Below, one piece after another: positions 1 to 64,000 of a DNA stretch of 64,000 bases. A program made the translations under genes and the position numbers. The stretch's first letter is position 1. Every line of letters starts with the position of its first letter. The DNA comes from Rheinheimera sp. SA_1 (GTDB taxonomy: Bacteria > Pseudomonadota > Gammaproteobacteria > Enterobacterales > Alteromonadaceae): NCBI RefSeq assembly GCF_001669775.1, contig NZ_LXWK01000019.1, positions 1 through 64,000 on the forward strand. Reading direction: 5' to 3'. The notes beneath the pieces are model-generated. The model saw only the letters and a list, made by a program, of their open reading frames with translations. It was not told the origin of the DNA and did no database searches.

Positions 1-1
1 G

Positions 2-88
2 GACTATGCCACAAAATGGTTATGGTTTTACAATCATGAACGACCGCACAAAGCCAATGGCGGAAAGCCGCCATTGATGGCTGCATAA
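2..88 (+). mobile_element. IS3-family transposase OrfB, C-terminal end only
   Basis: An open frame enters from the left edge and stops at TAA 86-88. Its 28 residues contain ATKWLWFYNHERPHKANGG, which matches the conserved C-terminal end of IS3-family OrfB integrases (the 'YN..RPH..L/NGG..P' segment after the DDE core). Only the tail is in the window, so whether the element is complete cannot be judged. It is the first of several IS remnants to the left of the NRPS locus. Positions 89-273 hold nothing I can identify. Confidence 0.7.
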
Positions 89-273
89 ACTCTACTTTTA
101 ACTTCGGTTAAAAATGGGAGGATTACCGTGACATTCCAAGATTCAAAATGACCGTCGAAGCAATCGCAGCTGACGCATCTGCCCGGCATCACCATAGTTT
201 TGCCGAGCGTGTGCGTACCTTATTGTCGGAAGCCGATTCATTTGGCTCGAACTTGCCTGTCTCCCCCTCATTC

Positions 274-1047
274 TTATTTCATTAAAAATGAAGCATTTTG
301 CTGCTTTGTGTTGGTGACATTCGCAAGCAGTTCGGCCACGGTTTTCAGAACCTCATCTTTATTCTGATTAATAAAGAAATGATTGCCGGAAAACATTGTT
401 ACTGAACATGATTTTGTTGTTTCATGCTGCCATTGCGATAACTTTTGTTCGGACATTTTGTCCTGAAATCCACCAAATACCGCTATAGGAAAACTTACTT
501 TCCCTGGAACCCGTTCCTTTGATTCAGAAACCAAAAAATCAGAGCGTAAAATAGGCACATAAACATTCATAAGCTCGGTATTTTCCAATATCAACTCAGG
601 AGTGCCACCATACTCTTTGAGATTCTCCACAAACTCATCATCTGGCAAATGAGTGATTTTCTTGTAATAGACTTCGTCATCCTGCGGCGCTGAACGACCA
701 GATACAATAATTGTTTCAGGGGTTCTTAACCCGCAGTTCATCAATCGAGCGGACACATGATGAGTGATCAGTGCGCCCAGACTATGGCCAAAAAATACAA
801 ATGGTTTATTCAGGTAAGGCTGGATCTCTTTAATGATTTGACTGCATATTTCATTCAGATCTGAAATCAAAGGTTCGGGAAATCTGGATTCTCTGCCAGG
901 AAACTGTACACAAATCACTTCAACATGATGAGGTAACAGCTCATGCCAGTCCCGAAATGCTGAGGCACCGCCACCGCCATAATGAAAGCAAAATAAACGT
1001 AATGTGGCATTTAGCTTTGGCGAAAAACAATGAAACCAATTACTCAT
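274..1047 (-). CDS. Type II thioesterase (alpha/beta hydrolase) for the NRPS
   Basis: This is a freestanding editing thioesterase of the GrsT/SrfAD family. In that family the enzyme hydrolyses wrongly primed or stalled acyl and aminoacyl groups from carrier-domain phosphopantetheine in the cytoplasm. With the start at ATG 1047 it has 257 residues, the usual length. The N-terminus (MSNWFHCFSPK, then LFCFHYGGGGASAF) aligns with typical family starts; the longer frame to 1125 adds 26 residues with no family match. Visible motifs are the nucleophile elbow GHSLGA (Ser89), a downstream GGFQDK segment with the likely acid residue, and GNHFF with the C-terminal His. It lies alone on the minus strand, separated from the NRPS genes by decayed IS elements. 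An aminoacyl shuttle role like SyrC or CmaE is possible, but the nucleophile here is Ser, whereas SyrC uses Cys. Confidence 0.9.
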   Translation of the reverse strand: MSNWFHCFSPKLNATLRLFCFHYGGGGASAFRDWHELLPHHVEVICVQFPGRESRFPEPLISDLNEICSQIIKEIQPYLNKPFVFFGHSLGALITHHVSARLMNCGLRTPETIIVSGRSAPQDDEVYYKKITHLPDDEFVENLKEYGGTPELILENTELMNVYVPILRSDFLVSESKERVPGKVSFPIAVFGGFQDKMSEQKLSQWQHETTKSCSVTMFSGNHFFINQNKDEVLKTVAELLANVTNTKQQNASFLMK

Positions 1048-1181
1048 AGTATTTATCCATTTTGTTTTTGTAATTTGCAACTTCGGCAAACTTCGTACCT
1101 TTTTAAAAAAACAGCAGAATTTCAACTTTTATTAGTCAAGTAAAACCTGCTCATACGTATGATCTTTAGGATTTGAAGAGG

Positions 1182-1250
1182 TGCTTCATTCGTGATCTAA
1201 TTGATTTACCAGATAAAAAGATCACATTCGCAGGCCAAACGAATGAAGCA
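1182..1250. repeat. Imperfectly nested inverted repeat between thioesterase and IS4 remnant
   Basis: TGCTTCATTCG at 1182-1192 is the exact reverse complement of CGAATGAAGCA at 1240-1250. An inner pair, TGATCT (1193-1198) and AGATCA (1219-1224), lies inside it. It sits between the thioesterase 5' end and a decayed IS4 transposase. It could be an operator, or part of an IS end. Function is unknown. Confidence 0.4.
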
Positions 1251-1290
1251 TGAACAAGATATCCGATTCTTAAACGCTTTTGAATGACTT

Positions 1291-2012
1291 TTTTCGTCAG
1301 TTGAGCTTGATACGCTTGGACGACAAACCGGATTTATGAAACGACGCTGCCAGGTCACGCCCCACAAGTTTTGCATGGCGCTGGTTAGCGCCCTTGGCTC
1401 TGCGACAACGAATTCAATTGCTGATATCCAGCGTCAATTTAATCATATGCATGTCACTGGCATACAGCTAAAATCATCTCATAAACAATTGGTTAAGATG
1501 GCTGCACCTGAGTTCATGCGAGAGGTGTTTGAAAAAGCATTGGCTGTGCATCTTCCAGACATCCTTACTCTGAGGGATAAGTATCAGGATGTTTTTGACC
1601 GCATTATTTTGCAAGATGGCACCAGTTTCGCGGTACATGACAACTTAATGCACTATTTTCCAGGTCGTTTAAATGTACACAGCCCTGTAGCGGTTGAGTT
1701 GCATGTCACCTATGACGTATTCAAAGGACAACCACAGAGCGTAAGCCTGACCGAAGACATTGCGCCAGAGCAGGATTACTTGCCATCAGCGTCATCATTA
1801 ATTGGTTCTTATTTATGGCTGATGCCGGTTATTTTTCAAAGAGTTATATTCAGAAACTGCAAGATGCCAGCGCTTTTTCATCAGCCGCATGAGCAACAGC
1901 GTGAATCCAATGGCCGTTTGCAACAACAGCCAGCACGCAAAACCACTGCAAACATGGCTAAAAGAATTACCCAGTACAGGAGCGTTGGATTTAGACGTGC
2001 ATTGGCCTAAAT
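1291..2012 (+). pseudogene. IS4-family transposase, frameshifted and truncated
   Basis: The reading frame around 1300-1800 gives LGRQTGFMKRRCQVTP and later RIILQDGTSFAVHDNL, both characteristic of IS4-family DDE transposases (the Asp in LQDGTSF is the first catalytic Asp). The frame is broken repeatedly. An in-frame TGA lies just upstream at 1285. Near 1810 the match moves to another frame as MADAGYFSKSYIQKLQDAS, and then to a third frame ending in LDLDVHWPK before a stop at about 2012. The rest of the catalytic domain and the C-terminus are absent. It is non-functional. Confidence 0.75.
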
Positions 2013-2180
2013 AGCTGTTCCAAATAGTAAATCACCCGAGGCAGGGAACTCAATTCGATTTACACGATCAGATCGGTCGCCACACTAATAAGTCACTAAT
2101 CCGCATTGAGTAAGAACAAAATAGCATTTTTATACGGCGCAGAAACCCGCCGCTTGAAGAAAATTGTACATAAAATCCCG

Positions 2181-3182
2181 AGATAAAGACCTGTGCCTTC
2201 AGGCAAATGCGGTGTTATTGGTGCTAAAAGGTGAAATCAAGTCGCAAGTAGCCCGTGTGTTGCAAGCAGGCCGTTCATCAGTTTGGTATGAAGCAGCATG
2301 TATAGATGGCCTTAAAACCAAGGGGGGTGGGTGACCTGCAAGTCAACCAAAAGGCTTGATCTGCGGCGTATTAAAACTGCTGGTGAACCATGTACCAAGG
2401 ACACTGGGTTATCCGCGGTCGCATTGGAGTAGTGAATTATTCGCACTGCAACTGCATAAGCTTTACCGTATCGTTATTCATAGCTCAACTCACAAGCGGT
2501 GATTGCCACAGGTAAGCATCGCCTGGCGTCGTACGGCACCGACGCTGTATATCCAAGACCCGGATAAAGAAGCTAAGTTAGCGGCCATGCAGGAGGCACT
2601 GGAAAATTGCAGCGCGGAACATCCGGTGTTTTATCAAGATGAGGTGGATATCCACCTGAATCCGAATATTGGTGCCGACTGGGGCTTTAAAGGTAAGCAG
2701 CGTAAGGTAGCTACACCCGGCCAGAATAATAAACACTATCTGGCGGGGGTATTGCACTGCCAGACAGGATAAATCAGTTATGTTGGTGGTGAGCGCAAGA
2801 CCAGTGATTTGTTTATTGTGCTGTTAGAGCAACTGAAAGGGCAATACCGGCGTGCGGAAAGTATCATGCTAATTGTGGATAATTACATCATCCATAAGAG
2901 CAAAAAACGCAGAAATGGTTGAATGAGACCCCAAAGTTCAAGCTCTTGTTTTTACCGGTATACAGCCCATGGCACCACAAAATTGAAAAGCTATGGCATG
3001 CGCTGCATGAAACGATAACCCGTAACCGTCAGTGTAAGAACATGGATGACTTGTTGGAGCAAGTATACCACTTTATGAACACCAGCGGCGAGGAGATCCA
3101 AGCAGCAGTCAGGCAACTGCTTGAATGGGTCAGTGTTGTTGATTGGTCAAAAGTCAGGAAGGTAATTACATTATATTGTTAG
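2181..3182 (+). pseudogene. IS630-family transposase, nonsense and frameshift mutations
   Basis: An N-terminal helix-turn-helix relic (KGEIKSQVARVLQAGRSSVW, about 2220-2290) is followed by a DDE domain in pieces. FYQDEVDIHLNPNIGADWGF near 2630-2690 holds the first Asp, and LPVYSPWHHKIEKLWHALHE near 2950-3010 holds the catalytic Glu region. The middle segment with VDNYIIHKSKK lies between them. TAA at 2770-2772 interrupts the frame, and a one-base shift near 2910 moves the end into another frame. Another stop separates the N-terminus. It is a dead copy whose order and spacing still follow the family. Confidence 0.8.
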
Positions 3183-3200
3183 ATTATTTCCGGGGATCCG

Positions 3201-3676
3201 TCAGGTAGTACGCTCTGAGCTTTTTCGCAGTACCAGCAACGCTGTCGCCTCCACTAAGGCTTTTTCTTTACGGTTTAGCTCGCGTTCTAATTGCTTAATA
3301 AGCTTTTTATCTTCTCTGACCTGTTTTTCTCAGCGACCTTGCGCTGAGTCTCGCTCATCGTGCCCATGACACAGTCACTGCGCCATTCTTTAACCTTCTC
3401 AACCCACAAGCCTTTTACACGGCAATACTGGCTAAATTCGGCTTCAGATAACGGGGCGGTTTTAATGACCACAGCTAACTTTGCTTCTCCTGACCAACCA
3501 TCAGGCTTTTGACCACTTACCGGCATTGCAGATCCTTGAGCTTTTAACTGATTACGCCAATTTTACAGCGTCTGCTCGCCAATGCCTTCCTCTCTTGCCA
3601 ACAGCGCTACCGAGCGACTAACTGGCGGTAATAATTTCTTTAAGATCGCTTCTTTTCTTTCTGGGGATATAGCCAT
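3201..3676 (-). pseudogene. IS3-type OrfA (helix-turn-helix) transposase, broken
   Basis: The frame begins MAISPERKEAILKKLLPP at ATG 3676 and continues into a helix-turn-helix of the SVALLAREEGIGEQTL kind found in OrfA proteins of IS3-like elements. TAA at 3563-3565 interrupts it where the family has Tyr-Asn-Trp-Arg. It then resumes with NWRNQLKAQGSAMPVSGQKP and SETQRKVAEKNRSEKIK, is shifted again near 3300 into LERELNRKEKAL (a leucine-rich coiled segment), and ends at 3201. No OrfB partner is seen next to it. It is inactive. Confidence 0.65.
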
Positions 3677-3852
3677 TTCAACCTGCTAACCACCCGCCGT
3701 CTAACTCAAACTACTGTGAAAAGAAGACAGGACAACTACTCTGACACGGCGGGATAGTATCAAGCATAAAGCACCCGCTATTCGTCTTCGGTTCACTGAA
3801 TTAAATCAGCCCGAGACCGGTCAATGCCCCGTCGGCATCCAATCACTGATAG

Positions 3853-4230
3853 CTATTTTTGCATTTCAATTTGGTTAGAGGTTCTGACGACTTCATTTTT
3901 GCTGTTTAGATAAATGAGTATGGGATTGTATCCAATGGTTTCTTCTTCATTGCATTGCTGATAAGCAGCAATGATAATTGCATCGCCTGGCTGGGCGCAC
4001 CTTGCCGCGGCACCATTTAATGAAATAATGCCTGAACCAGGCTCAGCCAAAATTACATAAGTATGGAACCGCACGCCATTATTAACATTGTAAATATCGA
4101 TTTTTTCAAATTCTCGCAGCCCGGCCATTTCAACTAAGCTTGAATCAATGGCACATGAGCCGTCATAGGTAAGCTCTGTAGCTGTAACCCTACACATATG
4201 TAATTTGCATTTTAATAAGGTAATGTCCAC
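3853..4230 (-). CDS. panD: Aspartate 1-decarboxylase (pyruvoyl enzyme), makes beta-alanine
   Basis: PanD converts L-aspartate to beta-alanine and CO2, normally for pantothenate and hence coenzyme A. It is made as a proenzyme that cuts itself between Gly24 and Ser25 to form the pyruvoyl cofactor. With a GTG start at 4230 the protein is 125 residues, and every key residue falls on its E. coli number: Lys9, the Gly24-Ser25-Cys26 cut site, Arg54, Thr57, Tyr58 and Asn72. A perfect AGGAGG four bases upstream supports this start over the ATG eight codons earlier. It is intact although its neighbours are IS remnants and a broken lyase gene. It may be the housekeeping copy or may supply beta-alanine to a peptide. 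No A domain in view has a beta-alanine pocket (all keep Asp235). Confidence 0.93.
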
Positions 4231-4234
4231 TTTT

Positions 4235-4240
4235 CCTCCT
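4235..4240 (-). promoter_or_regulatory. Ribosome binding site fixing the GTG start of panD
   Basis: The reverse strand reads AGGAGG followed by AAAA and GTG. It is a full Shine-Dalgarno match and decides for GTG 4230 as the start, in agreement with the residue numbering of the PanD family. Confidence 0.75.
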
Positions 4241-4382
4241 AAGTAAAAAGACATTTGTTATTCAGCGTTTGTCAAGCGTACAACCCGACTGTTGTGTCAA
4301 CACTGACATGTTCGTAAATAACAAAATTAAATTGCCGTCTACACACATTCGACGATTAAATATCAAAGTTACTCACCTTTTC

Positions 4383-5206
4383 CTACTCAATGCGTCGTTC
4401 ACGCTTCATCTTTATATACTTCTGGTAATCATTAAATGCAGAACTATCTTGCGCGAGAGCGCCAAGGCTCTTATTGGTTATCAACGTATCCAACATTTTG
4501 GACATGTGATTTTTACTGCTGAAAAGGTGCGGTGTGGAGTATACCAAAACACTTATCTCCAATGCCTACGCCTCTGCTTCACTGATAATGGGCGTTTTTC
4601 CACCCAGAAGCAGATTCACCATGACAGGGCTTTTAACCGACTCGACGACATGCTTAACATAAGCAACAGAACACAAGCCATCCATGCTCATGACATCGGC
4701 CCCTGCATCCCGATAGCGGTTTGCCTGGCAATTCCCTGCTGCACATCACTGTTGTCTGTTCTGGCCACAACGACCATCTTGTCATGCTTGAACTTCATGA
4801 CCGTATCTAATTTACCCAGGTATTGCTCGGTTGGAGTAGTGACTTGCTTATCCGTGTGACCACAGCTTTTCGGGTAGGCTTGATCTTCGAGTTGAATACC
4901 ATAAATATCCATTGCATTTATAGCGTGAATTAATGTATTGAGATGGTCCGTATCACCATAGGCATTTTCGATATCCATAATCACTGGAATTTTGACAGAA
5001 GCCTTAATGTGACGATTAACGGCAAGTACTTCGTTCATGCTCATTAATCCGATGTCCGGATAACCCATGCCACTGGCAGAGATGCCATAACCTCTTACAA
5101 AAACAGCCTCGAAACCAGCATCCTCGATTAGTATTGCACTAACCACATCAAAACAGCCCGGAACTACGAGTAATTTGCCGTAACTTATTCTCTCTTTCAG
5201 GTTCAT
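4383..5206 (-). pseudogene. Isocitrate lyase/PEP mutase-family lyase, frameshift plus stop
   Basis: From ATG 5206 the frame gives a clear member of the isocitrate lyase/phosphoenolpyruvate mutase superfamily: VVPGCFDVVSAIL, the metal-site segment MDIENAYGD and the catalytic loop LEDQAYPKSCGH. The Lys-Ser-Cys-Gly-His loop is of the lyase type (2-methylisocitrate lyase, dimethylmalate lyase), not the phosphonate-forming PEP mutase type. One base is missing near 4720: the frame ends at 4688, but the neighbouring frame continues as NRYRDAGADVMSMDGLCSV. A TAG at 4566-4568 interrupts that frame, which then runs ALEISVLVYSTPHLFSS to a stop at 4383-4385. Restored length would be about 275 residues, normal for the family. 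It lies 152 bases upstream of panD on the same strand and may once have shared its transcript. Confidence 0.8.
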
Positions 5207-6680
5207 AGTGCTTTACCCATATTATTAACCATCCCGCCCCTTATAATTCACCATCTGCTTACGGGTTTAAAAGAAACAGTCATGTGATTGTCCGGCAGCA
5301 CACTCATCGCTATAAAACAGAGCCAGCTACGCATAAATTGTTGCTTTATGACCAGCACATATGATTAAAGATGTTTTGCCTGCTTCCTTTGCATCAGAGT
5401 AACGTTTTTAACATGGGATATTCATTACCATGTTGTGGCGACCAATCCATGATGTCTTTGTTAACCGCGTAGGGTTTAATTTTTTTAACAAGTAAACGAT
5501 GTTGCAACATTAGCCAGGTTAACACAACAGCTTTTTTATTAAGCGGCAAAATTTGGATGATAAACTTTGCTCTGACAGTTTTTTGCAATTAAGCAGATAT
5601 ACTGATCCACAGAAACACTCGCTTGAACCTGGCGGCATCAGAAACCAAGACGTTTATCCCGTTTATCCCGTTAATACAACATCCTATTGACTCTGCGTCA
5701 GCGGTCAGGAAATCACGAGGCATTATCCATCCACTAGCCCCATTTCATCAGTGCACGCATCGCTTAACCGCTGTGAATGCGCCATCCGCTGACATAGATG
5801 GAAGCACCAATCCTGCTCTGCCGCGACCGTCAATCGGCAACAATAAATGGCATCTGCAAGGACAACATGTTTTATCGGCTAATATCCGTCTATCAGCCCG
5901 TTGCAAAAGCAATGCAAAATCGGTGAAATATAAAAAACGCCAAGCGATCTCACGTGTAAGAAGAAATGGGTTCGTGGGAGCCTATGCACCAGCGCTGACA
6001 AGCAACTACTTGCGCCCCCTTGAAACCGTTGTGGCGTTGCCCTGAAACCTAAAGCCAGCAAGCGGGCAGCATATGCATCAGCCAACACCACGTATCGAGA
6101 CTCCACTGCAAATTTCGCTTACAGAAACTGCCCCGCCAGCCTCTCACAGCAAGGCAGGCAATGATCAGAACCGCACCTCGCCGAGAGGTTACCTCCAATG
6201 CAGGCACCAGCCGATAAGCTCAGTCAGGCTGTTATTGAGTCTGCATATTATTTACATACCTCACAGTTGACACCGGGTTTTCACTTGAGTCTGCATATTA
6301 TTTACATGCTTCACAGTTGACACACGATTTTCACTTGGTCATATTAAATACAAGATTGTCGTTCACACTAAGAAAGTCTTGTCGTTTGAGTGAACTTCAA
6401 ACCTGTGGCCGACGGAGAAATATAGTAATAATGCGTGTAGACAGTGAAGCTGTTCCAATACCCAGATTTGTAATACCTGAAGTCACAAGTATTGGATGAA
6501 AAGATACTCCTATTAGAAGTGAATTTAAGAGACAGAATTTATCGTCGGCGGCACGATAAACCAGGTTGTTTATATACGGATATTGCGATGACTTTTCTGT
6601 CCCAGGGCAGACGCTGATAAATATCTAAAGTGCGTATAGGCCGCTCCAGGTATTAACTTTAACGAGAACAATTGTCGCTT
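5207..6680. other. Gene-free stretch of about 1.5 kb
   Basis: Open frames here (for example 5623-6045 plus and 5394-5588 minus) have no motif I recognise, no convincing ribosome site, and compositions like chance frames. I saw no transposase motif. The only structure I can support is the 50-bp tandem repeat at 6235-6334. The last 340 bases must carry the promoter of the operon starting at 6681. Confidence 0.5.
6235..6334 (+). repeat. Two tandem 50-bp repeats with TTGACA boxes
   Basis: Units 6235-6284 and 6285-6334 are both 50 bases and match at 45 positions. Each starts TTGAGTCTGCATATTATTTA and contains CACAGTTGACAC. In the second unit the TTGACA is followed after 17 bases by CATATT, a passable -35/-10 spacing, so it could be a sigma-70 promoter about 340 bases upstream of the protease-halogenase operon. 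Tandem binding units also occur at the ends of IS21-like elements, so a mobile-element end is the other option. Confidence 0.55.
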
Positions 6681-7661
6681 ATGGAAACTGGTATCAAATA
6701 TCACATATGGCAGTACTGTGGGCACTGTGGATGCCAGCCGGCGATCGGCGATTGTTTCGAATGTCAGACCTGTTCACTCGGCCCACAACGATATTTGTGC
6801 GGCCGCTGTATGAAATTATACGAAAGGGATGAGATTCACCATCCAGCTAAGGAAAGTTTTCATCCTATTGCAGGGCTACACCAATTTAAACCTCTCATTC
6901 CTGAGTCAAGGCAGTTCACTGATGACTGGACGGCCATTCCATTACCTGATGTTCAAAAGCCTCAGCTACCAAGAATCAGCCTGATCAGACCGGAATTTTC
7001 GTCACCGCACGGCGGCTGCATTGCCGGCTATGGATTCGTGGTGAGGTTAAACAATTTAAGCATCATGCTTACGGCGCTTCATGTGCTTGATCCTATTATA
7101 AAAACCAACAATGTTGACTGTTCCATTAAAAATATCAACCACACAGGTGATGAACTGCCAGCTCTGATGCTTAAGGTTAATTTATACGACGTATTAGAAA
7201 CTCGTTGGGTTTTGCATTTAGTAGCCACCTGCCACTCGATGCTGTCCCTGCGGCATGCGAGAATCGACGTCCCGGAACCCGATGCCAGCGCGGATATAGC
7301 GGCATTCGAAGTGAACGATAAGCCGGTACTAAATCCTTTGAATTTAGCAAAAAACTTGCCGCAAAAAGGGGACGCAGTATGGTTACACGTTAAAAAGGAA
7401 GATTGTGGCAACCTCATTTCGGCAGTCGTGGTTGAATGCACTGAGCAGACCCTGATCTTTCGCTTTGCTGAAATAAACGGCACAGAACCCAAATATACCA
7501 GCGGTGCCCCCTTGGTAGATCGCTCAGGAAAAGTAGTTGGAATAAATATTGGTGCAGGAAGATATGCAGGGCAGCGTTTTGGCCACGCCAATCATGTCGC
7601 CAATATACGCCGACACTTAGAATCAACTAACTCCATCAGTTTTCGTTCATCGGCCTATTAA
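6681..7661 (+). CDS. B-box zinc-finger/trypsin-like serine protease domain protein
   Basis: A 326-residue protein if it starts at ATG 6681; a TTG three codons earlier is possible. The first 60 residues are rich in Cys and His (CGHCGCQP, CFECQTC, YLCGRCM, then His-His), spaced like a B-box zinc finger. The rest looks like a trypsin-2 type protease: GYGFVVRLNN leading into LTALHVL with the catalytic His, DASADIAAFEV with the Asp, and TSGAPLVDRSGKVVGI with the Ser, where the usual GNSGGP is changed to TSGAP. There is no signal peptide, so it should act in the cytoplasm. It is 15 bases upstream of the freestanding A domain and is probably co-transcribed with it. Its role is unknown: self-protection, maturation of a partner, or regulation are all guesses. 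Activity is not certain because the Ser motif is atypical. Confidence 0.7.
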   Translation: METGIKYHIWQYCGHCGCQPAIGDCFECQTCSLGPQRYLCGRCMKLYERDEIHHPAKESFHPIAGLHQFKPLIPESRQFTDDWTAIPLPDVQKPQLPRISLIRPEFSSPHGGCIAGYGFVVRLNNLSIMLTALHVLDPIIKTNNVDCSIKNINHTGDELPALMLKVNLYDVLETRWVLHLVATCHSMLSLRHARIDVPEPDASADIAAFEVNDKPVLNPLNLAKNLPQKGDAVWLHVKKEDCGNLISAVVVECTEQTLIFRFAEINGTEPKYTSGAPLVDRSGKVVGINIGAGRYAGQRFGHANHVANIRRHLESTNSISFRSSAY

Positions 7662-7676
7662 AAGCAGGGAGCTGAA

Positions 7677-9161
7677 ATGCAACATCAGGACCAGAGTGTT
7701 ATCGATATTTTTAAGCAGGTCGTAGCCAAATATCCTGACAACATCGCACTGAAATATCAGCAGGAGCAAGTTACCTACCGGCAGTTGGATCAGTTGTCTA
7801 ATAATGTGGCTGAATGTCTGCGCAACAATGGTGTTGTAAAAGGCGATACCGTATCAATATTCATGTCGCGCTCCATTAATATGTTTATCGCTATGGTCGC
7901 TGTACTGAAATGCGGCGCGGCTTTCCTGCCACTGGATACCAATAATCCAGCCCTCCGTAACAGGTTCAGTATACAAAAAGCGTCCGTAAAATTAATGATC
8001 ACGGATTTGCCGTGTAATGATTTGCTTAGTGCCGACTTACGATTGATTGAGAGCAATAACAATTCGGTTTTTTGTAGTTCTTTGGCAGACTTTGTTTGCA
8101 CTGATACAGGTAAAGACGACTTAGCCTATGTAATGTTTACTTCCGGGTCCACGGGGGAGCCCAAAGGCGTCAAGGTTCCCCATAGGGCGATCGTTCGTCT
8201 GGTGATTGACACAAACTATATCGACATCAAGACGTCTGATGCAATTTTACAGCTTTCTTCACCTGCATTTGATGCTTCAATCTTGGAAATATGGGGAGCG
8301 TTGTTAAATGGTGCGACCTTGGCCATTTACTCAGGGCAGATGTTTGATCCTAACATCTTCAGAAACGAAATCCGACAACATAACGTCACGATACTTTGGC
8401 TTACCGCCGGGTTATTCCATATCGTCGTAGAGAATTTTATTAACGCACTATCTCCTTTACACACACTCTTGGCGGGCGGGGATGTACTAAATCCCAATGC
8501 GGTCAATAAAGTGTTGGATACTATCGAAGGTATCACGGTGATCAATGGATATGGGCCTACAGAAAATACAACTTTTACCTGCTGTCATCGAATGACCAAG
8601 AATAATAGACCCGCAGGTACAGTACCTATTGGCACTCCCATCACCGGTACCGATATTTTTATTCTGGACGACCAACTAAAGATGGCCTCACCCGGGGAAT
8701 TGGTGGTTGGCGGTACTGGTATATCCCTCGGATACATAGACGGGAATCGCGACGCATTTTTTAACGATACCAGTAAGAGTAGTGGATTGTTGTATAAAAC
8801 GGGAGATATCGTACGTTATAACGACAAAAACGAAATCGAATTCCTAGGGCGCAAAGATAATCAGGTTAAAATCAGAGGTTTCAGGGTGTCCTTGGATGAA
8901 ATAAGGTCGTCTTTATTAGATCTTGAACTTGTCAGTGATGCGGCGTTATGGGTACAGCAAGACCCTGGTGGTGATCAGTTTTTGGTCGCTGTTCTGAAGC
9001 CGGTTAAGAACGAAAAGCTGGAGTTGAGTCAAATACGTAAAAAACTCGCTTATACCCTGCCCAATTATATGATTCCCGACCAGTTGATTGAATCTGCAGA
9101 GCTCCCCCTTACTCGTAACGGTAAGCTTGATATTCAATCAATCCTTTTAAACCAACCCTAA
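7677..9161 (+). CDS. Freestanding NRPS adenylation domain, Val/aminobutyrate-like pocket
   Basis: A 494-residue adenylation enzyme with no fused carrier. It should activate an amino acid with ATP and load it on the separate carrier encoded next. Core motifs are complete: FTSGSTGEPKG (A3), FDASILEIWG (A4), NGYGPTEN (A5), LYKTGD (A7), GRKDNQVKIRGFR (A8) and LTRNGKLD with the catalytic Lys (A10). The protein ends directly after A10. Pocket residues read by alignment to GrsA are D-A-L-W-L-G-G-T-F-K, close to known Val pockets (DAFWIGGTFK). The start has a GGGAG site. The order A, carrier, halogenase parallels CytC1-C2-C3, where the A domain accepts aminobutyrate and valine, and SyrB1-SyrB2, which uses threonine. 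Base composition is more A+T-rich than the NRPS genes downstream. Confidence 0.92.
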   Translation: MQHQDQSVIDIFKQVVAKYPDNIALKYQQEQVTYRQLDQLSNNVAECLRNNGVVKGDTVSIFMSRSINMFIAMVAVLKCGAAFLPLDTNNPALRNRFSIQKASVKLMITDLPCNDLLSADLRLIESNNNSVFCSSLADFVCTDTGKDDLAYVMFTSGSTGEPKGVKVPHRAIVRLVIDTNYIDIKTSDAILQLSSPAFDASILEIWGALLNGATLAIYSGQMFDPNIFRNEIRQHNVTILWLTAGLFHIVVENFINALSPLHTLLAGGDVLNPNAVNKVLDTIEGITVINGYGPTENTTFTCCHRMTKNNRPAGTVPIGTPITGTDIFILDDQLKMASPGELVVGGTGISLGYIDGNRDAFFNDTSKSSGLLYKTGDIVRYNDKNEIEFLGRKDNQVKIRGFRVSLDEIRSSLLDLELVSDAALWVQQDPGGDQFLVAVLKPVKNEKLELSQIRKKLAYTLPNYMIPDQLIESAELPLTRNGKLDIQSILLNQP

Positions 9162-9173
9162 CCGTGGCTAAAA

Positions 9174-9431
9174 ATGATGAAAACTATGAAGACTGAAGAA
9201 ATCAAAAATATATTAACTCGTCTGTTTAACGAAAAAGATGCTTTGAAGAATGTCGACGGTGACGCCGATATTTTCGATCTTGGCGTTTCCTCTCTGACTG
9301 TGGTGGAGCTGCAAATCAAAGCAGAGGAAGCATTACAGTTAGAAACAACGACAAGTGATCTGATGCGACACTCAACTTTAAATGGCTGGATTAAGTTGTA
9401 CAGCAACCTCAGTCAGCAGACTGCTGTCTAG
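9174..9431 (+). CDS. Freestanding peptidyl carrier protein
   Basis: An 85-residue acyl carrier-like protein. The phosphopantetheine site is DLGVSSLTVVEL with Ser40, followed by the usual helix 2 and 3 region (LMRHSTLNGWIKLY). It begins 12 bases after the A-domain gene; ATG 9174, 9177 and 9186 are all possible starts and no strong ribosome site separates them. Inferred role: it holds the amino acid activated by the preceding enzyme while the next gene product chlorinates it, as CytC2 or the SyrB1 carrier do. It lacks an acidic C-terminal docking tail of the kind seen on the NRPS proteins, so transfer to the assembly line would need a shuttle or direct recognition by a condensation domain. Confidence 0.9.
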   Translation: MMKTMKTEEIKNILTRLFNEKDALKNVDGDADIFDLGVSSLTVVELQIKAEEALQLETTTSDLMRHSTLNGWIKLYSNLSQQTAV

Positions 9432-9500
9432 TTGCTCTGAATGAGCCACAAATAATCATCATCAGTTCCCACAACATCTAAAAATTTGGAGTTACCTTTT

Positions 9501-10415
9501 ATGAGTGAGAGAAAGTTTAAATTTACCCCAGAGCAACTGGCATTTTTCCGTGAAAATGGCTACATAGGTCCACTCGACCTGTACGAAGCCGAGTTTATTA
9601 AAGAAAAATACCGCGATATCCGAGCAGACATTTTCGACAGAGCTAACTGCGCCTATAACCTGCCACACAATAGCTTGTTGGCTGGTTATGACCGCCATCT
9701 CGATATCGAGTTCTTTACAAAACACATCTCTCAGCCACGGATTGTTGACAAGGTACAAGACATTTTAGGCCCTGATCTGCTGTGTTGGCGTTCTGAAATG
9801 TTCCCTAAATATCCTGGTGATGAGGGTACTGACTGGCATCAGGCAGACACTTTCGCACACGCATCAGGCGCACCGCAAATAGTTTGGCCTGGCTCTAGTG
9901 ATTTCGGTGGCGCCATTACCGTGTGGACGGCTTTAACTGATGTAACCGAAGCAAATGGTTGCCTGCGCTTCATCCCTGGTACCCACGAAGAAATGTTCTA
10001 CGACGAAACCAAGGATATGAAGTATTCACCGGAGATGGTTAACAATCTGCAGAAAAACGGTATCAAGCGTGGCTTCTTCGGTTACGACTACAGAAACCTG
10101 CAAAAAGACCCGAATTTTGTACCAGACGAGTCTAAGGCCGTATCTATCGAAATGAAGGCGGGCCAGTGTGTTATTTTCTGGTCCACGTTGATGCACGCTT
10201 CATATCCAAATTCAACCACAGATCAAACTCGTTTGGCGGTGACCGCTCGGTATGTTCCGACCAGCTGCCAAGTGTATCCAGGTACAGATACAGTGGAAGA
10301 ATATGGCAGCATTTTGTCTCTTGATAAATATGGTGTCGTTTTGGTGGCCGGTGAAGATAACTTTAAGCACAATAAAGTTATTACTGAGAACCTGCGCGGT
10401 GTTCCATTTAAATAA
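9501..10415 (+). CDS. Non-haem iron/2-oxoglutarate halogenase, SyrB2 type
   Basis: A 304-residue member of the PhyH-like superfamily, nearly the length of SyrB2 (310). It is strikingly similar to SyrB2, for example KYPGDEGTDWHQADTF and FWSTLMHASYPNS. The deciding residues are His113-Gln-Ala115: hydroxylases carry Asp or Glu at the third place, while halogenases of the SyrB2, CytC3, BarB2 and CmaB group have Ala, which frees a site for chloride. His232 is the second iron ligand and Arg250 fits the 2-oxoglutarate-binding Arg. Such enzymes chlorinate unactivated carbons of an aminoacyl group held on a carrier. The start is ATG 9501, nine bases after GGAG; the in-frame TTG at 9486 is less likely. 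It is the last gene of the operon and is followed by a hairpin. Confidence 0.95.
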   Translation: MSERKFKFTPEQLAFFRENGYIGPLDLYEAEFIKEKYRDIRADIFDRANCAYNLPHNSLLAGYDRHLDIEFFTKHISQPRIVDKVQDILGPDLLCWRSEMFPKYPGDEGTDWHQADTFAHASGAPQIVWPGSSDFGGAITVWTALTDVTEANGCLRFIPGTHEEMFYDETKDMKYSPEMVNNLQKNGIKRGFFGYDYRNLQKDPNFVPDESKAVSIEMKAGQCVIFWSTLMHASYPNSTTDQTRLAVTARYVPTSCQVYPGTDTVEEYGSILSLDKYGVVLVAGEDNFKHNKVITENLRGVPFK

Positions 10416-10458
10416 GATTGAGATAATTGAGATTTATAATTTTTGTGATTTAGCTGAA

Positions 10459-10489
10459 AAGTCATCCCCGACAATGCCGGGGATGACTT
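10459..10489 (+). terminator. 12-bp perfect hairpin after the halogenase gene
   Basis: AAGTCATCCCCG (10459-10470), a seven-base loop, then CGGGGATGACTT (10478-10489). It lies 43 bases after the halogenase stop codon. No T-run follows, so it may act as an mRNA 3' stabiliser or a weak bidirectional terminator instead of a textbook one. Confidence 0.65.
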
Positions 10490-10566
10490 ATCACCGGTAA
10501 ATGTTTGAGAGCGTAAAAAAATCTGGGTAAGTGGTATTCTACCTATGTATTTGAAAGGACAATAGA

Positions 10567-10970
10567 ATGCCAGTATCAGACCAGCTTATCGATCAGTTGT
10601 TAGCTGAATACAAATCACCTGAAGACCTGCTCGGTGAGCAAGGTCTGCTCAAGTAGCTAACCAAAAACTTGCCGAACGAGCGCTTGAAGCCGGGATGGAA
10701 CAACATCTTGGTTATGCCAAACATGATGCCGCCGGTAAAAATACAGGCAACTCCCGTAATGGCAAAAGCCGTAAAACGGTGCGTAGTATCCATGGTGATA
10801 TTGAGATTGACACGCCGCGTGACCGCAACGGCAGCTTTGAACCGCAGCCGCTTAAAAAAGGTGAAAAGAGCTGCGCGGCTTTGATGAACGCATTATCTCG
10901 TTATAAGCCCGATGCATGTCGATTTGCAACATTCAGGCCCATTTTGAAGATGTCTAAGGTGTTGAGAAAA
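10567..10970 (+). pseudogene. IS256-family transposase, N-terminal remnant
   Basis: MPVSDQLIDQLLAEYKSPED, then after a TAG at 10654-10656 and a frame change MEQHLGYAKHDAAGKNTGNS and GDIEIDTPRDRNGSFEPQ. These match the first third of IS256-family (MULE-type) transposases. The match goes on in another frame as DERIISL, a stop, then ARCMSICNIQAHFEDV and another stop near 10960, where it ends. The catalytic domain is missing. It marks the right border of the halogenase operon. Confidence 0.8.
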
Positions 10971-11108
10971 GGGGATCTATTCAATTGTTTCTGTCGTAAA
11001 TTTTTTCATTCTTGCCTTTTAACTTTCCGTTGTGGAAAGTTGTGACTTTACAGTATGGAAAGTATGTGTCATGCTGAAATTGTCACAGATGCAAAAGGAG
11101 TGAACAAG

Positions 11109-11570
11109 ATGTCAGATCAACAATCTCGAGTCAGTGCGGCGCAAGCCAAAAACATATTGCAACAAGCGGAGCTGCATAGTGTGCAAATGCTCAGACCGCC
11201 GCTGTGGTTGAACCTGCTAATGTCGATAACCAGTGGAGTGTTGATTTTTTCTATTGCTCAGGTGAACGACAATAACCCTTGGGCATTTATCGCTATTCTG
11301 GCCGCTGTTGTACTGGCGCTCTGCTACGGTTTTTATCATTATCGCAGCCGCTTGCTAGGTATTAAGCCCAAAGTGGTGCCGTATTCATATAGCAGCGCCA
11401 AGTGCTTCGGCATTGTTTTGATACTATTTTGCCTGCTCAGCATTGGGAGCCGCTCCCTGGCTCAGGAGGGCAATGGCTGGGTTGCTTATGCCGGTGCATT
11501 GTCTGGAGCTGTGTTATTATTGCTTCTCAACCATTTTTACCCTGCTGGGAAGTTGGGCAGGGAGTACTAA
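11109..11570 (+). CDS. Small membrane protein, four predicted helices
   Basis: A 153-residue protein from ATG 11109, which has AAGGAG eight bases upstream; the frame opens 54 bases earlier but without a good site. After a polar N-terminus there are four hydrophobic segments: LWLNLLMSITSGVLIFSIAQ, WAFIAILAAVVLALCYGFY, CFGIVLILFCLLSIGS and YAGALSGAVLLLLLNHFY. It should be an inner-membrane protein. I do not recognise a function. The next gene, a winged-helix regulator, starts one base after its stop codon, so the two form an operon; such pairs are usually small autonomous regulatory units. No link to the peptide pathway is visible. Confidence 0.75.
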   Translation: MSDQQSRVSAAQAKNILQQAELHSVQMLRPPLWLNLLMSITSGVLIFSIAQVNDNNPWAFIAILAAVVLALCYGFYHYRSRLLGIKPKVVPYSYSSAKCFGIVLILFCLLSIGSRSLAQEGNGWVAYAGALSGAVLLLLLNHFYPAGKLGREY

Positions 11571-11571
11571 A

Positions 11572-11865
11572 GTGGCTGAAACGGGTAAATTCGATCCTTT
11601 GATCCATGCGCCGAACAGGTTGCAGATCTGTGCGCTACTTGATGCTACTGCCGAAATAGAATTCAAAGTGCTCAGAGACAAATTGTCGGTAAGTGATTCG
11701 GTACTGTCTAAGCAATTGAAATGTCTTGAAGAGGCGAAGTATCTGATTGTGCACAAACGTTCGGAGATGGGACGGCAGCGCTCCTGGTTGTCGTTATCCA
11801 GCAAGGGCAGGCAGGCATTTCATGCGCATGTTGCGGCGCTGAAAGCCATTCTTGGGCAAGCATAG
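11572..11865 (+). CDS. Winged-helix transcriptional regulator
   Basis: A 97-residue DNA-binding protein starting at GTG 11572, right after the preceding stop and with GGGAG upstream; the longer frame from 11443 overlaps the membrane gene and has no support. The sequence NRLQICALLDATAEIEFKVL, then SDSVLSKQLKCLEEAKYL and KGRQAFHAHV has the layout of a stand-alone winged helix (helix, recognition helix, beta wing), as in HTH_34 or small MarR/ArsR-like proteins. It probably controls its own operon. There is no effector domain. Confidence 0.8.
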   Translation: MAETGKFDPLIHAPNRLQICALLDATAEIEFKVLRDKLSVSDSVLSKQLKCLEEAKYLIVHKRSEMGRQRSWLSLSSKGRQAFHAHVAALKAILGQA

Positions 11866-12671
11866 GTCTGAACAGGTGTATTGGTTTTGCGCTGTGCAGA
11901 CCGATAAAATTATTAAAGGTTCAGGTTCAGGTTCAGGTTCAGGTTCAGGTTCAGGTTCAGGTTCAGACAAGTCAATTGTGACTCAAAGGCCCTGTCGGCT
12001 GAAACAGCTGCAAAGCAGCATGCAAAGTACCTGCAATGGCTGGGGCAACATTGATTGGATTGCTGGTTGAATTGCCGAACGTGCAGGTTGTTCAGGAAGC
12101 GGCACAAACTGCAATAAGGCCGGATTAGGGGGGTAGCTATGGCAGTATAGCTACATTCAGGCATGGATACCTGCTGGTGAAAAAGCTAAAAAATATGCGG
12201 CAGGCTTGCCCGGTATGCCAGCCCGCTATAGGCCTGGTATGGTTTATCAATACTGTGTCGGCTTTGCTGCAATATAGTCAATCTGGCCAGGTATTCAACG
12301 ATGCTGCTACAGTTTTGTACTGAGAGTGCCGGCTGGCAACGAAAGTTGTTTGAACTGTCAGCGCCGACCTTGCTGGCATCAACTGCCGTCGGACAAAATA
12401 TTTCTGAACTGCCAGAGCAGAGGGCTGAATTCACATCATTCCTGCTATGCAGGTCATTGTGTTTGAACATGATGTTGCCTGTCATTGCTGCGTTATGCGG
12501 GCTGTGACAAGTTTGAATTTAGCATTATTTTGTTCGACTACGTCAGCTCTGCCTGATGGTCTGCTTGACCTGCTGTTGCTAGGCCGACAGACTCCTGACA
12601 TCAACTCTGTATGACAAATGTCTGCAGGTCCTTGCGACGAGGCTCGGCGTCTAATCCGCGCAGTCGATAAC
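11866..12671. other. Gene-free stretch between regulator and IS5 element
   Basis: Apart from the GGTTCA repeat near its left end I see no supportable gene, RNA or IS motif. Small frames here (such as 12301-12507 plus) lack start signals and motifs. Confidence 0.5.
11918..11966 (+). repeat. (GGTTCA)8 hexanucleotide tandem repeat
   Basis: Eight uninterrupted GGTTCA units plus one G, 53 bases after the winged-helix gene stop. Perfect short tandem arrays can change length by slipped replication. It is outside any supported gene, so coding phase variation is not indicated. Confidence 0.9.
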
Positions 12672-14206
12672 TAGTCGTCCCTGAATAACCCATTTTCTAA
12701 ATGGAAGATCAGGGCTCTTTTATAAATCTGCAAGTCTGCACTAACAAGCCTGCATCATCTGACGCTGACTTTGCATACCGTGCCAGAAATTTGCCAGCAA
12801 CCAGCTCTAAATTTTGAGCCAAAAAAGCCGGAGCTTTTTCAGGATTTTCCGTAGATTCTGGCCTGCACCACGTAGCAGCGCGTTCATCGCATCGCCGCTA
12901 ATGCCTTTAAGGTGATTTCGGCCTAACCAGCCATCAGTTTTCATGTGTCCTATGATGGCTTCTATGGCGTTTCGACGTTTGCGCTTGCGTTTAAAATGCG
13001 TGGTGATACCACGCCGCTGCCCCGCAATAAACACCCGCACATCGGCTGGCGCGTCGTTTCCTTTATATATAACCCCGATCCGTAAAGCACTGATGGACCG
13101 GCCTGCCGGTATGTGTTGTCACCGCTTCCAATGTCCGTTTGAGCGTATGACCATCATACGGATTGCCGGGTATTGCCAGGCTTGCAACAACAAACTGCTC
13201 TTTTATCGTGGTGGCTATGCTGACTTTCACACCAAATTCATACGCTTTGTGCGTTTTGCCTTTCCCGATACATTCCACTTCCGGCGCACGCAGGCTGTAA
13301 AGTTTATCTTTGCTGCGTTTATGCTGGCTTTGCAGTTGTTTCGCCTGAGCCAGTTTGGTCTTAAACAACGGCTCTAACTCTGGTTTCGTTGCCAGTTGCC
13401 GCTCTATGGACCGGCTTACCCGACCCAACCAGGTTTTTAAGGTTTTGGTTCCTTTGGCCAGCCGTTTGAACTGCTTGGTCCGCCCATAACCACTTATTTG
13501 ACTTAGCAGCTCTTTGCCTTTGCGCTCAAAAGTTTGTTTCAGGCTCATGCCATTGACCCTGGCTAGGTCTGCCAGTTGTTCACGGCAACGATTAACAGCT
13601 TTGCATCGGTTGGAAAGGCCACCGCTTTTTCCATGACGGTACTGTCTACCACAACTTCCGACAGGCTGCTTTTATCAACGGTTTGGCTTTTGATACCCGC
13701 ATCGACGGTCAGGCAGAGCAATAGCTCGCAGCCTTTTGCCCCAATGCGATTGCGAAACTTGGTCATCGATGTTGGATGTACCGGCAAGGTGTGACAGAAG
13801 TATTCTTCACCACAAAAGTACTGCCAATAAGGGTTTTCTACCCAGCGCTGCACCACCTGTTCATCTGACATCGCATACGCATGTTTCAAATACTGCAGGC
13901 CACACATTAGCCGAATACTCTCGCCAGGGCGAGCATCGTCACCGTATAACGGCGCAAATTCGTCATGCAAACGTTGCCAGTCGATCAGCGCGTTTAACTT
14001 GCAAAGTTCATGGCGCAAATCGAGCAAATTGACCAAAGGCTGGCGAAACAAATCGATTTGGGGTTTTGGTGAATTCTGACGTGGTTTCATCTCTGAAACT
14101 CCCGGATTTTAAACGTGTACACATCGAAAACTGGGAGTTTCAGATTAAATGAACTGTATAGATCGTCAATAGGATCAATAATTTAATTTATATTCAGGGA
14201 CGACTA
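12672..14206 (-). mobile_element. IS5-family insertion sequence, 1535 bp with 16-bp terminal inverted repeats
   Basis: TAGTCGTCCCTGAATA at 12672-12687 is exactly repeated in inverse orientation as TATTCAGGGACGACTA at 14191-14206. The interval holds one transposase read on the minus strand. Size, ends and protein fit the IS5 family. No clear target duplication could be read; both ends are bordered by TA-containing sequence. The ends look intact but the transposase is frameshifted, so the copy could move only with help in trans. It ends 476 bases before the first NRPS gene. Confidence 0.85.
12807..14090 (-). pseudogene. IS5-family transposase with two frameshifts
   Basis: Three consecutive frames make one DDE transposase of about 425 residues. 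Part one (14090 to 13563) has the DUF772-like N-terminus (VNLLDLRHELCKLNALIDW, MCGLQYLKHAYAMSD) and the first Asp in VVVDSTVMEK. A missing base near 13590 shifts to part two (to 13063; GNPYDGHTLKRTL, CFTDRGY with the second Asp). A small insertion in a TA run near 13070 shifts to part three (to 12807; RRNAIEAIIGHMKTDGWLGR with the Glu). Only two lesions are seen and the residues are otherwise well kept, so inactivation appears recent compared with the other IS copies here. Confidence 0.85.
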
Positions 14207-14682
14207 ACTAAGGCCGTTGATGTTGAGTTGACTCCGCCAACGCCGGTCAGACTGATATCTTCAAACCATCCTCATTATACCTACTTCAGGGCAATTAATT
14301 GGCTAATTTGAAATTTTAACACACCATGTGCTTTAAGCTGTGTTAAGTTAACATCTTGGTGTGTTATATATACTGGTGTGAGCGCGTTGCTGGGTTTTTG
14401 CGGAAAAATATCCCATTAACTGTTTGTGCTCGTGAAAATATGGTTATAAATTGATTGAAGATTTGGCCTTTGTGCCGGGTGATTATTAAGATAATGTCAC
14501 TTTAGTTTGCTTTGATATAACTCCAGAACGCAGCAGCATGGTTTCTGCATTGCCTGAGGAGATTCGGCGGCAACTTTGGTAGTTGGGACCTTTTGTCTGG
14601 GATGGGAATAGGATTTATTCGCCAGCTGGATGGCCACAACGTTGCTTGTAGAGGCAAAAATAACAAATGATCCCATAACGAC
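14207..14682 (+). promoter_or_regulatory. Leader and promoter region of the NRPS operon
   Basis: This 476-bp, A+T-rich stretch separates the IS5 end from the first NRPS gene and must hold its promoter unless transcription comes through the IS. I found no supportable gene. It includes a 10-bp inverted repeat (14317-14366). The NRPS start ATG 14683 has only a poor Shine-Dalgarno match. Confidence 0.5.
14317..14366. promoter_or_regulatory. 10-bp inverted repeat upstream of the NRPS operon
   Basis: TAACACACCA (14317-14326) and TGGTGTGTTA (14357-14366) are perfect complements, 30 bases apart. A further TGGTGTG occurs at 14374. The spacing of about four helical turns between arm centres would suit a looping or tandem-dimer regulator site about 320-370 bases before the first NRPS gene. 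It may be an operator; no regulator gene points to it. Confidence 0.4.
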
Positions 14683-17600
14683 ATGATAAGAGAATTACTC
14701 AAGCGTCTGACTGAGTCGGGAGTCTACCTTTATCTGGAAGGAGACGAACTGAAGTTCAAGGCCAAAACCGGAGGTTTTACCGAGGCGCTCAAAGCAGAAG
14801 TGAAAGCAAATCGTCCGGCAATTATTGAGTATCTCTGCTCTATACAGCAGACCCAGCGTAATAGTACGGCGGCGCTGCCGCCGATTGAAGCAGCGGCTGC
14901 GACCAGTTCCGCACCTCTGTCTTTTGCCCAGCATCGTATATGGTTTGCCGAGCAGTTAGGGGCCGGCAAAGGACAGTACAATACTCAAGGCATGTTGCCG
15001 ATAGCCGGCGTTTTGCAACGGCCCGAGCTGGAAAGGGCGCTGGCCACAATTGTAGAGCGACACCAAGTGCTGCGCAGTTGCTACCATCAAATGGATGGTG
15101 AACCGTATCAGCAGGTTTTGCACGACTACCAGTTACCGCTTTGTTATCTGGACCTGAAGATGCTGGATGGCGTCGCACAGCAACAAGCGGTAACGGACTA
15201 CCGTGCTGCACAATTGCAGTTGCCTTTTGATTTGTCGGTCGATTTGATGTTGCGGGTGGGCTTGTTAAGCTTATCAGAACAACGCCACCTGATGGTTTTT
15301 ACGCTGCATCATATTGCCAGCGATGCCTGGTCCATTGCTCTGTTCAGTCGCGAATTCAGTGACCTTTATCAAGCATACCTTCAAGCTGCTCCCAATCCTT
15401 TACGACCTTTAATGCTGCAGTATACCGACTATGCCTGCTGGCAGCGCCATTGGTTTGCCGGAGCCGCAATGACGGCTCAGTTGGATTATTGGAAAAACCA
15501 ATTGGCAGGGATCCCGTTCAAACATGCATTGCCGCTCGATCAGCCGCGCTCGCCGACTTATCAGCCGGTCGTGGGGCGAATGTTCCACTTGTTGCTGGAT
15601 AAAGCAACGACGGCGCAACTGCGGATGATATGCGAGCGGCATGATGTGACCTTGTTCATGTTGTTGCACAGCGCTTTTGCGCTGTTGCTATCCCGTTATA
15701 GCAACGAGCGCGACATTGTGATGGCAACCTTGCTGGCAGGCCGCAACCAGAGCGCTCTGGAACCGTTGATCGGTTTTTTTGTCAATACGCTGGTATTGCG
15801 TAGTGACGTTGTGCTTGAGCTCAGTTTTGCAGAGCTCCTGCAGCGAAACAAACAGATGATTCTTGCTGCCTACCAGCATCAGCATCTGCCGTTTGAAATG
15901 CTGGTTGATACTTTACAACCAAGTCGTGATCCCAATGTGAATCCACTGGCACAGATTCTGTTTGTGCTGCAAAACACCGAGCAAAAATCGACGGAGCTAC
16001 TGCGCTCTGTGGCAACAGAAGGGCTGTCACGCACGCTATTACCTACGGTAGAAAATGCAGCAGTCAAGTTTGATCTCGAACTGCTGGCTACTGAGGTCGG
16101 TGATCGTCTGTTATTGGGGTGGGGTTTTAATCAGCAGTTGTTTGCCGAAGACTCAATACAGCGCATGGCGAGTAACTTCAACCATTTGCTGGACAGCCTT
16201 TGCAGCTTTAGCCAAACCGGTCAACTCCCGCAGCTTGCCGAGCTGAGTGCCTGTTGTCTGGTTGAGCAGCAGCTGTTGCTCGGCCCATTCAGAGGCAACC
16301 CGGCACCACTAGCTGCCGCTGAGTTGCTACAGATGTTTGAGCAGCAGGCGCGGCATAATCCTGATGCCAAAGCGCTGGTGCATGGCAAGCAGTCGCTCAG
16401 TTATCGCGAGCTAAACGACCAAGTCAACCAGTTAGCGGCTTTTCTTACAGAATTGGGACTGAGGCCTGGCGACAATATCGCTGTTTGTTTTGAACACGGC
16501 ATCAATCTGGCATGGGCTATTCTGGCTGTTGCCAAAATGGGTGGCTGCTATCTGCCGCTTGACCCCGGATATCCGGAGCGGCGGCTGGATTATATGTTGA
16601 AGGACAGTGCGTGCAAACTGTTGCTCAGTGATGGTTATTTATTGGAAGGATTGGCTGGTTTGAGCTGGTGTCGCAGCCTGTCGCTTGATTCAACGAGGCT
16701 TCGTTACCAATTGGCTGGCTATGATAGCCGCAACCACAGGCCGGCTATCAGTGCAGACTATCCGCTTTATATTATTTACACTTCAGGCAGCACCGGGACA
16801 CCAAAGGCGACAGTGATCAGCAGACACAATGTATTGCGTCTGGTCTGCAACGACTTTATGTCATTTAGCGGCAATCGGACCCTATGTGCAGCTTCGCCGG
16901 CTTTCGATGCTTTCACTTATGAATTTTGGACTACATTGTGTCATGGCGGCTGCTGTGTGATGTTTGACCTGAAACAGGCTGGCATTGCCGGTTTGGCCGC
17001 TGTGCTGGCGGAGCAGCAAATAACGGCAGCCTGGCTGACCTCGGCGTTTTTTAACCAGGTCGTCAATGAGGATGTGCAGAAACTGGCTCCGCTGAAATGG
17101 TTGTTGGTCGGCGGCGAAGCCTTGTCGCCTGAACATGTGACCAAAGCCTTGCGCAGCCTGCCTGACACTCAATTAGTGAACGGCTACGGACCGACCGAAA
17201 GCACCACTTTTGCGACCAGTCATCAACTGAAGCCGACAGCATCCTACGCAGCTGGCAGCATCCCGATAGGTCGGCCGTTGGCCTATACTGAAGTGCTGAT
17301 TTTTGATTATGCCGGGCAATTGGCTCCTTTGGGGGCTATCGGCGAGTTGTATCTTGGCGGTCAGGGGCTGGCGCATTGTTATGCCAATCAGCCCGGCCAG
17401 ACCGCGGCTCAGTTTGTGCCTCATCCATTTGCCGGCAAGCCGGGACAACGTCTGTACCGCACTGGCGATTTGGCTCGTTTTCTGCCCGATGGGACCTTGC
17501 TGTTTGTCGGCCGGGCTGACCACCAATTGAAGTTGCGCGGTTATCGCATTGAATTGTCTGAAATTGAGCAGGCTTTGTTGCGGTTGGACAATGTGCGAGC

Positions 17601-20600
17601 GGCCGCAGTGGTCGCGCGTGATGACCTGATGGCGCAGACTTGCCTGGTTGCATATCTGGTAACCGCAACTGCAGCAGAAGTCGGGGACGAACAGGCTCAG
17701 GCTGCTGCTGAAGCGCTGCTGAAAACTCGCTACCTGGCAGCTTTGGGTCAGTTGTTGCCAGCTTACCTGATTCCCAATGTGATTGTGTTTGTAGCGCAGT
17801 TGCCACTGACGCAAAATGGCAAAGTGAATAAACAGGCTTTGCCTTGCCCTGTTGCGGCTGATTTGCAGTTGCAATCTTATATGGCACCATCAACCAGCAT
17901 GGAACAGATTGTCTGTACTTTGTTTCAGTCGGTTTTGAACCTTGAACAGGTCGGGGTGCACGATGATTTTTTTGTGCTTGGCGGTCATTCGCTGTTAGCG
18001 ACCAGAGTGATCAGCCAGTTGCGTCAACAACTGGCTCTTGAAGTGCCGTTGCGGCAATTGTTCGAGCATTCTGTGGCACAAGCGTTTGCGGCCAGGCTGG
18101 AAGTGCTTGCTGCTAATGCTGGTTCGCTTAAATTGCCAACGATGACGGCCTGCAGCGAAGCGGGTAAATCTCATCCGCTGTCGTTTGCTCAGCAACGTTT
18201 GTGGTTTGTTGATCAGTTGGGTCATGGTTCAGCACAATACAATATGCCTGGGACCTTGCGTTTAACCGGCGATTTTAATGCGCCTGCTTTTACCCAGGCA
18301 GTAGACAGCGTATTGCAGCGGCATCACATCCTGCGCACAGTTTATGGCCAGCAGGACGGACAAGCCTTTCAACAGGTCCTGACAGACTATAATTTACCTC
18401 TGCAGCTGATTGATTTAACGGATGCGGTGCCGGCTGTGGCGCAAACGCAGATTCAGCAGCACTATGCAGCAGAAATGGCCGAAGCATTTGATTTAAGTGC
18501 TGATCTGATGCTTCGGCTTCGGGTATTGCTATTACCGGATGCCAGGCAACTGGTTATTTTCTGCATGCACCATATAGCCTCAGACGGCTGGTCGGTTGAA
18601 CTGTTTAAAAAGGAGCTGAAGTCCTACTACCACGCTTTAAGCGCCGGAATGCCAGTTTCGCCGCCACCTTTGGCTGTGCAATATGCCGATTATGCCTACT
18701 GGCAGCAAAGACCTGAAATCATTGGCTGGTTGGCACAGCAACTAGACTACTGGCGCAGACAGTTGGAAGGCCTGCCTCAGCTGCATAGCCTGCCAACAGA
18801 CAGGCCGCGGCCTGCTCAGCAAACCTTTCAAGGACATTTTTTCCAACAGCCGCTATCCAAAGAGCTGACTGCGCGTATCCGAACCTTTTGTCGGCAGCAG
18901 GATGTCACCTTGTTCATGCTGTTACAAACTGCTTTTGCAGTGTTGCTTGCTCGTTACAGCAATGAGCAGGACATCGTGATCGGCTCAGCTATCGCGGGGC
19001 GGACAGAAGCTCAGACCGAAGAGTTGATCGGGTTGTTTTTGAATATTCTGGTACTGCGCACAGATTTGTCCGGTAATCCTACAGTTGTCACTTTGCTTAA
19101 GCGCAACAAAGAGATGATCCTGCAGGCCTATGAGCATCAGCATCTGCCGTTTGAACGCCTGGTCGAACACCTGGCGGCTGAGCGCAGCCTGAGTCACAAC
19201 GCGGTCGTGCAGATCCTATTTGGTGTACAAAACAATAGCCGTGCTGAGCAGGTCGAGCTGTCGGATGACATCGCAGATTTGCTGATGACCGACCAAGGCT
19301 TTGTCGTAATGCCCATGATGACCCGTCATGATCTGAAGCTGGATGCGACTGAGGTTGGCGACCGTTTGTCTTTGTCGTGGTTGTACAACACTGCGCTGTT
19401 TGACGATGCAACGTTGTTCGCTCTGGCTGACTGCTATGTGGCTTTGTTGCAGAACATGATGGCATATCCAGACTGCAGCATTGACATGCTGGATGTGCTG
19501 CCTGCCGACTGTCGCGAGCAAGTGCTGCGGCAATGGAACTGTTTTGAGTCTGCTTACCCTGTTGATCAATGCATGCACCAACTGTTCGAACATCAGTTGG
19601 TGCAACATGCGGCAGCACCGGCACTGATTTTCGAGCACATCATGCTGAATTATCAGGAGTTGAACCAGGCGGCAAATCAATTGGCTCACTATCTGCGCAA
19701 ACAAGGGGTAGGACCGGAGAAGCTGGTTGCCGTTTACCTGCAGCGTTCGGTCCAGCAGGTCGTTACTTTGCTGGCGATACTAAAGGCGGGTGGCGCCTAT
19801 GTGCCGCTGGATGTCGGGAGCCCGCCTCAGCGTATCGATTATATGCTCAGAGATTGCGGGGCTCAGTGGATAGTGACCGACCTGCAGCATGCGCTGCAAT
19901 TACCGGAGCGGAGCGCGGCCCTGCTGTGTCTGGATGCTGCGGACACAAGGCTCGCACTTGACCAAAGTCCGCTGGATAATCCTTACAGTGGCGTATGTGC
20001 CGGCAACCTGGCCTATGTTATTTACACTTCGGGTTCGACCGGCAATCCGAAAGGCGTGCAGGTGCAGCATGATCAGCTGTGCGATTTCCTGCATCACGCC
20101 GTAGCAGAGTTTTTACCCGAGCATATCCAAGGTGCTGTGGTCAGCTCGACCATGGTGTTTGATGCGACTGTCGGGTCGTTGTGGGTGCCGCTGGTTGCCG
20201 GCCGTTTTGCCGAATTGCTGCCTGAAGGCGCCGCCGCGCTGGATCGGCTCGGTGATTGCCTGTTAGATGACGAAACGGCGTATCTGTTCAAATTGACGCC
20301 ATCGCATCTTGAAGCGGTACAGGCGAAAGGCTTTGTCCCGCCATCGCCAAGAGCCTGCCATCTGCTGGTGGTGGCAGGTGAACCACTACCGCCGGCCACA
20401 TTGCAGATATGGGCCGAACACATCCTGCCGGCAGCTGATTTTGTCAACGAATATGGACCGACCGAAACGACGGTCGGCGCGACCATTTTCCCGATCGCGC
20501 GTGCGAAGCAACCCTGGCTGCTGGCGAATATTCCGATCGGTAAAGCGCTTGGGGTCACTGAATTATATGTGCTCAATGCTGACATGGTCCCGCAGGGGCC

Positions 20601-21426
20601 CGGTGCACTCGGCGAATTGTATATCGGGGGCGCCGGGGTGGCGCGTGGTTATCTGAACAATGCCGCGATGACTGCCGGCAAGTTTGTGCCAAACCCGTTT
20701 GCCCGGGAAGCCGGAGCGCGGTTGTATCGTAGCGGTGATATCGTCAGGATGCTGCCGGATGGTGAGCTGCAGTTTATCGGCCGGGGTGATCATCAGGTCA
20801 AAATTCGCGGGTATCGAATAGAGCTGGCGGAGGTCGAAGCGAAGCTGACCGAACTTGCAGTTATCTCGCAGGCACTGGTAATAGCCAAAGAGGTTGCCGG
20901 TCACCAGAATTTGGTGGTTTACCTCGTTGCCGAGCGCAGTGAAGCCGACCCGGCAGAGATAGCGTTGCTGAGTCAGCAGCACCTGATGCAATATTTGCCG
21001 CGTTATATGGTGCCTGAACACTATGTGGTTCTTGATGCCATGCCTTTGAATCAGAACGGTAAAATAGATAGACATGCCTTGCCGGCGCCAGGTCGGCCTG
21101 TCGGTGCGCAGGCCACTTATCAGCCGCCTGAGACGGATATCGAACGGAGCCTATCTGAACTGTTCCAGCAACTGCTGCAGGTGGAGCCGGTCGGTCTTGA
21201 TGACAGTTTTTTTGCCCTGGGTGGCCATTCCTTGCTGGCCACTCGGTTGATCAGCCAGGTGCGCGAGACTTTCGCTGTGGAGCTGCCATTGAAGTCGTTG
21301 TTTGAACAGGCCACCGTCAGAGCTGTAGCTGCGCGGGTGACCGCATTGATATTCAATAAGAAGTCTGTTGAAACCCAACAACAGCTAGCCCAGTCAACGG
21401 ATGTGGAAGAGGTGATATTAGAATGA
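14683..21426 (+). CDS. NRPS protein 1: docking-C-A-T-C-A-T (modules M1, M2)
   Basis: 2247 residues, two complete elongation modules. An N-terminal TubC-type docking domain (about 1-55) precedes C1 (from 77; HHIASDA at 209-215), A1 (TSGSTG at 700, Asp235 equivalent at 742, catalytic Lys about 1047), T1 (Ser1103), C2 (from 1164; HHIASDG at 1296), A2 (TSGSTG at 1782, Lys2127) and T2 (Ser2183). The tail ends TDVEEVILE, an acidic stretch like docking peptides bound by TubC-type domains. Pocket codes read by eye: A1 D-A-Y-W-L-G-G-T-F-K (Val-like), A2 D-A-G-K-V-A-E-V-G-K (Asn/Asp-like Lys278 and Glu322, not a standard code). A1 has PKA where most have PKG in A3. As first gene it has no loading module, so it receives a peptidyl or acyl group from elsewhere, or C1 is an initiating C domain. 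It overlaps the next gene by ATGA. Confidence 0.95.
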   Translation: MIRELLKRLTESGVYLYLEGDELKFKAKTGGFTEALKAEVKANRPAIIEYLCSIQQTQRNSTAALPPIEAAAATSSAPLSFAQHRIWFAEQLGAGKGQYNTQGMLPIAGVLQRPELERALATIVERHQVLRSCYHQMDGEPYQQVLHDYQLPLCYLDLKMLDGVAQQQAVTDYRAAQLQLPFDLSVDLMLRVGLLSLSEQRHLMVFTLHHIASDAWSIALFSREFSDLYQAYLQAAPNPLRPLMLQYTDYACWQRHWFAGAAMTAQLDYWKNQLAGIPFKHALPLDQPRSPTYQPVVGRMFHLLLDKATTAQLRMICERHDVTLFMLLHSAFALLLSRYSNERDIVMATLLAGRNQSALEPLIGFFVNTLVLRSDVVLELSFAELLQRNKQMILAAYQHQHLPFEMLVDTLQPSRDPNVNPLAQILFVLQNTEQKSTELLRSVATEGLSRTLLPTVENAAVKFDLELLATEVGDRLLLGWGFNQQLFAEDSIQRMASNFNHLLDSLCSFSQTGQLPQLAELSACCLVEQQLLLGPFRGNPAPLAAAELLQMFEQQARHNPDAKALVHGKQSLSYRELNDQVNQLAAFLTELGLRPGDNIAVCFEHGINLAWAILAVAKMGGCYLPLDPGYPERRLDYMLKDSACKLLLSDGYLLEGLAGLSWCRSLSLDSTRLRYQLAGYDSRNHRPAISADYPLYIIYTSGSTGTPKATVISRHNVLRLVCNDFMSFSGNRTLCAASPAFDAFTYEFWTTLCHGGCCVMFDLKQAGIAGLAAVLAEQQITAAWLTSAFFNQVVNEDVQKLAPLKWLLVGGEALSPEHVTKALRSLPDTQLVNGYGPTESTTFATSHQLKPTASYAAGSIPIGRPLAYTEVLIFDYAGQLAPLGAIGELYLGGQGLAHCYANQPGQTAAQFVPHPFAGKPGQRLYRTGDLARFLPDGTLLFVGRADHQLKLRGYRIELSEIEQALLRLDNVRAAAVVARDDLMAQTCLVAYLVTATAAEVGDEQAQAAAEALLKTRYLAALGQLLPAYLIPNVIVFVAQLPLTQNGKVNKQALPCPVAADLQLQSYMAPSTSMEQIVCTLFQSVLNLEQVGVHDDFFVLGGHSLLATRVISQLRQQLALEVPLRQLFEHSVAQAFAARLEVLAANAGSLKLPTMTACSEAGKSHPLSFAQQRLWFVDQLGHGSAQYNMPGTLRLTGDFNAPAFTQAVDSVLQRHHILRTVYGQQDGQAFQQVLTDYNLPLQLIDLTDAVPAVAQTQIQQHYAAEMAEAFDLSADLMLRLRVLLLPDARQLVIFCMHHIASDGWSVELFKKELKSYYHALSAGMPVSPPPLAVQYADYAYWQQRPEIIGWLAQQLDYWRRQLEGLPQLHSLPTDRPRPAQQTFQGHFFQQPLSKELTARIRTFCRQQDVTLFMLLQTAFAVLLARYSNEQDIVIGSAIAGRTEAQTEELIGLFLNILVLRTDLSGNPTVVTLLKRNKEMILQAYEHQHLPFERLVEHLAAERSLSHNAVVQILFGVQNNSRAEQVELSDDIADLLMTDQGFVVMPMMTRHDLKLDATEVGDRLSLSWLYNTALFDDATLFALADCYVALLQNMMAYPDCSIDMLDVLPADCREQVLRQWNCFESAYPVDQCMHQLFEHQLVQHAAAPALIFEHIMLNYQELNQAANQLAHYLRKQGVGPEKLVAVYLQRSVQQVVTLLAILKAGGAYVPLDVGSPPQRIDYMLRDCGAQWIVTDLQHALQLPERSAALLCLDAADTRLALDQSPLDNPYSGVCAGNLAYVIYTSGSTGNPKGVQVQHDQLCDFLHHAVAEFLPEHIQGAVVSSTMVFDATVGSLWVPLVAGRFAELLPEGAAALDRLGDCLLDDETAYLFKLTPSHLEAVQAKGFVPPSPRACHLLVVAGEPLPPATLQIWAEHILPAADFVNEYGPTETTVGATIFPIARAKQPWLLANIPIGKALGVTELYVLNADMVPQGPGALGELYIGGAGVARGYLNNAAMTAGKFVPNPFAREAGARLYRSGDIVRMLPDGELQFIGRGDHQVKIRGYRIELAEVEAKLTELAVISQALVIAKEVAGHQNLVVYLVAERSEADPAEIALLSQQHLMQYLPRYMVPEHYVVLDAMPLNQNGKIDRHALPAPGRPVGAQATYQPPETDIERSLSELFQQLLQVEPVGLDDSFFALGGHSLLATRLISQVRETFAVELPLKSLFEQATVRAVAARVTALIFNKKSVETQQQLAQSTDVEEVILE

Positions 21427-24400
21427 GTGTCAATGACCTGTTTGATGACGCTGGGGAGCAAGGCGTACTGCTCTACTTAAAAGGCGGCAAGCTGGCCATC
21501 AAAGCGAAAAAGGACGCGCTGACACCCGAGCTGAAGGCGAGGATAGTCGAGCATAAAACTGCGATTATTGAATACCTGCAGCAGTTTGAAACCGAGGAGA
21601 GCAATTATTTACCACCGCCGGCAGTCAAAGCCGAGCGTAGCCTGCCGTTGCAACCTTCGTTTGCCCAGTTGCGGCTGTGGTTTCTTGATCAGTTGGCAGG
21701 TTCAGTTCAATACAATTTAACTGGACATTTTTTGCTGGAAGGGGAACTGCAACGGCCGGCGTTTACACAAGCCTGCCAGCTGCTGCTGGAACGCCATGAA
21801 GTGCTCCGAACCTGTTTTGTCGCTGTGGCGGAGCAGGTTTATCAGCAAATCAACCCGATTGTAGCATTGCCGCTGCAATTCTTCGATTTGTCCGACTCGG
21901 AGCAGCAGACCAAACAGTTGCAGCAACTGATTCGAAGCTACAGCCTGCAGCCGTTTGATTTGTCAAAAGATTTAATGATCAGATTGCTGGTGATAACGTT
22001 CAGCGAGCATAGCCATCTGGTTTATTACACCTTGCATCATATTGCTGCCGATGGCTGGTCGAAAGGTATTTTACAGCAAGAGCTGAACCTGCTGTATCAG
22101 GCTTGCCAGCTCGGTGAGCCCAATCCGTTACCGCCGTTGGAACTGCAATATGCCGACTACGCGCACTGGCAGCGGCAATGGTTGCAAGGCAAAGTGTTGG
22201 ACCTGGCGCTTGGCTACTGGACAACTCAACTGGCGGACTTGCCTCAAGTGCACAACTTGCCGCTCGACAAGCCTCGCCCCGCAAGACAGCGTTTTATTGG
22301 ACATCTGCATCAGCATCGGCTTGATACGGTATTAAGCGAATGCATTGATACTTTTAACCGCAACAACAATACCACGCTGTTTATGCTGATGCACACAGTG
22401 TTGACGTTGTTCGTCAGCCGTTATAGCGGCGAGCGGGACATTGTGATAGGCACTGCTATTTCAGGCCGGGTATTGCATGAATTTGAACCCTTGGTCGGTC
22501 TTTTTATCAATGATTTGGCTATCCGCGCACAATTGATTGATAACCAGTCTTTTGCCGAACTACTGCAGGCGCATAAGCAGACCATTCTGGAGGCTTATGC
22601 GCATCAGCACGTACCGTTTGAAATGCTGGTAGAACAGCTGAATCCGCAGCGCAATCTGAGTTATTCGCCGTTGTATCAGCTAAAGATCGATGTGCAGCAT
22701 AGTGTCGAGTCTTGGGAGCAAGGCTCCGCGGCAGAGTTGGCAGGTGCTGCAGGTCCGGCTGAACAGTCGCTGGATGCTGTTACGGAGTACAGCCTGAAGA
22801 ACGATTTGCACCTGAATGTAATCTACGGCAAGACTGGAATTCTGTTGCAGTGGCGTTTTAATACAGATTTGTTTGCTGACAGCACGATAGCGCGTTGGTC
22901 CAACAGTTTTGTGCAGTTGCTGGGCCAGGTCATCGCTAATCCGCAACTGTCGTGGCAGGCTTTTGATTTGCTTTGTGAGACTGAACAGCGGTGCGTGCTG
23001 GATTTTGGCCGCGGGCCGGCAGCTGTCGGTGAATCATTGCCTCTGCTGCATCGGCACATCACAGAGCAGGCCAGCCGGACGCCATCTGCTGTTGCAGTTT
23101 GCTGCGGTGCATCGACGCTGAGTTATGCTGAATTGGAGCAGCAAAGTAACCAGCTGGCTCATTACCTGCTCAGTAAGGGGGTACAGCAAAATAGCATTGT
23201 GGCTATATGCATGGAACGATCGGTGGACATGCCGATCGCCCTGTTGGGGGTTCTCAAAGCCGGTGCCGCCTATTTGCCGATAGAGCCACATTTGCCGTCG
23301 GAGCGTATTGACTACATGCTGGCAGATTGTCGTTGCCAATGGGTAGTAACGGACAGCAATCTGATGCAGGAACTGGCATTTGCCGGTTGCCGGGTATTGC
23401 CTGTTGATGCGCCTTATCGGCACAGTCTGCTGGCCGGCCAACCGGTTAGTCCGCCGCCGTTGCAGCAGACGTTGCATGATCTGGCTTATCTGATCTACAC
23501 CTCAGGTTCGACCGGCACCCCTAAAGGGGTGATGGTGTCGCATCACGGGCTCAGTACTTATTGTGACTATGCAAAAGAGCGTTATTATCAACCTGATTTA
23601 GCTGGGTCTCTGGTCGCGACTTCATACAGTTTCGACCTGACAGTCCCGGCACTGTACTTACCACTGCTCAGCGGGGGCCAGGTCCGGTTGCTGCTGGAGC
23701 ACGACGAGCTGGCTGCTTTGGCTGGGCAGCTACACCATAGTTCGCAACCTTTTCTGCTGCGCCTGACACCGAGCCATATCGCCGGCCTGTTGCCATTGCT
23801 GACAGAGCGGTCAGACATTGCGCATACTTTTGTCATCGGCGGGGAGGCATTACCGGCCAGGTTATGTCAGGCCTTACAGGTGCTGTTGCCAAATGCCAGA
23901 TTGTATAACCACTACGGCCCGACCGAAGCCGTTGTCGGTTGTTGTTCCTACCAGATTGGTGCAGTAACCGAACAGACTCAGCGGTATCAGCCTATTGGGA
24001 CGCCGATGCGGGATACGCAGTTGCTGGTGCTCAATGAAAGATTGCAGCTATGTCCGATAGGAGTCACCGGTGAACTCTATATAGGCGGTGGCGGATTAGC
24101 GCTGGGTTACAGCAACAACCCGGCACTGACCGCCGAACGGTTTGTGCATAATCCATTTGCCGGCTCCGCCGACAGCAGAATGTATCGGACCGGCGATCTG
24201 GTCCGCTGGTTGCCTGATGGTAATCTGCAATATGTCGCTCGGCTGGACCATCAGGTTAAGCTGCGAGGCAGACGGATTGAGCTTGGGGAGATAGAGCAGG
24301 CGCTCAGTGCGGTGCAGGGGGTGCTTGATTGTGCTGTCAAAGTCTGGAATGACAGTAATGGTCAGCGGCTGGTTGCCTGTGTGGTTTCTGCGGCCAGATT

Positions 24401-27400
24401 GCAACATGATCTGATCGATGAAACCGAACTGCTGCGGCGTAAAGAGCAATTGATTATGCAATACCGCAAGCAACTGGCTGCCCGGCTGCCGGACTACATG
24501 GTACCGCAGATCTATTTGTTTCTTGACAGCCTGCCGCTGGCTAGAACCGGTAAATTGGACCGCAATCGGCTGCCGGATCCGACAGAAGCAGATTTAATAA
24601 AGTCCCAGTATGTGGCACCGCGCAACGACACGGAAAGCAGATTGTGTCAATTGTGGCAGCAAGTGCTGCAGTTAACACAAATCGGTATTGATGACGACTT
24701 TTTCCTGTTAGGCGGCCATTCTTTGCTGGCAACGCGGCTCATCAATCTGGTACGCAGCAGCTTCGGGGTCGAGCTTGACCTGCGGGTGTTGTTTGAAACA
24801 CCCACAGTAGCAGCTATGGCTGTGGCCCTGACGCAGCTGACGGCCGATAGTGTCGTGCTGCCGCCGGTCGTCCGAAGTGAACGCAGTGCGATGATGCCGT
24901 TGTCATATGCCCAGCGACGTCTGTGGTTTATCGATCAGTTGGGCGAAGGCAGCCGTCAGTATAATGTTTCCGGCCAGTTTTTTATTGAAGGGGAATTCCA
25001 GCAGAGTGATTTCGCTGCGGCTGCGCAAGCGTTGGTGGCGCGTCACGAAGTCTTGCGCACTAACTTCGTTGCCGTTGATGGCGAGCCGGGGCAGTTGATT
25101 CGCCACGATGTGACAGTCCCTTTCTGGTATCACGATTTCAGCCTTCTTCAGCCAGCGCAGCAACAAACGGCCGCCGGCGCACAGATTAAAGCGATGTTCG
25201 CAGCAGCTTTTGATTTGTCCACTGATGTGATGTTCAGGCTTGCAGTGTTGAAGCTGGCGCCGACTCAATATGGTCTGTTTTATGCGATGCACCACATAGC
25301 CTCAGATGGCTGGTCAAAAGGCATTGTGCAGCAGGAGCTGACGGCACTAGTGGCCGGCCAGACGTTACCGGTGTTGGCGGTGCAATATGCCGACTTTGCC
25401 ATCTGGCAGCAGCATTGGCTGCAACAACAGATGCTGACACAGCAGTTGAATTACTGGCGTCAGCAACTGGCGGACCTCCCGGTTGTGCACCAGTTGCCGC
25501 TTGACGGGCCAAGACCTGCTTACCAAAACCATCAAGGCAAAGTCATTCAGCAGCAGTTGAATCGGCATGTCTCAGATAGTCTGGCCCGAGCCTGCCAAGA
25601 CCAGGGCGTGACACCTTTTATGGTACTGGAGACCGCTTTTGCCGTGTTGATTGGCAAATACAGCGCAGAGCGCGATATTGCGATCGGAACGCCAATAGCC
25701 GGCCGTACCCATGGCAGTTTAGAACCTTTGATTGGGGTTTTTATCAATACGTTAGTGCTACGGACTGATCTGCGTGGCAACCCAACCTTCAGCCAGCTGC
25801 TGCAAAGACAGCGGCAAATCATTCTGGATGCTTTTACCTATCAGCATGTACCTTTTGAGTTGCTGGTTGATGAATTGAGACCAGAGCGGAGTTTAAGTCA
25901 CAACCCATTGGTGCAATTGTCCTTTGTGATGCAAAACAACGACAAAGACAGGCTGAGCAGTGGTAGCGCTGCAGCGCAGGATCAGGCCGGGTTTATTGTG
26001 ACAGACAGTTTGAGTATCAAATATGAGTTGGAACTGGCTGCGACAGAACTGGCTGATGGCTGGCAGCTTAGTTGGGCGTTCCAGTCGGCCGTCTTTGCAC
26101 AGCACAGCATTGTCGCGATGGCGGCGAATTTTCAGACCCTATTGCAGCAGCTGTTGGAGGATATGAACCGCGGTCCGATGATGGAGCGTGGTATTGACGC
26201 TGTGCGCTGGCTCAGCGAACAAGAAAAGCAGTTCCTGCGTAGTTGTAACGAAACTGCGGCACCATTTTCGGCCGTGACCATTCATCAGCAGTTTGAGCAA
26301 CAGGTGCTGGCTACGCCAATGGCAACGGCTGTTGTCGATGCGCAGCAGAGCCTGAGTTACGCTCAGTTGAACCTGCTGGCCAATCGTCTGGCCAACCGGT
26401 TGCTGGCGCTAGGCATCCGCTTGGACGAGCCGGTCGGTGTCATGGCGGAGCGCTCGGTTGAATTAACTGTTGCTGTGCTGGCTATTTTGAAGGCGGGCGG
26501 CTGCTATGTGCCGCTGCCGCCAGAATATCCGGCAGCCCGCTTGCAGTATATGGTGCAAAACAGCGGCCTGACGAAAGTAGTCTGTTGTGCGGCAGTCAGC
26601 AGTACAACGCTACCGGAACATCTGCAACGAGTTGCAGCCATGCAACCACAAGGCGCGGAGCAAAATCCATCAACTCGGGTCGACGGCGACAACTTATGTT
26701 ACGTGCTTTATACCTCGGGTAGTACCGGCGTGCCAAAAGGCGTTGCGGTCAGCCATCGGGCTCTGGTCAACCGTATAGATTGGATGCAGCAACAGTATCG
26801 TCTGGATGCCACCGACAGAATCTTGCAAAAAACGCCATACAGCTTCGATGTCTCTGTGTGGGAGCTGCTGTGGCCGCTAACCAGTGGCGCTACTTTGGTG
26901 CTGGCCAAACCTCAAGGCCACCAAGATGTTGATTATCTGGCCGGGATCATTGCTGAGCAGCAAATCACCCTGCTGCATTTTGTGCCTTCGATGCTCAGCG
27001 CCTTTCTGGCGACCAACGGTTGGCATCGTTGCGACAGCGTCCGTCAGGTGGTCTGTAGCGGAGAAGCACTGAGCCGGCAGCTGCAGCAACAATTTTTTGG
27101 CGCGGCGGCACATTGCGACGTGTCGTTGGACAATTTGTATGGCCCGACCGAGGCGGCTATTGATGTGACCCATTGGCGCTGCATCCCAGATTCCAGCCGG
27201 GTTCCCATTGGCAAGCCTATCCAGAATATCCAGCTGTATGTGGTAGACCAGTTATTGCAGCCGGTCGCGACCGGCTGCACCGGCGAACTGCTGATCGGTG
27301 GTGTGGCATTGGCAAGGGGCTATATCAACAGACCCGGTCTCAGTGCTGCAAGTTTTATTGCTGACCATTTGTCCGGAACTGCCGGGGGGCGCTTGTATCG

Positions 27401-30400
27401 CACCGGAGATTTAGTCCGCCGGGGTCATGACGGCAATATCGAGTATCTTGGCCGGCTTGATCATCAGATTAAAATTCGTGGGCAGCGGATTGAACTGGCA
27501 GAGATTGAAACAGTACTGGCTGCCGTCACTGCCGGACGTGAGCTGGTGGTACAAGCTAACGAGGCAGCGCAGTTGGTTGCTTATTATGTTGCTGAAGGGG
27601 ACGAGCAGCACTGGCAACAGGTGTTTGCTCAAAGGGCAGCCGCCATGCTGCCAGGCTATATGCGCCCTGCGGCCTATGTCCGATTGACGCACTTGCCGCT
27701 CAATGACAACGGTAAAATAGACCGCAAAGCATTGCCGCAAGCGGCAACGGTCAGCCAGCACAGTTATGTGGCGCCGACCAGTCCGCTTGAAATCAGACTT
27801 TGTTTGTTGTGGCAGCAAATTCTGCAGGTTGCTCGGGTTGGTATCCATGATGATTTTTTCAGGATGGGCGGCCATTCGTTACTAGCTACCCGGTTGGTCA
27901 GCGCTATACGGCGGCAGTTTGCGGTTGAGCTACCGATCCGGGCGCTGTTCGAATTTCCTACCGTCGCTGGCTTGGCCGACAGGTTGCAAGCATTGAGCGA
28001 AGATTTTGTGCTGCCTGACATCGATAAGGCTGACCGGCAGCAGGCGTTGCCCCTGTCTTATGCGCAGCAGCGCATGTGGTTTCTTGACGAGCTCGGCGAA
28101 GGGAGTGCCGAGTACATTATGCCCGGTTACTGTATATTGCATGGCGAGTTCGACGAGGAGGCGCTACGTCGGGCTTTACATCAGGTGCTGCAGCGCCATG
28201 AAGTGCTGCGCAGCCATGTGGCTGATGAGAACGGCGTTTTACGCCAGGTGATTGTCGAGCAATTTGAACTGCCGCTGGCCATTTATGACCTGAAATTGCT
28301 GGAACCGTCGGAACGCCTGCGTCAAATTCAGTGGTTGCGGAATAAGAATTCGACGGCCCTGTACCAACTGAATCGCGATTTGATGCTGCGAGCCGCTTTG
28401 CTCAAGCTCAGCAGTTCAGAACAACTGCTGCTGTATAGCTTGCACCATATTGCCGGCGACGGTTGGTCGATGGGGATTCTGGCGCAGGAGCTGCAAGCTT
28501 TGTATCAGGCCGAGCGGACCGGTGTGGCAGCACAACTGCCCGCTTTGCCGGTCCAGTATGCAGATTATGCCCAGTGGCAACGCAGCTGGTTGCAGGGGGA
28601 TGTGCTCGAACAGCAATTGGCGTACTGGCGGCAGCAGTTGGCCGGGCTTCCTCCTGTGCACTCGCTGGTTCTGGATAAACCCAGACCAGCCAGACAGCAG
28701 TTCCAGGGACATGCGTTCTCACAAAAACTGGATAGCCGGACCACTCGTGACTTGCAACTTATCTGTCAGCAGCAGGGGGTCACCTTGTTCATGCTGCTGG
28801 AGACAGCTTTCAGCGTACTGTTGAGCCGTTACAGTAATAGTACGGATATTGTGGTGGGAACCCCGATAGCCGGGCGCATTCATCAGGATCTGGAACATCT
28901 GATAGGCCTGTTTGTCAATTCAGTGGTGTTGCGAACCAATCTATCCGGCAATCCACAGTTCAGCCAGTTGCTGGCAGAGAATAAACAAACCATTCTGGCG
29001 GCCTACGATCACCAACATCTGCCTTTTGACATGCTGGTCGAAGATATTCGTCCGGAGCGGGATATCAGCTACAACTCATTGTTTCAGATTTTGTTTGTGG
29101 TACAAAACGCTGAACATGAGCCATTGGATATCCAACTGCCGCAACAAGGCTTGTCGGCTGTCAAACCTGTCAGCATCCGGTTTGATATGGCAGTGCATGT
29201 CGCGGAAGTGGCAGGTGAGTTACTGCTGGTTTGGTCGTATCGCGATTCGTTGTTTTTTGACGAAACGATGCGTCGTATGGCGGAGAATTACTCGACCTTA
29301 TTGCAAAGTATCATTGCACAGCTAACCGGTCAGGCGCCGGCCGGTGGCATTGAACAGTTACCTATGCTGTCCGCAGCCGAACAGCAGTTGTTGCTGGTGC
29401 AATACAATAGCTCCGCTGCCGATTTTCCAACTGGTCAGTGTGTGCAACAGTTGTTGGAACAACAGGTTGCGCGAACGCCGGACAAGGTGGCGGTGATCTG
29501 CCAGGACGAGGCTATCAGCTATCGTGAGTTGAATGGCAGAGCCAACCGGTTGGCTCGTTATCTGTTGGCCCAAGGAGCCAAACCCGATAGCCTGGTGGCT
29601 TTGAGCGTGCGGCGTTCCATTGACGCTATGGTGGCATTGTTCGGTATTCTGAAAGCCGGCGCAGGTTATGTGCCGATAGATCCGCATTATCCGCCGGCCC
29701 GCTATGACTACATGCTCAGGGATAGCGGCGCAACTATTATTGTGAGCCAGTTGGGTGAGCTGGATACCCAGGATACCAGCGGATGTCATGTCGTCTATCT
29801 GGACGATATGACGTTCAGGCAAACTGCAGCAGCCACAGCGGCAGACAATATCGAGCCTGAAGCTATCGGTCTGCAACCGACTCATATGGCTTATATGATC
29901 TACACCTCCGGCTCTACCGGGCAACCGAAAGGGGTGATGGTCAACCATCATAGCGTCATCAACTTTTTGTACAGTGCCACCGCACTTTTTATGACGGACG
30001 ACATTGATGGTTCTATTGTCAGCTCGGCGTTGACTTTTGATGCGACTGTGCAGTCGCTGTACCTGCCGTTGATGGCCGGCAAGTTTGTCGAACTATTGCC
30101 GCCAGACGACGAGCAGTTGTTTGTCGCAATGAACGATTATCTGCTGGACGATGAAAGCAGGCTGATTTTTAAACTGACGCCAACCCATTTAAAAGGCATG
30201 GCAGCCCAGACCGTGGTGGCACGGAATCCGCAATCCCGCCACGTGTTGGTGGTCGCCGGGGAACAGCTGACACGCGAAACTTTACAGCCTTGGTTTACCG
30301 AACGGCTGCCGAATTGTCGTTTTATCAACGAATATGGCCCGACTGAATGTACGGTCGGTAGCTGTACCTATGAAGTGACCAGTCTTGATTTTCCGACAGC

Positions 30401-33400
30401 TTCGCACAGCGTGCCTATCGGCAAACCGATGCACAATGTGCGGTTCTACGTACTCGATGGTCATCGCCAACTGGTGCCAGCCGGGGCGATAGGTGAACTT
30501 TATATCGGTGGGACATCGCTGGCCAGAGGTTATCTGAACCAGCCGGAGATGACGGCGCTGCGTTTTGTCGCAGATCCTTTTGCCGATGCGCCGCAAGCGC
30601 GCATGTACAAAACGGGCGATCTGGTGCGTTGGCTGCCAGATGGCAATATTGAGTTTGTCGGTCGAGTGGACCATCAGGTCAAAATCCGCGGCTTCAGGGT
30701 CGAGCTGGGGGAAATAGAGGCAGTGCTGGCGGCACAGCCGCAACTGAGCGATGCCGTTGTCACCGTTGATGCAAAAGGCGACGATGCGCAACTGGTCGCA
30801 TATGTATGCCCGAGTCAGGACTACCTGCGGGCTCGGGCGGATGAATACAATGCTGAACATGTTGAACAGTGGACATTAGTCAACGATGACAAATATGCCG
30901 ATTCGCTGGCGGTGGCGGAACCGGCAAAGGACAACTTTACCGGCTGGAATTCTTCATATACCGGCAGCAGGATTGCACAGGAGCAGATGCTGGAATGGCT
31001 GGAAAATACCGTCGCCGACATTCTGGCGCTGCAGCCCCGGCATCTGCTTGAAATCGGCTGTGGCGGCGGCTTGTTGCTGTATCGCTATGCCAGTCACTGC
31101 GACAGCGTCTATGGGATGGATATTTCTGCCGTAGCTCTGGCTGGTTTGCAGCAGGAGCTCGATCAACGAGGTTGGGATCATGTGAAGCTGCAGGTGGGAG
31201 ATGCTTTGCAGCTGGAACAACTGGCTGGCCGGGAGTTCGATACGATAGTGATCAATTCGGTGACTCAGTACTTCCCGAATCAGCTGTATCTAGAGCAGGT
31301 TATTGCCAGGTTGTTACCCTGTCTGGCTGATGGCGGCCGCATTTTTATCGGCGATGTTCGCAATCTGGATTTATTGCATGCCCATCTTGCTGCAGCCGAG
31401 CAAAGCCACCTGAATCAGAGCTGTCCGCTGAAAACGGTCGCCGCCAGAGTGCAAAGACGGCTCCAGCAGGAACCCGAACTGCTGATCAGCCCGTCGTTCT
31501 TTGCGCAGCTGCCGACACGCTTCGCTGCCCTGCCAACAGTGGATATTCTGGTTAAACGCGGGGTCGGTGACAATGAGCTGCTGCGATATCGCTATGACGT
31601 GATCCTGCGCAAGCATTCGGCGCAGCTGCGCCAACCGGCTGAATTGGCCTGGTCGGAGTTTTGCGGTTTCGATCAGCTTGAAACCAAGTTACAGGCCACC
31701 GCAACCGGCAGTTTCGGCATTTATGGCGTACCCAACAGCCGGATCGAGGCTGATCTGGCTCTGGCGACCGGTCTGGTGCAATGGGCGGCAGAGCATTTGG
31801 TCTATCCGTTGGCGCAGCCGGGGTCGCTTAGCGTTGCGGCCAATGCGCAGTTGCAAAGGCTTGAGCAGCTGTTGACCTATGCCGGACAGCAGGGTTTCCG
31901 CGCCGGCATGACCTGGTCGCAGGAACAGCCAGGGATGTTGGACCTGATCTTCAGCCGAGAGCAGGACAGGGCAATACTCGCCAGAACGGCCTATACCCGC
32001 GGCAGGTTGACCAATTTCCCGCAAATGGCCAGGGTTGCTCAACAGCTTGGCGGCGAACTCAGGCAATCCATTCGGACTATGTTGCCTGATTACATGACAC
32101 CAGTGTTGTATATCGCTATGGAACAGCTGCCGTCGACGCCCAGTGGAAAAGTAGATAAAAAAGCGTTGCCGAAGCCGGAAGACAACGATTTGCAGCGCAG
32201 TGCCTATGTGGCGCCTCGCAATGAAACCGAACAGACATTGTGTACGCTGTGGCAGTCCTTATTGAATCTTGAAAAGATCGGTGTCGACGATGACTTTTTC
32301 GCTCTTGGCGGCCATTCACTGCTGGCGACTCGGCTTATCAGCGCTATCCGTCAGCAGTTTGCCACCGAATTACCGCTCAGAACTTTGTTCGAGAACCCAA
32401 CCATTGCCCAGCTTGCCGTCAGCCTGACCCAGCATAGCGAGGTCTTTGTACTGCCTGAAGTTCGTAGGGCAGACCGCAGCGGTCCGTTGCCGCTGTCCTT
32501 TGCCCAGCAAAGGTTGTGGTTTATTGACCAGTTGGGTCAGGGCAGTGCCCAATACAATATGCCGGGCAGTCAACTGATCCGGGGGCATTTCGACGATCAG
32601 GCATTTGAGCTGGCTGTGCGGACTTTGTTGGAGCGCCACGAAGTGTTGCGGACGCATTTTGTCGCAGTCAATGGCGAGCCGCAGCAAGTGATTAAAAGCG
32701 ACTTCCAGCCGGATTATTGCAAAGTCGACTTGACTGCATTGGATGCGGCTGCGCAAATTGCCGCAACCAATCGTTACGTCGCAGAACAGGCCGACAAGGC
32801 ATTTGATCTCAGCTGCGATCTGATGTTCAGAGTAAAGGTGCTGCAGCTGGCTGCCGATCTGCATCTGGTACTGTACACCACACACCATATAGCCGGCGAT
32901 GGCTGGTCGGTTGGCATTATGCGCAATGAGTTGAGCAGCCTGTACGCTGCCTATCGCGAGGGGCGGGCCAATCCGCTGGAGCCGCTCAAGGTGCAATATG
33001 CCGATTATGCCCAGTGGCAGCGGGACTGGTTGCAAGGCGAAGTATTGGCTGGTGCTATGGCCTACTGGCGCCGCCAGTTGGCGGACCTGCCTATTTTGCA
33101 TAGCCTGCCGCTCGACAAACCGCGGCCGGTCGTCCCTGCTCATGATGGACTGGTTTATCGGCAAGTACTGGACAGCGCCTTGACCAGCCGTCTGAAGCTA
33201 TTATGCCGCCAGCAGGAAGTGACCCCTTTCATGCTGTTGCAAAGTGCGTTTGCGTTGCTGCTCGGCCGTTACAGCGACAGTGATGACATCGTGATAGGGA
33301 CTCCTATCGCCGGGCGAACCCATGTCGATATAGAACCGTTGATCGGTTTTTTTATCAACACCTTAGTATTGCGGACTCGCTTGGTAGCGGAACAGTCTTT

Positions 33401-36400
33401 TGCCGAATTGCTGCAAGCCAATAAAAAAGTCATTTTGGATGCGTATGCCCACCAGCATATTCCTTTTGAAAGCCTGGTCGATCAACTGTTGCCAGAACGG
33501 GATATGAGCCATAACCCGCTGACTCAAATCCTGTTTGCCGTGCAGAATATGGAACGCGGCTTTCTTGATCTGTCGGAGCAACAGCGGGACGCTATTGCAG
33601 CCACCGATGCTAGTCGCGAGGTTCGGCGCAGCAATATCAGATTTGATTTGGAAGTGAATGTGCATGAACTTGCCGACGTAATGACGGTGAGCTGGGGTTT
33701 CGATGCCGCCTTGTTTGAGCTGTCGAGCATAGCGCAGCTGGCGGCATCCTATCAGCAACTGCTGCTCAGCATCGCGGACAGCATGCAAAGGGGGTTGTGC
33801 GGCACTGCGCCAGTCGATGCCGGTCAATATCGCTATTACAACTATCTTGAACAGCGGTTGGCGCGGCCGGCACAGCCTAACGATATCCTGCTGTGCCGAG
33901 CCTATACGCTGAACGCCCAGGTTAATGCCGAACTGATGTTGCAGGCGATGCAGCAGGTTGCCGAGCGGCATCAACTGCAAAGCCGCAGCGCTGGGCAGGT
34001 GCCGGCTGTTGTCACGCTAACGGCGTCGGACGAACTGCATGAGCTGATTGCCGCCCACCAAAGTGCGGCTGCCGATCCGGCCCGATGCGAGCCTTTGTTG
34101 TTATGCCGCAATCTTGCCGACAACCGATATATTCTGCTGCTGACATTGGGTGAGCACAGTGCCGATAGCACCAGCTTTACTATCCTGGTGCGTGACATCG
34201 ACCGACTCTACTGTGCATTACAAGCCGGCAGGTTGTCGCCGCTGCCGGACTTATCGCAGCAATATCTGCATTGCCGGCAACAGCAGCTCAACCCTGAATT
34301 GAATGAAACTGCCGTTGAAAAGCTGCGCAGCCAGTTCAATGGCATGCCGCCGCTGCTGCGACTGCCTCTGACTGCCGCTCGCAGCGAACCGGCGCTGGTT
34401 CGGGCGGCTGCTGTCGAGACAGTCATTGAACGCGCTTTATATATCCGCCTGCAGGCTCTTAGCCAGCAACTCGGCAGTTCGGTCGAGCTGGTGCTGGTAT
34501 CTGCTTTTGCTGTGCTGCTTGGTCGTTATGGCCAGACGGACGACTTGTGTATCGGCATGGAAGTTGATGACCGGGTCCGGTTCCGCACTGGCCAACTGCT
34601 GGGTAATTTTAAACGTTATGTGCCGCTGCGCTGCAAAGTATCGGCTCAGCTGCAGTTTGCCCAGTTGGTCAGCCAGAACAGAGACCGGCTGCAAAGTGCG
34701 CTCAATCTTGGCATGTTGCCATTGGAAAGGCTGCTGGAAGCGCTTGATGTGCCGGTCAGCAGCGCACATGCAACTTTATTCCAGGTCAGTTTTGCATTGC
34801 GTCATCAGCGAGCGGTGCCTGTGCCGTCTTCAGTTTTTGCGCTGGCTATGCTTAGCGATAATTTCAGTTGTACCAGCACGTCCGCTTGTGCCCAGGGACA
34901 GGATTTGGCATTGGTACTCGATGAATCCCTGGCCGGTACCACTGCAACGCTGAGCTATGACTCGACGCTGTTTGACGCATCAACACTCAGTCAGTTGCTG
35001 GCCCGCTTCGTCAGCCTGTTGTCGGCTGTTGTGAACTGTCAGGGCGCTCCACTGGCCGAATTGTGGCTGCCGGAAACCTGGATCAGCCGACTGCCATTGG
35101 CCGCGGTTGAATCGATGCAGCCGCCGGTATCCGTGGCGCTTTGGTCACAGCGACTCGCTGCGTTTTCAGCAGCAGAGCCTGATACTGTGGCGGTGCAAGA
35201 GATGACTTTTGCTGAACTCGAACACAAAGCCAGCCAGTTGGCAAACCGGCTTGCAGGCTGTCGTGGCCAACTGGTGGCATTGGCTTTGCCTTCTGCAGTC
35301 GAACTGGCAGTCGCTATCACTGCCGTCATCAAAGCTGGGGCTCGTCTGGTCAGACTATCCGGTACGATACCAAGCCTGCGTACAGAACAGATCCTGGCAC
35401 AATCCGGCTGTCAGTGGCTGCTAGACAGTGTTGAACCGCAGCAGAGCGGCCTGCATGCCATCACCGTCGCCGGGCATGTCACTGCGGAACCGGCAGTTGA
35501 ACCGGGCATCGTCTGCTATGAGCTGCTGTTTGCTGCGACCGGCCAATTGCACCTATCAGCACTCACTGAGCAACAACTGAGTGATGCGCTGGCGCAGTCG
35601 GCTGCGACAGTACCAGCGCAACTGGCGCTGCTGCTGAGTGACAGCTTTGTCGCGACGCCAAGGCAAATCCGGGATCAGCATGATATGACCGTGGCGACAG
35701 GTGCTGTTGGTCAGCTGTATTTCTGGTCCGCTTCGCACTGGGTGCGCAGCGCCAACCGCGGGCGTCGCCTGCCGACAGGCAGCATTGCGGCAGTGGTGGC
35801 CAAACCTGTTCAACGCGCGGCGCGCCAGGCAGTCTGCGACCGTCTGACATGGGCTTTGCAGCGGCACCAGGCTGTGGTGGAAGCTGTGAGCCTCGCGATA
35901 CCGGGTTCTACCAGTCTGGTCAGCTATGTGGTGCTTGATGGCAAAGTGCCACTCCTGCAGGGGGACAAATGCCCTACTCAGGTATTTGTGACTGATTTGC
36001 GCCTTAACAAAGTGCTGGTGCCTTTACCAGCAGAAGTGTTGGTGGTGCCATATCTGCCGCGGCTACGCGATGGCAGTCTTGACCTGGCTGCACTGCCGCA
36101 ACCGATGCAGCTTGCTGCGACAGCCGAACCTTATGTCGCACCTGCCGATGAGACTCAGATGTTGCTGTGCGCAGTCTGGCAGCAACTGCTGGACCATCAG
36201 CAGCCTGTCGGGGTCAATGATAACTTCTTTGCCCTGGGTGGACATTCATTGATAGCCACCAGGCTTACCAGTGTGATCCGCGAACATTTTGCGGTGGAAC
36301 TACCGCTCAAAGTGCTGTTTGAAGCGCCGACCGTTGCTGCGTTGGCGGCTTTTATCAAAACCGCAGTGCAACAGCAGGACCATGCGTTTGTGTTGCCGTC

Positions 36401-36461
36401 GATAGCGCCTGCTGAACGATTCGGCGGCAATGGCGAACCAACCGAGGAGTTTGAGTTTTAA
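21423..36461 (+). CDS. NRPS protein 2: four modules M3-M6, one N-methylating, last with eroded A domain
   Basis: 5012 residues. Order: TubC docking (1-55), C (HH at 205), A (Asp235 at 738), T (Ser1100); C (1290), A (1809), T (Ser2152); C (2341), A with inserted N-methyltransferase (Asp235 at 2873, SAM loop EIGCGGG about 3210, Lys3576), T (Ser3632); C (HHIAGDG at 3821), then a second degenerate C-like domain (4137-4555), a relic A domain (about 4570-4898) and an intact T (Ser4942). Pockets: M3 D-L-P-R-V-G-H-V-G-K (Asp-like), M4 D-V-W-H-V-S-L-I-D-K (serine, a standard code), M5 D-A-Q-K-V-A-E-V-G-K (Asx-like, unassigned). M6 cannot activate its own substrate because the ATP loop is absent and Lys517 is Ser4885, yet its carrier keeps GGHSL. 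The acidic tail is GEPTEEFEF. The stop codon abuts the next ATG. Confidence 0.95.
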   Translation: MSVNDLFDDAGEQGVLLYLKGGKLAIKAKKDALTPELKARIVEHKTAIIEYLQQFETEESNYLPPPAVKAERSLPLQPSFAQLRLWFLDQLAGSVQYNLTGHFLLEGELQRPAFTQACQLLLERHEVLRTCFVAVAEQVYQQINPIVALPLQFFDLSDSEQQTKQLQQLIRSYSLQPFDLSKDLMIRLLVITFSEHSHLVYYTLHHIAADGWSKGILQQELNLLYQACQLGEPNPLPPLELQYADYAHWQRQWLQGKVLDLALGYWTTQLADLPQVHNLPLDKPRPARQRFIGHLHQHRLDTVLSECIDTFNRNNNTTLFMLMHTVLTLFVSRYSGERDIVIGTAISGRVLHEFEPLVGLFINDLAIRAQLIDNQSFAELLQAHKQTILEAYAHQHVPFEMLVEQLNPQRNLSYSPLYQLKIDVQHSVESWEQGSAAELAGAAGPAEQSLDAVTEYSLKNDLHLNVIYGKTGILLQWRFNTDLFADSTIARWSNSFVQLLGQVIANPQLSWQAFDLLCETEQRCVLDFGRGPAAVGESLPLLHRHITEQASRTPSAVAVCCGASTLSYAELEQQSNQLAHYLLSKGVQQNSIVAICMERSVDMPIALLGVLKAGAAYLPIEPHLPSERIDYMLADCRCQWVVTDSNLMQELAFAGCRVLPVDAPYRHSLLAGQPVSPPPLQQTLHDLAYLIYTSGSTGTPKGVMVSHHGLSTYCDYAKERYYQPDLAGSLVATSYSFDLTVPALYLPLLSGGQVRLLLEHDELAALAGQLHHSSQPFLLRLTPSHIAGLLPLLTERSDIAHTFVIGGEALPARLCQALQVLLPNARLYNHYGPTEAVVGCCSYQIGAVTEQTQRYQPIGTPMRDTQLLVLNERLQLCPIGVTGELYIGGGGLALGYSNNPALTAERFVHNPFAGSADSRMYRTGDLVRWLPDGNLQYVARLDHQVKLRGRRIELGEIEQALSAVQGVLDCAVKVWNDSNGQRLVACVVSAARLQHDLIDETELLRRKEQLIMQYRKQLAARLPDYMVPQIYLFLDSLPLARTGKLDRNRLPDPTEADLIKSQYVAPRNDTESRLCQLWQQVLQLTQIGIDDDFFLLGGHSLLATRLINLVRSSFGVELDLRVLFETPTVAAMAVALTQLTADSVVLPPVVRSERSAMMPLSYAQRRLWFIDQLGEGSRQYNVSGQFFIEGEFQQSDFAAAAQALVARHEVLRTNFVAVDGEPGQLIRHDVTVPFWYHDFSLLQPAQQQTAAGAQIKAMFAAAFDLSTDVMFRLAVLKLAPTQYGLFYAMHHIASDGWSKGIVQQELTALVAGQTLPVLAVQYADFAIWQQHWLQQQMLTQQLNYWRQQLADLPVVHQLPLDGPRPAYQNHQGKVIQQQLNRHVSDSLARACQDQGVTPFMVLETAFAVLIGKYSAERDIAIGTPIAGRTHGSLEPLIGVFINTLVLRTDLRGNPTFSQLLQRQRQIILDAFTYQHVPFELLVDELRPERSLSHNPLVQLSFVMQNNDKDRLSSGSAAAQDQAGFIVTDSLSIKYELELAATELADGWQLSWAFQSAVFAQHSIVAMAANFQTLLQQLLEDMNRGPMMERGIDAVRWLSEQEKQFLRSCNETAAPFSAVTIHQQFEQQVLATPMATAVVDAQQSLSYAQLNLLANRLANRLLALGIRLDEPVGVMAERSVELTVAVLAILKAGGCYVPLPPEYPAARLQYMVQNSGLTKVVCCAAVSSTTLPEHLQRVAAMQPQGAEQNPSTRVDGDNLCYVLYTSGSTGVPKGVAVSHRALVNRIDWMQQQYRLDATDRILQKTPYSFDVSVWELLWPLTSGATLVLAKPQGHQDVDYLAGIIAEQQITLLHFVPSMLSAFLATNGWHRCDSVRQVVCSGEALSRQLQQQFFGAAAHCDVSLDNLYGPTEAAIDVTHWRCIPDSSRVPIGKPIQNIQLYVVDQLLQPVATGCTGELLIGGVALARGYINRPGLSAASFIADHLSGTAGGRLYRTGDLVRRGHDGNIEYLGRLDHQIKIRGQRIELAEIETVLAAVTAGRELVVQANEAAQLVAYYVAEGDEQHWQQVFAQRAAAMLPGYMRPAAYVRLTHLPLNDNGKIDRKALPQAATVSQHSYVAPTSPLEIRLCLLWQQILQVARVGIHDDFFRMGGHSLLATRLVSAIRRQFAVELPIRALFEFPTVAGLADRLQALSEDFVLPDIDKADRQQALPLSYAQQRMWFLDELGEGSAEYIMPGYCILHGEFDEEALRRALHQVLQRHEVLRSHVADENGVLRQVIVEQFELPLAIYDLKLLEPSERLRQIQWLRNKNSTALYQLNRDLMLRAALLKLSSSEQLLLYSLHHIAGDGWSMGILAQELQALYQAERTGVAAQLPALPVQYADYAQWQRSWLQGDVLEQQLAYWRQQLAGLPPVHSLVLDKPRPARQQFQGHAFSQKLDSRTTRDLQLICQQQGVTLFMLLETAFSVLLSRYSNSTDIVVGTPIAGRIHQDLEHLIGLFVNSVVLRTNLSGNPQFSQLLAENKQTILAAYDHQHLPFDMLVEDIRPERDISYNSLFQILFVVQNAEHEPLDIQLPQQGLSAVKPVSIRFDMAVHVAEVAGELLLVWSYRDSLFFDETMRRMAENYSTLLQSIIAQLTGQAPAGGIEQLPMLSAAEQQLLLVQYNSSAADFPTGQCVQQLLEQQVARTPDKVAVICQDEAISYRELNGRANRLARYLLAQGAKPDSLVALSVRRSIDAMVALFGILKAGAGYVPIDPHYPPARYDYMLRDSGATIIVSQLGELDTQDTSGCHVVYLDDMTFRQTAAATAADNIEPEAIGLQPTHMAYMIYTSGSTGQPKGVMVNHHSVINFLYSATALFMTDDIDGSIVSSALTFDATVQSLYLPLMAGKFVELLPPDDEQLFVAMNDYLLDDESRLIFKLTPTHLKGMAAQTVVARNPQSRHVLVVAGEQLTRETLQPWFTERLPNCRFINEYGPTECTVGSCTYEVTSLDFPTASHSVPIGKPMHNVRFYVLDGHRQLVPAGAIGELYIGGTSLARGYLNQPEMTALRFVADPFADAPQARMYKTGDLVRWLPDGNIEFVGRVDHQVKIRGFRVELGEIEAVLAAQPQLSDAVVTVDAKGDDAQLVAYVCPSQDYLRARADEYNAEHVEQWTLVNDDKYADSLAVAEPAKDNFTGWNSSYTGSRIAQEQMLEWLENTVADILALQPRHLLEIGCGGGLLLYRYASHCDSVYGMDISAVALAGLQQELDQRGWDHVKLQVGDALQLEQLAGREFDTIVINSVTQYFPNQLYLEQVIARLLPCLADGGRIFIGDVRNLDLLHAHLAAAEQSHLNQSCPLKTVAARVQRRLQQEPELLISPSFFAQLPTRFAALPTVDILVKRGVGDNELLRYRYDVILRKHSAQLRQPAELAWSEFCGFDQLETKLQATATGSFGIYGVPNSRIEADLALATGLVQWAAEHLVYPLAQPGSLSVAANAQLQRLEQLLTYAGQQGFRAGMTWSQEQPGMLDLIFSREQDRAILARTAYTRGRLTNFPQMARVAQQLGGELRQSIRTMLPDYMTPVLYIAMEQLPSTPSGKVDKKALPKPEDNDLQRSAYVAPRNETEQTLCTLWQSLLNLEKIGVDDDFFALGGHSLLATRLISAIRQQFATELPLRTLFENPTIAQLAVSLTQHSEVFVLPEVRRADRSGPLPLSFAQQRLWFIDQLGQGSAQYNMPGSQLIRGHFDDQAFELAVRTLLERHEVLRTHFVAVNGEPQQVIKSDFQPDYCKVDLTALDAAAQIAATNRYVAEQADKAFDLSCDLMFRVKVLQLAADLHLVLYTTHHIAGDGWSVGIMRNELSSLYAAYREGRANPLEPLKVQYADYAQWQRDWLQGEVLAGAMAYWRRQLADLPILHSLPLDKPRPVVPAHDGLVYRQVLDSALTSRLKLLCRQQEVTPFMLLQSAFALLLGRYSDSDDIVIGTPIAGRTHVDIEPLIGFFINTLVLRTRLVAEQSFAELLQANKKVILDAYAHQHIPFESLVDQLLPERDMSHNPLTQILFAVQNMERGFLDLSEQQRDAIAATDASREVRRSNIRFDLEVNVHELADVMTVSWGFDAALFELSSIAQLAASYQQLLLSIADSMQRGLCGTAPVDAGQYRYYNYLEQRLARPAQPNDILLCRAYTLNAQVNAELMLQAMQQVAERHQLQSRSAGQVPAVVTLTASDELHELIAAHQSAAADPARCEPLLLCRNLADNRYILLLTLGEHSADSTSFTILVRDIDRLYCALQAGRLSPLPDLSQQYLHCRQQQLNPELNETAVEKLRSQFNGMPPLLRLPLTAARSEPALVRAAAVETVIERALYIRLQALSQQLGSSVELVLVSAFAVLLGRYGQTDDLCIGMEVDDRVRFRTGQLLGNFKRYVPLRCKVSAQLQFAQLVSQNRDRLQSALNLGMLPLERLLEALDVPVSSAHATLFQVSFALRHQRAVPVPSSVFALAMLSDNFSCTSTSACAQGQDLALVLDESLAGTTATLSYDSTLFDASTLSQLLARFVSLLSAVVNCQGAPLAELWLPETWISRLPLAAVESMQPPVSVALWSQRLAAFSAAEPDTVAVQEMTFAELEHKASQLANRLAGCRGQLVALALPSAVELAVAITAVIKAGARLVRLSGTIPSLRTEQILAQSGCQWLLDSVEPQQSGLHAITVAGHVTAEPAVEPGIVCYELLFAATGQLHLSALTEQQLSDALAQSAATVPAQLALLLSDSFVATPRQIRDQHDMTVATGAVGQLYFWSASHWVRSANRGRRLPTGSIAAVVAKPVQRAARQAVCDRLTWALQRHQAVVEAVSLAIPGSTSLVSYVVLDGKVPLLQGDKCPTQVFVTDLRLNKVLVPLPAEVLVVPYLPRLRDGSLDLAALPQPMQLAATAEPYVAPADETQMLLCAVWQQLLDHQQPVGVNDNFFALGGHSLIATRLTSVIREHFAVELPLKVLFEAPTVAALAAFIKTAVQQQDHAFVLPSIAPAERFGGNGEPTEEFEF
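30855..31620 (+). other. N-methyltransferase domain inside the M5 adenylation domain
   Basis: Inserted between A8 (DHQVKIRGFRVELGEIE) and A10 (TPSGKVDK), the usual place for NRPS N-methyltransferases. The SAM-binding loop is LEIGCGGGLLLYRY, followed by GMDIS and INSVTQYFP. It should methylate the amide nitrogen of the M5 residue while it is on the carrier. A closely related domain is in M7. Confidence 0.9.
33830..35085 (+). other. Extra condensation-like domain without catalytic His (M6)
   Basis: Directly after the active M6 C domain comes a second C-fold segment of about 420 residues with the family landmarks VAERHQLQSR, DIDRLYCALQAG, LVLVSAFAVLLGRYG, LLGNFKRYVPLR, MLPLERLLEAL and LFQVSFALRHQ. 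The active-site motif HHxxxDG reads GEHSADS (near 34150-34175): both His are changed and only the Asp stays. It cannot be an ordinary condensation catalyst. Such dead C-like domains can serve as recruitment platforms, as the X-domain of glycopeptide NRPS does for P450 enzymes; here that role is a guess. Confidence 0.8.
35130..36115 (+). other. Eroded adenylation domain of M6
   Basis: About 330 residues instead of roughly 510. The start is recognisable (FAELEHKASQLANRL, then AITAVIKAGARLVRL for A1-A2). The A3 ATP loop TSGSTGxPKG has become FAATGQLHL, A4 and A5 with the substrate pocket are missing, and A10 reads RLRDGSLDLAALP with Ser4885 where the catalytic Lys belongs. The frame is fully open and the following carrier domain is intact. 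This looks like tolerated loss of activation, not a broken gene. Confidence 0.85.
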
Positions 36462-39400
36462 ATGGTTGCTGAATTAATTACCCAACTGAAAAACGCTGGT
36501 TTTGAGCTGCACGTTGAGGCAGGCAAACTAAAAGTCCGAGCGCAGAAGGGAGCGATGTCCGCTGAAGTTTCTGAGAAAATTAAGCGGTATAAACATGAGC
36601 TTATCGAATTTCTGCAGCTGGATGATAACGCAACTGGGCCGCTGGCGTCAGCAGCGCAGTATGTGCCATGGTTGTCCTATGCCCAGCAGCGGTTGTGGTT
36701 TATCGATCAGTTGGGTCAAGGCAGTGTGCAGTACAATATTCCCGGGCGTCTTGAGCTGCATATAGCGCTGGACATTGAGGCACTGCGTAGCGCTTTGGCT
36801 ACTTTGCTGCAGCGCCACGAAGTGCTGCGCACCCGGTTTGCTGAAATTGCCGGCGAGCCGCGGCAAATCATCAGTAACAGCTACGATTTGCCATTGACTG
36901 AGCACGATTTGAGCCATTTGCCGCAGGCAGAGAAACGTCTGCAGTTGCGTCAGTTGGTTAAAGCGGAGGCGATGACGCCTTTTGATCTGAGTGCGGATCT
37001 GATGCTGCGGCTGCGGCTGATTCGGCTGGAACAAGCGCATTACCTGCTGTTATATACTCAGCACCACATCGCCAGCGACGGCTGGTCAATGAACATTCTG
37101 CAAAAAGAACTGACCGAACTGTATCACGCTTATGCGCAGGGTAAGTCAAACCCGTTGCCGCCATTGCCGATCCAGTACGCTGACTACGCTAAGTGGCAGT
37201 TGGAATGGCTGCAGGGCGACGTGCTGCAACAGCAACTTGACTATTGGCAGCGGCAATTGGCCGATTTGCCAAAGGTTCACCAACTGACGACCGACTACGT
37301 CAGGCCACTGCAGCAGTCCTTTGAGGCAGGGCGCTACCGCCAGCAACTAAGCCGCGACTTGTCGGCAGCCATCAGACAGTTGTGTATATCCCACGAAGTG
37401 ACGTTGTTTATGTTTCTGCAAACGGCTTATGCACTGTTGATAGCCAGGTTCAGTAACAGCAACGATGTAGTGGTGGGGACGCCTATTGCCGGCCGCACTC
37501 ACAAAGATGTGGAAGGGCTGCTGGGCTTTTTTGTCAATTCGTTGGTGCTGCGGACCCGTTTGCCGCAGGAGTCGGATTTTGGCGCTTTGCTGGCGGCCAA
37601 CAAGCACATGATTCTGGACGCTTATCAGCATCAGCACGTGCCTTTTGAAATGTTGGTTGAAAAGCTGTGTCCTGAACGGGATTTGGCATATAACCCACTG
37701 TTTCAACTGCTGTTTGTGGTGCAGAATAATGAACAGGGGTTGTGGGACAAACCATCGCGCAGCGAAATGGGGCCGCAGAGCGATGAGTTGAGCGACAGCT
37801 TTGCGACGACCAGGTTTGATCTGGAACTGCATGCCTATGAAACCGCGGGCCAGCTGTCATTTAAGTGGGTGCGCAATGTCGCACTGTTCTCGGCCGGGTC
37901 GTTGCAAAGGCTGGCCAGTGCTTTTGAATTGTTGCTGCAGTCGATAGTCACTGCGTTGCAGCATCCGGCAACGGCCGGCACCAGAGTGTCCGGCCTGGCT
38001 TTGCTTGATGACGGTGAAATCGCCAATTTGCAGCATCACTGGCAGGCGACGACGCAGCCATTTTTGCAGCATAGCTGTGTCCATCAGCTTTTCAGCCAGC
38101 AGGCAGCCAGCACTCCGGCTCAGGTAGCAGTGCGCTTTGGCGAGCGGACTTTTAGTTATGCCGAACTCGAAACCACGGCCAACAAGCTAGCGCATGCGCT
38201 TGTTGCCCAAGGCGTCAGGCCGGGCGATTTTGTCGCTCTGGCAGTCGAACGAACTGAATGGATGCTGGTAGCTGTGCTGGCGGTCTTAAAGGCGGGAGCA
38301 GCTTATCTGCCGTTGGACCCCGACTATCCGCCGGCCAGAATACAGCAACTGCTGGCGGATTCTGCTGCGGTTGTGTTGCTGAAACAGACCGGTCATTTGA
38401 ACAATGTGACTTTTGCCCAACCGGTGCTGCTGCTGGAGCAAGCCATCGCCGAAGCGGCTTGGCCCACCACGACAGTGAGCCAGGGCGTCGGGCTCAGTGC
38501 AGATTATCCGGCTTATGTTATCTATACCTCGGGTTCGACTGGTCAGCCCAAAGGGGTCGTCGTCAGCCATCGCAATCTGATGAACTATCTATGCCACGGC
38601 TTGGGCTACCTGCCGACGCATTTGGCCGGTTCGGTCGTGTCAACTGCGTTGGTGTTTGATGCCACTGTTTGCTCGTTATGGTTGCCGCTGATAAGCGGTA
38701 AGACCGTCGAGTTGCTGCCGCAAGATGGCAGCATGATTGAAAAACTGGTCGATTTTCTGCTGGACGACGACGAGGCGATGTTATTCAAACTGACGCCGTC
38801 TCATCTGGTCGCTGCATTGCATTCGGCCATGCTGACGGTCAATGAGCAGGCTCGCCATGTTCTGGTTGTCGGTGGGGAACAGCTGAGCGGTGCTTTGCTG
38901 AGCAAATGGACCAGCTATTTCCCACATTGCACTGTGATCAATGAATATGGCCCCACTGAAGCAACTGTTGGTTGCAGCACTTATCGTTATTTGGCCGCAA
39001 CTGCCGATGCCGAACCGCCGGCTGCAATAGCAACCGGCAGTGTTCCTATTGGCCGACCCATCCAGAATATGCAGCTTTATGTGCTCAGCGATACGCTGGA
39101 TCTGCTTCCTATTGGCACGCCTGGTGAATTGTACATTGCCGGTGCCGGCGTGACCGATGGTTATGTTGGCCGTGCTGCGGCCACGGCCGAACGTTTCGTA
39201 CCCAATCCGTTTGCCCGCCAGCCGAGTGAACGGATGTACCGAAGCGGTGATTGGGTTCGGTGGCGGCCGGATGGCGAGCTGGAGTTTTTGCGTCGGATTG
39301 ATGAGCAACTGAAAGTACGAGGTTATCGGATTGAGCCTGCGGAAATTGCGGCCACTTTGAGCGCTTCGACCTTGATCAGCAATGCCATAGTCGACCTCCA

Positions 39401-42400
39401 CCAGATGGCCGAGCAATCGCCACAACTGGTGGCTTATGTGTCGCCATCCCAGCAGTGGCTTGTCCAACTGGCGGATAACCATAACCAGGACAATATTTCG
39501 CAATGGACCGGTGTCTTTGATGACACCTACAGCGATCCGACCACAGGCTACCTGGCCGATCTGAACTATGCAGGTTGGAGCAGCAGCTATACCGGTCAGA
39601 CGATTGCAGCTGATCAGATGGATGAGTGGCTTGCTGAAACCTTGAAAGTGATCAAGGCACTAAACCCTGGCAATCTGCTGGAGATCGGTTGCGGCACCGG
39701 GCTGCTGTTGCTGCGCTATGGCGCCAATTGCCAGCGTGTACACGCAGTGGATATTTCCGCAGCTGCGCTGATGAATGTCAAAACAGAGCTGCAACGCCGT
39801 AATTGGCAGCATGTACAACTGCTCAAAGGCGATGCGTTGTGCATCGCCCATTTACCGTCGGCCCTTACATTCGACACTGTCGTCTGCAATTCGGTGGCCC
39901 AGTATTTCCCCAATGTGCGCTATTTTGAGCAGATGTTGGAGTTGGCGCTGGCAAGGCTCGATACAGGTGGTCGGATCCTGCTGGGGGATATCCGCAACCT
40001 CGATCTGTTTGCGGCTCATGTGACGGCAGTCGAGTATGGCAGGCTCAGCAGCGCAATCCAGCTGCAGACACTGGCTCGGCGTGTACAGCGAAGGATGCAG
40101 CAGGAGCAGGAGCTGTTACTGAGTCCAGGTTATTTTGCCTGCCTGCAGCAGCGATTTTCCGGGCTTGGCCGCGTTGATATTCTGGTCAAACGAGGCGTCG
40201 CTGAGCATGAGATGATTCGTTATCGCTATGAAGTTGTCCTGACCAAAGGCCAACCTGCAGCCGAGGTTGCGTTCAGTTGGTTTGATTTTGCCGGTCTGCA
40301 GCAAATGCGCGCGTTAGTGGAAGCGACCGCTGAAAGAGTCTTTGGCATCAGTGGCATAGACAATCCTAGGATCAGTGCCGATCTGGCTTTGCATACTCAA
40401 CTGACCGAACTGAGCAGCAATTTGCACCTGCAGCCGCCGGACAATCCCGGCAGCTTCAGTGCGGCGGCGATGGCGCAAGCGACTGAACTTGAATTGCTGC
40501 TGCAGCATGCCGAGCAGTTGGGTTATCGGGTTGCTTTAACCTGGTCGCAGCAGGCTCCGGGCCAATTGGATGCGATTTTCAGTAAAGACACGATGCCTCA
40601 GGTACAGGCCCGTCATCGCTATCAAAACGGCTATCTGGCCAATCATCCGTTGCTCGGCAATGTGGCAGGGGTTTACACGGAACAGCTGAAAAGCTGGTTG
40701 GGGACCAGGCTGCCAGCTTACATGCTGCCTGATGTGTTTGTGGTGCTCGAGCGTATGCCATTGACTATCAACGGCAAAATAGATCGCAAAGCATTGCCGG
40801 TGCCGGATGAGCAGGACTTGCAAAAAGCCAGCTATGTGGCGCCGACCGACCAAACGCAGCAGCAGCTGTGCGAGCTATGGCAACAGGTGCTTGGCCTGCG
40901 CCAGGTTGGTATTCATGACAACTTTTTTGCGCTGGGCGGACATTCATTGCTGGCTATCCGCCTGATCAGCCGGATCCGGGCCGAATTTGCCACTGAAATT
41001 CAGCTGAAAATGCTGTTCGAAGCTCCGACGGTGGCAGAGTTGGCGGAGCAAATCCGCCACCGGCAGGATGAGGTGGTGCTACCTGCGATTGTGCGAGTAG
41101 ATCGCGCTATGCCGCTGTTGCTGTCTTATGCCCAGCAGCGGTTATGGTTTATCGATCAACTGGGCGAAGGCAGCACCGAATACAATATGCGTGGCAAGCT
41201 GTCGCTGGAAGGGGATTTGGATCTGGCCGCGCTGCAAAAGGCGCTGTCGGCAATGCTCGAACGCCATGAGGTGCTGCGTACTTGTTTTGTTAGCGAAGAT
41301 GGCGAACCACGGCAGGTGATCCTGACGGATTATCCGTTACCGCTGCGTTGCTATGACTTGTCCGGACTTAACGAGCAAGCCCAGCAGCAGGAGCTGGCAA
41401 ACCACAGGCGACAGGAAGCCGGCACTGCTTTTGATTTGCGTCGTGACCTGATGGTGCGACTGCGTCTGTTGCAGTTCAGCAGCTGCCGCCACATCTTGTT
41501 GTATACCATCCATCATATAGCCGGTGACGGCTGGTCGATTGAAATATTCCAGCAGGAACTTGCGCTGATGTATCGGGCTTTTGCTGCAGGCGAGGCTGAT
41601 CCGCTGGCACCGCTGCAGATCCAATATGCCGATTATGCCGCCTGGCAGCGCCAGTGGCTGCAGGGAGAATTGCTGGCACAGCAGTTGGCATTCTGGCAGC
41701 AGCAATTGGCAGGGTTGCCGCAAGTGCATAGCTTACCGCTTGACAAACCGCGGCCACCGCGCCAAAGCACCGTAGGCAGAGGCTTGCACCATGTGCTGGA
41801 TGGCAGGCTTGGCAAAGCGTTGAAAACTATATGTCAAAGCCGGGATCTGACGTTGTTTATGCTGCTGCAAACGGCGTATGCGGTACTGTTGTGGCGCTAT
41901 AGCAACAGCGATGACATCGTGATGGGCTCGCCGGTTTCAGGTCGTAGCCATCACGACATCGAAGGTTTGGTGGGCTTTTTCGTTAATACATTGGTGCTGC
42001 GCAACCAGGTTTCCGCTGAACAACGGTTCAGCGAGCTGCTGGCACAGAACAAACAGCAGATCCTGGCAGCCTACGCTCACCAGCATGTGCCGTTCGAGAT
42101 GCTGGTAGATGAGTTGGTACAACAGCGAGACATGAGTTACAACTCATTGTTTCAGCTTCTGTTTGATGTGCAGCCTCAATCAGGTTTTATCTTTCCCAAT
42201 GCACCTGCAACCGAGAAATTTCGCTTGGTCGAGCATCTGGGCGTTCGTTTCGATTTAGCTGTGCATGTTTCGGATTATCGGGACGGCATCGCGCTACGCT
42301 GGTCATACCGCGACACTTTGTTTGAAGACGACACTATTCGGCGTATGGCGCAGAATTTCGAGGTACTGCTTGACAGCATCGTCACAGTGTTGCAGGACAA

Positions 42401-45400
42401 CAGCGGCCAACCGGAGCCTGCACTGTACCAGTTGAACTGTATTGATATCGCCGAGCGCGCCACTTTGCTGACAAAGTGGAATGACACTGCGCGCGAAGCG
42501 CCGCATCGCTGCGTCCATCAACTGTTCGAAGAGCAGGTTGAACGCACGCCGACTGCCGTTGCAGTGATTTTCGCCGAGCAGCGGCTCAGCTACCGTCAAC
42601 TCAACGAGCAGGCCAATGCTCTGGCTCATCAGCTGCGCGATTTGGGCGTTGGAGCTGATGTGTTGGTTGCGCTCTGTGTTGAGCGTAGCATTGACCTGAT
42701 GATTGCGCTGTTGGCCATTCTGAAGGCCGGCGGTGCCTATCTGCCGGTTGATGCCAGCTATCCGCTGGCTCGTATCGAATATATGCTCAACGACAGCGGT
42801 GCCGGTGTGGTCGTGACTCAGCGCAGCCTACAGAAACGATTGCCGCTGGCAGGGCGCACCTTGCTGTTGCTGGATGCAACCGACTTAGGTTCTGCGCGGC
42901 CCAGACAAAGTTCGCCGCCCGAAAACCCGGCTTTAACACCGGATAACTTGGCTTATGTCATTTATACTTCGGGCTCTACCGGCCACCCCAAAGGCGTAAT
43001 GGTCAGCCATCGCAATGTGGCTAATTTCCTGTCGGCGGTCAAAGAGCGTTTTCTACTGGATGCTGTAGTCGGTTCTATTGTCAGCTCGCCTGTTGCTTTT
43101 GATGCCACTGTCCAATCCTTGTATCTGCCGCTGCTGCATGGACTTTATGTTGAACTGCTGCCGGAACAGGATGATCTGATTGCCAATCTAGCCGACTATC
43201 TAGTGGATGATGAAGTCCGTCTGCTGTTTAAAATCACGCCTGCCCATTTAAAGGGATTGGCCCAGTCTGGGTTGGTCAGCCCGCATACCGGTGCCAACCA
43301 TGTTCTGGTGGTCGCTGGCGAACAATTGACGGCTGATGTGTTGGCGGTATGGCGGCAGGAATTATTGCCCAATGCGGTCTTTATTAACGAATATGGTCCG
43401 ACCGAATGCACGGTCGGCAGTTGCATCTTAGACACCCGCGACTGGCGGGCACCTGATGCCATCAGCGTGCCGATAGGGCAGCCGTTGGCCAACTATCGCT
43501 TTTATGTGCTGGATCCGCAGATGGCATTATTGCCGGCAGGCGCGGTCGGAGAATTGTATATCGGCGGAGCCGGCGTTGCCCGTGGTTATCTGGGACGGCA
43601 GGATTTAACGGCCGACCGTTTCGTGCCGGACTGTTTTAGCAGCGAATCTGCTGCCAGATTGTACCGTACAGGCGACTTGGTACGCTGGTTGCCGCAAGGC
43701 AATATCGAATTTCTCGGCCGGATAGACCATCAATTGAAGCTGCGCGGTTATCGGATTGAACCGGGAGAAATCGAAACTCAACTGAAACAGGCTGCAGCAG
43801 TTCACGATGCCGTCGCGGTGACCCGCCAGTTAGCTGATGATGTCAGCTTGGTGGCCTATGTCGTCGCCAAACCGGCCGAAGCGGCATTGGCATCACAGCT
43901 TAAAACGATGCTGCAGGGCCAATTGCCGGCCTTTATGGTGCCTGCTGTGATAGTGATACTTGCCGAATTGCCGCTGACACCCAACGGCAAGGTAGATCGA
44001 CAGGCGCTGCCGGCACCGGATGCACAACACAATCCGGCAGATGGTTATGTAGCGCCGCGCAGCGCGCTGGAGGCCACTGTGGCCGGGATTTGGCAAACAG
44101 TGCTGGGGCTCGCGCAAGTCGGCATCCATGACAATTTCTTTGCGTTGGGCGGCCACTCTTTGCTGGCCACCCGGCTGATTAGTCGGATCCGGCAGGTCTT
44201 TGCTGTTGAGTTGCACCTGCGTGAATTATTCGAGGCGCCGACCGTGGCTGAGTTGGCGGCCCAACTGTCGTTTGCTGACGGCCGTTTTGTGCTACCGGCC
44301 ATTATGCCGGTGGCAGCCGGGCTGGCGCCGTTGTCTTATGCGCAGCAGCGGCTGTGGTTTATCGATCAGTTGGCGGGCGGCGGTTCGATTCAATACAACA
44401 TGCCAGGCCGCTATCTGCTCAACGGCCATTTTGTCCCCGATGCTTTCAGGCGTGCTGTCGCGGCTATTATTGAGCGGCATCAGGTGTTGCGGACCAACAT
44501 CGTTGTGGTGGACGGCGAAGCCAGGCCGCAGTTGCAGCAACAATTTGAGCTGCCGTACCGCGAACATGATGTTTCGCAGCTCGACGGCGCCCAAAAAGCC
44601 AAAGCGGTGGAGCAACTGATAGCGGAAGAAGCCTGTACCGCTTTTGATTTAGCGGTTGATCTGATGCTCCGCACTAGAGTGGTGCGACTGCGGGACAAGC
44701 AGCACCTGATTCTGTTTACCTTGCATCATATTGCCAGTGATGGCTGGTCGATGGGGATTTTCAGCCGTGAACTGACGACGCTTTATGCCGCTTTTGCCGA
44801 ATGCGCGGTCGACCCGCGGCCTGCGTTGAAAGTGCAGTACGCTGATTACGCTCACTGGCAGCGCCACTGGTTGCAGGGGCCAGTGCTCAGGCAGCAGCTG
44901 AATTACTGGCAGGAACGTTTGGCCGGTTTGCCGGCTGTGCACGGCTTGCAGCTTGACAAGCCGCGCCCGGCAAGACAATCGTTCGAAGGAGGGCGCTTCC
45001 GCCAATTGTTGGATGCCGCCGCCACCGCGAGGCTTAAAGTGTTGTGCGAGCAGTACCAAGTCACACCATTTATGCTGCTGCAGAGCATTTTTGCTGTGTT
45101 GCTGGCCCGCTACAGTGGTCAGACGGACATCGTGATAGGCACGCCGGTTTCAGGCCGCAGCCACCAGGATACCGAAGACCTGATTGGCTTTTTTGTCAAT
45201 ACGCTGGTGCTGCGCAGCGATTTGTCCGGCAACCCGGATTTTGTTGACGTGCTGGAGCAAAATCGCCGCCATGTTCTGGATGCCTACGCCCATCAGCACC
45301 TGCCATTTGAGATGTTGGTGGAGCAGTTGAATCCTGAGCGAGCCTTAGCATTTAATCCATTGTTTCAGATACTTTTTACGGTACAGAACAACGAACAGCT

Positions 45401-48400
45401 ATCGCTCGACTTGCAGGCGGATGGCGAGCAGGAACCCAATTTCAGACAAGTGTTGAGCAACAGGTTGAATGCAACTTTTACCCGCACCAGATTCGATTTG
45501 GAGGTGCAGGTGATTGAACTGGCTGATGGCTTGGCCATCCGTTGGATTTACAATCTGGCTTTGTTTGAGATTGACAGTATGGTAAGGCTGTCACAGAGCT
45601 TTATGCAGTTGATTCACAGCGTGATGGATTCGTTGCACCGCGATGGCGGTCGCACTGCGGTGGATACGCTGGCACTGGTGGCCGCACCGGCACCGGTTGC
45701 CGTACCGCCCGCAGCCGGTCAGTCTTTGCAGCAACTGGTTCAGTTGCCGGTTTTACCGATAGTACAGTTGCGGCCGGCCCAGTTGGTCGCGGTATGTCTG
45801 ATGGAGCCGGTAAACGCCGTTTTGGCGCTTTTAAACGCCGGCTGTGGTTTCAGTTATATTCCGGCTGACGTACCGGCGCTGCGGGTCGCAGCTCTGCTGG
45901 CACAGAGCGGTTGTTGTCTGGTCGTGGTGGATGCCGACACCCGGCCTTTGCTTGAACAGGCTCAGCGTGCATTACCAACTCAGACGCTGCAGTTGCTGAT
46001 GCTGCAGGATATCGGTGCTAATCTGTCGACTGCCGGGGCTGGGCTCAGTGAAGTCGCCATGCAGATTGGTGCAGACCGCTATTCGCCAGCAGCTTTGGCT
46101 GCGCTGGTGCAGGGATTTGCTGCCATAGACCCGCAGGTGGTTCAGGTGATGTTCGGCGCAACGGCGACTGTGCTGGCAGGACTGCATGAGCGGCTTGGTC
46201 CAGCCGAGCCTGTTACAGCTCCGGTCGAACCTTGTTTACGGCATGGTGTGCAATGGGCACCGCCTGGCGCTGTGGCAAATTTTGATATCGCGGGTCCGGC
46301 CTTACCGCTACACAGTGATGGTTTTTACCGGACCGGCCTGCTGGCTCGTCAGGGCGCTTCCGGCGCTTTGATATGGTGCCGGCCATCAAATGGAAATCCG
46401 CAGCGTGCGCTTTATGAATTGCAAAACAGACTGCAAAAACTGCCTGCCATCCGTCAGGTTCAAGTACTGCGGGATGCCAGCGCCGGCTTGGTGTGCTATT
46501 ACGCCGGCGATCTGACCGAAGCGGTGCTGTGTCAAAGTCTGCGAGAGCAGACGCCTGTGCTGCCGCTACCGAATCTCTATGTGCATCTGGATCAACTGCC
46601 GCTGGGTACATATGGCAACGTCGACATCGCAGCATTGCCGCAACCCTGGCGCCAGCAGCAACGGCCGTTGGCGCCGCGAACGGATATCGAACGCGCGCTA
46701 CTGGCAATTTGGCAACAGGTATTGGGGATAGAGCAGATAGGCGTCAAGGACAATATCTTTGCCCTCGGCTGCCATTCGTTGCTGGCGACCCGACTGGTCA
46801 GCCGTATCCGCAGCACTTTTGGTAAAGAAATTGCCCTGGCGGCTCTGTTTGAACAGCCGACTATCGCCGAGTTGGCAGATCATATTGCGGCAACGCCGGA
46901 TATTGCCATGCTACCGGCCGTTCAACGGGTACCGCGAGACGCTAAACTGGCCCTTTCCTATGCGCAGCAGCGTTTGTGGTTTATTGACCGGTTGGGCCAG
47001 GGCGGAGCGGCTTATAACATGGCGGGCCGTATGACATGGCGCGGAGAGTTGATTGAACAGGCGTTCAACGCTGCCGTAACGACGATATTTGAACGTCATG
47101 AGATACTCAGGACCCTTTACCTGGAACAGGACGGTACGCCATATCAACAAATCCAGCCGGCCACGGCGGCTTTGGTCGATTTCATCGACTTGTCTGCATG
47201 GTCTGCAGCAGAGAAAACCGACGCAGTGGCGGCGCAAATACAGGCTGAAGCCCAAACGCCTTTCGATCTCAGCACAGATTTGATGCTGCGGTTTCGTGTG
47301 TTGAAACTGGAACCGCAGCAGCATCTGGTGCTGTACACCTTCCATCACATCGCGGCGGATGGTTGGTCGCGGATGCTGTTGCAAAATGAGTTGTCGGCGC
47401 TTTATCTGGCATACAGTGCCGGGCATGTGAATCCGCTGCTGGATCTGAAAGTGCAGTATGCCGATTACGCGGCGTGGCAACGGCAATGGTTGAATGGCGA
47501 ATTGCTGCGGCGGGAACTTGATTACTGGCATTGTCAATTGGACCGGCTTCCCGCGATGCATGGGTTGCCGCTGGATAAACCAAGACCGGCGGTCGCCGGA
47601 TTTACCGGTCGCAAAGTGCTGCTGGTCCTTGATGCGACCCGGACCGCCCAACTGAAGGCGCTGGCAACGGCACAAGAAGTCACGTTGTTTATGTTGTTGC
47701 AAAGCGCATTTGCGGTGTTGCTTGGCCGTTTCAGCAGTGAGACGGATATTGTGATGGCCACGCCGGTCGCCGGGCGCAATCATGCCGATGTGGAGCCGCT
47801 GCTTGGCTTTTTTGTCAACACGCTGGTGTTGCGCTGCAACTTGGCCAGAGCCGATCGTTTTGTTGATCTGCTGGGGCAGAATAAGGCGATGTTGCTGGCT
47901 GCTTTTGCACATCAGCATGTGCCTTTTGACATGTTGGTGGAACAGCTGAGCCCGGTTCGTCAACTGAGCCACAATCCGCTGGCACAAATCCTGTTCGCTT
48001 TGCAGAACAACGAATTGGGCGTGGCAGATCAACAGCTGCAGCTAAATCGTGAACTGGTGCGCAATCAGGCGCGTATCGAAGGGAGCCCGCACGGCATCAA
48101 GTTTGACCTGGAATTGAATGTGATGGAAGTCGCCGGCGAGCTTGCCTTTAGCTGGGGTTATGATACGCAACTATTCGAAGCGGCCGGCATCGTTCGGCTG
48201 GCCGATTCGCTGGTGCTGTTGCTGGATGCGGTGTTGCTGGACGTTGCTGCGCCGATATACAGCTTGCCGGTTCTGACTGCACAGCAGCTTGAGCAGCAGC
48301 TGCTGTGCGGCAATCTTTGTGTTGCTGCCTGCCCGGCTGCAGGGTCGATACATCAACTGGTGGAGCAGCATGCGGTCAACCAACCGGCTGCGGCGGCATT

Positions 48401-50150
48401 GTTATTCGAAGACGAAGCCGAACTCAGTTATGCCGAGTTGAACCGCCGGGCAAACCGACTGGCTCACCAATTGCTCGCCAGAGGCGTGGCGGCAGAACAA
48501 CCGGTCGGGATTTGCATTGAACGCGGCCCGGCGATGTGGGTGGCTGTGCTGGCGGTACTGAAAGCAGGCGGTTGTTATCTGCCGCTGGATCTACAGTATC
48601 CGACTGAACGATTGCTGTTTCAACTGACCGACAGCAATTGCCGGCTGGTCGTTTGTTGTGACGGCGGCCGAGCCAGGCTGCAGGCGGATGTGCTGCCGGT
48701 ATTGGCACGGCCACTGCTGCTGGTCGACTGCGACACCCGACAGCAGTTGCCTGAGCATAATCCTGCTGTGCCGGTCGTGCCGACACAACTGGCTTATCTG
48801 ATCTATACCTCCGGCAGTACGGGACGGCCGAAAGGCGTTGCGGTCACGCATGGCGGTTGGGTTAACCTGGCTTGCGCCCAGGTCGAACGTTTTGCCGTTC
48901 ATGCCGGCAGCCGTTGCCTACAGTTCGCCTCTATCAGTTTTGATGCGGCAGCCTTTGAAATGTCGCTGGCTTTCCAAAGCGGAGCTGCGCTCTGTCTGCT
49001 CAGCACCGCCCAGGCCAAGTCCCCACAAGCCGTGGCGGAAGTTATCAACAGGCGGCATCTGACGCATGCCACCTTGCCACCGGCGTTGTTACCTTATCTC
49101 GACCAGGACAGCTTGCGGTTGGAGACGCTGATAGTCGCAGGGGAAGCGGTATCGCAGCCGACGGCTGTGCTCTGGTCGCAGGGGCGTCGCTTCATCAACG
49201 CCTATGGTCCGACGGAAACCACTGTCTGCGCTGCGGCAGGCTTGTATCGGCAAGGCGAGGTCAGCATTGGGACTGCCTTGGCTCATCAGCAATGTTACGT
49301 ATTGGACCGCTATGGCCAGTTAGTACCAACAGGTGCTGTCGGTGAACTTTATGTCGGTGGCCGGCAACTGGCCAGGGGATATCTCGGTCAACCTGGGCTT
49401 ACCGCCAGACAATTCGTGCCTAATCCTTTTGCCAGCGAACCTGGGCAGCGTTTATACGCCACCGGAGATTTGGTCAGACAGCAAGCCGATGGCAGCTTGC
49501 TGTTTGTCGGACGGTTGGACCAACAAGTGAAGATCCGTGGTTTCCGTATTGAGCTGGCCGAGATAGAACAGCAATTGCGGTGCCAGCCGACTGTGAATGA
49601 CTGCGTTGTGATTACGCTTCAGTTTAACGGTCAGCCATTGCTGGTTGCATATGTTGTCAGGCAGCCGGATGAGCAGACGGACATTCGACCTGCGCTGGCG
49701 GATGCGATGGCGGCGGTGTTGCCTGAGTACATGCAGCCGCAGGTTTATCTGTTGCTAGCACGATTGCCGCTGACTGCCAACGGCAAGCTTGATCGTGCCG
49801 CTTTGCCAGCTCCGCAGCCGGCGGACTTGCGCTTGGTCGCTTATGTCGCTCCCAGAAATCAGACAGAGATGCTGCTTTGTACGCTGTGGCAACAAGTACT
49901 GGGATTGGAGCAAGTCGGGATTGAAGACAATTTCTTTAGCCTGGGCGGTCATTCGCTGTTGACGACCCGGCTTGCCAACCTGATCCGGCAACAATTTAAC
50001 AGGGATATTCCGCTTCGGACCTTGTTTGAACAGACGACGATAGCTCGACTGTCAGAGCATATTTTTGCGACGACGGCTGAGCGGCAGCTGTTTGAACATG
50101 AACGCCGATTAATGAGGTCTGACATTTTGATAGAAGATGGAGAACTGTGA
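36462..50150 (+). CDS. NRPS protein 3: four modules M7-M10, first N-methylating, third with eroded A domain
   Basis: 4562 residues. Order: TubC docking (1-53); C (HHIASDG at 201), A with N-methyltransferase (Asp235 at 733, SAM loop EIGCGTG about 1074, Lys1439), T (Ser1495); C (HH at 1684), A (2214, Lys2510), T (Ser2566); C (HH at 2755), relic A (about 3080-3397), T (Ser3439, in GCHSL instead of GGHSL); C (HH at 3628), A (4161, Lys4442), T (Ser4498). Pockets: M7 D-A-C-K-V-G-E-V-G-K, M8 D-A-Q-K-V-A-E-V-G-K (both Asx-like, unassigned; M8 identical to M5), M10 D-A-F-T-I-A-A-V-C-K (Phe-like). M9 has no working A domain, so its carrier must be loaded in trans or stay empty. The tail SDILIEDGEL is acidic. 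TGATG joins it to the next gene. Confidence 0.95.
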   Translation: MVAELITQLKNAGFELHVEAGKLKVRAQKGAMSAEVSEKIKRYKHELIEFLQLDDNATGPLASAAQYVPWLSYAQQRLWFIDQLGQGSVQYNIPGRLELHIALDIEALRSALATLLQRHEVLRTRFAEIAGEPRQIISNSYDLPLTEHDLSHLPQAEKRLQLRQLVKAEAMTPFDLSADLMLRLRLIRLEQAHYLLLYTQHHIASDGWSMNILQKELTELYHAYAQGKSNPLPPLPIQYADYAKWQLEWLQGDVLQQQLDYWQRQLADLPKVHQLTTDYVRPLQQSFEAGRYRQQLSRDLSAAIRQLCISHEVTLFMFLQTAYALLIARFSNSNDVVVGTPIAGRTHKDVEGLLGFFVNSLVLRTRLPQESDFGALLAANKHMILDAYQHQHVPFEMLVEKLCPERDLAYNPLFQLLFVVQNNEQGLWDKPSRSEMGPQSDELSDSFATTRFDLELHAYETAGQLSFKWVRNVALFSAGSLQRLASAFELLLQSIVTALQHPATAGTRVSGLALLDDGEIANLQHHWQATTQPFLQHSCVHQLFSQQAASTPAQVAVRFGERTFSYAELETTANKLAHALVAQGVRPGDFVALAVERTEWMLVAVLAVLKAGAAYLPLDPDYPPARIQQLLADSAAVVLLKQTGHLNNVTFAQPVLLLEQAIAEAAWPTTTVSQGVGLSADYPAYVIYTSGSTGQPKGVVVSHRNLMNYLCHGLGYLPTHLAGSVVSTALVFDATVCSLWLPLISGKTVELLPQDGSMIEKLVDFLLDDDEAMLFKLTPSHLVAALHSAMLTVNEQARHVLVVGGEQLSGALLSKWTSYFPHCTVINEYGPTEATVGCSTYRYLAATADAEPPAAIATGSVPIGRPIQNMQLYVLSDTLDLLPIGTPGELYIAGAGVTDGYVGRAAATAERFVPNPFARQPSERMYRSGDWVRWRPDGELEFLRRIDEQLKVRGYRIEPAEIAATLSASTLISNAIVDLHQMAEQSPQLVAYVSPSQQWLVQLADNHNQDNISQWTGVFDDTYSDPTTGYLADLNYAGWSSSYTGQTIAADQMDEWLAETLKVIKALNPGNLLEIGCGTGLLLLRYGANCQRVHAVDISAAALMNVKTELQRRNWQHVQLLKGDALCIAHLPSALTFDTVVCNSVAQYFPNVRYFEQMLELALARLDTGGRILLGDIRNLDLFAAHVTAVEYGRLSSAIQLQTLARRVQRRMQQEQELLLSPGYFACLQQRFSGLGRVDILVKRGVAEHEMIRYRYEVVLTKGQPAAEVAFSWFDFAGLQQMRALVEATAERVFGISGIDNPRISADLALHTQLTELSSNLHLQPPDNPGSFSAAAMAQATELELLLQHAEQLGYRVALTWSQQAPGQLDAIFSKDTMPQVQARHRYQNGYLANHPLLGNVAGVYTEQLKSWLGTRLPAYMLPDVFVVLERMPLTINGKIDRKALPVPDEQDLQKASYVAPTDQTQQQLCELWQQVLGLRQVGIHDNFFALGGHSLLAIRLISRIRAEFATEIQLKMLFEAPTVAELAEQIRHRQDEVVLPAIVRVDRAMPLLLSYAQQRLWFIDQLGEGSTEYNMRGKLSLEGDLDLAALQKALSAMLERHEVLRTCFVSEDGEPRQVILTDYPLPLRCYDLSGLNEQAQQQELANHRRQEAGTAFDLRRDLMVRLRLLQFSSCRHILLYTIHHIAGDGWSIEIFQQELALMYRAFAAGEADPLAPLQIQYADYAAWQRQWLQGELLAQQLAFWQQQLAGLPQVHSLPLDKPRPPRQSTVGRGLHHVLDGRLGKALKTICQSRDLTLFMLLQTAYAVLLWRYSNSDDIVMGSPVSGRSHHDIEGLVGFFVNTLVLRNQVSAEQRFSELLAQNKQQILAAYAHQHVPFEMLVDELVQQRDMSYNSLFQLLFDVQPQSGFIFPNAPATEKFRLVEHLGVRFDLAVHVSDYRDGIALRWSYRDTLFEDDTIRRMAQNFEVLLDSIVTVLQDNSGQPEPALYQLNCIDIAERATLLTKWNDTAREAPHRCVHQLFEEQVERTPTAVAVIFAEQRLSYRQLNEQANALAHQLRDLGVGADVLVALCVERSIDLMIALLAILKAGGAYLPVDASYPLARIEYMLNDSGAGVVVTQRSLQKRLPLAGRTLLLLDATDLGSARPRQSSPPENPALTPDNLAYVIYTSGSTGHPKGVMVSHRNVANFLSAVKERFLLDAVVGSIVSSPVAFDATVQSLYLPLLHGLYVELLPEQDDLIANLADYLVDDEVRLLFKITPAHLKGLAQSGLVSPHTGANHVLVVAGEQLTADVLAVWRQELLPNAVFINEYGPTECTVGSCILDTRDWRAPDAISVPIGQPLANYRFYVLDPQMALLPAGAVGELYIGGAGVARGYLGRQDLTADRFVPDCFSSESAARLYRTGDLVRWLPQGNIEFLGRIDHQLKLRGYRIEPGEIETQLKQAAAVHDAVAVTRQLADDVSLVAYVVAKPAEAALASQLKTMLQGQLPAFMVPAVIVILAELPLTPNGKVDRQALPAPDAQHNPADGYVAPRSALEATVAGIWQTVLGLAQVGIHDNFFALGGHSLLATRLISRIRQVFAVELHLRELFEAPTVAELAAQLSFADGRFVLPAIMPVAAGLAPLSYAQQRLWFIDQLAGGGSIQYNMPGRYLLNGHFVPDAFRRAVAAIIERHQVLRTNIVVVDGEARPQLQQQFELPYREHDVSQLDGAQKAKAVEQLIAEEACTAFDLAVDLMLRTRVVRLRDKQHLILFTLHHIASDGWSMGIFSRELTTLYAAFAECAVDPRPALKVQYADYAHWQRHWLQGPVLRQQLNYWQERLAGLPAVHGLQLDKPRPARQSFEGGRFRQLLDAAATARLKVLCEQYQVTPFMLLQSIFAVLLARYSGQTDIVIGTPVSGRSHQDTEDLIGFFVNTLVLRSDLSGNPDFVDVLEQNRRHVLDAYAHQHLPFEMLVEQLNPERALAFNPLFQILFTVQNNEQLSLDLQADGEQEPNFRQVLSNRLNATFTRTRFDLEVQVIELADGLAIRWIYNLALFEIDSMVRLSQSFMQLIHSVMDSLHRDGGRTAVDTLALVAAPAPVAVPPAAGQSLQQLVQLPVLPIVQLRPAQLVAVCLMEPVNAVLALLNAGCGFSYIPADVPALRVAALLAQSGCCLVVVDADTRPLLEQAQRALPTQTLQLLMLQDIGANLSTAGAGLSEVAMQIGADRYSPAALAALVQGFAAIDPQVVQVMFGATATVLAGLHERLGPAEPVTAPVEPCLRHGVQWAPPGAVANFDIAGPALPLHSDGFYRTGLLARQGASGALIWCRPSNGNPQRALYELQNRLQKLPAIRQVQVLRDASAGLVCYYAGDLTEAVLCQSLREQTPVLPLPNLYVHLDQLPLGTYGNVDIAALPQPWRQQQRPLAPRTDIERALLAIWQQVLGIEQIGVKDNIFALGCHSLLATRLVSRIRSTFGKEIALAALFEQPTIAELADHIAATPDIAMLPAVQRVPRDAKLALSYAQQRLWFIDRLGQGGAAYNMAGRMTWRGELIEQAFNAAVTTIFERHEILRTLYLEQDGTPYQQIQPATAALVDFIDLSAWSAAEKTDAVAAQIQAEAQTPFDLSTDLMLRFRVLKLEPQQHLVLYTFHHIAADGWSRMLLQNELSALYLAYSAGHVNPLLDLKVQYADYAAWQRQWLNGELLRRELDYWHCQLDRLPAMHGLPLDKPRPAVAGFTGRKVLLVLDATRTAQLKALATAQEVTLFMLLQSAFAVLLGRFSSETDIVMATPVAGRNHADVEPLLGFFVNTLVLRCNLARADRFVDLLGQNKAMLLAAFAHQHVPFDMLVEQLSPVRQLSHNPLAQILFALQNNELGVADQQLQLNRELVRNQARIEGSPHGIKFDLELNVMEVAGELAFSWGYDTQLFEAAGIVRLADSLVLLLDAVLLDVAAPIYSLPVLTAQQLEQQLLCGNLCVAACPAAGSIHQLVEQHAVNQPAAAALLFEDEAELSYAELNRRANRLAHQLLARGVAAEQPVGICIERGPAMWVAVLAVLKAGGCYLPLDLQYPTERLLFQLTDSNCRLVVCCDGGRARLQADVLPVLARPLLLVDCDTRQQLPEHNPAVPVVPTQLAYLIYTSGSTGRPKGVAVTHGGWVNLACAQVERFAVHAGSRCLQFASISFDAAAFEMSLAFQSGAALCLLSTAQAKSPQAVAEVINRRHLTHATLPPALLPYLDQDSLRLETLIVAGEAVSQPTAVLWSQGRRFINAYGPTETTVCAAAGLYRQGEVSIGTALAHQQCYVLDRYGQLVPTGAVGELYVGGRQLARGYLGQPGLTARQFVPNPFASEPGQRLYATGDLVRQQADGSLLFVGRLDQQVKIRGFRIELAEIEQQLRCQPTVNDCVVITLQFNGQPLLVAYVVRQPDEQTDIRPALADAMAAVLPEYMQPQVYLLLARLPLTANGKLDRAALPAPQPADLRLVAYVAPRNQTEMLLCTLWQQVLGLEQVGIEDNFFSLGGHSLLTTRLANLIRQQFNRDIPLRTLFEQTTIARLSEHIFATTAERQLFEHERRLMRSDILIEDGEL
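39450..40260 (+). other. N-methyltransferase domain inside the M7 adenylation domain
   Basis: Same position and motifs as in M5: LEIGCGTGLLLLRY, then AVDIS and CNSVAQYFPN. The stretch ISQWTGVFDDTYSD before it is the usual entry to this domain. It predicts an N-methylated residue at M7. Confidence 0.9.
45700..46650 (+). other. Eroded adenylation domain of M9
   Basis: About 315 residues. Residual landmarks are VAVCLMEPVNAVLALLNAG (A2 region), GFYRTGLLAR (A7 with Asp changed to Leu3293) and LPLGTYGNVDIAALPQP (A10 with Asn3386 in place of the catalytic Lys). No A3 ATP loop and no A5 NxYGPTE are present. The reading frame is intact and a carrier domain with the modification Ser follows. It is independent in detail from the M6 relic but has lost the same parts. 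Confidence 0.85.
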
Positions 50151-53100
50151 TGGACCGCACTGAAATGGCATCTGCCGCTCTGACAACTGCTCAGACTTTG
50201 TTGGAAAGGGCGTTGGCGCAAGGCGTTGTTCTGTATCTGAAAGACGGTCAATTGCGTTTTAAAGCGGAGCAAGGCGTACTGAGCGATTCACTGCGTACCG
50301 AGCTCAAGGCTAACAGGGAGAGCCTGATTGCCTGGCTAACGGAATTAAACTGCCATACGGCGACCCAGTTGCCGCTCATCGGGCCTTATCAGTACGGCGA
50401 GCAGACGCCGCTGTCCTATGCGCAGCAACGATTATGGTTTATCGATCAGCTTGAGCAGGATAGCTGCCAATACAATATTCCCGGTCAGCTGCTGCTGCAG
50501 GGGGCGTTTGACGTGGCGGCATTTAAGCGCGCAATAGCGGGGGTAATCCGGCGGCATGAAGTGCTGCGGACCTGCTTGGTCCAGACTGGCGAAACCGTCT
50601 ATCAGCATGTGCTCGAGCAATATGAATTGCCCTGGCAACTACAAGACCTGTCAGCTTTGGATGAGGCGGCGCAGACGCTGAGCCTGCAGCAGTTGGTTGC
50701 AGAAGAATTAAACCAGCCGTTTGATTTGGCGCGAGATCTGATGGTCAGAGTCAGATTGCTCAAACTGCATTCCCAGCAGCATCTGGTGTTGTACACCTTG
50801 CATCATATTGCCGCTGACGGCTGGTCTATGGCTATTTTCCATCAGGAACTGACGACTTTGTATCACGCTTTTGCGCGTGGTGAAGCAAACCCACTGGTGC
50901 CGCTAGCTATCCAATATCGTGATTTTGCCTTATGGCAACGGCAATGGCTGCAAGGTGAATTGTTGCAGCAGCAGATGCGTTACTGGCAGCAACAGTTGGC
51001 AGATTTGCCTGAATTGCACAATATGCCGCTTGACCGGCCAAGGCCGCTGCGTCAGCAGTTTACCGTCAAGACAGTGCGCCATACGCTCGATGCGCGGTTG
51101 TGTCAGCAATTGAATTCTGTGTGTCAACGTCATGATGTGACTCTGTTTATGCTGGTGCATGCGGCATTGGCAGTGACATTGGGCCGTTTCTCCGACTCCG
51201 AGGAAATCGTAATCGGCACGCCGGTGGCAGGGCGTGGCCAGCAGGCGCTGGAAACGCTGATGGGGTTGTTTCTGAATTCGCTGGTGCTTCGAACCCGGTT
51301 GGACTGGCAGTCGAGCTTTGCCCAGCTGCTGGCCAGCAATCGCCAATTGATCCTGGATGCATTTTCGCATCAGGATGCCCCTTTTGAGCAATTGGTTGAG
51401 TTGCTGGCCCCTCAGCGGCAGCTATCTCATTCGCCACTGTTTCAGATTTGGCTAGTGATGCAAAACAATGATCAGGTTGCCTTGTCGTTGGCCGAGCATG
51501 AAGGCAAGGCAGTACAGCTGTCGGCGGCAGCTGTCGGTGGCGAATCGTTGCGGCACACCGCCAAATACGAGTTGAGCCTTTATGTCAGTCAGACAGCAAA
51601 AGGATTGCATTGTACCTGGAAGTTTCAGGATGCACTGTTTGACTTGGCGACTATCGAGTATGTTGCCGGTGAATTTGACCGTCTGCTCACCGAGCTTGCA
51701 CAGAATGTCAGTGGCCGCCTTGCTGACTATGCCATTTTTCGTGCTACGGATCGTCACAACGCGATGGTCGAACCTTTACCAGCTCGCCTGCTGGATGCTT
51801 TTGCCGTGCAGGTGCGGCAACGACCTGCGGCGACGGCTTTGGTTTGTGGCGCCCGGAGCTACAGCTATCAACAGTTGGATGAGCTGAGCGGTCAATATGC
51901 CACTTTGCTGGCCAGGCATTGTCAGGGTGAGCGGGTTGCGCTGTTGTTTGAGCATGACGAACAGATGCTGCTGGCAATACTGGGGGCGCTGAAAGCTGGT
52001 AAAACCTATGTGCCGCTGGATAGCAGCTATCCGGCCGGTCGTTTGCGGTACATGTTGGAACATGCAGAGGTCGCGTTGCTGCTGACCACCGAAAAGCTGC
52101 GGGCGCAGGCTGTCGAGCTTGCTGCAACCAATTATCTGGTCGTTGATGCTGCGGCTATTGCCGCTGTGACCCCTTGGTCTGATTGGGCCAGCCACCATGT
52201 GGCTTATATTCTCTATACCTCAGGCTCAACCGGCACGCCCAAAGGAGTTTATCAGGCACAAAGCCATGTGGCAGCTCTGATTGACCGCTATATCGCCTCG
52301 GTCGGTATGCAGCCGGCGGACCAGGTTTTACAGCTTGCTTCGTTCAATTTTGATGCTTCGGTCATGGATGTCTTTGCTGCGCTGCGGAGCGGCGCTTGTT
52401 TGCATCTACTGGATGTCAGGCAGACGTCGCCTGATGAAGTACTTGGTTATATGGCGGCGGCAGGCATCAGTGTGTATCACTCGACGCCGACTGTCGTTAA
52501 ATATCTGGATGGAGCCAGCGGCCGTTACGATTTGTCGGCAGTGCACCATGTTGTGATGGGCGGTGAAACGGCCGACCCGGCCACAGTCAAGGCTTATCTG
52601 CGGCTGTTTACGCAAAACAGTTGTTTCATTAATGGCTTTGGCCCGACTGAGTCGACGCTGGCGCTGCAACATAAACTCAGTTACGCAGCACTGCAAGCCG
52701 GTCAAAAACCCAGGCTGGGTTATGCTGTCGCCGGTATCAATATCTGTATTGAAACACCGGACGGCACAGCTGCAGCGGTTTATCAGAGCGGCGAGATTGT
52801 CATTGAAAGCAACTGTCTGGCGCTGGGTTATTGGCGGGACCCGAGCCTGACGGCCGAACGTTTCAAAGCCGGCCCGGCTCAGGTACGGCGTTATTATACC
52901 GGGGATCAGGGCAGGTTGTTGCCTGATGGTTCGGTCTCCTATCTGGCTCGCAACGACAGCCAGGTGAAGTTGCGGGGCATCCGGCTGGAGCTTGGCGATA
53001 TCGAACAGCAGCTGTTGAATGTGGCTGGCGTGGTTGCTGCGGCAGTGACGTTGCACGAACAGCAGTTGACCGCCCATGTTGTCAGCGAGCTTAGTGTGAC

Positions 53101-56100
53101 CCAACTGAGTCAGCAACTGATGCAGCAGTTGCCGCACTATATGTGGCCAGCCAACTATCATGTTGTGACGGCTTTGCCGTTGACGCCCAGCGGTAAAGTA
53201 GATCGCAAAGCCTTAAGCGAGCTTGCCGCCTTACAAGGTGTGGTTTATGCAACAGAACTGCAGGCTGCCGCCCCGCGAAACGCCGGTGAACGTCGCATGG
53301 TGGCTTTGTGGCAGACGTTGTTGCACAGAGACAGTATCGGCGTATTCGACAATTTTTTTGCCATCGGCGGTCATTCATTGCTGGCCACCCGATTGATCAA
53401 TGCGATAGCCCATGAGTTTGGCACCCGACTGAAGCTACAGACCATATTTGAATATCCGACAGTGGCGGATTTATGTTTGCAGTTGGAAGAGTGCATGGCG
53501 GTATTACCGGAACTGGACAGCCAGATATCCATAGTAGAAAGAACCGAGGCGATGCCGCTGTCTTACGCGCAACAACGGCTGTGGTTCATCCATCAACTTG
53601 AACCCGATAGCGTGCAGTACAATCTGACAGGGGCGTTGCGTCTTGGGCCAGCCGTAGAGCCGACGGCTGTGGCCAATGCGGTCAAAGCGTTGCTTGAGCG
53701 GCACGAAGTGCTGCGCAGCCGCTATTTTATTGACCAGGGCGAGCCGCGCCAATCTATAGTCGACCAGTTTGAAGTGCCGTTTGTGCTGCAGGATTGCTCA
53801 ACACTGGATAGCCAGCTGCGCAATGTCGAACTGCAACGTCAATTGCAGGCAGAAGCGGACACTCCCTTTGATTTGTCGGCTGACTTGATGCTACGCACCC
53901 GTTTGTTGCGTTTTAGCGATGACCATGTGCTGTTATACACTTTGCATCACATCGTTGGAGATGGCTGGTCGCTGCAGTTGCTGAAACAGCAGCTGTACCA
54001 GCTGTATCAGAGCATCGTGACGGCACAGCCGCACGGTTTGCCCGAACTTAAAGTGCAGTACGTCGATTATGCCAACTGGCAGCGGCAGTGGTTGCAGGGG
54101 GGGAGTCTGGAGCATGAGTTGGCCTATTGGACCGAGAAGTTGCAAGGAATGCCTGTGGTTCATGCTCTGCCGCTGGATAAACCTCGCCCGGCCGAACAGC
54201 GTTTCCGCGGCCGTAGAATACTGCAACGGCTTGATGCAACACTGACTGCAGAGCTGAAGGCCGTTTGCCTGCAACTGGATATAACGTTGTTTATGTTGTT
54301 GCAGACGGTATTTGCGCTCTTGCTGGCGCGCTACAGCAACGAGCGGGACATTGTGATGGCCACTCCGATAGCAGGCCGTCAGCATGCTGAGCTTGAAGGG
54401 CTGATCGGTTTTTTTGTCAATACGTTGGTGCTGCGGACCGAGTTTATGGCAACCGATGATTGTAAAACGCTGCTGCAGCGCAATAGGCAAAGCATTCTGG
54501 CTGCCTACAGCCATCAGCAACTGCCGTTTGAATTGCTGGTAGACAAATTGAATCCGGCGCGTCATCTGAGTCACAATCCGCTGACCCAGATCTTGTTCGT
54601 GCTGCAGAATAATGAACGCAGTCTGGTTGAACTGCCGATTGTTGACAGTCAGGCTTCGATTACGTTACTGGAACAGTCGGTCAGCGTCAAGTACGACCTC
54701 GAACTGGTCGCGGCGGAAACCGGCGATAGCCTGTTGTTGGGCTGGAGCTATCAGCATGCTTTGTTTGAAGCTGGCACAGTGCTGCAACTGGCGTCCTACC
54801 TGCGTTGTCTGTTGGCTGCTTTCGTTGCTGATTTGCGCGCAGGCGGCGGTTGCCGGATAGACCAACTGCCTTTGCAAAGTGCTGCTGACCTGGCGGCTCA
54901 GCAACAGGACCATCACAATGCCGTAGTGGAGTATCCGCACACGCAAACGATTGCCCAGCTGTTCTGGGCGCAGGCGGCGGTACGAGGTGACGCGACTGCG
55001 TTGGTCTGTGGCGATGCGCAGTTGAGTTATCGTCAGTTGCAGCAACGGGCGCATCGCCTGGCGAATCGACTGCAGCGACAAGGGGTGGGGCCTGAAGATC
55101 GGATTGGTATTTGTGCCATCCGTTCCATCGACACTGTCGTTGGCTTGTTGGCTATCTTGCAGGCCGGTGCTTGTTATGTGCCGCTTGATCCGGCGTATCC
55201 GCCGAAGCGACTGGCCTATATCGCACAGCACAGCGGCCTCAGCCTGATTCTGGCGGATAGGCAGGGTCAGCAAGCCTTGTCGGCTGTCGACAGCTTGTCG
55301 CAGCTGGTCAGTGCCGATTTGCTGGCTGACACCAAGCTGCTACCGGACTGCGCAGAGATGGCGGTGCAGTGTGCTGCCGCGGCCGACAACCTGGCCTATA
55401 TCATTTATACCTCAGGCAGCACTGGTGAGCCCAAGGGCGTTGCAATCAGCCATCGCAATGTAACGTCGCTGCTGTGGAATCGTTTTGTCGAACTGGGCCC
55501 GGAGCGCACTGTAATGTGTGCCGCGTCATTGTCCTTTGATGCCGCTACTTTCGAACTGTGGGGGGCGCTGCTGCATGGCGGCAAATGCGTGCTGGTCGAG
55601 GAAGGGGCACTGGCACTTGACAGGTTGAAAACCGAGATCGCCAGGCATGGTGTGGACACGGCCTGGCTGACAGCCGGTCTATTCAATCGGATAGTCGATG
55701 AAGATGTGCAGCTGCTGTCGCCGCTGCGCAGCCTGTTGATCGGCGGGGAAGCGCTGTCGGTTTCTCATGTCGAGCGTGCCGGCCAGGCGTTGCCGGCAAC
55801 CTGCCTGCTGAACGGTTATGGCCCGACCGAAAATACCACTTTCAGTTGTGTTTATCAGATCCCGGCTGCGACTGTAGCCCGCAGAGCATCAGTGCCCATC
55901 GGTCGGCCGATTAGCAATGCCGCCGCCTATGTGCTGGATGCGACTGGCGCGCCGGCGGCGCCTGGCGTGATCGGTGAGTTGTTTGTTGCTGGCGACGGGT
56001 TGGCACGAGGTTATCTGGGGCTTGCTGGTTTCACCGCAGCAAAATTTCTACCGGATCCTTTCGGTAAAGCTGGAAGCCGGATGTATCGCACCGGGGATTT

Positions 56101-59100
56101 GGTCCGGCGACTGCCTGACGGCGAGTTGGAGTTTATCGGGCGAGCGGATCAACAGTTGAAAATCCGGGGATATCGGATTGAGCCCGATGAAATCGCGACA
56201 GTCATTAAGCAACTGGCTGTCGTGCGCGATGCCGTTGTTGTCGCCAGGCCGCAAGCCGGTGGTGAATTGGCATTGGTGGCGTATCTGGTGCCGCATAGCG
56301 CTGACGCTATAGCGGCTGTTCGTGAGCACATGGCTGCCTTGCTGCCTGAATATATGCTGCCAAAAGCCATTGTGACGCTGGCAGAACTGCCATTGACCAT
56401 TAATGGCAAACTGGACAAGGCAGCTTTGCCGTTGCCGGATGTGTCGGCTTATCTGCGCAGCGGTTATGCAGCAGCACAGACGCAGCTTGAACAGTTGTTG
56501 ACGAAGCAATGGGCTCAAGTGCTGCAATTGGAACCGGGTCAGATTGGCATCCATGACAATTTCTTTGCGCTCGGCGGTCATTCGCTGCTGGTGGTCAAGT
56601 TGCAATCCGCCTTAAGCGAGGCCGGTTATCCGGTGCAGGCCAGAGATATCTATGCGGCGCCAACGCTGCAGCATCTGGCGGCTTTGCTGGAGCAGGGGTT
56701 AGCCATTGCTGCTGAAGTACCGATTCCGCCTTATCTGGTACCGACTCAGGGACCGCTGTCGTCTGAGCATTTCAACTTGCTGTCGTTGACCGAAGCCGAA
56801 TTGGCAGCGTTAGCGCAGCGGATACCGGGCGGGCTTGGCAATATTCAGGATATTTATCCGCTGGCGCCGCTACAGGAAGGTTTTGTCTTCCACCACCTGA
56901 TGGCACCCGGTCAGGATCCTTATTTGCTGAATATCGTCTATCGGGCACTTGATAGCGCTCAGACCGAGCACTTTCTGGCAGGCATGCAGGCGTTGGTTGA
57001 CCGGCATGATGCCTTCAGAACCGCTTTTCTGGCCGACACTATCAGCAGACCGGTACAGGTGGTCTGTCGCAGTTTGACATTGCCGGTCCGTCGGTTCACG
57101 TTACCGGCTGCCCTTTCAGTGCGCGAGCAGCTGCAACATTGGTTTACCGAAACAGTGGTACAAATTGCCAGCGCCCCTTTGTTGCATATCAACCAGTTGA
57201 CTGCTGCCGACGGCATCAGTTACCTGCATATGCAGATCCACCATCTGGTGCTGGATCATGAATCATTGGCCATCATCAACGACGAACTGCGTGCCTATGC
57301 CGCCGGACAATTTGGCCAACTGCTGCCGCCGACGCCTTACCGGGCTTTTGTTGCCTCGGCGCTGCATCAGGCGAGAGCGCTGGATGCCAAGGCTTATTTC
57401 AGCCGACGCCTTGGCGATATTGCTCAGACGACAGCACCTTTCCAACTGAGCGGATTGCATGTGGACGGCCAGCAGATAGATGCGGTCAGCCGTACGCTGG
57501 ACACTGGGCTGTCACGTCGCATCAGAGCATTGGCGGCAGAGCGTCAGATGAGCCCAGCAGTGTTGTTTCATGCGGTCTGGGGGCTGCTGCTTGGGCGTTG
57601 TACCGATAGTACGACTGTCGTTTTTGGTACCGTGTTGCTGGGGCGGATGCAGCCGTTTGCCGGTGCCAGGTCCATGGTCGGTTTGCTGATGAATACGTTG
57701 CCGCTGCGGCTGGATCTCGATGGCGACAGCGTTGACGGCTTTATCCGCCAGACTGATCTGGCGCTGCAAGAATTGCTCGACTATGAGCAGGCTTCATTGT
57801 CGCATGCTCACCTGTGCAGCGGTTTGGCCACTGAGGTTCCGTTGTTTACTGCAGTGCTGAACTATCGCCATGCGGAGCCAGCGCCGCAGCAGCAGGCAAC
57901 GGAGCGGCAGTCCTACGCTGAAAAACTGGGTGGACGGGAAGGAACCAGTTACCCCTTCAGTCTGTCGGTCAACCACTACCGGGAGGATTTTTCGCTGCAT
58001 ATGCAGACCGATAACCGGGTTAGTGCCGACCAGTTGCTGGAACACTTTGTCGCTGCAATTGCAGCACTGGTGCAGGCGGCATTGTGCCGGCCGGAAGCAG
58101 CGTTGTACTGCGTTAATGTGCTGTCTGCCAGCCAGCAACGCCGACAACTGACTCAGTGGAACCAACCAGTCTCTGCAGCGGTGCCAAACTGTTATCTGCA
58201 TGGTTGGGTGGAGCAATATGCCCGGAGCACTCCGACCGCTGTTGCGGTGCTGACTGACAGTACAGCCTTTAGTTATGCCGAACTGAACAGCCGCGCTAAT
58301 CAGGTGGCCCATTATCTGCGGGCTCAGGGCATAGGCCCGGATTGCCAGGTAGGTCTCTGTCTGGAACGCGGAGTCGAACTGCTGATAGGTTTATTGGCGG
58401 TGTTGAAGGCGGGCGCCTGCTATTTGCCGTTGGACCCGGCTTATCCGCCAACTCGTTTGGCAGATATGCTGGAACAGAGCCGCTGCCGTTTGATTTTGTC
58501 GGAACTGAGTATGATTGAATCGTTGGAACTGCTCAGTCATTATCGGGTGCTGCCGTTGGACCAGTCGATACACCAAGCTGCACTGGGTCAATATTCAACT
58601 GAGGATCTGGCTCCGTCTGCAGTCGGTCTGTCACCGGACAATCTGTGTTATGTGATTTATACCTCAGGATCTACCGGCAGCCCCAAAGGGGTTGGCGTGA
58701 CTCACCGTGGTTTGGGCAATCTGGCGGCAGCACAGGCACAACGTTTTGCTGTCGGTCCGCACAGCCGCTGTCTGCAGTTCGCTTCTATTGGCTTTGATGC
58801 GGCCATCTTCGAAATCTGTCTGGCATTTTATAGCGGTGCGGCTTTGTGTCTGTTGCCACCGCTCGATGCTAAATCACCGGCAGTACTTCGTGAAGTGGTC
58901 AGTCGTCACCAGGTCACGCATGCGACTTTACCTCCTTCGGTCCTGCATTACCTTGAACCGCAGCAACTGCCGGTTACAGACCTGATAGTCGCCGGTGAAG
59001 CTGTGCCTGAGACGTTGGCCGCCCGCTGGTCGATCGGCCGCAACTTTTATAATGCTTATGGCCCGACAGAAACCACTGTTTGTGCGACCGCAGGCTTGTA

Positions 59101-60025
59101 TTGTGCCGGCGAGGTCAGTATTGGCACGGCATTGCCCAATCAGAGTTGCTACATCCTGGATCAGGACGGCAACCTGTTGCCGGTCGGTTTGACTGGTGAG
59201 CTTTATGTGGGCGGTATGCAGCTGGCCCGCGGCTATCTGGGGCGGGCCGCGTTGACGGCGGAACATTTCGTGCCGGATCCTTTTGCCAGCCAGCCTGGTC
59301 AACGGCTTTACCGCACCGGCGATCTGGTGCGCTATCTGCCGGACGGCACGCTGTTGTTTGTCGGACGGATCGACCATCAGGTCAAACTACGGGGTTTTAG
59401 AATAGAACCTGGCGAAGTGGAGAAACAGCTTTGTCTTCAAGCCGGGGTTAAAAACTGCGCCGTGCTGGTTCCTGCCGGATTGGCGGAGCCGCAGTTAGTC
59501 GGATATGTAGTGCTTGATACCGAGCTGCAGTCGCAGCTGGAGCAGTCGGATAGCCAGCACCAGTACAAGACCGCGCTGCGGGATGGTTACTTGAGGCAGC
59601 TGGCGCTCAGTTTACCTGATTATATGGTGCCGAAGGTTTTTCTGTTCATCAGCCAATTGCCGTTGACGGTCAACGGCAAACTGGATCGTGCGGCATTGCC
59701 ATTGCCGGATGAGCAGGATTTGGTTAGAGCTCATTATGTGGCCCCGCGCAATGCGGTGGAAGCAGAGCTGTGTCTGCTGTGGCAGCAACTGCTGAAATTG
59801 GAGCAGGTTGGGGTGGACGATGATTTTTTTATGCTTGGCGGACATTCGTTGCTGGCGACCCGGCTGCTCAATGCCATTCGTCAGCGTTTTACCGTCGAAT
59901 TATCGCTCAGCATGCTGTTTCAATACAAAACAATAGCGGCATTAGCGCAGGTCCTGATTGTGCAACAGCCTGAGCAGAGCATTTGGCATGACGGTTCGGA
60001 TGACTTTGAAGAGACATTATTATGA
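50150..60025 (+). CDS. NRPS protein 4: three modules M11-M13 with a dual E/C domain
   Basis: 3291 residues from ATG 50150 (a GTG three bases earlier is less likely). Order: TubC docking (about 15-66); C (HHIAADG at 218), A (Asp235 at 735, Lys1016), T (Ser1076); C (HHIVGDG at 1266), A (1797, Lys2087), T (Ser2145); dual epimerisation/condensation domain (HHLMAPGQD at 2248, second motif HHLVLDH at 2364), A (2883, Lys3177), T (Ser3233). Pockets: M11 D-A-M-H-V-G-G-L-A-K (no match I know), M12 D-A-F-W-L-G-G-T-F-K (Val), M13 D-A-F-T-I-A-A-V-C-K (Phe-like, same as M10). The dual domain predicts that the M12 Val is turned to D before coupling. The acidic tail is GSDDFEETLL. It overlaps the next gene by ATGA. 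Confidence 0.95.
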   Translation: MDRTEMASAALTTAQTLLERALAQGVVLYLKDGQLRFKAEQGVLSDSLRTELKANRESLIAWLTELNCHTATQLPLIGPYQYGEQTPLSYAQQRLWFIDQLEQDSCQYNIPGQLLLQGAFDVAAFKRAIAGVIRRHEVLRTCLVQTGETVYQHVLEQYELPWQLQDLSALDEAAQTLSLQQLVAEELNQPFDLARDLMVRVRLLKLHSQQHLVLYTLHHIAADGWSMAIFHQELTTLYHAFARGEANPLVPLAIQYRDFALWQRQWLQGELLQQQMRYWQQQLADLPELHNMPLDRPRPLRQQFTVKTVRHTLDARLCQQLNSVCQRHDVTLFMLVHAALAVTLGRFSDSEEIVIGTPVAGRGQQALETLMGLFLNSLVLRTRLDWQSSFAQLLASNRQLILDAFSHQDAPFEQLVELLAPQRQLSHSPLFQIWLVMQNNDQVALSLAEHEGKAVQLSAAAVGGESLRHTAKYELSLYVSQTAKGLHCTWKFQDALFDLATIEYVAGEFDRLLTELAQNVSGRLADYAIFRATDRHNAMVEPLPARLLDAFAVQVRQRPAATALVCGARSYSYQQLDELSGQYATLLARHCQGERVALLFEHDEQMLLAILGALKAGKTYVPLDSSYPAGRLRYMLEHAEVALLLTTEKLRAQAVELAATNYLVVDAAAIAAVTPWSDWASHHVAYILYTSGSTGTPKGVYQAQSHVAALIDRYIASVGMQPADQVLQLASFNFDASVMDVFAALRSGACLHLLDVRQTSPDEVLGYMAAAGISVYHSTPTVVKYLDGASGRYDLSAVHHVVMGGETADPATVKAYLRLFTQNSCFINGFGPTESTLALQHKLSYAALQAGQKPRLGYAVAGINICIETPDGTAAAVYQSGEIVIESNCLALGYWRDPSLTAERFKAGPAQVRRYYTGDQGRLLPDGSVSYLARNDSQVKLRGIRLELGDIEQQLLNVAGVVAAAVTLHEQQLTAHVVSELSVTQLSQQLMQQLPHYMWPANYHVVTALPLTPSGKVDRKALSELAALQGVVYATELQAAAPRNAGERRMVALWQTLLHRDSIGVFDNFFAIGGHSLLATRLINAIAHEFGTRLKLQTIFEYPTVADLCLQLEECMAVLPELDSQISIVERTEAMPLSYAQQRLWFIHQLEPDSVQYNLTGALRLGPAVEPTAVANAVKALLERHEVLRSRYFIDQGEPRQSIVDQFEVPFVLQDCSTLDSQLRNVELQRQLQAEADTPFDLSADLMLRTRLLRFSDDHVLLYTLHHIVGDGWSLQLLKQQLYQLYQSIVTAQPHGLPELKVQYVDYANWQRQWLQGGSLEHELAYWTEKLQGMPVVHALPLDKPRPAEQRFRGRRILQRLDATLTAELKAVCLQLDITLFMLLQTVFALLLARYSNERDIVMATPIAGRQHAELEGLIGFFVNTLVLRTEFMATDDCKTLLQRNRQSILAAYSHQQLPFELLVDKLNPARHLSHNPLTQILFVLQNNERSLVELPIVDSQASITLLEQSVSVKYDLELVAAETGDSLLLGWSYQHALFEAGTVLQLASYLRCLLAAFVADLRAGGGCRIDQLPLQSAADLAAQQQDHHNAVVEYPHTQTIAQLFWAQAAVRGDATALVCGDAQLSYRQLQQRAHRLANRLQRQGVGPEDRIGICAIRSIDTVVGLLAILQAGACYVPLDPAYPPKRLAYIAQHSGLSLILADRQGQQALSAVDSLSQLVSADLLADTKLLPDCAEMAVQCAAAADNLAYIIYTSGSTGEPKGVAISHRNVTSLLWNRFVELGPERTVMCAASLSFDAATFELWGALLHGGKCVLVEEGALALDRLKTEIARHGVDTAWLTAGLFNRIVDEDVQLLSPLRSLLIGGEALSVSHVERAGQALPATCLLNGYGPTENTTFSCVYQIPAATVARRASVPIGRPISNAAAYVLDATGAPAAPGVIGELFVAGDGLARGYLGLAGFTAAKFLPDPFGKAGSRMYRTGDLVRRLPDGELEFIGRADQQLKIRGYRIEPDEIATVIKQLAVVRDAVVVARPQAGGELALVAYLVPHSADAIAAVREHMAALLPEYMLPKAIVTLAELPLTINGKLDKAALPLPDVSAYLRSGYAAAQTQLEQLLTKQWAQVLQLEPGQIGIHDNFFALGGHSLLVVKLQSALSEAGYPVQARDIYAAPTLQHLAALLEQGLAIAAEVPIPPYLVPTQGPLSSEHFNLLSLTEAELAALAQRIPGGLGNIQDIYPLAPLQEGFVFHHLMAPGQDPYLLNIVYRALDSAQTEHFLAGMQALVDRHDAFRTAFLADTISRPVQVVCRSLTLPVRRFTLPAALSVREQLQHWFTETVVQIASAPLLHINQLTAADGISYLHMQIHHLVLDHESLAIINDELRAYAAGQFGQLLPPTPYRAFVASALHQARALDAKAYFSRRLGDIAQTTAPFQLSGLHVDGQQIDAVSRTLDTGLSRRIRALAAERQMSPAVLFHAVWGLLLGRCTDSTTVVFGTVLLGRMQPFAGARSMVGLLMNTLPLRLDLDGDSVDGFIRQTDLALQELLDYEQASLSHAHLCSGLATEVPLFTAVLNYRHAEPAPQQQATERQSYAEKLGGREGTSYPFSLSVNHYREDFSLHMQTDNRVSADQLLEHFVAAIAALVQAALCRPEAALYCVNVLSASQQRRQLTQWNQPVSAAVPNCYLHGWVEQYARSTPTAVAVLTDSTAFSYAELNSRANQVAHYLRAQGIGPDCQVGLCLERGVELLIGLLAVLKAGACYLPLDPAYPPTRLADMLEQSRCRLILSELSMIESLELLSHYRVLPLDQSIHQAALGQYSTEDLAPSAVGLSPDNLCYVIYTSGSTGSPKGVGVTHRGLGNLAAAQAQRFAVGPHSRCLQFASIGFDAAIFEICLAFYSGAALCLLPPLDAKSPAVLREVVSRHQVTHATLPPSVLHYLEPQQLPVTDLIVAGEAVPETLAARWSIGRNFYNAYGPTETTVCATAGLYCAGEVSIGTALPNQSCYILDQDGNLLPVGLTGELYVGGMQLARGYLGRAALTAEHFVPDPFASQPGQRLYRTGDLVRYLPDGTLLFVGRIDHQVKLRGFRIEPGEVEKQLCLQAGVKNCAVLVPAGLAEPQLVGYVVLDTELQSQLEQSDSQHQYKTALRDGYLRQLALSLPDYMVPKVFLFISQLPLTVNGKLDRAALPLPDEQDLVRAHYVAPRNAVEAELCLLWQQLLKLEQVGVDDDFFMLGGHSLLATRLLNAIRQRFTVELSLSMLFQYKTIAALAQVLIVQQPEQSIWHDGSDDFEETLL
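56740..58140 (+). other. Dual epimerisation/condensation domain of M13
   Basis: It differs from all other C domains here: the entry is YPLAPLQEGFVFHHL, with the extra N-terminal HH-L-xxxx-x-D motif typical of dual E/C domains (Gly replaced by Gln). The central motif is HHLVLDH, with His instead of Gly at the end as is common in this subtype. Such domains epimerise the last residue of the incoming peptide and then condense, so no separate E domain is needed. Confidence 0.85.
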
Positions 60026-63000
60026 GCGTGGATGTACTACTTGAATTGACCCGCAGAAAAGGGGTGTTGTTTTACCTAAAGGACGGCAAGTTGGGCTACC
60101 AGGCCCGTAAAGGCAGTCTCAGCGATGAGCTGAAAACGCAGATTGCCGCGCATAAGGCGGCAATTATTGCTCATCTGCAACAGCGGCAGTTGCTGGTGCA
60201 AAGCGATGCTGCACCTGAGCTGAAGCCAGCAACTGACCGTGCAGCGCTGCCATTGTCTTTTGCGCAACAGCGGTTGTGGTTTATCGACAGGCTGGGGAAT
60301 GGCAGTGCCGGGTATAACACTCAGGGCAGTTTTTGGCTGCCGGACTGGCAGCCACAGCTATTTGCCACCGCGCTGCAAGCCTTGCTGGAGCGGCACGAAA
60401 TCCTGCGAACTACATATCCGGTTGAAGCGCTTCATCCCGACGAACCTTTGTGCCAGCACATCCGGCAGCAATATCAGTTGCCTTTGACCGAACATGATTT
60501 TTCCGCTTTGCCTCACGCGGCCCAGCAACGGCAGTTGCAGCAACTGACTCAATCGGAAACGGGCCGGGTATTTGTACTCAGCACCGAGTTGCCGCTGCGG
60601 GTGCACCTGATCAAGTTGTCCGGGCAGCGCCAGCAGGTACTTTATGTAATACATCACATTGCCGCGGACGCCTGGTCGATGGATATTTTCCAGCGTGAGC
60701 TGAAACAGCTATATCAGGCATTATGCCAGCAGCAACAGGCGCCGCTACCGGCTTTGCCGGTGCAGTATGGCGATTATGCGGCCTGGCAGCGGGAGTATGT
60801 CAGCGGCAGCGTGCTGGAAAAGCATCTGACCTACTGGCGCGCGCAACTGGCTGGTTTGCCGCCTTTGCATCAGTTGCCGCTGGACTATGCCCGCCCGCCG
60901 CAGCAGAGTTTTGCCGGCCATACCTTTTCTCAGTTGCTGCCACAGGCGCTGAGCAAGCGCATCCGCGAGTTCTGTGCCAGCCACGATGTGACCTTGTTTA
61001 TGTTGATGCAAACCGCTTTTGCACTCCTGCTAAGCCGCTATAGCGGTGAACAGGATATTGTGATGGGAGCCGCCGTTTCCGGCCGGCCTGATGCCAAGGT
61101 GGAAGGGCTGATAGGTCTGTTCCTGAATATGCTGGTACTGCGCAGCGACCTGACAGGGCAGCCCGACTTTCTACAGCTGCTCAACCGTAATAAGGCGATG
61201 ATTCTGGCCGCTGTCGAGCACCAGGCAATGCCATTCGAGCAACTGGTTGAACAGCTGAGCCCGGAACGTCATCTCAGCCACAATGCACTGATTCAGGTGC
61301 TGTTCGGTGTCCAGAATACGGCACGGGATATCCGCGATCCGGCCCTGGCTGGTGCGATGCTGGCGCAGCAGGACTTTGTCGTACGTCCACTGAGCAGCAG
61401 ATTCGAAATGAAGCTTGATGTGGTGGAGTTGGGCGAATTTATCTCATTGTCGTGGCTTTATAACACTGCCTTGTTTAAAGATGACAGCATGCAATTGATG
61501 GCGCAGGGATTTGCGGTGCTGTTAGCAGCCATGCTGGCTGAACCGGGCCGACAGGTGGATAGCTTTGCCCTGCTGTCGGCTGCTGAGCAGCAAAAAATAC
61601 TGCGGGACTGGAATCCTTCTAAGGTCAGCTACCCGCAAGGGTTGCTGGTCCACCGGCTCATTGAAGAGCAGGCGGCGCTGTGCGCTGAGCAACTGGCGCT
61701 GGTAGACGATGGGCTACAGCTGAGTTTTGCCGAATTTAACCGGAGGGCAAACCGGCTGGCCCATTATCTGCGCTCGGTGGGCGTTGGCCCAGATGTGGTC
61801 GTCGCCGTGTTCCAGCAGCGTTCTGCTGCGCTTATCATCAGCCTGTTGGCGGTGTTGAAGGCGGGTGGTGCTTATGTACCGCTGGATGTAACCAACCCGG
61901 CAGCGCGTACCGACTATATGTTGCGCGACAGTGGGGCCAGAGTGGTACTGACCAGTGAGGCTGCTGCCAGCCAACTGGCTTGTAGCGCTGCACAGGTGAT
62001 TTGTCTTGATAACATCGCAGTAGCGGAAGCTATTGCGCTTTGCCCGGCGCATAATCTTGATCTGCCGTTGCATCCCCGCAATCTGGCCTATGTAATCTAC
62101 ACCTCCGGTTCGACCGGCCAACCCAAAGGCGTTGCCGTCGACCACGGCAATGTCTGTGATTTTCTGCTGAGCGCCATCGCTTCTTTTATGCCTGATCATA
62201 TTGCTGGCGCAGTGGTTAGCACACCGTTGGTTTTTGACGCGACTGTCGGTTCCCTGTGGGTGGCTTTGGCTGCTGGAAAATATGCCGAACTGTTGCCGGA
62301 AGGGGCGTTGGCCATCGATCTGCTCGGCGATTATCTGTTGGATGACGAGACGGCGTATCTGTTCAAACTGACGCCATCCCATCTGGAGGCCGTTGCAAGC
62401 AAAGGGGTTGTCGGCACGAGTCCGCGTGCACGCCATGTACTGGTCGTTGCAGGTGAGCCGTTACCGCCGAAGACGCTGGAGTTGTGGGCAGGGCACCTGT
62501 TGCCCGGCGCACAGTTTTTTAATGAATATGGTCCGACTGAAACGACGGTCGGGGCGACAGTTTACCCGGTTTGCCTTCGGGGCAATGCCTGGAGCGAGGC
62601 CAGTGTACCTATTGGCAGGCCGTTGGGCTTGACCCAGCTGTATGTCCTGAATGAGGCGATGTCGCCACAGCCGGTCGGCGCCTTGGGTGAGCTGTATATC
62701 GGCGGCGCTGGGGTGGCCAGAGGCTATCTTGGCAAAGGATCGCTCAGTGCCGCCAGGTTTGTACCGGATCCGTTCTCGACAAGGGCAGGTGCCCGTTTGT
62801 ACCGCACTGGCGATATCGTCAGATATCTGCCGGATGGCGATGTTCAATTCGTCGGCCGGCGCGACCATCAGGTCAAGGTTCGCGGCTTTCGGATTGAACT
62901 GGATGAGATTGCTGCCGTTTTGCTGGGGACAGGTCTGGTCAGCGAAGCCATAGTTGTGGTGCGTCAGGTTCATCAGGCGGCAGCTTTAGTCGCCTATCTG

Positions 63001-64000
63001 GTGCTGGCCGGCGAGCCGGCTGAAGCACCAGATGAACAAGTAGTAGCAGCCGATTGCCGTGCCAGGCTCAGCGCTTTGTTGCCAGGTTATATGGTGCCCG
63101 AATATGTTGTCGTGATGGCTCGGCTACCTTTGACACACAATGGCAAAGTAGATCGCAATGCGTTGCCGTTGCCTGGCATGTTATCCGCAACAGGCAGCAG
63201 CTATGAGCCGCCGCAAAGCCGCAACGAAAGCTTGCTGTGCCAGCTGTATGCGGCATTAATTGGTGTGACTCAGGTTGGGCGGCATGACAACTTCTTTACG
63301 CTGGGTGGTCATTCTTTGCTGGCAACCCGATTGATTAGCCAGTTGAAACAGCATCTTCGCCTTGAAATTCCATTGGGAGAGGTGGTCAGGCATCCGGTGG
63401 TTGCCACGCTGGCAGCGCGGCTTGATTCGCTAGCCGGCGTGCTTGCTGATCCGTTGGAACCGGTTGCAGCCAAAGCTTATTATCAAGTGTCGACTGAGCA
63501 GAAAAAGGCTTGGGTCAACAGTCAGATCAGACAGTCCTATCAGATCAAATCACATTTTGTTCAGCGCCTGATCCATTTCCGGGAAGCCGATGTCCACCGC
63601 AGCTACCGGATAGAGAAAGCGTTGCTGGCGTTGCTTGAACGCCATCAAATCCTGACGACCACGTTGCAGCTGGTTGACGGTTGTGTCATGCAGAAAATCC
63701 ACCGGATAACCGCCCTTGCGCTGGAGCAGAATACGGTGGACCTGAGCCAGGTGGCAGATAAGAAACAGGCGATGGAGCAGATTCGAGCCGGTGAATTTGA
63801 CCGGATTGTCAATGTTGCTGTGTTGCCGCTTTTCACATTCAAATTGATCAAAATGAGCAACTATTATGCAGTTCTGCTGCTGACGATAGACCATGTTTGC
63901 GTTGACTTGGTCTCGATGAATGTGCTTGAAAAAGAGCTGAAACTGATCTACGAGTCGATGTTGTGGGGACGTTATCAACCATTGCCTGCCAACAGGCTTT
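60022..64000 (+). CDS. NRPS protein 5, partial: docking-C-A-T then an atypical C/Cy domain (M14, start of M15)
   Basis: Open from ATG 60022 to the window end (1326 codons seen). It starts MSVDVLLELTRRKGVLFYLK, a TubC-type docking domain. C follows (from 77; HHIAADA at 211), then A (TSGSTGQPKG at 694, Asp235 at 739, Lys1042) and T (Ser1098). The pocket D-A-G-K-V-A-E-V-G-K is identical to M2. The next condensation-like domain starts without the usual SYAQxRLW entry (YYQVSTEQKKAWVNSQ) and reads IDHVCVDLVSM at its active site. The start codon overlaps the preceding stop as ATGA. Further modules and a release domain must lie beyond the window. Confidence 0.95.
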   Translation, partial: MSVDVLLELTRRKGVLFYLKDGKLGYQARKGSLSDELKTQIAAHKAAIIAHLQQRQLLVQSDAAPELKPATDRAALPLSFAQQRLWFIDRLGNGSAGYNTQGSFWLPDWQPQLFATALQALLERHEILRTTYPVEALHPDEPLCQHIRQQYQLPLTEHDFSALPHAAQQRQLQQLTQSETGRVFVLSTELPLRVHLIKLSGQRQQVLYVIHHIAADAWSMDIFQRELKQLYQALCQQQQAPLPALPVQYGDYAAWQREYVSGSVLEKHLTYWRAQLAGLPPLHQLPLDYARPPQQSFAGHTFSQLLPQALSKRIREFCASHDVTLFMLMQTAFALLLSRYSGEQDIVMGAAVSGRPDAKVEGLIGLFLNMLVLRSDLTGQPDFLQLLNRNKAMILAAVEHQAMPFEQLVEQLSPERHLSHNALIQVLFGVQNTARDIRDPALAGAMLAQQDFVVRPLSSRFEMKLDVVELGEFISLSWLYNTALFKDDSMQLMAQGFAVLLAAMLAEPGRQVDSFALLSAAEQQKILRDWNPSKVSYPQGLLVHRLIEEQAALCAEQLALVDDGLQLSFAEFNRRANRLAHYLRSVGVGPDVVVAVFQQRSAALIISLLAVLKAGGAYVPLDVTNPAARTDYMLRDSGARVVLTSEAAASQLACSAAQVICLDNIAVAEAIALCPAHNLDLPLHPRNLAYVIYTSGSTGQPKGVAVDHGNVCDFLLSAIASFMPDHIAGAVVSTPLVFDATVGSLWVALAAGKYAELLPEGALAIDLLGDYLLDDETAYLFKLTPSHLEAVASKGVVGTSPRARHVLVVAGEPLPPKTLELWAGHLLPGAQFFNEYGPTETTVGATVYPVCLRGNAWSEASVPIGRPLGLTQLYVLNEAMSPQPVGALGELYIGGAGVARGYLGKGSLSAARFVPDPFSTRAGARLYRTGDIVRYLPDGDVQFVGRRDHQVKVRGFRIELDEIAAVLLGTGLVSEAIVVVRQVHQAAALVAYLVLAGEPAEAPDEQVVAADCRARLSALLPGYMVPEYVVVMARLPLTHNGKVDRNALPLPGMLSATGSSYEPPQSRNESLLCQLYAALIGVTQVGRHDNFFTLGGHSLLATRLISQLKQHLRLEIPLGEVVRHPVVATLAARLDSLAGVLADPLEPVAAKAYYQVSTEQKKAWVNSQIRQSYQIKSHFVQRLIHFREADVHRSYRIEKALLALLERHQILTTTLQLVDGCVMQKIHRITALALEQNTVDLSQVADKKQAMEQIRAGEFDRIVNVAVLPLFTFKLIKMSNYYAVLLLTIDHVCVDLVSMNVLEKELKLIYESMLWGRYQPLPANRL
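63470..64000 (+). other. Atypical condensation or heterocyclisation domain, cut by window end
   Basis: The active-site line DHVCVDLVS fits the heterocyclisation (Cy) signature DxxxxDxxS exactly (Asp1290, Asp1295, Ser1298). It also keeps the second His (1291) and the Asp of HHxxxDG. The entry motif is neither the usual C nor the usual Cy one. If Cy, the next A domain should activate Cys, Ser or Thr and a thiazoline or oxazoline would form; otherwise it is a divergent C domain. The deciding sequence lies outside the window. Confidence 0.5.

Follow-up and report, generated by a model that had tools for sequence, protein, structure and literature searches.

Modules with degenerate adenylation domains and live carriers in two Rheinheimera nonribosomal peptide assembly lines: candidate sites for loading from outside

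Carriers that sit behind an inactive adenylation (A) domain and are charged in trans are already known. Among the closest described systems is cystobactamid, where, in the part of the description available, module 3 of CysK has an inactive A domain without the A10 lysine and a live thiolation (T) domain, which is loaded by the separate A-T enzyme CysH through the SyrC-like shuttle CysB (PMC7966384). Albicidin, ramoplanin and enduracidin similarly combine an inactive in-line A domain with a complementing stand-alone A-T protein, at one site each and with no halogenase mentioned in the available portion of the source (PMC8949500). In syringomycin, as outlined in the same portion, module 9 of SyrE lacks an A domain entirely; it is the last module and the only such site of its line, and its carrier is charged from outside by means of SyrB1, an A-T protein that activates threonine, with SyrB2 and SyrC (PMC8949500). 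Loading from within the same line is also described. In the excerpted accounts, the fungal protein SidD with its truncated inactive A domain and SidC with two modules lacking A domains have live T domains that receive their residue from an A domain elsewhere in the same protein (PMC10192304), and an A-less module is loaded inter-modularly in capreomycin CmnI (PMC12400406). The LgnA/LgnB/LgnD system of legonmycin uses a stand-alone A-T together with LgnA, a type II thioesterase that moves Thr between carriers, and neither a dead A domain nor a halogenase figures in the part of its description available (PMC8748450). The open-access literature, covered by title and abstract start, yielded no line in which several dead A domains are loaded in trans; the number, grouping and copying of such modules is what the present locus adds.

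The window, a stretch of 64,000 nucleotides of contig NZ_LXWK01000019.1 from Rheinheimera sp. SA_1, contains an assembly line of 14 modules (line 1), and a second line of 19 modules (line 2) lies 26 kb downstream of it on the same contig. Five of the 33 modules have a dead A domain: M6 and M9 in line 1, and P9, P12 and P16 in line 2. The earlier note on this DNA had counted two. M6 is module 4 of a 5012-aa protein (21423-36461) and M9 is module 3 of a 4562-aa protein (36462-50150). The domains of M6 and M9, and those that would accept the chain from them, are as follows.

32487..33782, + strand: M6 condensation (C) domain, intact, HHIAGDG (PF00668, 329.6 bits; motif)
33783..35072, + strand: M6 second condensation domain (C*), degenerate (PF00668, 108.9 bits, profile positions 126-447 only; sequence)
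35073..36164, + strand: M6 dead A domain (A*), A10 Lys replaced by Ser4885; A3, A5, A7-Asp and A8 lost (profile search, hhalign, alignment)
36165..36356, + strand: M6 carrier domain, intact, LGGHSL (PF00550, 63.7 bits)
36672..37967, + strand: M7 condensation domain, intact, which would accept the chain from the M6 carrier (PF00668, 355.8 bits)
44322..45635, + strand: M9 condensation domain, intact, HHIASDG (PF00668, 322.6 bits)
45636..46694, + strand: M9 dead A domain (A*), A10 Lys replaced by Asn3386; A3, A5, A7-Asp and A8 lost; no Pfam AMP-binding match (hhalign, 97.1%)
46695..46886, + strand: M9 carrier domain, Ser retained, LGCHSL (PF00550, 68.3 bits)
46947..48293, + strand: M10 condensation domain, intact, which would accept the chain from the M9 carrier (PF00668, 337 bits)

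The degenerate second C domain of M6, which the earlier note does not mention, sits between the intact C domain and A*, and reads GEHSADS in place of HHxxxDG.

Loss of the A domains is extensive. The A3 Lys, A5 Glu, A7 Asp, A8 Arg and A10 Lys occur in 27/27 live A domains of the alignment and in neither M6 nor M9, where the A2 and A6 motifs are partly retained; the live set comprises the free-standing A enzyme and 26 of the two lines' 28 live cis A domains, M5 and M7 having been left out for their methyltransferase insertions and checked for their A3 and A10 Lys only. Across all five remnants the A5 Glu, A7 Asp and A10 Lys are kept in none, against 27/27 live domains, and the remnants measure 353-399 aa (5/5) compared with 509-568 for live A domains. 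Ser4885 and Asn3386 occupy the A10 position of M6 and M9, which agrees with the claim of the earlier note that both A domains are dead. The profile-HMM search proposed there detected AMP-binding in M6 only as a 102-residue N-terminal piece (43.5 bits) and gave no such match for the M9 segment, with strong C and carrier matches in both modules. Aligned by hhalign to a profile of 26 live A domains, the M6 remnant matches over almost its entire length (probability 98.5) and that of M9 over its C-terminal 150 residues (97.1); judged by profile, both are A-domain homologues, and a non-A domain is ruled out. Neither remnant contains an in-frame stop, while each of the five other frames has 4-17, and these open frames rule out an assembly error or frameshift as the source of the dead domains.

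The upstream C motifs (HHIAGDG in M6, HHIASDG in M9), the carrier motifs (GGHSL and GCHSL), the domain scores and the open frame also agree with the earlier statement that condensation motif, carrier Ser and reading frame are kept. In the five dead modules the C domains score 313-365 bits and the carriers 42-68 bits, both inside the live range. C* of M6, at 108.9 bits, provides a picture of what decay looks like, so the intact scores count for the dead modules being in use. An inactive homologue flanked by an intact C domain and carrier, with a separate A enzyme and carrier nearby, is the arrangement of cystobactamid and albicidin. With one case each in cystobactamid, albicidin and ramoplanin, an in-frame relic A domain is less unusual than the earlier note states. 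The cystobactamid likeness covers loss of the A10 lysine, the live T domain, the separate A-T enzyme and a SyrC-like shuttle; it differs in having one dead module rather than five, in a shuttle that was tested by mass spectrometry where ours is a candidate only, and in its tailoring, which in the available part of the account consists of hydroxylation, methylation and an AMDH domain, with no halogenation (PMC7966384).

The enzymes that could supply a residue from outside lie at the start of the window.

274..1125, - strand: type II thioesterase, GHSLG, a possible release enzyme or shuttle of the free set (PF00975, 159.7 bits)
7677..9161, + strand: free-standing adenylation enzyme, code DALWLGGTFK, taken as valine-type (PF00501, 251 bits)
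9174..9431, + strand: free-standing carrier protein, GVSSL (PF00550, 40 bits)
9501..10415, + strand: non-haem iron halogenase of the SyrB2/CytC3 type, WHQA (TIGR01762, 434 bits)

The halogenase exceeds the TIGR01762 cut-off of 226.3 bits, matches the solved structures of SyrB2 (2fct, E 2.5e-116) and CytC3 (5.4e-108), and has HxA in place of HxD, its WHQA aligning to SyrB2; by these comparisons it is a true relative of both. All three members of the spare A, carrier and halogenase set described previously are thus identified, and the set appears real and looks intact. CytC1, CytC2 and CytC3 form a valine/aminobutyrate set in which A enzyme, carrier and halogenase are likewise separate. CytC3 ranks second among the solved relatives of the halogenase, and CytC1 is far from the closest solved A domain in the comparison made for the free A enzyme. 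We take the code DALWLGGTFK to be valine-type; M12 and P13 of the lines themselves read DAFWLGGTFK. Syringomycin, as partly described, shares with this locus a free A domain and carrier, the halogenase family and a carrier charged from outside (PMC8949500). It differs in that SyrB1 joins A and T in one threonine-activating protein, where this locus has separate A and carrier proteins and a valine-type code, and in that SyrE module 9 has no A domain where here dead remnants persist. On the strength of the valine-type code we reject chlorothreonine as the loaded residue, and the analogy drawn in the earlier note fails on this point. Legonmycin resembles the locus in its stand-alone A-T and, given the thioesterase at 274-1125, in a possible type II thioesterase shuttle (PMC8748450).

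Another candidate shuttle lies beside line 2. An alpha/beta-hydrolase with a Cys nucleophile (GYCSG, PF00561; C19:89273-90157) is found there, on a contig that also carries MbtH and CmlA genes. SyrC and CmaE have a Cys nucleophile, and it is by this residue that the hydrolase is likened to SyrC, CmaE and CysB. Its profile and sequence matches are to generic alpha/beta-hydrolases and it lies about 79 kb from the halogenase, next to line 2, which counts against it as the shuttle of the loading system; from its sequence it is a candidate.

In our preferred model M6 and M9 still function in elongation despite their dead A domains. Their carriers would be charged from outside the module, after which the C domains would condense the residue normally, and the remnant A* may be retained as a folded linker or platform. 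The valine-type A enzyme would charge the free carrier, the halogenase would chlorinate the residue there, and an acyltransferase of the SyrC/CmaE/CysB kind, with the Cys hydrolase as first candidate and the type II thioesterase as second, would move it to the assembly-line carriers. The same loading service would extend to the three dead modules of line 2. Outside loading of live carriers behind dead A domains is the best explanation of the arrangement, and that the dead stations are loaded from outside is probable. That the M6 and M9 carriers are so charged, most likely by the free set and a shuttle, we put forward as a tentative proposal. A separate A enzyme would do the loading, and the residue would be chlorovaline-like and perhaps chlorinated when loaded. 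For the free set speak the codes of line 2: P9* and P16* precede modules whose code is the same or nearly the same as that of P6, and P6 itself is preceded by a live module, P5, whose code is that of valine, as in the free A enzyme. Of the prediction that this set loads M6 and M9, trans-loading stands as the best explanation; the link of the free set to these two modules is one of neighbourhood only, and the set's GC3, the transposase pieces, the related set of another genome (G697) and the M5/M8 pair weigh on it. The number of chlorinated residues, given before as one or two at fixed positions, is not readable from sequence, as there are five sites over two lines. If the model is right, a single external set serves several positions in two large assembly lines, and a defunct catalytic domain may have been turned into a placement signal; this would be a natural rule for directing non-standard residues to selected sites in nonribosomal peptides. 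Counts of A domains would misjudge the length and residues of such products, missing 5/33 modules here.

The carriers of the dead modules might instead be charged from within their own line by a live A domain, in line 1 with M5 serving M6 and M8 serving M9. This is a real rival in line 1, since the modules directly preceding M6 and M9, namely M5 and M8, carry one and the same code, DAQKVAEVGK (M7 reads DACKVGEVGK). M5 and M8 are also each other's nearest relatives in both A (53%) and C (52%) domains, and the carriers of M6 and M9 resemble those of M5, M7 and M8 (59-66% identity). Precedents, known from parts of their sources, are module 2 of SidD with its truncated inactive A domain, the A-less SidC modules and capreomycin CmnI. 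In line 2, however, the predecessors differ in code (P8 DLFNNALTYK, P11 DVWHFSAIDK, P15 DAGKVAEVGK), so three different repeats would be required, and the free A enzyme and halogenase would be left without a use. We regard loading by neighbours as unlikely overall.

Equally unlikely, in our estimate, is that the free A enzyme, carrier, halogenase and thioesterase are an independent pathway releasing a free chlorinated amino acid, with the dead modules loaded otherwise. The free set has a GC3 of 0.46-0.48, the lines 0.57-0.61 and eight other genes of the contig 0.39-0.54, a composition host-like and unlike that of the lines, and transposase pieces lie between the set and line 1. In the G697 genome a related halogenase, 56% identical, is accompanied by an A enzyme, carrier and thioesterase, as read from translations, and no NRPS was found in the 40 kb that were read from the 126-kb contig. 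These observations count against the free set as loader, and the type II thioesterase at 274-1125 would suit a release step. Against independence, the set and line 1 share a contig, with the set upstream, and no second free-standing A enzyme beside a free carrier is listed across the 195-kb contig, where the other A match outside the NRPS genes is one 650-aa acetyl-CoA synthetase-like protein.

Skipping of M6 and M9, with no residue added there, is the least probable alternative and quite improbable, for although deletion of the cystobactamid shuttle gives, in the part of the account available, a shorter product starting at module 4 (PMC7966384), the C and carrier domains of 5/5 dead modules retain their catalytic residues and live-range scores where unused C and T domains should decay like C*, and the dead modules apparently survived copying.

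The case for outside loading is also shaped by the history of the dead modules. The P9, P12 and P16 remnants form a supported group in the remnant tree (98/86), with pairwise identities of 32-34%, 13-15 standard deviations above shuffles. The C-domain tree pairs P9 with P16 as sisters (SH-aLRT 98) and likewise the modules that follow them, P10 with P17 (100). Within line 1 the C domains of M6 and M9 are most similar to one another (53%), and the two modules are preceded by M5 and M8, themselves nearest relatives. This grouping and shared kinship suggest that the dead modules were probably copied and retained, which in turn argues that they are used. The dead C domains cluster by line and not by deadness, and the remnant tree joins P12 with P16 (98/93) where the C tree joins P9 with P16, a disagreement that counts against the main explanation. 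All five remnants fall on one side of one branch (80/89, not starred), with long end branches. In leave-one-out profiles, live A domains beat the left-out remnant for M6, M9, P12 and P16, P9 just leading; this result in 4/5 also counts against the main explanation. With profiles built from the line-2 remnants alone, P9 and P16, when left out, rank ahead of every live A domain and P12 comes second (75.3 vs 71.9 bits); for M6 and M9 the line-2 profile gives no better match than the live one. The long end branches, the leave-one-out ranking and the fit of M6 and M9 to the live profile lead us to set aside a single origin of all five remnants, and on sequence grounds the common group is limited to P9, P12 and P16. 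A bolder version, in which the remnants are a pseudo-A domain without catalytic role, derived once, spread through two lines and serving as an address label for one shuttle, so that one chlorinated residue, supplied by a single free A enzyme and halogenase, would occupy five fixed positions in two peptides, is rather improbable.

Relatives of the remnants in other genomes were not found for comparison, which again counts against the main explanation. Searched in 60 genomes including its own, M9 A* gave matches at E 0.001 in 11/59 others, all short and weak (best 37.6 bits), and it had no match in the genome contig collection. A five-row remnant profile was run on 394 genomes of the order including its own, with up to 5 candidates per genome scored; among the matches listed, long ones occur in its own genome alone and those of other genomes are partial. 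Of 26 loci fetched from other genomes, 25 have the A7, A10 and A3 or A5 motifs typical of ordinary A domains, and the remaining locus (L011) has A7 and A10. The line-2 profile gave, among the matches listed from the genome contig collection, one Rhodobacter locus, an ordinary live A domain. Comparison of the carriers of the 5 dead with the 28 live modules identified two mildly enriched columns and no diagnostic residue, and the lack of a shared one counts against the main explanation as well. GGDS carriers, which we presume to precede epimerising elements, occur in 3/3 dead modules of line 2 and 4/16 live ones, a post hoc and weak enrichment (hypergeometric, 0.036).

The A domains of M6 and M9, two modules of the first NRPS assembly line (line 1), have lost A3, A4, A5, the A7 Asp, A8 and the A10 Lys, and retain A2 and A6 in part. 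What is left is an N-terminal part reaching the neighbourhood of A2, a segment near A6 and the C-terminal subdomain, while the A3–A5 region, in which most of the pocket lies, is largely deleted. The earlier note had placed Ser4885 and Asn3386 at A10 and had described the upstream C motif, carrier and reading frame as intact in both modules, and the sequence agrees on each point. A profile search against AMP-binding domains likewise bears out the loss, M6 giving a short PF00501 match and M9 being too degenerate for Pfam. The M9 carrier motif reads GCHS (window 46767-46778), with a Cys adjoining the phosphopantetheine site. The same note had counted two dead sites; M6 and M9 are real, but the total is five, spread over two assembly lines on a 195-kb contig whose first 64 kb make up the window (genome 5.16 Mb).

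Window 14683-21426, 21423-36461, 36462-50150, 50147-60025 and 60022 to beyond the window end: five NRPS genes in a row, line 1
Window 33783-35072: dead second C domain of M6, between C and the A remnant
Contig 63478-64857: terminal C domain of line 1
Contig 85753-87468 (-): CmlA-type diiron beta-hydroxylase gene, beside line 2
Contig 91019-157008: line 2, 19 modules (P1-P19)
Contig 121529-122725: dead A domain of P9
Contig 130935-132038: dead A domain of P12
Contig 144738-145862: dead A domain of P16

Line 1 comprises 14 modules (M1-M14) and the terminal C domain, and Pfam finds no thioesterase domain in its last protein. At the start of line 2 (contig 91019-94627) stand a polyketide-type dehydratase, an FkbM methyltransferase and a carrier, with no A domain ahead of the first C among the domains listed. 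The region between the lines encodes a TauD oxygenase, a CmcI-like protein and transporters. When the genome itself was searched with PF00501, the NRPS genes of this contig were listed with four short A matches: one lies in M6 and the others in line 2, in P9 (121613), P12 (131019, below the family cut-off) and P16 (144801). None was listed within the NRPS genes of the other loci, on contig C1. All three line-2 dead modules have GGDS carriers. From C to carrier the stretch measures 353 aa in M9, 364 aa in M6 (after its second C domain, which may be a leftover or serve as a recruiting platform), 399 in P9, 368 in P12 and 375 in P16, against 509–568 aa in live modules (n=26, methyltransferase-free). 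The five remnants score 50–89 bits against a profile built from 27 live A domains of the locus; live domains, each left out in turn, score 378–651.

The decay is old, not fresh. The P9, P12 and P16 remnants match one another over 276–375 aligned columns at 62–75 bits and 28–30% identity, above the 48 bits of the best live A domain of the locus aligned to them in one piece, and form a supported tree group (98/86). By hhalign, residues 47–353 of the M9 remnant match the line-2 remnant profile (E 2.5e-9), its C-terminal part matching the live profile slightly better (6.2e-11); M6 is clearly closer to the live profile (2.3e-15 vs 3.8e-6), which is the deeper of the two. All five may share one origin (80/89), but long branches preclude a firmer claim.

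The C domain of P9 is sister to that of P16, and P10 to P17 (SH-aLRT support only), a pattern that would fit copying of a dead module along with its neighbour. The remnant tree disagrees with the C tree in joining P12 with P16 (98/93), so more than one order of copying is plausible. P9 and P16 are 50% identical in C and 33% in the remnant. Fourfold sites among P9, P12 and P16 are 38–47% identical in both C and remnant (raw values, without a saturation baseline), and remnant protein similarity lies 13–15 standard deviations above shuffles, which would fit selection on the remnant fold, the remnant changing faster than C and T. In line 1, the nearest C domain of M6 is that of M9 and vice versa (53%), and M5 and M8, which immediately precede them, are each other's closest relatives in A (53%) and in C (52%), with the code DAQKVAEVGK in common. 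M5-M6 and M8-M9 (window 28038-36356 and 41118-46886) may thus have arisen by copying of a two-module block, although M5 carries a methyltransferase and M8 none.

We judge it highly probable that the dead modules are in use. That a separate A enzyme loads them is favoured with less assurance, and loading by the set in the window, a free A enzyme, free carrier and halogenase, is a tentative proposal that we regard as somewhat doubtful; the code shared by M5 and M8 slightly lowers our confidence in these readings. M5 and M8 could themselves load M6 and M9, for which SidD A1, reported to charge its second module, is a precedent. Several observations also speak against coupling of the set to the dead modules. 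Of the 368 other genomes in the class sample, one was found to have the halogenase (E 1e-40), GC3 of the set is host-like and differs from that of the NRPS lines, and transposase pieces (DUF772, and DDE_Tnp_1 below its cut-off) separate it from line 1. A related halogenase, carrier, A enzyme and thioesterase, with roles read from translations, occur in another genome (G697, C45:29000-43500) with no NRPS in the 40 kb read. Genes reading like aspartate-semialdehyde dehydrogenase, a PLP enzyme and an EamA transporter adjoin them, and that locus may serve to make a chlorinated amino acid in free form.

For the set as loader, the halogenase is related to SyrB2/CytC3 and has HxA, and the free A has its motifs and the code DALWLGGTFK, which we take to be of valine type; of the live A domains compared with it, M12 is nearest (DAFWLGGTFK; 38% identity, 95/69). 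P6 and P10 share the code VDATYSIADK, varied in P17 to VDATFSIADK. The module before P6 is P5, with a valine code, whereas P10 and P17 follow the dead P9 and P16, respectively. One position further back, P4 and P8 are sister A domains with the code DLFNNALTYK. P4-P5-P6 and P8-P9-P10 therefore look like copies, with the valine position live in the former and dead in the latter, although the P5 and P9 C domains are not mutually nearest. This resemblance gives the best hint, within line 2, that the valine-type free A may now serve a dead position.

Transfer may involve a shuttle. SyrC and CmaE carry Cys, and the candidate here is a Cys alpha/beta-hydrolase:

Contig 89273-90157: Cys alpha/beta-hydrolase, Cys nucleophile in GYCSG

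It lies in an operon-like row with MbtH, ABC exporter and CmlA genes adjoining line 2, and a search of the other 368 genomes of the class sample found no homologue of it at E 1e-15. Cystobactamid trans loading is reported to require CysB, a SyrC homologue (PMC7966384). The type II thioesterase LgnA is likewise reported to serve as a shuttle (PMC8748450), and the window's type II thioesterase (274-1125), being of that enzyme type, is a further possible shuttle. Trans loading of this kind is already known; the locus is a notable variant for the number of its sites, for its grouped remnants and because dead modules seem to have been copied.

The P6, P10 and P17 codes (VDATYSIADK type) lack Asp235 and in this resemble beta-alanine codes. 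A 133-aa aspartate decarboxylase gene (PanD; Pfam run on 85 aa) lies at window 3853-4254 (-), and its predicted product could be a beta-alanine source for such modules. Next to it is a possibly broken PEP-mutase-like reading frame (4688-5206, -), of which a further open piece stands in a different frame at 4386-4566.
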